DNA of 26,057 nt from a virus, in IMG/VR virus record IMGVR_UViG_3300032770_000088, positions 1 through 26,057 of that record, one strand, 5' to 3'. The position numbers and the translations under genes are program-made. Positions 1-26,057 of this stretch are shown here, piece after piece; within the stretch, counting starts at the first letter, position 1, and every line of letters begins with the position of its first letter. Under the pieces are notes generated by a model that worked only from the letters and a program-made list of their open reading frames with translations, searched no databases and was not told the DNA's origin.

Positions 1-96
1 TTGGAAGGGGACCGCCCGGCTGTGTTGGCGGCGGGACGGTTCCCAGCTCCCCGGAACCAGGCCGCGAGCCCACCGGCACCGGCAGCATACGCCGGC
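1..96 (-). other. Non-coding stretch after the last lysis gene, weak hairpin
   Basis: No convincing gene is seen between the stop of the lysin-like gene and the window edge. Read on the minus strand, a 6-bp perfect stem (GGTTCC/GGAACC, plus-strand arms 38-43 and 53-58) could form just downstream of the lysis cassette. There is no U-tract, and a stem this short is common in GC-rich DNA, so a terminator role is only a guess. Confidence 0.3.
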
Positions 97-987
97 TCAG
101 AACAGGTTGTAGTCCACCGGCACCTCGTCCGCCGCGCCGTTAGAGTCGCGGACCAGGCTGATCAGCCCCACATCCGACGCGGTGAACGGCACCGAGAACT
201 TCCCCGAGTCCGGCAGCCCCACCCGGTTCACCTCCCACGTGCCCGCCCCGTTGGACCGGGCGGCCACCCGGATGTAGGGGCCGTTGTTGCCGGTGCGGGC
301 CGCGTCGCAGCCCAGCGAGATCCCTTTCGCGGACCCGCCCACGATCGAGATGATCGTCTCGGCTTCCGTGCCTGCTGCGATCATGCCGTGCTCCTCACTG
401 ATCGACGTGTTAGGGACCGGCGGCGCTGGTGCCGGGCCGTCAAAGAACCCGTCCTCCAGCAGCGACTCATCTACGAGGGTGCCGCCCACACCAGGCGCGG
501 TGTCGGTCCACTGGGTGCCGTCCATGCCGGTACAGATGTGCTTGCCCACCCCGTAGTGCGCGGACAGCAGCCGCACCTCAGCGCGGGAGATCCCCGCCGC
601 CGCGTCAGCGGCCAGGAGTTCAGGCATGTTGGAGATCGACGCGTACTGCACAGGACGCCACACGCCCCGCGCGAGCTGCCGCGCCGCCCATGTGGCGCAC
701 TGCGCGGCGGACATGTCGTAAGGCTCGCGGTCCCCGGCGGTCGCGTCGTCAGCGGCGAACACCGCGCAGTCCAGCAGGTGCGCGCCCGTCCCGGCGAACT
801 TCGCGACCAGCGCGTTCCACGTTGGCCAGTGACCGTCGACATACCCCAGGTAGGCGTCCGCTGTGGGCAGCGCCGCGACCGCGTTGGCGATCTCCACCTC
901 CAGCATGTCGCGGGTGATCAGCCGGTGGGTGTCCCGGCGGGCGGCCAGGTTCGCCGGGTAGATCGAGTCGAGCATTCTCAGCGTCAA
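97..987 (-). CDS. Lysin-like hydrolase with C-terminal beta domain
   Basis: About 296 aa. The N-terminal two thirds begins near MLDSIYPANL and carries the segments AYLGYVDGHWPTW, LLDCAVFAADDA, RPVQYASIS and LLSAHYGVG, ending with a DGTQWTD segment. This pattern recurs in actinobacterial and actinophage proteins that I take to be glycoside-hydrolase-like (TIM-barrel) lysins; the catalytic residues are not certain. The last ~100 residues (from about NTSISEEHG to the end) look like a beta-rich wall- or surface-binding domain. It is the last gene of the lysis cassette, two bases after the cysteine-peptidase gene. The start is uncertain: a GGGAG ribosome site (994-998) lies 6 bases before a TTG at 987, and the first ATG is at 975. 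The gene could equally encode a virion-associated or minor tail protein, but its place after holin and peptidase favours lysis. Confidence 0.75.
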   Translation of the reverse strand: MTLRMLDSIYPANLAARRDTHRLITRDMLEVEIANAVAALPTADAYLGYVDGHWPTWNALVAKFAGTGAHLLDCAVFAADDATAGDREPYDMSAAQCATWAARQLARGVWRPVQYASISNMPELLAADAAAGISRAEVRLLSAHYGVGKHICTGMDGTQWTDTAPGVGGTLVDESLLEDGFFDGPAPAPPVPNTSISEEHGMIAAGTEAETIISIVGGSAKGISLGCDAARTGNNGPYIRVAARSNGAGTWEVNRVGLPDSGKFSVPFTASDVGLISLVRDSNGAADEVPVDYNLF

Positions 988-989
988 TG

Positions 990-1565
990 TCAGCTCCCGG
1001 TGTAGGGGACCGCGCCGCCCTCGATGACGTGGCCAAGGTCGATGGGCATCACGTACCCGGGCCAGCGGTAGTCGGCAAAGAGATGCACGCCGCACGACAT
1101 CAGGAACGCGTCGACCAGTTGGCTGCAGATCTCGTGGCCCTGGTCCTTGATGAACTGCTGGAGGCTGACCCGGTGCCCGTTCTGCGCCCAGACCGGCCAG
1201 TCGGGGGCGTGGAGCCGGTGGGCGGCCAGCGCGAGATAGTCCAGCGCCGAGTAGGGGATGCCTTCCCACCGCCCGGCGGTCGCGGCGGCCAGCCGGCGTG
1301 CCGCGTCCGGCAGGGTGATGTGTCCGGTGGACCACAGGTCGTCGGGGTAGACGGGCCGGGCGACGATGCGGGAGCCGCCCGGCTCGGCCTGCAGGCACCG
1401 GCCGCCGCCGACGTAGACCAGGGCGTGCTGCCACTTGGTGAACGCGGGGAAGTTCATCTGCCTGGCGATGACATCCGCGAATCCCTCGGCCGCGCCGATC
1501 GCCAGCCCTCCCGGGCCGGCGATCGGGCAGACCGCGAAATCGCCGGGCTGCCGCAGGTCGGTCAC
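990..1565 (-). CDS. YiiX/NlpC-like cysteine peptidase, probable endolysin
   Basis: 191 aa. The N-terminal QPGDFAVCPIAG, the WQHALVYVGGGRCLQAEPGG block and the later GHEICSQLVDAFL block match the permuted papain-like (YaeF/YiiX, NlpC/P60 superfamily) amidase pattern. The His of WQHALVYVG and the Cys of ICSQLV are the probable catalytic pair. Such enzymes cut amide bonds in peptidoglycan stem peptides or lipoprotein-like substrates. The GTG start overlaps the holin stop by four bases (GTGA), so translation is likely coupled to the holin. There is no signal peptide, so export would depend on the upstream holin. Together with the next gene this gives a two-enzyme lysis set. The family call is good; the exact substrate is inferred from position. 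Confidence 0.8.
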   Translation of the reverse strand: MTDLRQPGDFAVCPIAGPGGLAIGAAEGFADVIARQMNFPAFTKWQHALVYVGGGRCLQAEPGGSRIVARPVYPDDLWSTGHITLPDAARRLAAATAGRWEGIPYSALDYLALAAHRLHAPDWPVWAQNGHRVSLQQFIKDQGHEICSQLVDAFLMSCGVHLFADYRWPGYVMPIDLGHVIEGGAVPYTGS

Positions 1566-1963
1566 CCGACCGGGCTGGCGGCGCGGGGTGGCACCCCACC
1601 ATGGGCCAGCGCGGACAGCGCCGGGTCCCCTGCCGACGGCGAGCCGGCCTTGGGCACGGCGTTCTGGTGGACGAAGTAGCCGGTGATCAGGGTCACGAAC
1701 GTGACGACCGCGCCGATCTTCGCGTCATCGAGCTTCACCCCGAACGACACGAGGCCGGTCAGCACGGCGGTGAGCGCCGGGCCGAGCGCGGTCACCTCGA
1801 ATGGGCGGGCCAGGACCACGGTGATCAGGCCGAGGACCGCTGTGCCGATCGTCGCCACGTAGGACGCCGTGGTCTGGGACAGGAACCCGAACGCGACCAC
1901 CACGCCGAGCGCAGCCGTCAGGACCGCCATGTACGCGGCCGGGTAGTACTTGAGTCCGTGCAT
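1562..1963 (-). CDS. Holin
   Basis: 133 aa from ATG at 1963. An AAGGAGGG ribosome site six bases upstream supports this start over the longer frame from 1984. The protein begins MHGLKYYPAAYMAV and has hydrophobic helices at about residues 9-30, 38-53 and 65-100, the last possibly two segments, followed by a polar, Pro/Ala-rich tail (about 105-133). Size, helix number and position directly before the peptidase fit an actinophage holin that permeabilises the membrane and releases the lysins. The adjacent smaller membrane proteins (2186-2605, 2602-2898) could be antiholin or accessory partners. No sequence-specific holin motif exists, so the call rests on topology and neighbours. Confidence 0.8.
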   Translation of the reverse strand: MHGLKYYPAAYMAVLTAALGVVVAFGFLSQTTASYVATIGTAVLGLITVVLARPFEVTALGPALTAVLTGLVSFGVKLDDAKIGAVVTFVTLITGYFVHQNAVPKAGSPSAGDPALSALAHGGVPPRAASPVG

Positions 1964-2185
1964 CGCGCCCTCCTTAGGGGGCACAGCCCGCCCCGGGCTG
2001 GGGCGGGACGCCTATGCTGGGCAGTCCGGGCGGGCTGACCCGGGTGGCCGGGCCGATGCCCAGCAGCGGGACCAGAAGGGTGCGAAACCCCTGACGGCCG
2101 CCCACCACGCCCCCTGCATGGGTTAGCTGCCGCCCGCCCGGGGCCATCTTCCCGCAGTCAGCCCTTACCTGGTAGGCACTTCCGG
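1964..2185 (-). other. 222-base non-coding gap with several GC stem-loops
   Basis: This is the largest gap in the window. On the minus strand it starts at the TAG of the upstream membrane-protein gene and ends at the holin ribosome site. It holds a perfect 8-bp stem-loop (1987-2007) and two pairs of complementary segments in A-B-A'-B' order (2193-2200 with 2133-2140; 2185-2190 with 2122-2127), which would allow a pseudoknot or two competing hairpins. One open frame (1974-2402) crosses the gap but is low-complexity and overlaps the real gene, so I do not accept it. No tRNA fold was found. A role in timing holin expression is possible but unproven. Confidence 0.5.
1987..2007 (-). terminator. 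Stem-loop just upstream of the holin ribosome site
   Basis: Perfect 8-bp inverted repeat (plus-strand CCCGCCCC at 1987-1994 and GGGGCGGG at 2000-2007) with a 5-base loop. It sits about 14 bases before the AAGGAGGG site of the holin. There is no U-run, so it may be a factor-dependent terminator, a transcript stabiliser or a translational control element rather than a classical terminator. Confidence 0.4.
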
Positions 2186-2605
2186 CTAACAGCGGGCGGG
2201 TGATTCGGGAGCCGGGATGTCCGCCAGCCGCGCCGCGAGCGCCGTCGAGTAGTAGCGGATCTGCACGGCGATGACGATCTGGTCGGTGTGGTCGGCGTGC
2301 GGGAACACCGCCCGCAGCCCGGTCAGCGCGGCCCGGTCCGCGCCGATCAGCGCCATGTCCAGCCGGCGGCGTCTGGCGTCCTGGCGGGTGTCGGTCAGGC
2401 ACCGGGTGTGCGTCTCGGCTTTCAGTTGCCGGGCGGTGGCCGCGTTGCGGTTGATCTGGATCTGGTAGGACGCCGCGCCGAGGATCAGCAGCAGCGCGGC
2501 GGTGATCACGAACCCGATCCGCAGCAGCCGGGTGGTTCTGTCCACCACCACCACCTGAACCTTGGGCGGCTTCCCGGCTGGGGCGTTGCCTGCGGCAGCC
2601 TTCAT
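2186..2605 (-). CDS. Small membrane-anchored protein of the lysis region
   Basis: 139 aa. A short polar N-terminus with RTTRLLR is followed by one hydrophobic segment (about residues 30-47, IGFVITAALLLILGA...) and a hydrophilic, Arg/Ala-rich domain with two Cys, so it is probably a single-pass protein with the C-terminal domain outside. The ATG overlaps the preceding stop by four bases (ATGA). It lies between the coiled-coil membrane protein and the holin, so an antiholin, lysis-timing or membrane-disruption role is plausible. I do not recognise the family. Alternative: a tail or host-envelope interaction protein at the end of the tail operon. Confidence 0.7.
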   Translation of the reverse strand: MKAAAGNAPAGKPPKVQVVVVDRTTRLLRIGFVITAALLLILGAASYQIQINRNAATARQLKAETHTRCLTDTRQDARRRRLDMALIGADRAALTGLRAVFPHADHTDQIVIAVQIRYYSTALAARLADIPAPESPARC

Positions 2606-2898
2606 TGGGGCCTCCTGGCCAGCTCGGCCCGCAGCTCCGCGATCGTGGCGTTCTGCTCCGCGATCTGCAGGTTCAGGGCCTCAACCTTCTCCTCCAGGGC
2701 CGCGACCTGCTCACGCAGGTCGTCACGGTCAGCGGTGGTCGCGTTGATGATCTCGGTCAGCTCCGCCAGGTTCGCCATCCGCTCCGGGGACTTCCCCGTC
2801 CGCGCCACCCCCACCAGGCCCAGCAGGCCGCTGACTGCGGCGGCCACCACTGCCCAGAATCCGAGCGCCGTGCTGGTCACCTCGCCCACCTCCGTCAC
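2602..2898 (-). CDS. Small protein with one membrane helix and a coiled coil
   Basis: 98 aa from a GTG that overlaps the upstream tail gene stop by four bases (GTGA). Residues about 10-32 (TALGFWAVVAAAVSGLLGLVG) form a membrane helix. Residues about 40-95 are a heptad-rich, Glu/Ala/Leu coiled coil (REQVAALEEKVEALNLQI and onward). Such TM-plus-coiled-coil proteins often lie between the tail and lysis genes of actinophages, but I know no assigned function. It may oligomerise at the membrane and regulate the holin, or tether a lysis protein. The next gene is coupled through ATGA. Confidence 0.75.
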   Translation of the reverse strand: MTEVGEVTSTALGFWAVVAAAVSGLLGLVGVARTGKSPERMANLAELTEIINATTADRDDLREQVAALEEKVEALNLQIAEQNATIAELRAELARRPQ

Positions 2899-4127
2899 CG
2901 GATCAGTTTCCCCCCCGGGTGCACACCCTTGCCGGGTGTCTTGGGCTTGCGGATCGGCCCGCCGGGCTTGGCCTTCTTGACCTTCTTGGCGGCCGTGGCC
3001 GTCGGCTGGACCCGCACCGGGGTTGCGTCCACCGCCGCGCCGAGCAGCGTCGCGAAGTCATGCAGCTCACTGTCGATCGGGGTGACCGCCGCCGCGTCGC
3101 TGTCCTCATCCCACTCGTATGTGCCCGTCAGGAACGTCGCGATCCCCGGCACCGACTCCCCGCCGTAGCTGTAGTCCCCCAGCCACGCCTCACACACCAT
3201 CGCGGTCAGCCCATCGGCCCAGTATGTGCCCAGGTCGCATTCCCGGCCGCCTTCGGTGAGCAGTTCCCCGGGCTGGACGACGAACGGGTCCGCGAACGCG
3301 GCCCGCACATACCGTTTCATGACCGCGCTGGCGATGCCCTGCGCCTGCCCGGCGGTGTACACCCCGGCGGAGGAGATGTCCATCAGTTGCTCCCGGCGGC
3401 CGTGCGCGGCCCGCTCAGCGGTGTTCGCCACGCTGGTCAGCGCGTACGTCGCCGGGGTCGTCCCCGAATCCCACGTCGCCTGGTACCGGGCGTACAGGTC
3501 CGACGGGCCGTCCCCGATGGTGCGGCCCTCAGGGTTCACCGCGATCAGGATGCGGTTCGCGGTGGTGGGCAGCGGGTACACGGTCAGGACGTTCCCGGAC
3601 GCGGTGGTCGTCACCGACCAGGTCAGGCCGCCCTTCTGGCAGCCGAGGTTCAGCAGGTCGGTGATGGTCTGTGTCCCCGAGTCGACCTGCTGCCCGGTCC
3701 AGATCCCCGCGACGGAGCCGATGTCGGTGCCGCGCACCCAGTCCAGGCCCCGGGCGATGGCCTGGTCGACGGCGTCGTTGAACACGCCGGTTCCCCACGC
3801 TACCGAGTAGATCGCCAGGTAGTCATCGGAGTAGCCGCCCGCGCCGTGCGCGGAGATCGCCCACCCGTCGTCGGCGGGCTGCGGTTCGTCCAGGATGCCC
3901 GCCCATGTCCAGGTGCCGCCCCGGCACGCGGAGATGAGCCGGCCGGGGTTCAGGGCGTCGGACCGCCAGTTGGGGGGGCGGCGGAAGTTCGCGGTGAGCG
4001 CCTGGCAGCCGCCGGGGTTGGCCCATGCCAGGGCCAGGCTGTCGACGCCGCCGAGCTGGGACAGCCACCGCGCGGAGGTGGGGTTCCCGTCGGGGGTCCA
4101 GGTGGCTAGCTGGGTCTGCCCGCGCAT
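2895..4127 (-). CDS. Minor tail protein, probable baseplate-hub type
   Basis: 410 aa. It begins MRGQTQLATWTPDGNP and has a beta-rich N-terminal region, a middle with GGWxW-like segments (RGGTWTWAGILDEPQ), and a C-terminal Lys/Pro-rich basic tail (AAKKVKKAKPGG). The part around residues 270-330 (AGQAQGIASAVMKRYVRAAFADPFVVQPGELL and following, with DLGTYWADGLTAMV) resembles actinophage minor tail proteins thought to have a hub (gp27/Tal-like) fold. It follows the tape measure and Dit-like protein in the usual tail-tip order. The ATG shares one base with the preceding TGA. The basic low-complexity C-terminus may contact DNA, the wall or a partner; its role is unknown. Confidence 0.75.
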   Translation of the reverse strand: MRGQTQLATWTPDGNPTSARWLSQLGGVDSLALAWANPGGCQALTANFRRPPNWRSDALNPGRLISACRGGTWTWAGILDEPQPADDGWAISAHGAGGYSDDYLAIYSVAWGTGVFNDAVDQAIARGLDWVRGTDIGSVAGIWTGQQVDSGTQTITDLLNLGCQKGGLTWSVTTTASGNVLTVYPLPTTANRILIAVNPEGRTIGDGPSDLYARYQATWDSGTTPATYALTSVANTAERAAHGRREQLMDISSAGVYTAGQAQGIASAVMKRYVRAAFADPFVVQPGELLTEGGRECDLGTYWADGLTAMVCEAWLGDYSYGGESVPGIATFLTGTYEWDEDSDAAAVTPIDSELHDFATLLGAAVDATPVRVQPTATAAKKVKKAKPGGPIRKPKTPGKGVHPGGKLIR

Positions 4128-4432
4128 CAGTGGTACCCGGCTGGCCCGACGATCTGCTTGACGTTGATCGTGTAGTCATAGCCCGCCGGGTGGTTGCCAT
4201 CTCCGGGCTCACCGATCGCTTTGGCGGCCAGGTCCGCGATATCCACGAACGCCGAACGCAGGAACGTGATCTGCTGCCCGGCGGGGAACCCGACCGCCTC
4301 CAGGTCGGCGTCCGCCTGCCCGGCCAGCCACGACTGGAAGTCAGCGGCGTCCTCCAGGCCGCCAAAGACCCGCTGGAAAATGTCGACCGCCTTCTGCTCG
4401 ATCGCGGCCTTGGTCTGCAGATCCCCGAACAC
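4127..4432 (-). CDS. Small putative minor tail protein
   Basis: 101 aa from a GTG. The upstream stop TAG is part of its ribosome site (TAGGAGG, five bases before GTG), which supports this start and implies re-initiation. The N-terminal half is helical (LQTKAAIEQKAVDIFQRVF, then DAADFQSWLAGQADADL) and the C-terminal part is likely beta (YDYTINVKQIV). It ends one base into the next tail gene. I do not recognise the family. Its position among the tail-tip genes suggests a small tail-tip or assembly component. Confidence 0.7.
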   Translation of the reverse strand: MFGDLQTKAAIEQKAVDIFQRVFGGLEDAADFQSWLAGQADADLEAVGFPAGQQITFLRSAFVDIADLAAKAIGEPGDGNHPAGYDYTINVKQIVGPAGYH

Positions 4433-4441
4433 GTGCGCCTC

Positions 4442-4894
4442 CTAGAAGGTGGTGGTGAAGATGCCCCAGCAGTTGAGGACCGTGGCCGAGAGGCCGACAC
4501 CGCGCACCTGAACCGACCCGTTGGTCTGGATGGCGAGCTGCGCGGCCTCCGCCGGCCCGGAGTGGTACCCGACTTTCAGGTCGTCGGTATAGGCGGGGAA
4601 CGCCTGCGCCGCCCCGGGCCGGTACCCGGACGGGAACCCGTTACTGCTGGACAAGATCACGGTGTCGTCCGCGACGGTCGCCCCGTCGCAGGTCAGGCCC
4701 TGGGCGCTGAACATGACCAGGGTCGGGATGATCAGCCGCGTGTACTTGAACCACCCCGAGCCTTTCCCCCACCCGTTCTGCATCCCCGCCGTGTCCTGCC
4801 ACGACACCGCCGCGAGCAGGTTCTCCACCGTCCCGACCCGGGGCACAAGCTGGTCCACCCGCTGTGCCGTGTCGATCGACTTCTCCGATGTCAT
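4442..4894 (-). CDS. Putative minor tail / tail appendage protein
   Basis: 150 aa. A short helical N-terminus (SIDTAQRVDQLVPRVGTVENLL), possibly an attachment or trimerisation helix, is followed by a beta-rich domain (GSGWFKYTRLIIPTLVMFS, DTVILSSSNGFPSGYRPG, IQTNGSVQVRGVG). This helix-plus-beta build is typical of phage fibre or appendage proteins. The ATG overlaps the stop of the large tail-tip protein by four bases (ATGA), so the two are probably made in fixed ratio. No specific family is recognised; receptor binding or tail-tip decoration is inferred. Confidence 0.7.
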   Translation of the reverse strand: MTSEKSIDTAQRVDQLVPRVGTVENLLAAVSWQDTAGMQNGWGKGSGWFKYTRLIIPTLVMFSAQGLTCDGATVADDTVILSSSNGFPSGYRPGAAQAFPAYTDDLKVGYHSGPAEAAQLAIQTNGSVQVRGVGLSATVLNCWGIFTTTF

Positions 4895-7800
4895 GACTCA
4901 CTGCCGATCGTCACGTCCGCACGGTCCATCCACCAGTGCGGCAGGTACTGGCCGGTGACCGCCGGCGCTCCCTGCTGGGAGTAGGTCAGCAGCCGGTTGT
5001 GCTGCGTCGGCTCAACCGAGAACGCCCCACCCGACATCCGGTCGATGTTCGCGGTGATCGACCAGGACTGGTCGCGGTCCGCGTTGGACCCGTAGATCCC
5101 GCCGAGCGCCCGGTTCGCGTCCGGGGCGTCCGCCCAGATGTTGTTCAGCAGCGACGTGCCCGCCACGTTGACCAGCAGGGTCTGCCCGGTCACGTCCAGG
5201 AACAGCACATCCAGGAACCGGTCAGAGGTGTTCCCTGAGGTGACCGCCACGGTGAAGTACGCCTGGAGCTGGCCGGGCGGCAGCTCAGCCAGCGGCAGCG
5301 TCACCGGCCCCATCTCCACGTACCCGTTGGTGATGTCGGTCGACGGGGTCACCGTGCGGGTCAGCGGCAGCGACACCGCTGTGCCGCCTGTGTACGGGTA
5401 CTGCTTGAGGGTGATGGGCAGCAGCCGCGAGCTGGACGGGCTGGCCCACGACGAGGCGATCAGATAGCAGGTGTAGGTCCCGTCGAACCGGGCGGCCAGC
5501 GACCCGATCGCCGGGACGGTGTACTCGGTGGCCCCGTTCGGGGTGTCCGCGCCGTTGCCGACCGGGCACAGCGGGTTCAGCGCCGGCGGGGCGTCCCGGC
5601 CGGGCATGTGCAGCAGCAGCGAGTTCAGCGGCAGCAGCCCCGTCGCGCCGTAGGTCAGCCGGATCTTCCCGGCCGCGCCGTCCCCGCCGATCTGCCCGGG
5701 GGCGATGAACGCGCCGCCGCCGCCACCGCCGCCCGGCCCGGACGCCGGGGTCAGGCCGGCGTGCTGGGACTGGCTGACATCGGAGTAGCCGCCGTTCCCG
5801 CCGGGACCGCCGTCGGTCACCGCGACCGCGCCGGGCCGGCCGTTGCCGCCCGGGGCCTGCCCGCCACCTGAGGACCCACCCGACCCGCCGCCGCCGCCGC
5901 CGATGTCCCGGCCCGTCGGGCGGGTCTGGAATCCCCACCCGCCGCCGTAGTGGATCGGGTCAGATGACCCGCTGCCGGGCGCACCGCCGCCGCTGGGGTT
6001 CTGCGAGCCGCCCTGCCCGGCGTGGGCGCGTATCCCCACCGACGAGTCCCCGGTGAAGTACGAGTCCTGGCCCGGTGAGCCGTTCGCGGATATCCCGCCG
6101 TGGGTGCCACCCGCGCCGACGAACGGATGGTAGGTGCCCAGCGCGGTGACGGGGATCTTGTCGCGCCGCGAGTACTCCCCGCCGCCGCCACCACCGCCGC
6201 CGGCGGTGGTGGCGTAGGACCCTGCGCCGCCACCGCCGCCGGCCCATCCTTCCGTCTTGTCGATCGTGGTCAGCCCGGCCGGCGCGGTCCAGTTGTTGGA
6301 CCCTGGGGTGGTGAACTCGGTGATCGTGGAGTACGACGACGGGCCGGGCGCGGCCTGGTAGGCGATGGGTGCCCGCGCGGACCCGACCGGCGCGGGGATG
6401 GTGTACCACGCGCCGCGCGCCACCGGGGAGCCGGTCGCGGACGCGGTCGCGACCACCGCCGCCAGGTACATGCCGGCCTGCAGCACCGGCCCATAGTTGG
6501 TCTGCCACACGTTGTATGCGTTGATCGCGTACCGGGACACGGTCGTGTAGTCGAACCCGGATGTCTGCTGCGGGATGGGCACCGAGATGAACTGCCAGTG
6601 CGGTGACCCGTCGATCATCGACGCGGACGCGGACTGCTTGTGGCTGAACGCCAGCGTGTTACCCGCCCCGTCGTACAGGGTGACCGCGTAGGTGATGGTG
6701 CCCTTGTGCCAGGTGGCCCACTGGGAGCTGGTGGTCATGAACCCGGCCCAGAACGTGAGCTTGGTCAGCCCGGTCAGGTTCACGGTCGCGGCCAGGGTGT
6801 GATCGTAGACCGGGCTGTCATGCCAGGTCCGTGACCACTTCGCGGAGTGCTGCCCGGCGATGGGCACCACGTTGGACAGCGACCACTGGCCGCCATCGTT
6901 CCACGACTGGGCTGCGCCCCGGTCGATCCACACGTCGTCCAGGTAGTGCTGTTCGTTCGCCGCCCCGGTGGCGAGCACCTGCCCGTTGGGCCGCGCCCAC
7001 ACCGCCCCGGCGGGCGCGGTGACCGCTGCGGTGGCCTGCGTCCAGGCGGACGTGGAGTCGGTGATGTTGGAGCCGCGCAGCGTGGACCCGACCTGCGTGC
7101 CGGTGCCGTCGTAGAAGTCGACGCCCATGTTCGCGGACCGCGCGGACGCCTGCGCCCGCCACCAGCCCCGCGCGGTGACCGTGTCCCCGGCCACCACCGG
7201 GACCATCAGGGCGTAGTTCGCGGACGCCTGCCACATCGCCTGCATCGCCCCGGACGCGGACGAGGACACCAGCAGCGACCCGGCCCCGGTGTGGGCCTGC
7301 GCGGTGGTCCGCGACACCGAGCTGTTCCCCCCGGTCACCCACGCGCCGGCGCTGGCCTCAAACCCGGTGTCGTCGCCGGTCAGCCAGTTCGATGACGTGC
7401 CGAATATGTCGACGTTGACCGGTGACGGCGGCAGCTCCCACACCTGCGAGGGGCAGTTGAACAGCACCGGGATCAGTTCGTCGGAGCGGCCGAACGGCAG
7501 CGCCGGGAACTGCACGGTGATCCGCGACACCAGCTCCTGTTCCTCAAAGAGCTGGTTGGCGGGCTGCGCGGCCAGCGCCTGGAAACAGTCGAACACCACC
7601 GGGCTGCCACCGTCGGTGGTCCACGTCAGCGTCCAGTTATCCGCGTCCAGCAGCTCCAGCAGCACCTCCCGGGCGGCGGTGAGGGTCTGCCGGTCCGGGG
7701 CCTCGATCTTGACGGGGATGGTGAACACCCGGTTCGACACCCGCCGCCGCGACGGCCGCTCCCCGTCCAGCAGGGACGCGGTCATGATGTCCGCGACGGT

Positions 7801-7932
7801 CTGCGGCGCGGACAGGTCGTAGTCGGTGCCGAGGGTGAACACCGCGCCCGCGCACGCGGGGATGGTGGACGCCACCCCGCCGTCGGGGCCGATCAGCTCG
7901 ATCTTGTCCGCGATCACCAGGCTGTCGCTCAC
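4891..7932 (-). CDS. Large tail-tip protein: Dit-like, carbohydrate-binding-like and polyglycine adhesin domains
   Basis: 1013 aa from GTG at 7932. A GGGAGGGG site just upstream and 10 bases of clearance from the tape-measure stop favour this over an ATG at 7962 inside the preceding gene. Residues ~10-160 look like a distal-tail (Dit, siphovirus tail component) domain. Residues ~187-340 resemble a CBM_4_9 jelly roll (starting near DTGFEASAGAWV, ending LDDVWIDRG). A second beta-sandwich covers ~345-500. Residues ~540-760 are extremely glycine-rich with GGGGG runs and open with NNWTAPAGLTTID, the pattern of glycine-rich adhesin domains whose polyglycine helices form the receptor-binding lattice of T-even gp38. 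The last ~240 residues are beta-rich. The protein probably joins the tail tube to the tip and binds host surface glycans; the receptor is unknown. Confidence 0.85.
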   Translation of the reverse strand: MSDSLVIADKIELIGPDGGVASTIPACAGAVFTLGTDYDLSAPQTVADIMTASLLDGERPSRRRVSNRVFTIPVKIEAPDRQTLTAAREVLLELLDADNWTLTWTTDGGSPVVFDCFQALAAQPANQLFEEQELVSRITVQFPALPFGRSDELIPVLFNCPSQVWELPPSPVNVDIFGTSSNWLTGDDTGFEASAGAWVTGGNSSVSRTTAQAHTGAGSLLVSSSASGAMQAMWQASANYALMVPVVAGDTVTARGWWRAQASARSANMGVDFYDGTGTQVGSTLRGSNITDSTSAWTQATAAVTAPAGAVWARPNGQVLATGAANEQHYLDDVWIDRGAAQSWNDGGQWSLSNVVPIAGQHSAKWSRTWHDSPVYDHTLAATVNLTGLTKLTFWAGFMTTSSQWATWHKGTITYAVTLYDGAGNTLAFSHKQSASASMIDGSPHWQFISVPIPQQTSGFDYTTVSRYAINAYNVWQTNYGPVLQAGMYLAAVVATASATGSPVARGAWYTIPAPVGSARAPIAYQAAPGPSSYSTITEFTTPGSNNWTAPAGLTTIDKTEGWAGGGGGAGSYATTAGGGGGGGGEYSRRDKIPVTALGTYHPFVGAGGTHGGISANGSPGQDSYFTGDSSVGIRAHAGQGGSQNPSGGGAPGSGSSDPIHYGGGWGFQTRPTGRDIGGGGGGSGGSSGGGQAPGGNGRPGAVAVTDGGPGGNGGYSDVSQSQHAGLTPASGPGGGGGGGAFIAPGQIGGDGAAGKIRLTYGATGLLPLNSLLLHMPGRDAPPALNPLCPVGNGADTPNGATEYTVPAIGSLAARFDGTYTCYLIASSWASPSSSRLLPITLKQYPYTGGTAVSLPLTRTVTPSTDITNGYVEMGPVTLPLAELPPGQLQAYFTVAVTSGNTSDRFLDVLFLDVTGQTLLVNVAGTSLLNNIWADAPDANRALGGIYGSNADRDQSWSITANIDRMSGGAFSVEPTQHNRLLTYSQQGAPAVTGQYLPHWWMDRADVTIGSES
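5653..6318 (-). repeat. Glycine-rich adhesin-like region within the tail-tip gene
   Basis: About 220 codons with many GGN runs, including GGGGGGGG, GPGGGGGGG and GGGGGGSGGSSGG tracts separated by short loops. The variable loops between polyglycine segments are where receptor specificity lies in known polyglycine adhesins. The DNA is a low-complexity CCG/GCC tract on the plus strand and is prone to slippage and recombination. Confidence 0.7.
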
Positions 7933-7942
7933 TGCCCCTCCC

Positions 7943-10831
7943 TCACCGTGACAGCGCCGCACGCCGGGCCGTGCCGTTGATCACCGCGCCGACCCCGTCG
8001 GCGGTGGCGGCGGCGGACGCGGCGGTGACCGACTGGAGTTTGCGGATCTCACCGATCAGGACGGCCAGCAGCCGCACCATCGCCTGCATGTCGGCCTGCG
8101 ACGAGACCTGCTCACCGCCGGCCTCACCGAACCCGTAGGTCTGCCCGGTGCGCAGCCCGATCCCGGCGATCGGCTCGGTGATCGGGCCGCCGTGCCCGTA
8201 CCAGTTGTGGGCCAGGTGGAACGCCCACGCGGCGGCGGGGCTGCCGTAGCGGGCCTTGATGTAGGCCATCATCCAGCGGAGCTGCGTGTACCCCGACGTG
8301 CGCCAGTCCGCCCCGGCCGAGGCGTACTTGGATGGGGGCAGCGCCTGCGCCAGCCCGTACGCCCCGGAGCTGGGGTTGGTGGCGTGAACGTTCCAGCCCG
8401 CCTCCGACATCTCCAGCGCGTTGAACGCCCCGAACTGGCTCGCCCAGCCGTACAGCTTGAGGAGCTTCTTGGCGTAGGACACCAGCGACCCGGACCCGGG
8501 TGGCCCGAACGGGTACAGCCCGGCGGTGGCCTGCGCCGCGATGCCCGCGACCTTGCCCTTGATGAACGCCTCGACACCCTTGTGGCCGGCCAGGCCCTGG
8601 AGGATGCCTTCCATCACGTCGTGGCCGGCGGAGATCGCCCACGGCGGCGGCGACGCGATACCAAGCGCTTTGAGGATCTTGCTGGGCAGGCCGCCGAGCC
8701 ACGACACCACCGACTTCCACACCGACTCAAACCCGTTGAGCAGGCCCCAGATGACGTTCCGGCCGCCGGTCACCAGCCAGTTCAGCGCCCCCCGCAGGTA
8801 CCCCTCAACCCGGCCCGGCATGCCGTTCAGCCACGGCGCGACGGTGTTGTTCCACACGGCGTGTATCCCGGTGGACAGCCCGGAGATGACGTTGCGCCCG
8901 GAGACGACCAGCCAGTTCAGGTCCCCCCGGAAAAACGCCTGATGCCGGCCCGGCATCCCGCTGAACCACGGCGCGACGGTGTTGTTCCACAGCGCGTGGA
9001 CCCCGGTGGACAGGCCACTGATGACGTTGCGGCCCGCGCTGACCAGCCAGCCCGCCGCGCCCTTAAAGAACCCGGTGACGCGGCCTGTCATGCCGCTGAA
9101 CCAGTGGGCCACGGCGGCCCACCCGGCGATCAGCCCGTTGCCGAGCCCAACTTGCAGGTCCATGCCTTTGGCGGCCAGGGTCGTGGTGACGTTCCCCACC
9201 CAGCCCTGGATCTTCGCGCCGAGCCGCGTGAAGTACGTCGACGCCCGGCCACCGAACTTGGCGGTGAGCAGGTCCGCCATCCCGCTGGCTGCGGTGGACA
9301 GCCACCCGGTGGCCCCGGACGCCAGGTTGGGGATGTCCCGCGCCCAGCCTTTGAGGCCGGCCTTCATGTCTTCCCTGAACCGGTACCACAGGCCCGCCGC
9401 CATGGCCGCCCCGCCAGCGATCCCGGCCCCGTAGAACTGTGCCTTGCTGATCAGCCCGGCCAGGCCACCGCCGGCGGTGCCCTCAGCGCCTGCAGCCGCG
9501 CTGCCCGCTTTCCCGGCCGCTCCCGACGCGCCGGCCATGGTGTCGGCGGCCTTCTGCATCGCCTGCGCCGCTGTCAGCATGGTGTCCCCGGCGGTCTGCA
9601 TGCCCAGGTTCAGCTTGCCGCCGCTGACGATCGACAGGCCCTTCGTGACGGAGTTCCACGCCGTGGTCATGGATGACCAGACGCTCTTGATCTGGCCCGC
9701 GCCTTTCCCGATCACCGTCAGGTACAGCAGCGCGTCGACCAGGGCCGGGCTGGACGACAGTCTGAGCGCCAGGGCCAGCAGTGGGTTGGCGATCTGCCAC
9801 AGCGCCCGCGAGTTCGCCGGGGTGGCCAGCCCGGCCATGTCCGACACGACGTTCCTGAGGATCTTCACCAGGTCGGTCAGGCCGGTCTTCATGAGCGGCC
9901 AGTTCTGTTTCCACATCTCGATCAGCGCCTGGAACCCGGAGTGCCCCGACAGGGTCTCCCCCCACCGCTTGAACTTCGCGGTCAGGTCAAGGACCCCGTG
10001 GGACACCTGGTCGCTGAACGGCAGGAACGCCTTGAGGACCCCCCACAGGCCGGCCCCGATGTTGGCGATCGAGTGCCCCAGATCCTCGATCACGGGCCGC
10101 ACGTGGGGCAGCAGCACGGTGACGACCCGCTCCAGGCCGCCGCCCTGGATTTTCTTGGCCAGCTCGGTGATCAGGTCATCGAACGCTGAGCTGGCTTCGG
10201 TGACCAGCGGGGTGATGGCACGCAGCACCGGCCGCACGATGCCCAGCGCCCGGTTCAGCGGCGCGAGTACCGGGGTGGCGAGACGGTCCGCCCACGACTT
10301 GTACGCGGTGTTCGCGGACTTCACCGACGCCGTGAACTTGACGATCTCTGGCGGGGTGGTTTTGAGCATCGCGTTGAGTTGCTTCTGCGCCGTCTTGGAC
10401 CCGGTCGCGGCGGACGCCTGCAGTTTGGACAGCGCCGAAACCTGGGTCAGCAGCGGCTTGACCGCGAGCCCGTACGCGCCGGCCCCGGCCGCCGCCGACG
10501 TGTACGCCGCCGCCAGCGACAGGGTCGTGCCGATCAGGGCGCTGATCCCCGCCTCCCCGACCCCGGTGGCGATGTCCAGCGCGGCCAGGCCCTTGGCGAA
10601 CATGCTGGTTTTCTTGGACGCGATGTCGTTGACCGCCCCGAACCCGGACACGGTGCCGGTCAGGCCGCCCAGCGACTTGGACGCCGCGACCGCCGCGTTG
10701 TCCTGCTGCCTGAGGCTGGCCCGGTTCTTGTCCACCGACCGGTTGGCTTTGTCGACCTGCTGCGCGAACCGGTTGAACGCCGCGCCGGCCCGGTCGTCCC
10801 CGAGGAGCACGAACCGCAGTGTGGTGGCCAT
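7943..10831 (-). CDS. Tape measure protein with lytic transglycosylase domain
   Basis: 962 aa from ATG at 10831 (GGGAGGG upstream); the longer frame to 11065 runs into the preceding gene and is rejected. The N-terminus (TLRFVLLGDDRAGAAFNRF, then a charged helix) is typical of actinophage tape measures. The middle is helical and Ala/Gly-rich with hydrophobic segments. Three copies of a 45-residue repeat (W-x-GMxGR...WLVxxGRNVISGLSTG) follow. Near the C-terminus, EAGWNVHATNPSSGAYGLAQ and the following ADWRT/ARYGSP segments form a lysozyme-like SLT domain with Glu810 the probable catalytic acid. The protein sets tail length and likely opens peptidoglycan during DNA entry. It is the longest tail gene of normal class, as expected. 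Confidence 0.95.
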   Translation of the reverse strand: MATTLRFVLLGDDRAGAAFNRFAQQVDKANRSVDKNRASLRQQDNAAVAASKSLGGLTGTVSGFGAVNDIASKKTSMFAKGLAALDIATGVGEAGISALIGTTLSLAAAYTSAAAGAGAYGLAVKPLLTQVSALSKLQASAATGSKTAQKQLNAMLKTTPPEIVKFTASVKSANTAYKSWADRLATPVLAPLNRALGIVRPVLRAITPLVTEASSAFDDLITELAKKIQGGGLERVVTVLLPHVRPVIEDLGHSIANIGAGLWGVLKAFLPFSDQVSHGVLDLTAKFKRWGETLSGHSGFQALIEMWKQNWPLMKTGLTDLVKILRNVVSDMAGLATPANSRALWQIANPLLALALRLSSSPALVDALLYLTVIGKGAGQIKSVWSSMTTAWNSVTKGLSIVSGGKLNLGMQTAGDTMLTAAQAMQKAADTMAGASGAAGKAGSAAAGAEGTAGGGLAGLISKAQFYGAGIAGGAAMAAGLWYRFREDMKAGLKGWARDIPNLASGATGWLSTAASGMADLLTAKFGGRASTYFTRLGAKIQGWVGNVTTTLAAKGMDLQVGLGNGLIAGWAAVAHWFSGMTGRVTGFFKGAAGWLVSAGRNVISGLSTGVHALWNNTVAPWFSGMPGRHQAFFRGDLNWLVVSGRNVISGLSTGIHAVWNNTVAPWLNGMPGRVEGYLRGALNWLVTGGRNVIWGLLNGFESVWKSVVSWLGGLPSKILKALGIASPPPWAISAGHDVMEGILQGLAGHKGVEAFIKGKVAGIAAQATAGLYPFGPPGSGSLVSYAKKLLKLYGWASQFGAFNALEMSEAGWNVHATNPSSGAYGLAQALPPSKYASAGADWRTSGYTQLRWMMAYIKARYGSPAAAWAFHLAHNWYGHGGPITEPIAGIGLRTGQTYGFGEAGGEQVSSQADMQAMVRLLAVLIGEIRKLQSVTAASAAATADGVGAVINGTARRAALSR
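8702..9103 (-). repeat. Three tandem 45-codon repeats in the tape measure gene
   Basis: Three adjacent units with a 135-base period. The Trp codon that opens each unit lies at 9101-9103, 8966-8968 and 8831-8833 (plus-strand CCA). Units 1 and 2 share long near-identical DNA (for example ACGGTGTTGTTCCAC at 8841 and 8976). The third unit is 44 codons and more diverged. The consensus keeps GMPGR, WLV, GRNVISGLSTG and WNNTVAPW. Confidence 0.9.
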
Positions 10832-10857
10832 GAGCCCTCCCGGGCAGACAAGATGAT

Positions 10858-10899
10858 GGCCCCCGGCCAGCCCTGCTTGCCAGGGCGCGGCCAGGGGCC
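10858..10899 (-). terminator. Long imperfect stem-loop between GT17 gene and tape measure
   Basis: In the 82-base gap the plus-strand segments 10858-10875 and 10880-10899 form an 18-20 bp inverted repeat with a 4-base loop and only a mismatch and a small bulge. No U-tract follows on the minus strand. It may attenuate transcription into the tape measure or stabilise the upstream message. Confidence 0.5.
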
Positions 10900-10913
10900 G
10901 TTCTGACGGCTCC

Positions 10914-11684
10914 TCAGCGGGGCCGGAACCAGACAGGTGGGCAGCGGCGTTCCGCGACCCAGCGGGGCCATGAGGCGTCCACGTCGGCTGGACGCAGCCT
11001 TTCCGGGCCGCCCGCCGGGGAGTGCCACACCCGCCCGCCCTCATAGCATTCGCCGGCGGCGGCACGGCTGGCGATGTCGGCGTTCTCGTCGCGGTGGCAC
11101 CGGTCAGCCAGTTTCGCGGCGATGCCGTCCCGGCCGCCGAGCCACGACAGGTGCCACCCGCCGGTCACGTGGGCGTACCCGGCGCGGTCCTCACGGATCT
11201 GCGCGACGCCGGCCATGGGGATGTCTGCGACGCGGATCGCGGCGGTGCCCAGCCACGGGTGGGCGCTGACCCAGTCCACCGCGAAAAACGCCAGGTTCAT
11301 CACGAACAGCGACGGCCCGGGGTTCGCCGCCGCCGCCCGCACTGCGGCGGCCGAGGGGATCTCGTCCACATCCCCGAACAGCAGCAGGTCTGAGGGGTAC
11401 GCGCCGGCCAGGCCCTGGGCGACGGCGTCCCGCTGGGCGCGTTCACGTGGCCACGGGTCCGGGCCTCCCGGCAGGTCGGCGCACACCACGTGCACGACCC
11501 GGTCCGCCCACGCCGCGAACCGGTCCTGGTGCTCGGCGTAGTGCAGCGGCTTGGCCCGGCCGGTGCCCTGGGTGGTGGTGGCCTCGCAGACGATGAACCG
11601 GTCCACCACCTCATCGAGTTCAGTGAAACGGCACTCCAGCAGGTCCAGCTCATCGTTGAGGGTGACCCCGTCCCAGATCCACAC
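10914..11684 (-). CDS. Glycosyltransferase family 17-like protein
   Basis: About 256 aa. It opens with VWIWDGVTLNDELDLLECR and ELDEVVDRFIVCEA, then has a FGDVDEIP metal/sugar-nucleotide motif (residues ~104-110) and GGWHLSWLGG (~175-184). These are the hallmark blocks, in order, of GT17 (beta-1,4-N-acetylglucosaminyltransferase-like) enzymes, with the usual N-terminal start just before the DGVxxNDEL motif. GTG at 11684, five bases after the upstream stop, is therefore preferred over the longer frame to 11735. It sits between a gp10-like gene and the tape measure, where the tail chaperone normally abuts the tape measure, so it looks like an inserted accessory gene. A role in adding sugar to tail or capsid protein is inferred; the donor sugar cannot be read from the sequence. 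Confidence 0.88.
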   Translation of the reverse strand: MWIWDGVTLNDELDLLECRFTELDEVVDRFIVCEATTTQGTGRAKPLHYAEHQDRFAAWADRVVHVVCADLPGGPDPWPRERAQRDAVAQGLAGAYPSDLLLFGDVDEIPSAAAVRAAAANPGPSLFVMNLAFFAVDWVSAHPWLGTAAIRVADIPMAGVAQIREDRAGYAHVTGGWHLSWLGGRDGIAAKLADRCHRDENADIASRAAAGECYEGGRVWHSPAGGPERLRPADVDASWPRWVAERRCPPVWFRPR

Positions 11685-11689
11685 CGGGG

Positions 11690-12256
11690 TCAGCTTTCCA
11701 GCATCCGGGCGGTGTCGTTGATCGCCGCCTGGCACGCGTCCTGGACTTCCCGCGCGTCGCTCGCGATTGCCCCCTCAAACCACTGCGGTTTGCCGAGCTG
11801 GTGCGCCCACGTCCACGACGCCCGGTGCACCAGCGGGCGCAGCGCTTGCGGCCGGTACCGGTAACGGCGGGCGTGCGAGCGGCCCAGGTGGAACCGTGCG
11901 CCCTGCGCGAACACCGGGTGCGACCAGCCCCGCGACGAGTCGGTGTGCTTGGGCAGGGTCGACATCCCGGGCGGCATCTTGGACCCGGACGAGATGATGT
12001 TGACCCGCACCCCGGTTCTGTTCAGCCCCACCGACGCGGACACCGTCGCCGCGATTTCCCTGCGCAGGTGCGGGGCGTGATCTTTGTCTTCGGCTGGCAT
12101 GGCCAGGATCGACGCCTGCACATCCTTGACGACCGGGGCGGTGACGCGGCGCAGCTCCCGCAGCAGCGCCCGCCGCAGGTGCGGGTCAGCTTCGCGGAGC
12201 CGGCGGGCCAGCGCCCGCATGTCTTCCGGGCCGGTCCCGGTGACCACTGTCGCCAT
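11690..12256 (-). CDS. HK97 gp10-like / tail-completion-type protein
   Basis: 188 aa from ATG at 12256 with AGGGGGA upstream; the longer frame to 12358 lies inside the chaperone gene. The N-terminal helix-rich part (GPEDMRALARRLREADPHLRR, VTAPVVKDVQASI) followed by a basic, Trp/His-rich middle (SSRGWSHPVF, HARRYRYRPQ) resembles HK97 gp10-family neck or tail-completion proteins. Those usually lie before the major tail protein; here the gene follows the frameshifted chaperone. The ATG shares one base with the TGA of the -1 frameshift product. Alternative: a minor tail or chaperone accessory protein. Confidence 0.65.
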   Translation of the reverse strand: MATVVTGTGPEDMRALARRLREADPHLRRALLRELRRVTAPVVKDVQASILAMPAEDKDHAPHLRREIAATVSASVGLNRTGVRVNIISSGSKMPPGMSTLPKHTDSSRGWSHPVFAQGARFHLGRSHARRYRYRPQALRPLVHRASWTWAHQLGKPQWFEGAIASDAREVQDACQAAINDTARMLES

Positions 12257-12824
12257 CACGTCCCCCTGGTGTTGACCTTGCTGGCTGGCTTCTTGCCGAA
12301 CATCGCCTCGTGCCGCGCCCGGTCCTCCTCGTCGCACAGTTGCCAGTACAGAGCCCACTCCGCCAGCTCCACGCTGGACACGGTGACCAGCAGCTCGGCT
12401 ACGGTGCGGCCGAGAGCTGCGGCGGTGCGGAAGTAGAACCGCCGTTCAGGGTGGGCGTGGAGTCTTTTCCCAGCTCCGCCATGTCTTCGTCGGTCATCCC
12501 GGACAGGCGCTGCGCGGCCTCGAATACCCGGTTCAGCGCCGCCCCGGACTTCTCCCCGAGCGCGTGCACGTCGTGCTGGGTGAACAGCGGCTCGTTGTTC
12601 TCGTCCACGATGCAGCGGGCGCACAGCTTCGCGGTGGCGTTCTCGGTGTCCATCGCGGGTGGGCGGCGCGGGTCGCGGACCACGGTCATGGCCGCGAAGT
12701 ACTCGTCACGGCCACGGCCGTCCAGGCCGCGCACCCGCACCTGCCCACCCCACTCGGGCACCTCGATGATCTCGGCGGGCCGGTCATCGGCTTTGAGGAT
12801 TTCGTCCTTGCTGAGCAGCACCAC
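12256..12824 (-). CDS. Tail assembly chaperone, -1 frameshift fusion product
   Basis: The zero-frame chaperone is read to the AAA codon at 12467-12465 of the GGGAAAA heptamer, then the ribosome slips back one base and continues AGA CTC CAC..., ending at TGA 12256-12258. The -1 extension adds ~69 residues (HAHPERRFYFRTAAALGRT, then an acidic/aromatic helix WALYWQLCDEEDRARHEAM and a basic end). This gives about 189 aa from 12824. Such gpG-gpGT pairs coat the tape measure before tail tube assembly. The extension shows normal codon use and has no start of its own near the shift site, which supports real frameshifting. A 6-bp stem (plus-strand arms 12421-12426 and 12438-12443) lies about 21 bases downstream of the slip site. 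Confidence 0.88.
12399..12824 (-). CDS. Tail assembly chaperone, zero-frame short product
   Basis: About 141 aa. SKDEILKADDRPAEIIEVPEWGG, VRVRGLDGRGRDEYFAAM, LFTQHDVHALGEKSGAAL and RVFEAAQRLSGMTDEDM are characteristic of actinophage tail assembly chaperones of the lambda gpG role. The C-terminal ~20 residues after the slip site are low-complexity and end at TAG (12399-12401). Of the GTG candidates, 12824 is eight bases after GGGAGG, whereas the outermost GTG (12833) abuts that ribosome site, so 12824 is preferred. The gene follows the major tail protein as expected. Confidence 0.88.
   Translation of the reverse strand: MVLLSKDEILKADDRPAEIIEVPEWGGQVRVRGLDGRGRDEYFAAMTVVRDPRRPPAMDTENATAKLCARCIVDENNEPLFTQHDVHALGEKSGAALNRVFEAAQRLSGMTDEDMAELGKDSTPTLNGGSTSAPPQLSAAP
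12465..12471 (-). promoter_or_regulatory. Programmed -1 ribosomal frameshift site GGGAAAA
   Basis: Minus-strand heptamer G GGA AAA in the zero frame (plus-strand TTTTCCC) fits the X XXY YYZ slip rule exactly. The overlapping -1 frame is open across it and continues to 12256. It lies near the end of a chaperone-type gene, the classical place for this event. Confidence 0.92.
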
Positions 12825-12846
12825 GGCTGCCACCTCCCGGTCAAGG

Positions 12847-12861
12847 TGAAACTATGTTTCA
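12847..12861. promoter_or_regulatory. AT-rich 15-bp palindrome upstream of the tail chaperone
   Basis: TGAAAC-TAT-GTTTCA, a perfect 6-bp inverted repeat with a 3-base centre, stands out in GC-rich DNA. It lies in the 54-base gap between the major tail protein stop and the chaperone ribosome site. It could be a weak hairpin in the message or a protein-binding site; neither is proven. Confidence 0.4.
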
Positions 12862-12887
12862 GGTTGTTGGGGCGCGGGTCCCAGGGG

Positions 12888-13370
12888 TCAGGCGGGGATG
12901 ACGACGTTCTGGGACGGGATCTTGGTGATCGTGAAGGAGATCTCGATCGAGCCCGGGTCATCAGTGCCGGTCTGCACGGCCGCCGCGCTGACCTTGACCG
13001 GCCACACGTCCATCTTCTGGCCGGGCACGTCACCTTCCCAGAGGGTGATCACAAACCCGGCGGTGTCGCGGGGCAGCAGCGCCCGCACGTCCGTGGAGTT
13101 CGATGACGCGTACAGCCGCAGCGACGAGTCGTCGGCGGTGATCCGGCCGGGGATCTTCCCGGTGAACCGTGACGACATGTCCGGCACCTCAACCTGGTCG
13201 GAGGCGACGGTGAACCCGCCGACCTCCGCGATCTCACCAGTCAGGTCGGTGCCGGCGTTGATCTCCGCGCGGGTCGGGGATGACTGGGTCGCGATGGTCG
13301 GTACCCAGTAGATCTTCCGGGTGCCTTCGGGGACGTACCGCAGCGACGCGGTGAGTGCTGGAGGTGCCAT
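12888..13370 (-). CDS. Major tail (tube) protein
   Basis: 160 aa. The sequence is beta-rich with a typical tail-tube layout: GTRKIYWVPTIATQSSPT, an early GEIAEVGGFTVASDQVEVP, GKIPGRITADDSSLRLYAS, GFVITLWEGDVPGQKMDVWPVKVSA and a final SIEISFTITKIPSQNVVIP strand. It is directly followed by the frameshifted chaperone, the conserved order in siphoviruses. An ATG at 13370 with GAGGAG seven bases upstream marks the start, three bases after the previous stop. It would polymerise into the tail tube around the tape measure and is abundant, hence a possible glycosylation target. Confidence 0.88.
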   Translation of the reverse strand: MAPPALTASLRYVPEGTRKIYWVPTIATQSSPTRAEINAGTDLTGEIAEVGGFTVASDQVEVPDMSSRFTGKIPGRITADDSSLRLYASSNSTDVRALLPRDTAGFVITLWEGDVPGQKMDVWPVKVSAAAVQTGTDDPGSIEISFTITKIPSQNVVIPA

Positions 13371-13373
13371 CGT

Positions 13374-13697
13374 TCACTCCTCGTGCTTGCCGCCGGCGGA
13401 CCCGCCGGACCTGGACCTGCCGCCCGGGTGGGCGCGTTCAGCGGGGGGCTCGGCTGAGCTGGCCGCCTCAGCCTCGGCGGCCAGCTCAGCGGCGCGGGCC
13501 TGCAGCCTGGCGGCCACCTCGGCCTGGCTCATCGGCTGCGGCTCGCCGGGCTTAGGTTCGGGCGGCGGGGCGTTCTCGGGGCTCAGCAGCACCCACCCGG
13601 CCGCGTAGTGCAGGCCGAGCGCGGTGTCCGGGATGGTGGCGATCCCCCCGAAATCGGGGTGGATGACCTGGACCTCGCGGTAGTCGTTGTCAGGCAT
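13374..13697 (-). CDS. Small hypothetical protein upstream of the major tail gene
   Basis: 107 aa. The N-terminal ~45 residues look folded (DYREVQVIHPDFGGIATIP, LGLHYAAGWVLLSPE). The rest is a Pro/Ala/Glu-rich, likely helical then disordered tail (AEVAARLQARAAELAAEAEA, RSRSGGSAGG). Small proteins with this build are common in actinophage head-tail regions, but I know no function. It lies one base after the previous stop and three bases before the major tail gene, so it is clearly co-expressed. Confidence 0.7.
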   Translation of the reverse strand: MPDNDYREVQVIHPDFGGIATIPDTALGLHYAAGWVLLSPENAPPPEPKPGEPQPMSQAEVAARLQARAAELAAEAEAASSAEPPAERAHPGGRSRSGGSAGGKHEE

Positions 13698-13698
13698 G

Positions 13699-14070
13699 TC
13701 AGGCGATCCTCACTGCGGCCATCGTCACGGACGCATAGGCGGACAGATCGAACGTGCACAGCCCCCCGATCGACGGGTCCGCGTACACCGAGTCAGGTAC
13801 CGGAATCACTTCGGTGTGCCCGGCCGCGACCGCGACCCGGCGGGCCGGGGCCAGGCCAGCCGACGGGGTGGCCACCGCGACCCCGTCCACCTGGGTCACG
13901 ATGTGCACGTCCACGTTGATCGGGGCACCGGAGCCGTTCTTGACCATCAGCGCCATGTCCGATGCGGTCGGCGCGGTATGCCCGGCGGCCTGCGTCGGGG
14001 TCTGCATCACCGAGTCAAGGTCGAGCCCGGTGTGCGGCACAGCGTTGGTAGTGAGTGCGGTTGCGGCCAT
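13699..14070 (-). CDS. Small beta-rich structural candidate
   Basis: 123 aa with a strong AAGGAGAG ribosome site four bases before ATG at 14070. It is Ala/Thr/Val-rich and probably an Ig-like or beta-sandwich fold (ASDMALMVKNGSGAPINVDV, then VTQVDGVAVATPSAGL, and a C-terminal SAYASVTMAAVRIA). No helix, signal or membrane segment is seen. Position between the tail terminator and the major tail protein suggests a virion decoration or neck-associated protein; the family is not recognised. Confidence 0.7.
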   Translation of the reverse strand: MAATALTTNAVPHTGLDLDSVMQTPTQAAGHTAPTASDMALMVKNGSGAPINVDVHIVTQVDGVAVATPSAGLAPARRVAVAAGHTEVIPVPDSVYADPSIGGLCTFDLSAYASVTMAAVRIA

Positions 14071-14088
14071 CGGCCTCTCCTTGATCGT

Positions 14089-14577
14089 TTACTTGAGGGT
14101 GAAAGCCGACACGGCGACAGAGAAGTCGATCTGCCCGCGCAGCCCGTTCTCGGTCTGGTCGACCCGCAGCGTCCAGCCGCTGACATCCGCGTGCAGCACC
14201 ACGCCACGCAGCGTCCGGTGCGTGTTGATCACCGCGCCCACAGCGGCCAGCAACGCGAACGCCACGTCCCGGCACCCCGGCCCGTCGTTCTCGTCGCCCC
14301 ACATCAGCGCCAGGCCGCAGTGGATCGTGTACTCCTCCTTGTTGGTCTGCGACGCCAGGTCACCGAACGTGTTGACCGCCTCGGCGTGGGTGTCTTCCTC
14401 GGGATTGAGCATCCCGACCGTGATCACCGCCTGCGCGTCGGAGTCGGTCAGGTCCCCCATGTCCTTGACCTTGACCGGGCCGGTGAGCTGCGGAGTGAGC
14501 GCCGCGAGATCCGGTGACGCCTCGATCAGCGACACCAGGTTTTTCATCGCGGTAGGCGCGGTCGATGCCCAGGCCAT
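14089..14577 (-). CDS. Probable tail terminator / tail completion protein
   Basis: 162 aa; ATG at 14577 preceded by GGAGGT with six-base spacing. The early helix (MKNLVSLIEASPDL), the KEEYTIHCGLALMWGDEND strand region, a helix (RDVAFALLAAVGAVINTHR), and the closing WTLRVDQTENGLRGQIDFSV strands follow the alpha/beta layout of siphovirus tail terminators (gpU role). It lies between connector genes and the major tail protein, the usual place. It would cap the tail tube and join it to the head. The assignment is by layout and context rather than a firm motif. Confidence 0.65.
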   Translation of the reverse strand: MAWASTAPTAMKNLVSLIEASPDLAALTPQLTGPVKVKDMGDLTDSDAQAVITVGMLNPEEDTHAEAVNTFGDLASQTNKEEYTIHCGLALMWGDENDGPGCRDVAFALLAAVGAVINTHRTLRGVVLHADVSGWTLRVDQTENGLRGQIDFSVAVSAFTLK

Positions 14578-14633
14578 GACAGCACCTCCGGGTTAAGGTG
14601 GCGGGCGAAAGGGAGGTGACTGCTCTAGGCGGA

Positions 14634-14661
14634 ACCTGGAGCCCGCGTGCGGGCTCCAGGT
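14634..14661 (-). terminator. Perfect 13-bp stem-loop with 2-base centre
   Basis: Plus-strand ACCTGGAGCCCGC (14634-14646), GT, GCGGGCTCCAGGT (14649-14661) in the 104-base gap before the tail terminator gene. Flanking GGGAGGTGA (14611-14619) and TCACCCTCCC (14661-14670) could extend an outer stem. No U-tract. It may be a factor-dependent terminator or a message-stability element. Confidence 0.6.
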
Positions 14662-14681
14662 CACCCTCCCTCCCAGAAGGC

Positions 14682-15038
14682 TCAGGCGCTCACCCACCGG
14701 CCGTCCTGGACGAACCCATGCGCGCCGCAGTGGCACAGCACCGACGGGGACATGGTCAGCGGCTCCCACGACGCCACCTCCCACGCGGGCCGGCCCGGCT
14801 CGATGGCCCGCTGGGTGTCCGACGCGAACGTGACCGACCCCTGGCATTCCCCCCGAGCCAGGCAGCGCGGTTCGGTGTCGCCGGGCCGCAGCGGATGCGC
14901 GAGCACCGCGCCGTACCGTTCAGCGTCCGGCACCTCCGCGTACTGCGGATTCAGGTCCCGGTCCGGGTGCCAGCCCACGAACCACAGCCGCCACCCGCCG
15001 CCCAGATCCACATCCGGTGGCACATCACCCCAGCTCAT
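14682..15038 (-). CDS. Small Cys/His-containing protein, DUF6527-like
   Basis: 118 aa. The N-terminal half (WRLWFVGWHPDRDLNPQYA) is followed by SVTFASDTQRAIEPG, then WEPLTMSPSVLCHCGAHG and FVQDGRWV at the C-terminus. The CHCGAHGFVQDGRW end is reminiscent of DUF6527-type small phage proteins that seem to bind a metal, but I rate the family match as tentative. The ATG overlaps the connector stop by four bases (ATGA). The function is unknown; position suggests a head-tail assembly accessory. Confidence 0.75.
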   Translation of the reverse strand: MSWGDVPPDVDLGGGWRLWFVGWHPDRDLNPQYAEVPDAERYGAVLAHPLRPGDTEPRCLARGECQGSVTFASDTQRAIEPGRPAWEVASWEPLTMSPSVLCHCGAHGFVQDGRWVSA

Positions 15039-15832
15039 ACCGCTGGGATGATGTCGGCCTCAAGCAGCTCCAGGACCCGGCGGGGCACCGTGAAACTGAA
15101 CCCCGTCTCGGTGGTGAACTCCTCCTCACCCTGCAAGAGCGCGGGCGGCTGGCCGCCGCGCTGCGTCTCCCACAGGTGGCGGAGCTGTTCCTTCGCCGCG
15201 TGGATGAACCGCTCCGGGATGACCTGCCGGCCCACCGTGTAGGTCACATCCCACGGAGACCACCAGAAGTCGAACGGCGGCACCTGGTAGATGATCCCCG
15301 CCTCAGCGTCGAAATGCAGGACCGTGCTGTCCCACGCCGGGCCGCCCGGCCAGATCGACGTGACCGAGGAGACCGACATGATCGGGTGGCCGGGCACCAC
15401 GATCCGCAGCCGCCCCTCATCGACCCGGTCGGTGAGCTGGCGGGGCACACAGATCCCGACCTTGGATTCGACCAGCTCGGTGGCGGCCATCATGAACTTG
15501 CCCAGCTCCTCATCGGACGCGTCAGTTGTCTTCTTGAGGTGTTCGCGGGCCTCCGCGATCGAGACGATCGAGATGTAGTTGCGGACGTTGATGTAGTCAG
15601 GCAGCGGCGCGGTCGACGGGCCAGTGGTGGCCCATGAGATCTGGTACAGGCCGACCATCGGCAGGACGTAGTCGTAGTAGTACGTGCCGGACCCCGGCGG
15701 GGAGTTCACCGGGTTGGACACGGTCACGATGGTCTGGTCCGGTTTGGTGATCGTCAGCGTGACCGTGCTGGCCGGGACGGAGTTGTCGCCCACGGTGATC
15801 GACGCCCGGTAGGTCTGTCCGGCGCACAGCAT
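15035..15832 (-). CDS. Head-tail connector, gp6-like, with N-terminal beta domain
   Basis: 265 aa from ATG at 15832; the longer frame overlaps the repeat protein and is rejected. Residues 1-~80 form a beta-sandwich (YRASITVGDNSVPASTVTL, TKPDQTIVTVSNPVN, YYYDYVLPMVGLYQI). From about residue 85, SIAEAREHLKKTTDASDEEL and KFMMAATELVESKVG match the first helices of gp6-like DNA-packaging/connector proteins. A beta hairpin region and a C-terminal helix (FIHAAKEQLRHLWETQRGG) follow. It would form a ring below the portal. The extra N-terminal beta domain is not part of the basic gp6 fold and may be a decoration. TGATG links it to the upstream gene. Confidence 0.8.
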   Translation of the reverse strand: MLCAGQTYRASITVGDNSVPASTVTLTITKPDQTIVTVSNPVNSPPGSGTYYYDYVLPMVGLYQISWATTGPSTAPLPDYINVRNYISIVSIAEAREHLKKTTDASDEELGKFMMAATELVESKVGICVPRQLTDRVDEGRLRIVVPGHPIMSVSSVTSIWPGGPAWDSTVLHFDAEAGIIYQVPPFDFWWSPWDVTYTVGRQVIPERFIHAAKEQLRHLWETQRGGQPPALLQGEEEFTTETGFSFTVPRRVLELLEADIIPAV

Positions 15833-17793
15833 CAGGGCTTCCCTCCTGTCGTCGCGGTGCCGGTCACGGCCCCGCTGGCCACTGACCCCGCCGGGCTGGC
15901 CTGCCCGGATGGTGTGCTGGTGCCGGTCACCGCACCGGACGCGGTGCCGGTCACGGCCCACGCCCCGGCGGTGGTCGCGGTGTACAGCACCAGCCCGGAG
16001 GTGACCGACGTGGCGTAGGTGATCGCGGAGGTGACGGTCACCAGGCCCGCCGCCGCGCTGGCCGTGGCGGCGGTCCCGGCCAGGGCCGCCTGCAGCGCCA
16101 GCGTGCCCGCCGCCGCACTAGCCGAGATAGCGGCGGCGGCCAGGGCCGCCTGGAGCGCCAGCAGCGCGGTGGTGGTGGCCGCTGACGCTGCCGCGCCGCC
16201 GAGCCCGTAGACCGGGGCGAGTGTCCCGGCCGCGCTGCTGGCCCGGCTGGCCGAGCCGGTGATGACCAGCGGCGTCCAGGTTCCAGCCGCCGTACTGGCC
16301 GAGCTGGCGGCGGCTGTGATCACGATGGCCAGCCACGCGCCCGCCGCCGTACTGGTGGAGGCGGCGGTGGCGGTCAGCGCGGCTGGGGCGTACGCCAGCG
16401 CCGCTGTGGTGGAGCTGGCCGAGCTGGCGGTGCCGGTGATGGCGGTCAGCCCGGCTATGTTCAGCGCCGCCGTGGTGGAGCTGGCCGAGCTGGCGGTGCC
16501 CGCCAGGGCGGCGGGCGCGAACACCAGCGATCCCGCCGCGCTGGACACCTGCGCCGCAGTGCCGGTGACGCCGTAGATGGGGGCGAGCGCCCCGGCCGCC
16601 GAGCTGGCCGAGGTGGCCGTCCCGCCAGTCACCCCGGCCAGGATCAGGTTCCCCGCCGCCGAGCTGGCCGAGGTGGCGGTGCCGGTGACCGGGGTCCCGG
16701 AGGTGATGGTCAGGTTCCCCGCCGCCGAGCTGGCGGTGACGGCGGTCCCGCCGCCGGTCATCACCTGCGCCAGTGACCCGGCGGCGGCGCTGGCCGAGGT
16801 GGCAGCACCGCCAGTCACCCCGGCCAGCACCGTGCCGCCCGCCGCAGACGACACAGCCGCCGCCGACCCGGCCAGGACCAGCGGCGTCCACGTCCCGGCC
16901 GCCGAGCTGGCCCGCGACGCCGTCCCGGCCAGCGCCGCGATCATCGCCAGGCCCGCCGCCGTGGTCGCGGTGGCCTGCGCGGCGGTGCCGGTGATGCCGT
17001 AGATGGGGGCCAGCGCGCCCGCCGTCGCGGTGACGGTGGTAGCTGTGCCCGCCAGCGGGAACAGTGCCGTCAGGCCGCCCGCTGTGGTGGATGTGCCCGC
17101 TGCCGTCCCGGCCAGCGGCCAGGTCGTGCCACCGGTCGGGACCAGCGCGGTGAAGACCTGCGCGAGCGACGATCCGGCGCGGGATGTGACCGTCGCCCCG
17201 CCGCTGTCCACCACGGTCGCGGACCCTGACGCGCCGTACTGCACGACGCTGACCGCGATCACCGCACCGGCCGGCGGCACGAACCAGTCGGTGGTCACCG
17301 GGCTGGTCGTGCCGGTCACCGGGGCCGGGCCAGAGGAGTCCACCACCGGGGAGACCCCGCCAGAGGCCAGCACCTCGTACACGGCGCAGTAGGCGCTGTC
17401 CCCGCTGAACGCGGTCGCGCCCACCGTGACCGGCGTGCCAGCGGTCACCGGGCTGGAGTAGTAGCCGGTGGCCATCCGGCCGCCACCAGAGGCGGCCACG
17501 TTGTCATCAAGCGTGTTGCCTGTGAGCTGGGTGAACGCGTTCTGGCTGAAATAGTCGTCGTCGGCGTACACCGGCAGGGAGTTCGACCCGGCCGGGGTCA
17601 GGGACAGGCTGCCGGTGGAGTTCCCCGCGTTGGAGTTCCCGCCGGCTTCGGTGGCCCCGGTGAGCACCCGCACGCGGGCCAGGAAGTTCGTCGTGCCGGT
17701 GCCGGGCGTGATGGTGATCTGCCGCGCCCCGGCAGGCAGGACATGCGGGAGCGGAGCCCGGTAGACGTTCGCTGCGCTGCCACGCAGTGGCAT
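15832..17793 (-). CDS. Mucin-like repeat protein, candidate capsid appendage
   Basis: 653 aa. Residues 1-~220 are beta-rich and non-repetitive (RQITITPGTGTTNFLARVRV, YYSSPVTAGTPVTVGAT, WFVPPAGAVIAVSVVQYG). Residues ~226-588 are about 18 imperfect copies of a 19-22-residue unit with consensus LAGTA-SASSAAG-L-hydrophobic. The last ~50 residues repeat ASGAVTGT twice. Composition is overwhelmingly Ala, Ser, Thr and Gly, with almost no charge, so it resembles a heavily O-glycosylatable stalk or a beta-solenoid fibre. It lies between the capsid gene and the connector and near glycosyltransferase genes. I do not recognise the family. Start ATG 17793 has GGGGGTGA upstream. A head fibre or virion surface role is inferred. 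Confidence 0.8.
   Translation of the reverse strand: MPLRGSAANVYRAPLPHVLPAGARQITITPGTGTTNFLARVRVLTGATEAGGNSNAGNSTGSLSLTPAGSNSLPVYADDDYFSQNAFTQLTGNTLDDNVAASGGGRMATGYYSSPVTAGTPVTVGATAFSGDSAYCAVYEVLASGGVSPVVDSSGPAPVTGTTSPVTTDWFVPPAGAVIAVSVVQYGASGSATVVDSGGATVTSRAGSSLAQVFTALVPTGGTTWPLAGTAAGTSTTAGGLTALFPLAGTATTVTATAGALAPIYGITGTAAQATATTAAGLAMIAALAGTASRASSAAGTWTPLVLAGSAAAVSSAAGGTVLAGVTGGAATSASAAAGSLAQVMTGGGTAVTASSAAGNLTITSGTPVTGTATSASSAAGNLILAGVTGGTATSASSAAGALAPIYGVTGTAAQVSSAAGSLVFAPAALAGTASSASSTTAALNIAGLTAITGTASSASSTTAALAYAPAALTATAASTSTAAGAWLAIVITAAASSASTAAGTWTPLVITGSASRASSAAGTLAPVYGLGGAAASAATTTALLALQAALAAAAISASAAAGTLALQAALAGTAATASAAAGLVTVTSAITYATSVTSGLVLYTATTAGAWAVTGTASGAVTGTSTPSGQASPAGSVASGAVTGTATTGGKP
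16030..17118 (-). repeat. ~18 imperfect tandem repeats of 57-66 bases
   Basis: Coding repeats of the 653-residue protein, each encoding a hydrophobic 4-6 residue segment and a GTAxSASSAAG segment. Period varies from 18 to 22 codons, always in frame. Plus-strand GCCGCCGAGCTGGCCGAGGT-like cores recur (for example near 16600, 16660 and 16780). The variation in length and sequence shows divergence and recombination rather than a recent amplification. Confidence 0.9.
16462..16500 (-). repeat. 39-base core shared with a neighbouring gene
   Basis: This segment matches 18962-19000 in the next structural gene but one with a single mismatch, in the same reading phase (TGTASSASSTTAAL). A 29-base part is also repeated at 16406-16434. 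It links the repeat protein and the 428-residue protein by shared sequence. Confidence 0.85.
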
Positions 17794-17807
17794 GGCTCAC
17801 CCCCGGC

Positions 17808-18317
17808 TCAGATCCCCGGTTCGGTCCACAAGATCCACGGGATGACGTTGACGCCCGCCGGGGCTTTGCACCTGAGCCGCACGAACTTGGACACCGGCAC
17901 CTTGGGCTGCCATCGCACCTCGGGGAAGAACACCCCGTACCCGGCCTGCGGGTGCACATGCTGGGAGTCGAATATGCGGGGCGTGCCGGTGATCGTGTTC
18001 TCCGTGCCAAAGTTGTAGCCGGTCGCGGCTGTGCCACCCACGCACAGTGACGCGGTGGCCAGGTCGTTGCCCCACTGGTCGGGGGTCAGCGACGTGCCAG
18101 CGGAGGCGGCCACGTCGGTCTGCATCAGGTGGCAGATCACCGGCACCGCCGCCGAGGATGCCCCGTCGAACGACACACCCCAGCCGATGATGCGGATATC
18201 GGTGGTGCCAGGCACCCCCACCTGGAGGACCGTTTTGGTGGTCGCAGCGACCAGCGCCACCACTACCGGCTCAAACGGCGCGGACGTGGCCCGGGGGGTA
18301 GCGATGTATTCGCTCAC
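17808..18317 (-). CDS. Beta-rich structural candidate of the capsid accessory block
   Basis: 169 aa from GTG at 18317 with GGAG about seven bases upstream and a two-base gap to the previous stop. It is beta-rich (EPVVVALVAATTKTVLQVG, TDIRIIGWGVSFDGAS, YGVFFPEVRWQPKVP, FVRLRCKAPAGVNVIPWIL), without helix, signal or membrane segments, and resembles a jelly-roll virion protein. The family is not recognised. It is tightly packed between the CBM-containing protein and the repeat protein, so a head appendage or decoration role is likely. Confidence 0.75.
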   Translation of the reverse strand: MSEYIATPRATSAPFEPVVVALVAATTKTVLQVGVPGTTDIRIIGWGVSFDGASSAAVPVICHLMQTDVAASAGTSLTPDQWGNDLATASLCVGGTAATGYNFGTENTITGTPRIFDSQHVHPQAGYGVFFPEVRWQPKVPVSKFVRLRCKAPAGVNVIPWILWTEPGI

Positions 18318-18319
18318 CG

Positions 18320-19606
18320 TCAGCTCCTGTAGTTGGCGTGGGTGATGGCCTGCCGGCGGCCCGGGTAGTTCGACAGGTGCCGGCCACGGAGCTGGGCCAC
18401 TGGCAGGACCAGCGGGACCAGGGAACCGGCGGCGCTGCTGGCCTGCCCGGCGTACAGCGAACCGGTGGTGATGATCACGTCATCGAACCAGGCGGCCTGC
18501 GCGCCGGCGGTCGCTGTGAACGCCGGGTAGATCCGGGCGACTGTCGCGGTACCCGGGCTGCTCCCGGCGAATGTGACGAACGTCCACCCGTTCTGGGTCA
18601 GGCCCTGCGCCGCGCCGGTCAGCGTGGACACGTAGGTGGTGCCGTTGTACCAGTCCAGCGCCGGGGTGGATGACAGGCCGGCCGTGCCGGTGTACATCCA
18701 GTACCCGATGTTGTAGGCGGTGCTGGGCGTGACGGTGGCGTAGCCGCCCGAGTTCGGGTACGACGACGCCGCGCCGGACGCCGTCGCGGTGATCTTCATC
18801 GCGTGGGTGCCGCTGTGCGCCTGCGTGGAGTCGTAGGTGACGGTGGAGTTCGCGCCGGTTCCCCAGCACGACCCGTCGGTTTCCATGGACGAGGCGTTGG
18901 CGCTCAGCAGGTTGGTGCCCTGCGCTCCGCCCGAGGTGCCCGCTAGGCCCCACGTCGCGGCCAGCGCCGCCGTGGTGGAACTGGCCGAGCTGGCGGTGCC
19001 GGTCAGCGTGAACGGCCCCGTCCAGGCGGTCAGCGTCTCGGTGAACGCGAGCGAGCACGTCGCGCTGTTGACCCAGAACCGGGCGTAGTGGGTGGTCGTG
19101 GTGGTCAGCGTCCCCGACCCGCCCTGCGCCGACGCGGACCCGATCCACAGGCTGATCCGCAGCCGGTCCCCGTCGGTCAGCGCCGTGTCAGTCATGTTCG
19201 CCGCGCTGATCGTCACGGTGTCAGACGCTGAGGTGGTGGTCATCTCCCCCGCGCCCTCGTTGACCGAGCTGGCGACGATCGTGGCCAGCACCGTCCCATC
19301 GCCCCCGCACCGCTCGATCTGCACGACCGGCGCGGCGTTCGTGGAGGTAGACACCTCCTGGTCGAACAGTGTGCACGTGCAGGTGCCGGTGATCGTCGTC
19401 GCCGCGAGCCGCTGGGAGTACCAGGACACCACCGTCCCGTCGGTGGTGCCGGTCCCGTCGGTCACCTGGTACGGCGGCGCGGACCCGGCCTGCTTGACCA
19501 CCGTCCGCGCTGACGCGGCAGCAGCGGTGGACGCCAGCCAATTGGTGCCGGTGCCCACCACCACCGCCGCGTCAGCGGTGGTACTCGTCAGGTACAGGGT
19601 GGTCAC
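18320..19606 (-). CDS. Structural protein with carbohydrate-binding-like domain and repeat linker
   Basis: 428 aa. Residues 1-~195 are a beta-sandwich (TTLYLTSTTADAAVV, VVSWYSQRLAATTITGT, GDRLRISLWIGSAS). Near residues 200-220 lies one copy of the TGTASSASSTTAALA unit found in the 653-residue protein. Residues ~225-385 resemble a CBM_4_9 jelly roll (NLLSANASSMETDG, YDSTQAHSGTHAMKI, closing with AWFDDVIITTG). Another short AGQASSAAGSL unit and a basic C-terminus (GRHLSNYPGRRQ) follow. GTG at 19606 overlaps the glycosyltransferase stop by four bases. It is probably a virion surface protein that binds sugars or a glycosylated partner; this is inferred from the domains. Confidence 0.75.
   Translation of the reverse strand: MTTLYLTSTTADAAVVVGTGTNWLASTAAAASARTVVKQAGSAPPYQVTDGTGTTDGTVVSWYSQRLAATTITGTCTCTLFDQEVSTSTNAAPVVQIERCGGDGTVLATIVASSVNEGAGEMTTTSASDTVTISAANMTDTALTDGDRLRISLWIGSASAQGGSGTLTTTTTHYARFWVNSATCSLAFTETLTAWTGPFTLTGTASSASSTTAALAATWGLAGTSGGAQGTNLLSANASSMETDGSCWGTGANSTVTYDSTQAHSGTHAMKITATASGAASSYPNSGGYATVTPSTAYNIGYWMYTGTAGLSSTPALDWYNGTTYVSTLTGAAQGLTQNGWTFVTFAGSSPGTATVARIYPAFTATAGAQAAWFDDVIITTGSLYAGQASSAAGSLVPLVLPVAQLRGRHLSNYPGRRQAITHANYRS
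18962..19000 (-). repeat. Copy of the repeat-protein core in the CBM-containing gene
   Basis: Matches 16462-16500 over 39 bases with one mismatch (A for G at 18980). It encodes the linker between the two beta domains. Confidence 0.85.
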
Positions 19607-20265
19607 GGCAGCCGCACCTCACCCATGATCACCGGCTTGACATGCCCCACCTGAACCCCGGTGTGCACGTACAAGCCGAACCCGGCGGCGGCGGCGCGGA
19701 TGCAGAACGACAGATCCTCCCCGATGTGCCGGGAGCCGTGCATCGACTCGCGGAACCACACCTCGGCCCCGCCCGCGTCCGCCTGGATCTTCTCCAGCAC
19801 GCCCCGGTGGATCAGCAGGCAGCCCGCCCCGGCCGCGTGGACTTTCAGCAGCGTGCCGTCCGGCCAGTCCTTGAACGGGCTGAACGTCAGCTCCCCGTCG
19901 CCGTCGGCGGCGTGCGCGTGGTAGGCGGCGGGCACCTGCTGTTCCCGCGCCGCCACCCAGTACAGGCCGGACATGACCGGCCGTTCCGCCGCGTCGGCCG
20001 CAGCGGCCAGCGCGGGCAGCGTGCCGGGCGCGAACACGATGTCGGTGTCCACGCACCACAGCCACTCCATCGACCCGGCCAGGAACTGGCGGCACAGGAT
20101 GTTGCGGGCCATCGCGATCAGCGGCCCCGCCGAGCAGTCCGACACGCCGCCTATTAGCGGGCACGCGTCCGGGCCGGTCACCGCAGCCAGCACCGACCGC
20201 ATGAACTCCGCCCGGACGGTGCCGCCGTGGATGTAGCCCAGCAGCACCGAATGATCCGCGATCAC
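19603..20265 (-). CDS. GT-A glycosyltransferase (GT2-like)
   Basis: 220 aa from GTG at 20265, which overlaps the upstream stop by four bases; the longer open frame lies inside the preceding genes. SVLLGYIHGGTVRAEFM at the N-terminus, MARNILCRQFLAG, a WCVDTDIVFAPG DXD motif (residues 73-75), GAGCLLIHRGVL and a GEDLSFCIRAAAAGF block (182-184, catalytic acid) with VHTGVQVGHVKP at the end form the usual order of GT-A nucleotide-sugar transferases found in phages. The size is short but complete. It sits between a small beta protein and the CBM-containing structural gene and is coupled to both, suggesting it modifies a co-made virion protein. The donor sugar is unknown. Confidence 0.85.
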   Translation of the reverse strand: MIADHSVLLGYIHGGTVRAEFMRSVLAAVTGPDACPLIGGVSDCSAGPLIAMARNILCRQFLAGSMEWLWCVDTDIVFAPGTLPALAAAADAAERPVMSGLYWVAAREQQVPAAYHAHAADGDGELTFSPFKDWPDGTLLKVHAAGAGCLLIHRGVLEKIQADAGGAEVWFRESMHGSRHIGEDLSFCIRAAAAGFGLYVHTGVQVGHVKPVIMGEVRLP

Positions 20266-20540
20266 GCGGTCCCGGAACCCCACAGCAGCAGGTACCCGGC
20301 GTCGCTGGCCAGCCCCGTCGGCATGGTCACCACCGTCCCGGCCCAGCTCGCGGCGATCTCCACGAACGACGTGACCCCGATGATCACCGCCCGGTTGATG
20401 AACTGCAGGGCGTTGATCCCTGACGGCCCCACATCGAGCGTGTCCCCGGTGGTCACGTCCCGCAGCGCGATCAGCACCACCTTGTCCGCCTGCCCGGCCT
20501 GGTAGACGATCGTCGCCTGCGCCCCGTTCAGTACCGCCAT
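20262..20540 (-). CDS. Small beta-rich hypothetical protein
   Basis: 92 aa. ATG at 20540 is five bases after GGAGG; the GTG at 20543 is too close to that site. It is hydrophobic and beta-rich (TIVYQAGQADKVVLIALRD, LQFINRAVIIGVTSFVEIA, YLLLWGSG). The fold looks like a compact barrel, not a membrane protein. Its ATG overlaps the previous TGA by one base and its stop overlaps the glycosyltransferase start. The function is not recognised; a decoration protein or a small fibre subunit is plausible. Confidence 0.7.
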   Translation of the reverse strand: MAVLNGAQATIVYQAGQADKVVLIALRDVTTGDTLDVGPSGINALQFINRAVIIGVTSFVEIAASWAGTVVTMPTGLASDAGYLLLWGSGTA

Positions 20541-20971
20541 CACTGCCTCCGTAGTGTCGTTCCGGTTCTCGGTTCGGCCGCGTGATCGAGCAGCAGCAGG
20601 TCAAGCGGCTTGAGGTACGCGGTCCCGGCGACGCCCCGGGCCGCGCAGTCAGAGCACCATGAGGTGCCCGCCGCGACCATCTGGGCGTGGACCGGGCATA
20701 GCCAGCAGTCCCGCTGGTGCTGGTTCAGGCACCAGCGCCGCCAGTACGACGCGGGGGTAGCGCCGCATTCGATCGCGCCGGGGCCGATGCCTTTGGCCTG
20801 GCATGGGTGCATGCGCGGCACATGCAGGTCATGTATCGCGGGCTCGATCGTGTGCACCACCGGGGTGTGATCGAGCAGCACCGCGCCCCGGCTGCCCGCG
20901 ATGGGCCGGGCCGGCGGGACGGGTACCGGGGTGACCCCGGCGGGGAGCTGGGGCATGTCGCGGCGGGTCAC
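20540..20971 (-). CDS. Cys-rich protein, possible zinc-binding
   Basis: 143 aa if GTG at 20971 is the start (an ATG at 20956 is the alternative). Seven Cys and several His lie in HPCQAKGIG, IECGATPASYW, RRWCLNQHQRDCWLCPVH and SWCSDCAARG, forming CxxC-like pairs that suggest one or two zinc ribbons. The N-terminus is Pro-rich. The C-terminus is hydrophobic then charged (LKPLDLLLLDHAAEPRTG). No family recognised. It is co-expressed with a fibre-like gene and the glycosyltransferase; it could be an assembly factor rather than a virion component. Confidence 0.65.
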   Translation of the reverse strand: MTRRDMPQLPAGVTPVPVPPARPIAGSRGAVLLDHTPVVHTIEPAIHDLHVPRMHPCQAKGIGPGAIECGATPASYWRRWCLNQHQRDCWLCPVHAQMVAAGTSWCSDCAARGVAGTAYLKPLDLLLLDHAAEPRTGTTLRRQ

Positions 20972-20972
20972 G

Positions 20973-21422
20973 TCACACCTGGCAGGTGAACGCGGCAGCC
21001 GCCCCCTGGAGGCTGTCACCGGAGACCGGGGTCCGGGCGGTGCCCAGCAGGTAGGCGACCAGCAGGTTCGCGGTCGTGCCCGACGACGCGTCGGTCATCA
21101 TCCCCCAGTAGATCGTGGTCCCCGGGCTGCTGGATGTCGGCCCGAAAGTGATCGTGTTGGAGTTGGAGATCACCGACGGGGACGCCGAGCTGGGCGTGCC
21201 GATCGTGAACGCCTGCCGGGCGTAACCGTTCGCCGGACCACCCATGTACTCAGTGACCTGGGCCATTGTGGTCCAGGTATTGTCCAGCGACCCAGACGCT
21301 GCATTGGTCAGCAACGCCAGATACGGTGAGGTGCCTGATACCGGGACCGTGGCCCCTAGAGCTGCTTGCAGGGCTCGCTTCTCGCCGCCAGTGACGATCT
21401 GCCCCGCCGAGATGGTACTCAT
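20973..21422 (-). CDS. Gp80-like fibre/appendage protein
   Basis: 149 aa. The opening helix (GEKRALQAALGATVP), SPYLALLTNAASG, EYMGGPANGYARQAFTIG, SNSNTITFGPTSSSPG and IYWGMMTDASSGTTANLLVAYLLGTARTPVSGDSL match the small phage fibre family often labelled Gp80-like, which has the YLALxT, GYARQ, ITFGP and VxxGD blocks. Such proteins are virion surface subunits. The ATG overlaps the preceding stop by four bases (ATGA). Whether it is attached to the head or tail is not shown; its position in the capsid-proximal block suggests the head. Confidence 0.75.
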   Translation of the reverse strand: MSTISAGQIVTGGEKRALQAALGATVPVSGTSPYLALLTNAASGSLDNTWTTMAQVTEYMGGPANGYARQAFTIGTPSSASPSVISNSNTITFGPTSSSPGTTIYWGMMTDASSGTTANLLVAYLLGTARTPVSGDSLQGAAAAFTCQV

Positions 21423-21685
21423 GCGATCACGAACAGCAGCTCGCCGGATGCTGACCAGTCCCAGTCCGGGTCAGCCGTGGACAGCCGCACAGTTACCTTG
21501 ACAGCGCCATCACTGTCGGCCTCCTGCACGATGCTGTTGACCACCATCGGCAGGTCCGCGTTAGCCGCGTCGGTGAACGCGAAGCTCAGCAGACCTGCCG
21601 AGGTGAAACCGCTCGGTATGTAGGTGCTGACCGCCAAGGGGCCTTGCCAGCTCAGGGGACCGATCGTTGCCTTCAGAGTCACCAT
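21419..21685 (-). CDS. Small beta-rich hypothetical protein
   Basis: 88 aa, starting MVTLKATIGPLSW. Beta strands dominate (LAVSTYIPSGFTSAGLLSF, GAVKVTVRLSTADPDWDW, GELLFVIA). There are no membrane or Cys motifs. It lies one base after the previous stop and overlaps the Gp80-like gene by four bases. It is too small and plain to assign; a fibre partner or cement protein is one possibility. Confidence 0.65.
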   Translation of the reverse strand: MVTLKATIGPLSWQGPLAVSTYIPSGFTSAGLLSFAFTDAANADLPMVVNSIVQEADSDGAVKVTVRLSTADPDWDWSASGELLFVIA

Positions 21686-21686
21686 G

Positions 21687-22001
21687 TCAGTCCACCTCCC
21701 GGAACAGCTCCGCGAACGTATCCGGGGCGATCGTCGTGGCGCGGTCGTGGCCCAGCCCGTCCACCCACTCCACGATCACGTGCCCGGACTCCTCGGCCAC
21801 CCCGGCATGGGTCACGACTGTGCCGTGTTTCATGTCCAGGTCGGCCATCGTCAGCTCACCGGGCATCGCTGGATGCTGCGGTGCGCCCTCCGCGCCGTGC
21901 CGCGTCGCGGACCGCTCCTCAAGCGGCGGGTGCTCCGGGTCGGCGTGGTGCTCACCGAACCCGGCCTCCGCCGGGTGCTCGTACACGTACCTGGTGCCCA
22001 T
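21687..22001 (-). CDS. Small hypothetical protein, possible SH3-like domain
   Basis: 104 aa; AGGAGG five bases before ATG at 22001. The N-terminal half is His/Glu/Pro-rich and probably disordered (HPAEAGFGEHHADPEHPP). The C-terminal half (MKHGTVVTHAGVAEESGHVIVEWVDG) looks like a small SH3/KOW-type barrel. It begins a subcluster after the 162-base gap. The function is unknown. Confidence 0.65.
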   Translation of the reverse strand: MGTRYVYEHPAEAGFGEHHADPEHPPLEERSATRHGAEGAPQHPAMPGELTMADLDMKHGTVVTHAGVAEESGHVIVEWVDGLGHDRATTIAPDTFAELFREVD

Positions 22002-22163
22002 CCCCGCCTCCTGGAGGGTCGCGGCCCGAAACTGTCCCCCCGCGCGGCCCTGGACGCGCCAGGGCCATGATCACGGTGGGGTGTGGGTGATGACATGCGG
22101 GCACCCGCCGGGGGCCGCTAGCGCGGTCCTGGCGTCGCGCCCGTGTGGACTGCCGGTGGCCGG
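22002..22163 (-). other. 162-base gap with stem-loops, no gene seen
   Basis: No open frame with a credible start is seen. Besides the 8-bp stem at 22046-22066, it holds the GC-rich segment around 22105-22125 that could fold weakly. It separates the methyltransferase/disordered-protein genes from the fibre subcluster and may mark a processing or partial termination point. Confidence 0.5.
22046..22066 (-). terminator. Perfect 8-bp stem-loop
   Basis: Plus-strand GGCCCTGG (22046-22053), 5-base loop, CCAGGGCC (22059-22066). It lies in the 162-base gap before the 104-residue gene. No U-tract, so a classical terminator is not shown. Confidence 0.5.
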
Positions 22164-22559
22164 TCAGCGCTTCCCGGGACGGCCCGGGTGCGAGGGACCC
22201 GGCTTACCGGGCGGGGGCCGCTCAGCCGACTCAGCGCGCCCCGGCGGGCGCGGCGGCTTGCGCTCCGGTGTGCTTTCCTTCGCGGGCGGCTCCTGCCGCG
22301 ACCGCTCCTCCCGCCGCGCCTCCTCGTCGCGCTGCTGCGCTTCGCGCCGCTCCGCCTCAGCCTTGAACCGGGCGTTCTCCGCAGCGGTCGTCCCATGATC
22401 AGACCCCGGCTGGGACTGCTCAGCCGTCGCCTCCCCATACTCGGGGAAACTCATCCCCTCCCCGCCGTCAGCCATCGACTGGTCCACGCCCGGCTGCGCC
22501 GAGTACGCCGGGTTCGGCCCGTAAGCCAGCGGGTTGCCGTCATCCTTGTCACGCGCCAC
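22164..22559 (-). CDS. Disordered, highly charged hypothetical protein
   Basis: About 131 aa if GTG at 22559 is used, which has a strong GGAGGAG site 6-7 bases upstream; an ATG at 22595 has almost none. It overlaps the methyltransferase end by 11 bases. The N-terminus is polar (DKDDGNPLAYGPNPAYSAQ); the middle is a charged helix (AENARFKAEAERREAQQRDE); the C-terminus is Pro/Arg/Lys-rich and disordered. It resembles scaffolding- or assembly-type low-complexity proteins but lies after the capsid gene, unlike a usual scaffold. Function unknown. Confidence 0.65.
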   Translation of the reverse strand: MARDKDDGNPLAYGPNPAYSAQPGVDQSMADGGEGMSFPEYGEATAEQSQPGSDHGTTAAENARFKAEAERREAQQRDEEARREERSRQEPPAKESTPERKPPRPPGRAESAERPPPGKPGPSHPGRPGKR

Positions 22560-23163
22560 CGCGATCTCCTCCGAACTCGTCGCCTTCCCGGACATGGATC
22601 ACACCCCAGCCCGGCCCACCCTCCCGGTTGCATAGCTGGCTGGACTCGTACTGGTCCGCCAGGTACGGCCACACCTTGTGGACCTGCGCCCGGTGATCGC
22701 TGTCCGACCGGATGTCATGCAGCAGGATCACCCCGCCGGGGCGGACCATCGGCCCGTAATCCGCCAGGTCCGCCAGCACGCCCGCCTCCGAATGGTCCCC
22801 GTCGATCACCAGCGCATCCACCGGGCTGCCCGCCAGCTTGCCCACCAGCCACAGCCGCGACAGCCCGTCGTGGCTGTCACCCATCCGCATCTGCGCGCCG
22901 TAGTCGACCAGCGGCTGCCCCGACCCGCCGGTCTCATACGAGTTGTCCGCGATCGTGATCCCGTACACCCGTTCCGCCAGCGACCGCCAGCAGTACAGGG
23001 TGCCGCCCCGGTCGCAGCCGATCTCCACGATCACGTCATGCGGGTCCAGGCCCGCGATCAGGTCGCGGGCCATCGCCAGCTCCTGCGGGTCCTGCGACGC
23101 GCCGAGCGCCATCGCCTGGTTGATCACCGGGTCCGGGTGCACCCCACCCCACCACGCGGTCAC
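22549..23163 (-). CDS. SAM-dependent methyltransferase, CmcI/Methyltransf_24-like
   Basis: 204 aa from GTG at 23163, which overlaps the preceding small gene by four bases; a longer frame is inside that gene and is rejected. QDPQELAMARDLI, VIVEIGCDRGGTLYCW (SAM motif I), YGITIADNSY, DALVIDGDHSEAGVLADL and YGPMVRPGGVILLHDI are the blocks of cephalosporin-hydroxylase-like / Methyltransf_24 enzymes, which often methylate sugars. With the neighbouring FkbM domain this gives two methyltransferases next to glycosyltransferases. O-methylation of virion glycans is inferred. DNA methylation is less likely because no DPPY/NPPY motif is seen. Confidence 0.85.
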   Translation of the reverse strand: MTAWWGGVHPDPVINQAMALGASQDPQELAMARDLIAGLDPHDVIVEIGCDRGGTLYCWRSLAERVYGITIADNSYETGGSGQPLVDYGAQMRMGDSHDGLSRLWLVGKLAGSPVDALVIDGDHSEAGVLADLADYGPMVRPGGVILLHDIRSDSDHRAQVHKVWPYLADQYESSQLCNREGGPGWGVIHVREGDEFGGDRGGA

Positions 23164-23357
23164 CGCCGCAGCCGATCGGGAACAGGCACGCCGGGCGCGG
23201 CGGCCACATGCAGCGGGTGGCCCAGGTCCCGGCCGCACACGCAGTTCCCCGCCCCCGAGGTGACATCACGGGCGTACACGTGCGGGCGGCCGTACTGCGC
23301 CGGCCCAGGGCCGATCGAGCCCTCCCAGCCGGGGACCGGCTCACGCGGGCCGCTCAC
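23160..23357 (-). CDS. Small Cys-motif protein
   Basis: 65 aa. GTG at 23357 overlaps the GT4-FkbM stop by four bases (GTGA) and its own stop overlaps the methyltransferase start, so it is a true link in the coupled chain. The core is GRPHVYARDVTSGAGNCVCG followed by RDLGHPLH. A CxC with two nearby His could bind a metal. It is too small for an enzyme. I do not recognise the function. Confidence 0.7.
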   Translation of the reverse strand: MSGPREPVPGWEGSIGPGPAQYGRPHVYARDVTSGAGNCVCGRDLGHPLHVAAAPGVPVPDRLRR

Positions 23358-25345
23358 CGCGTGTCGCCCTGCGCCGGGGTGGCGATCACATACGGCGCGG
23401 ACCGGTCAGCGGGCAGCCGCGCCATGAACGGCTTGGGCTCATACCCCAGGCTCACCAGCAGCGAGATCAGCGTCTCATGCTCGTAGTAGCCGTAGATCGA
23501 ATGGTCCTCGATGAACAGGACCGGCTGGAACCGTTTCAGCAGCCCAGCCATCCCAGCCAGCGCCCGCAGGTCGCTGCCTTCCACATCGAGCTTGACCAGA
23601 TCGAGCTGGGGGATACTCGGCCCCTCGTCGTCGTGCAGGCCGAGCAGCAGGTCCAGCGGCGCGGCCTGCACCAGCCCACTGTCCCGTTCCGGGTCCTCCA
23701 GGCCGCCCGGTTCCAGGGTGCGGGTCGACCCGCCGGTCACCCGCTCGTTCGGGTCCTCCAGCGTCAGCCGGGTCATCTCGTCCCACGCGGCGGCCTCGAT
23801 CACCGTCACGTTGGGAACCTCGTTCAGCGCGATGTGGTAGCGCAGCACAGCGGCTGTCGCCGGGTTCGGTTCCACCGCGACCACCTGGCTGGCCTTGCCC
23901 GCCAGCCGCAGCGCCCACCGGCCGATGTGCGCGCCCACGTCCAGCAGCACGCCACCTTCGGGCATCAGGTCATCCAGGACCGGTTCCAGGGTGGCCTCAT
24001 GCTCAACCGCGATCCAGTCGTCGGTGTGGGAGCCGCGTGCCAGCCACCGCATCCCGCCCGCCTCGATCGTCGGCAGCGGGATAGCGTCCAGGTCCGCTGT
24101 GAGGTTCCCCGTCGGCAGTCCCGCCGCGTTGACCTCCAGCTTGCGGCCGGGCGGCCGGACCTTCGCCAGGCCCGCGTACTGCTCCAGCATGTCCAGCGCC
24201 GGCAGCCAGTACTCCGCGAACACCCTGTCCATGTCGTACCCCAGCGCGAACTGCCGCGCCGCGTCCCGGTACTTCGCGGTCAGGTTCTCAGACTGCCCAG
24301 CGGTCCACGCCTTCTCCAGCGCCGCGACGATGCTGCGGGTGAACACCGTCGCCCACCACGCCTGGTCGTCCTCATACCACCAGTCCTGGCACTCAGCCAG
24401 CCACCCCGAGCCGCACACCTCAGGCTGCGCCGAGTTGTCACCCACGATCACAGGTGTGCCGCACGCCTGCGCCTGCAGCGCCGACAGGCCGAACCCCTCA
24501 CCCATGGATGGCTGCAGCAGCACGTCCGCCGTGCCCTCGATCGCCGCGATGTACTCGTCGGGGTACAGGCCGACCCACTGCCGGTAGTCGGAGGAGAAGA
24601 TCACACAGTCCCCGATGCCCAGGTCCGCGATCAGGGGCCGCATGTCGAGACCGAACGCCGACGACGCGAAGCTGTGGATGAACAGCACCGCTTCGGTGTG
24701 CCGCTGGTGGAACGCGGCGAACGCGGCCAGCGCCTCACCCCACGACTTGCGGGCCGGGGCCTTGCCCTTGTTCGCGCCGACCATCACCACCAGGAACGCA
24801 TCGGTGGGCACCTTGATCCGGCGGCGTACCGTGGCGCGCTCCTCGCCGGTCAGCGGCCGGAACTTCGCGGTGTCCACCCCGTGGGGGATGTACACCGGCT
24901 CCATGTTCCGCGCCCGCATCTGCGCCTCACCGAACCGCGACATCGCGAGCGGCTGCGCCCCCGACAGGGCGAAAAACCGCTGATCGCCCACACTCATCGG
25001 GCGGGAGTGGACCGGGGTCCACGCGGCGCACGCCCGGCCCACCACCGCCTCCGGGCCGATCGCCCACGCGTCGTACAGGGTGATGATCAGCCCCGGGTCG
25101 TTCCCGAACCAGTACTCGGCGTGGGCGGGCAGGATGTCGCTGGAGTAGGGCGTCATCCCGCCGGGCAGCATCGTGATCCCGTCCAGCTCCCCGATATGAT
25201 CACCCACCGCCGTCATGCACGACACCGCCACGTCGTACCCGGCTTTGGCGACGCGGGGCACCACCTCGCCGGTCTGATCGCCGTAGCCGGTGAAACTCAG
25301 CGGCTTCGGCGCGTTGGAATGCCACAGGATCGGCTTCCTGGCCAC
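23354..25345 (-). CDS. GT4 glycosyltransferase fused to FkbM-type methyltransferase
   Basis: 663 aa from GTG at 25345 with GGGAGG upstream. Residues ~1-390 are a GT-B, GT4-like transferase: PVYIPHGVDTAKFRP (about 150-164), FLVVMVGANKGK (184-195), and the donor-binding PSMGEGFGLSALQAQACGTP (279-298) with its E-x7-E pattern. Residues ~440-650 are a FkbM-family methyltransferase: GVLLDVGAHIGRWALRLAG (SAM motif I, 465-483), VVAVEPNPATAAVL, LDLVKLDVEGSDLRAL (581-596). A ~50-residue linker joins them. One polypeptide could transfer a sugar and then O-methylate it. It follows the 97-residue gene by 26 bases and is the first large gene after the capsid gene. The acceptor is unknown; a virion protein is likely from context. 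Confidence 0.9.
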   Translation of the reverse strand: MARKPILWHSNAPKPLSFTGYGDQTGEVVPRVAKAGYDVAVSCMTAVGDHIGELDGITMLPGGMTPYSSDILPAHAEYWFGNDPGLIITLYDAWAIGPEAVVGRACAAWTPVHSRPMSVGDQRFFALSGAQPLAMSRFGEAQMRARNMEPVYIPHGVDTAKFRPLTGEERATVRRRIKVPTDAFLVVMVGANKGKAPARKSWGEALAAFAAFHQRHTEAVLFIHSFASSAFGLDMRPLIADLGIGDCVIFSSDYRQWVGLYPDEYIAAIEGTADVLLQPSMGEGFGLSALQAQACGTPVIVGDNSAQPEVCGSGWLAECQDWWYEDDQAWWATVFTRSIVAALEKAWTAGQSENLTAKYRDAARQFALGYDMDRVFAEYWLPALDMLEQYAGLAKVRPPGRKLEVNAAGLPTGNLTADLDAIPLPTIEAGGMRWLARGSHTDDWIAVEHEATLEPVLDDLMPEGGVLLDVGAHIGRWALRLAGKASQVVAVEPNPATAAVLRYHIALNEVPNVTVIEAAAWDEMTRLTLEDPNERVTGGSTRTLEPGGLEDPERDSGLVQAAPLDLLLGLHDDEGPSIPQLDLVKLDVEGSDLRALAGMAGLLKRFQPVLFIEDHSIYGYYEHETLISLLVSLGYEPKPFMARLPADRSAPYVIATPAQGDTR

Positions 25346-25371
25346 ACTGTCCTCCCGGTTCTGGCCTGGGC

Positions 25372-25665
25372 TCAGCTAACGCCGTCGTCGGTGGACGACA
25401 GGATCACCACGCCCAGCGGTTCCGGGGTGTCCACCCCGGGCACCTCCGCGATGTCGCTGTCGTGCGGGCCGCCCGTGTCCACGACCTTGCCCGCGTCGCA
25501 CCGGGACTGCTCAGCCGACTGCGCGGCGTCCATCAGGCCCGCGACGTGCGAGGTGTGCTCGGTGTCAGGGAAGTAGTTGCCCAGCGACTCGTACTCGTCC
25601 ACCGCTGGCTGACCCGGTCCCGACGGGCCGATCGGCTCGGTGGAGCCGCCTGCGCCAACACTCAT
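25372..25665 (-). CDS. Small acidic hypothetical protein after the capsid gene
   Basis: 97 aa from ATG at 25665 with a strong AAAGGAG site; the longer frame to 25935 lies inside the capsid gene. The protein is acidic and polar (PSGPGQPAVDEYESLG, FPDTEHTSHVAGLMDAAQS, a single Cys, VVDTGGPHDSD) and ends in a hydrophobic strand (LGVVILSSTDD). No motif is recognised. Its position directly after the capsid gene and a stem-loop suggests a capsid-associated or assembly protein. Confidence 0.7.
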   Translation of the reverse strand: MSVGAGGSTEPIGPSGPGQPAVDEYESLGNYFPDTEHTSHVAGLMDAAQSAEQSRCDAGKVVDTGGPHDSDIAEVPGVDTPEPLGVVILSSTDDGVS

Positions 25666-25687
25666 GCCGTGCTCCTTTCCAGGCAGG

Positions 25688-25725
25688 CCAGGACCCCGGG
25701 CAGGGAAGCGCTCCCGGGGTCCTGG
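25688..25725 (-). terminator. Perfect 13-bp stem-loop after the major capsid gene
   Basis: Plus-strand CCAGGACCCCGGG (25688-25700), 12-base loop, CCCGGGGTCCTGG (25713-25725) in the gap after the capsid stop at 25745. No U-tract follows on the minus strand. A strong structure just past the capsid gene often helps keep capsid message high relative to downstream genes. Confidence 0.6.
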
Positions 25726-25744
25726 TGCTGCGGGGTTGCTGCGG

Positions 25745-26057
25745 TCAGGCGGTGCCGCCGGTCGCCCAGCGGAACGCGTTCGGGGCGGCGCAGTCCGACC
25801 CGACCCGCCAGTAATAGAACCACCCCTGGTTACCGGACGGCAGGTTCGCCTGCCCGGTGCCGGTGCCCTTGACCAGGGGGTCGAACAGCATCGTGGAACC
25901 GATCCGGTCCACGATGTAGAACTTGCTCCAGTCACCGAACACCCCGGCGGCGGCGGCGATGGCCGTGCCGGTGCCCGGCGTCTGGGTCAGCGACGGCGAC
26001 TCGCGGATCGGCTTCTCCATGAGCTGCGGCGGCTGCCCCTGGCCCAGGTTGGCCCAG
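25745..26057 (-). CDS. Major capsid protein, HK97 family (C-terminal part)
   Basis: Only the last ~103 codons lie in the window; the frame is open to the right edge, so the start is missing (an internal ATG at 26020 is not the real start). GQGQPPQLMEKPIRESPSL, then GDWSKFYIVDRIGSTMLFDP, LPSGNQGWFYYWRVGSD and PNAFRWATGG are the usual C-terminal blocks of HK97-fold capsid proteins, where a loop and the final strand close the A-domain. It forms the icosahedral shell. It is probably preceded outside the window by protease, portal and terminase genes. It would be the main capsid target if glycosylation acts on the shell. Confidence 0.85.
   Translation of the reverse strand, partial: WANLGQGQPPQLMEKPIRESPSLTQTPGTGTAIAAAAGVFGDWSKFYIVDRIGSTMLFDPLVKGTGTGQANLPSGNQGWFYYWRVGSDCAAPNAFRWATGGTA

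What the first reader, a model, noticed from the sequence alone, without database searches (positions are those of the whole stretch)
15832..25665. Ten-kilobase virion decoration and glycosylation block between capsid and connector genes
Siphovirus connector genes usually follow the major capsid gene closely. Here about 10 kb separate them. The block holds a GT4-FkbM fusion, a GT-A transferase, a second methyltransferase, a CBM-like beta protein, a Gp80-like fibre, several small beta proteins and a mucin-like repeat protein, all on one strand with mostly 1-4-base overlaps. The enzyme genes are coupled to structural genes. Glycosylated capsids and tails are known for some actinophages, but this set (two GTs, a CmcI-like and a FkbM methyltransferase, and an abundant Ser/Thr acceptor candidate) looks like a self-contained module. 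What is seen: families and packing. What is inferred: that the products decorate the virion with methylated glycans.
Basis: partly seen in the sequence, partly recalled or inferred. Interest (0 to 1): 0.75.

Follow-up and report, generated by a model that had tools for sequence, protein, structure and literature searches.

The report
Phage capsid-adjacent sugar-decoration gene island
Between its shell gene and its head-tail connector gene, an uncultivated bacterial virus carries about 10 kb of sugar-attaching and methylating enzymes mixed with surface-decoration proteins, most likely to coat its own particle with modified sugars; dozens of relatives carry the same kind of island, which resembles modules already shown to glycosylate some mycobacterial viruses.

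Summary
The block is real. On the minus strand, 9.9 kb lie between the end of an HK97-type capsid gene (25745) and the connector gene (starts at 15832). It holds a GT4-FkbM fusion, a GT-A glycosyltransferase with intact DxD/ED motifs, a Methyltransf_24/CmcI-like methyltransferase, a Gp80-like protein, a beta-sandwich protein, and a 653-residue Ala/Thr/Ser repeat protein. A third glycosyltransferase (GT17) lies outside the block, before the tape-measure gene.

The arrangement recurs. Of 41 relatives found through the connector alone, 24 have a gap over 2 kb, and 20 of those carry this GT-A gene; none of the 17 short-gap relatives does. Relatives found through GT4 alone have a capsid gene less than 3 kb upstream in 66 of 82 loci. 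The predicted GT-A fold matches virus STIV's A197 and polypeptide GalNAc-transferases.

Best reading: a late-expressed module that puts methylated glycans on virion proteins, as in mycobacteriophages Che8 and Corndog, but not orthologous to theirs. Corrections: "self-contained" is wrong; the repeat protein's Ser/Thr richness is not conserved, so it is a weak acceptor candidate; the CBM call has no profile support. No glycan has been shown. New variant of a known kind.

The parts
25745..26056 (-). C-terminal 103 aa of the HK97-type major capsid protein (cut by the end of the record)
   Evidence: PF05065 E 3.2e-5; 39 hit segments in relatives' capsid ORFs, best E 2e-26
25663..25748 (-). strong hairpin in the spacer just after the capsid stop codon; probable attenuator/terminator
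   Evidence: dG -42.3, z -2.45; strong hairpin at the same place in 29 of 41 relatives at z<-2.5
25372..25665 (-). g02, small acidic protein, 97 aa, unknown
   Evidence: ATG with GGAAAGGAG upstream; no relatives found
23354..25345 (-). g03, GT4 glycosyltransferase fused to FkbM methyltransferase, 663 aa
   Evidence: PF00534 1.3e-9, PF05050 6.3e-16; GT4 part 36% identical to phiPsal1 and Mae-JY09; a fusion of the same build, 40% identical over 645 aa, in L143
23160..23357 (-). g04, 65-aa ORF overlapping both neighbours by 4 nt
22549..23163 (-). g05, class I SAM methyltransferase (Methyltransf_24 / CmcI-like), 204 aa
   Evidence: PF13578 2.6e-12, PF04989 25.1 bits; relatives beside GT4 genes in L117 and L083
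22164..22559 (-). g06, charged Pro-rich 131-aa protein
   Evidence: no relatives
21687..22001 (-). g07, 104-aa protein, unknown
21419..21685 (-). g08, 88-aa probable beta protein
   Evidence: sequence only
20973..21422 (-). g09, Gp80-like / head-protein-like, 149 aa
   Evidence: PF23140 2.1e-11, phrog_240 head protein 2.3e-5
20540..20971 (-). g10, Cys/His-rich (possible zinc-binding) 143-aa protein
   Evidence: sequence; Cys-rich ORFs at similar positions in L007, L009, L100 by eye, not homologous by search
20262..20540 (-). g11, 92-aa probable beta protein
   Evidence: relatives in L145, L146 (1e-31) and L124, upstream of the connector
19603..20265 (-). g12, GT-A glycosyltransferase, 220 aa: the commonest enzyme of the island in relatives
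   Evidence: phrog_34859 3.7e-23; invariant D73-T-D75, W170-F171, D184, H208; model pLDDT 83.7; PDB match STIV A197 then ppGalNAc-Ts
18320..19606 (-). g13, 428-aa Thr/Ala/Ser-rich beta protein holding one copy of the g15 repeat; CBM-like only by eye
   Evidence: 44 nt 95% identical to g15; no profile match
17808..18317 (-). g14, 169-aa beta-sandwich protein, conserved small gap protein
   Evidence: homologues in nine relatives, up to 71% identity; model pLDDT 87, matches only uncharacterised phage proteins
15832..17793 (-). g15, 653-aa protein: N-terminal beta domain + ~20-residue Ala/Thr/Ser/Gly repeats
   Evidence: period 20; N-terminal domain homologous to L109; g14-g15-g16 order kept in L155
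15035..15832 (-). g16, head-tail connector (gp6-like) with an extra N-terminal Ig-like domain; downstream border
   Evidence: phrog_442 3.3e-19; alignments A3/A4
10914..11735 (-). g23, GT17-family glycosyltransferase outside the reported block
   Evidence: PF04724 1.7e-20; distant relative in one marine virus

Best explanation
The block is a late-operon virion-decoration island of an uncultivated high-GC siphovirus, and its enzymes most likely glycosylate and methylate the phage's own virion proteins. SHOWN: the gene content, intact catalytic motifs in the GT-A enzyme, its protein-glycosyltransferase-like predicted fold, and recurrence of capsid-GT-decoration-connector order in many relatives. 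INFERRED: the GT-A enzyme (perhaps with the GT17) attaches a first sugar to Ser/Thr on capsid, tail-tube or decoration proteins as they are made; the GT4 domain extends it; the fused FkbM domain and the separate Methyltransf_24 enzyme O-methylate the sugars. The small beta proteins, the Gp80-like protein and the repeat protein are head or neck decorations that share the surface with the glycans. The hairpin after the capsid gene probably keeps these products below capsid level.
For: Families. Connector-anchored sample, chosen without regard to enzymes: 24 loci with a gap over 2 kb, 20 with this GT-A plus L117 with a GT4 and L163 with a possible GT by eye; 17 short-gap loci, none. GT4-anchored sample: capsid gene under 3 kb upstream in 66 of 82 loci, with other capsid families upstream in L029 and L044. 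L143 repeats the GT4-FkbM fusion in the gap. Cultured phiPsal1 and Mae-JY09 have GT genes between capsid and neck. The GT-A model's best PDB matches are STIV A197, a viral GT proposed to glycosylate its capsid, then ppGalNAc-Ts, LH3 and COLGALT1 (PMC10551542). Precedent: Corndog-type phages have an O-MT and three GTs among head genes, the enzymes are absent from virions, and capsid peptides are under-recovered (PMC4351075); Che8 gp108 is a GT2-methyltransferase fusion; capsid and tail-tube glycosylation by such GTs is reported (Freeman 2023, via PMC12363180).
Against: No glycan, glycopeptide or virion composition data exist for this phage or its relatives. The GT-A, GT4 and methyltransferase are not detectably homologous to Che8 enzymes. 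L097 and L144 have decoration genes without a detected GT, so decoration does not need one. The long-gap/GT association rests on few independent events: the tree gives 2-5 contrasts, not significant, and the GT gene itself takes up part of the gap. Fold similarity at 11-20% identity does not fix the acceptor.
Confidence: 0.72

Rival explanations
1. The enzymes remodel host surface glycans (teichoic acid, arabinogalactan, capsule) late in infection, for superinfection exclusion or to release progeny from receptors. The decoration genes are merely neighbours.
For: GT4, GT2 and FkbM families act on cell-surface glycans in bacteria (own knowledge); the nearest solved GT4s include actinobacterial phosphatidylinositol mannosyltransferases. 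Sugar-nucleotide epimerases accompany the GTs in L095 and L141, and by eye in Mae-JY09. Relatives' gaps hold apiosidase-like and pectate-lyase-like proteins that act on polysaccharide.
Against: GT genes lie immediately beside the capsid gene across phages with several capsid families, which is not expected of an exclusion gene. No membrane-anchoring family was matched in the enzyme frames. The GT-A fold resembles protein glycosyltransferases.
Confidence: 0.12
2. The island is a hotspot for unrelated late cargo (morons) held behind the capsid terminator. Enzymes and decoration proteins share a place but no pathway, and some enzymes may be idle.
For: Enzyme content varies greatly between relatives. 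Most of the small ORFs (g02, g04, g06-g10, g13) have no relatives in the sample. Decoration without GT occurs (L097, L144).
Against: One GT-A family recurs in most long-gap loci with invariant catalytic residues. GTs and methyltransferases recur together, and two distant phages share the same GT4-FkbM fusion. No unrelated cargo such as toxin, resistance or replication genes was matched in the gap proteins examined.
Confidence: 0.1
3. The glycosyltransferases modify phage DNA (glucosylation of a hypermodified base) and not protein.
For: Phage-encoded GTs that glucosylate DNA are well known (T4-type; own knowledge). phrog_2675, a weak hit of g05, is labelled DNA methyltransferase.
Against: The genes sit in the late structural operon and not with replication genes. 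There is no DNA-glucosyltransferase profile match. Pfam assigns g05 to Methyltransf_24/CmcI. FkbM and CmcI families methylate sugars or small molecules (own knowledge).
Confidence: 0.04

Closest known systems
Cluster O mycobacteriophages (Corndog, Firecracker, Catdawg) O-methyltransferase + 3 GT cassette
   Same: Methyltransferase (PF13578/PF05711) and several GT-A-type GTs packed among head genes of an actinophage; enzymes not found in virions; capsid peptides under-recovered; glycosylated proteins later reported
   Different: Cassette lies between portal and protease, not capsid and connector; GT2/GT25, no GT4-FkbM; no decoration block
Mycobacteriophage Che8 gp108-gp110
   Same: A GT-methyltransferase fusion plus two more GTs; capsid glycosylation reported
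   Different: At the right genome end, not beside the capsid; fusion is GT2-TylF/Methyltransf_24, not GT4-FkbM; no significant BLAST match to the window enzymes
Pontimonas phage phiPsal1 (MG835450)
   Same: Capsid - GT4 - SAM methyltransferase - GT2 - HK97 gp6 neck; GT4 36% identical to g03
   Different: 2.5-kb gap, methyltransferase on the opposite strand, no decoration proteins, no FkbM fusion
IMG/VR L143 (3300017528_000064)
   Same: GT4-FkbM fusion of the same size (40% over 645 aa) upstream of decoration genes and the same connector family; tail tube 47%
   Different: Has an apiosidase-like protein (PF13204 3e-31) and no GT-A of this family on the fragment
IMG/VR L007/L093 (3300010398_000019)
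   Same: Capsid - GT-A - methyltransferase - small beta proteins - 662-aa repeat protein - connector; closest connector, 38%
   Different: 6.4-kb gap, no GT4-FkbM; repeats differ
STIV A197
   Same: Minimal GT-A glycosyltransferase, best PDB fold match (E 3e-8, TM 0.59/0.67); proposed to glycosylate the STIV capsid (PMC10551542)
   Different: Archaeal virus with an unrelated capsid; 20% identity

Membership tests
Virion-glycosylation modules of actinobacteriophages (Che8/Corndog type) | several phage-encoded GTs with at least one methyltransferase | tested here: met
   g03, g05, g12, g23
Virion-glycosylation modules of actinobacteriophages (Che8/Corndog type) | genes placed within the virion structural operon (Corndog) | tested here: met
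   Between capsid and connector, same strand, coupled genes
Virion-glycosylation modules of actinobacteriophages (Che8/Corndog type) | sequence homology to the proven GTs (Che8 gp110 / Corndog gp38, GT25) | tested here: not met
   No significant BLAST match; GT-A HMM vs Che8 gp110 only 9 bits
Virion-glycosylation modules of actinobacteriophages (Che8/Corndog type) | glycans covalently bound to capsid or tail tube | not testable with these tools
   needs mass spectrometry
GT-A fold glycosyltransferase (g12) | DxD motif and catalytic acidic residue conserved | tested here: met
   D73, D75, D184, H208 invariant in 10 sequences
GT-A fold glycosyltransferase (g12) | GT-A fold | tested here: met
   AF2 model pLDDT 83.7; 177 PDB matches at E<=0.001, the 50 listed being glycosyltransferases or GT-domain proteins
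GT4 glycosyltransferase (g03 N-terminal half) | Pfam GT4 profile over cut-off | tested here: met
   PF00534 38.3 bits vs 26.4; PF13692 35.7 vs 27
FkbM methyltransferase (g03 C-terminal half) | PF05050 over cut-off, full domain | tested here: met
   59.4 bits vs 22.7, positions 1-172 of 173
CmcI-like methyltransferase (g05) | RMNT_CmcI profile match | tested here: inconclusive
   25.1 bits vs cut-off 23.2 but only 34 positions; Methyltransf_24 is the better fit
Gp80 podophage fibre / head protein (g09) | PF23140 over cut-off | tested here: met
   44.7 bits vs 27; phrog_240 head protein 2.3e-5
Carbohydrate-binding module (g13) | match to a CBM profile | tested here: not met
   no Pfam or PHROG family at E<=0.01
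Mucin-like O-glycan acceptor (g15) | Pro/Thr/Ser-rich tandem repeats | tested here: not met
   Ala 25%, Ser+Thr 28%, Pro 4%
Mucin-like O-glycan acceptor (g15) | Ser/Thr density kept in relatives that carry the GT | tested here: not met
   0.11-0.23 in the repeat part of most relatives, 0.30 only in the window and L008

The most novel reading that the evidence does not exclude
In a large uncultivated group of siphoviruses, the capsid-connector gap is a dedicated carbohydrate island that both builds a methylated glycan coat and displays glycan-binding or glycan-cleaving proteins (apiosidase-like, pectate-lyase-like, lectin-like repeats) on the head or neck. The head, not only the tail, would then interact with soil or host polysaccharide through an interchangeable set of proteins and sugars.
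Probability: 0.2. Interest if true: 0.75.

Novelty: new variant of a known kind. Interest (0 to 1): 0.5.

Why it matters
Glycosylated virions have been shown for only a few cultured actinophages, where the sugars hide the particle from antibodies. If this island does the same, virion glycosylation is widespread in uncultivated phages with several capsid types, and its location (directly after the capsid gene) gives a simple genomic marker for it. In an environment without antibodies the purpose of such a coat is an open question (stability, adhesion to polysaccharide, evasion of host defences at the surface). The long-gap and short-gap pairs within one connector family are a natural comparison. 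The GT4-FkbM and GT-methyltransferase fusions suggest that sugar transfer and methylation are coupled.

Tried and rejected
Near-identity DNA search of 50,697 phages: no match. IMG/VR search with the whole GT4-FkbM protein alone: no relatives; the three-sequence GT4 alignment gave 80+. GT-A and connector alignments against GTDB genomes: none confirmed, so no host and no prophage copy. tblastn of the Gp80-like protein in phages: none. PDB sequence searches for g09 and g12: nothing significant. GT17 in 49 relatives: no hit, but the control rang nowhere, so absence is not shown. g14 fold vs PDB: best E 0.006 to viral jelly rolls, not significant. The Fisher test p 5e-8 is not claimed as evidence strength, because the tree leaves only 2-5 independent contrasts and the GT lengthens the gap by itself. 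A mucin-like acceptor was considered and set aside. A first alignment used a truncated copy of g03 by mistake and was replaced by A2. One PHROG call failed on wrong coordinates. Corndog itself is not in the phage collection under the two accessions tried; Firecracker and Catdawg stood in. Freeman 2023 is not held and is cited through papers that summarise it.
Full report
WHAT IS THERE. The window is the whole of a 26,057-bp linear virus record with 71% G+C. It carries one late operon read on the minus strand: capsid C-terminus, the block, connector (phrog_442), further head-tail genes, major tail protein (PF25595), chaperone region, tape measure, minor tail protein, holin. The block runs from the capsid stop at 25745 to the connector start at 15832. 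It holds fourteen ORFs, including three enzyme genes: GT4-FkbM, a Methyltransf_24 enzyme and a GT-A glycosyltransferase. Eight of fifteen junctions overlap. The repeat protein is Ala/Thr/Ser-rich and Pro-poor, with a period of about 20 residues. A GT17-family gene outside the block means that the window has three glycosyltransferases and two methyltransferase domains in all.

IS IT MORE THAN CHANCE? Three samples were drawn in different ways. (1) Connector-anchored: IMG/VR loci found with the connector alone. Of 41 with both capsid and connector on the contig, 24 have a gap over 2 kb and 20 of these carry the window's GT-A family. L117 has a GT4 instead, and L163 has a GT-like ORF by eye. L097 and L144 have none detected. 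The 17 short-gap loci have no GT-A. Some loci are near-duplicates. The tree needs about five changes of gap state, and only two independent contrasts lie on well-supported branches. So the pattern is consistent but not statistically independent. Part of it is also trivial, since a GT gene lengthens the gap; but the gene itself accounts for only about 0.65 kb of gaps of 4-9 kb. (2) GT4-anchored: 80 IMG/VR loci plus two cultured phages. A capsid gene lies under 3 kb upstream in 66 of 82, and further capsid families lie upstream in L029 and L044. The second capsid profile was grown from the annotated Mae-JY09 capsid; one member checked matches PF05065 just below the cut-off. (3) Cultured phages: phiPsal1 and Mae-JY09 have GT4 and other sugar genes between capsid and neck.

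WHAT THE ISLAND LOOKS LIKE IN RELATIVES. The commonest enzyme is the GT-A gene. Optional enzymes are a second GT, Methyltransf_24 or other methyltransferases, an NAD-dependent epimerase and GT4. FkbM is rare: one further case in 49 records, and that one is again fused to GT4, 40% identical over 645 residues. Around the enzymes stand small beta proteins. g14 has relatives in nine loci and keeps the order g14-g15-g16 in L155. A 400-1000-residue protein lies immediately upstream of the connector. In L107 and L144 this slot holds a pectate-lyase-like beta-helix. L009 and L143 carry apiosidase-like proteins in the gap. L009 also has a domain of minor tail proteins. L108 carries the same Gly_rich_2 domain as the window's tail protein g25. 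These are surface proteins with carbohydrate-related folds; where on the particle they sit is not known.

HOW IT MOST LIKELY WORKS. Shown: the GT-A enzyme has invariant DxD, ED-type acid and His positions. Its model (pLDDT 83.7) matches STIV A197 best, followed by polypeptide GalNAc-transferases, LH3 and COLGALT1. A197 is essential for STIV and is proposed to glycosylate its capsid (PMC10551542). Inferred: a first sugar is set on virion Ser/Thr, GT4 extends it, FkbM and Methyltransf_24 methylate it. The most likely acceptors are the abundant capsid and tail-tube proteins and the gap proteins. In its counterparts the repeats change length (18, 20, 36 residues) and composition, and Ser+Thr drops to 0.11-0.23 in most. 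A strong hairpin follows the capsid stop in the window and in 29 of 41 relatives, so products of the block are probably made in smaller amounts than capsid protein. That last step is inference from the RNA fold alone.

COMPARISON WITH WHAT IS KNOWN. Cluster O mycobacteriophages carry an O-methyltransferase and three GTs between portal and protease. The authors noted that these enzymes are absent from virions, that capsid peptides are oddly few, and that methyl and glycan modification could explain it (PMC4351075). Che8 gp108 is a GT2-methyltransferase fusion followed by two GTs. Glycosylation of Che8, Corndog and Myrna capsid and tail proteins by phage GTs was reported by Freeman et al. 2023 (doi 10.1016/j.chom.2023.05.028), read here only through PMC12363180 and PMC11256854. 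The window works like these modules. It is not an orthologue: no significant match to Che8 enzymes. It differs in place, in enzyme families and in the decoration block. Hence 'new variant of a known kind'.

VERDICT. The value lies less in this one window than in the recurrence: a fixed place after the capsid gene where many uncultivated phages keep what look like virion-directed sugar enzymes and decoration proteins. No host was identified, and no biochemical evidence exists.

Noticed in passing
25663-25748 (-) and 75 nt after the capsid stop in L093-L163: A strong RNA hairpin directly after the capsid stop codon in the window and in 29 of 41 relatives (z below -2.5), in short- and long-gap phages alike; probable attenuator that sets capsid above downstream genes.
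   Followed up: partly
10914-11735 (-): A GT17-family glycosyltransferase between the tail chaperone region and the tape-measure gene, a place where extra enzymes are not expected.
   Followed up: partly
L107:6841-8649, L144:8400-9986, L141:8151-9983, L150:7854-9827: In place of the repeat protein, the ORF immediately upstream of the connector is a pectate-lyase-like beta-helix (profile match in L107 and L144, by eye in the other two), usually a tailspike fold.
   Followed up: partly
L009:4850-6310, L143:5333-6667: Apiosidase-like glycoside hydrolase domains (PF13204, 3e-17 and 3e-31) upstream of the connector, inside the gap.
   Followed up: partly
L083:3650-17170: Between capsid and tail-tube genes: decoration genes, GT4, methyltransferase, and by eye an epimerase, an asparagine-synthase-like ORF and several more GT/methyltransferase ORFs; a whole sugar-pathway-like cluster in a phage.
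   Followed up: no
15578-15832 (-), residues 1-85 of g16: The connector carries an extra N-terminal Ig-like domain, shared by relatives with long and short gaps.
   Followed up: partly
18960-19003 and 15832-17793 (-): g13 holds one copy of the g15 repeat (44 nt at 95%), a sign of recent repeat exchange between neighbouring decoration genes.
   Followed up: no
14580-14690 (-): A second strong hairpin with a long G+C-rich stem between g17 and g18, dG -55, z -2.4.
   Followed up: no
990-1565 (-): g32 after the holin matches a phrog annotated enoyl-CoA hydratase-like (3e-11) but no Pfam family; its role is unresolved.
   Followed up: no
8744-9103: 135-bp tandem repeat (2.3-2.7 copies) inside the tape-measure gene.
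   Followed up: no
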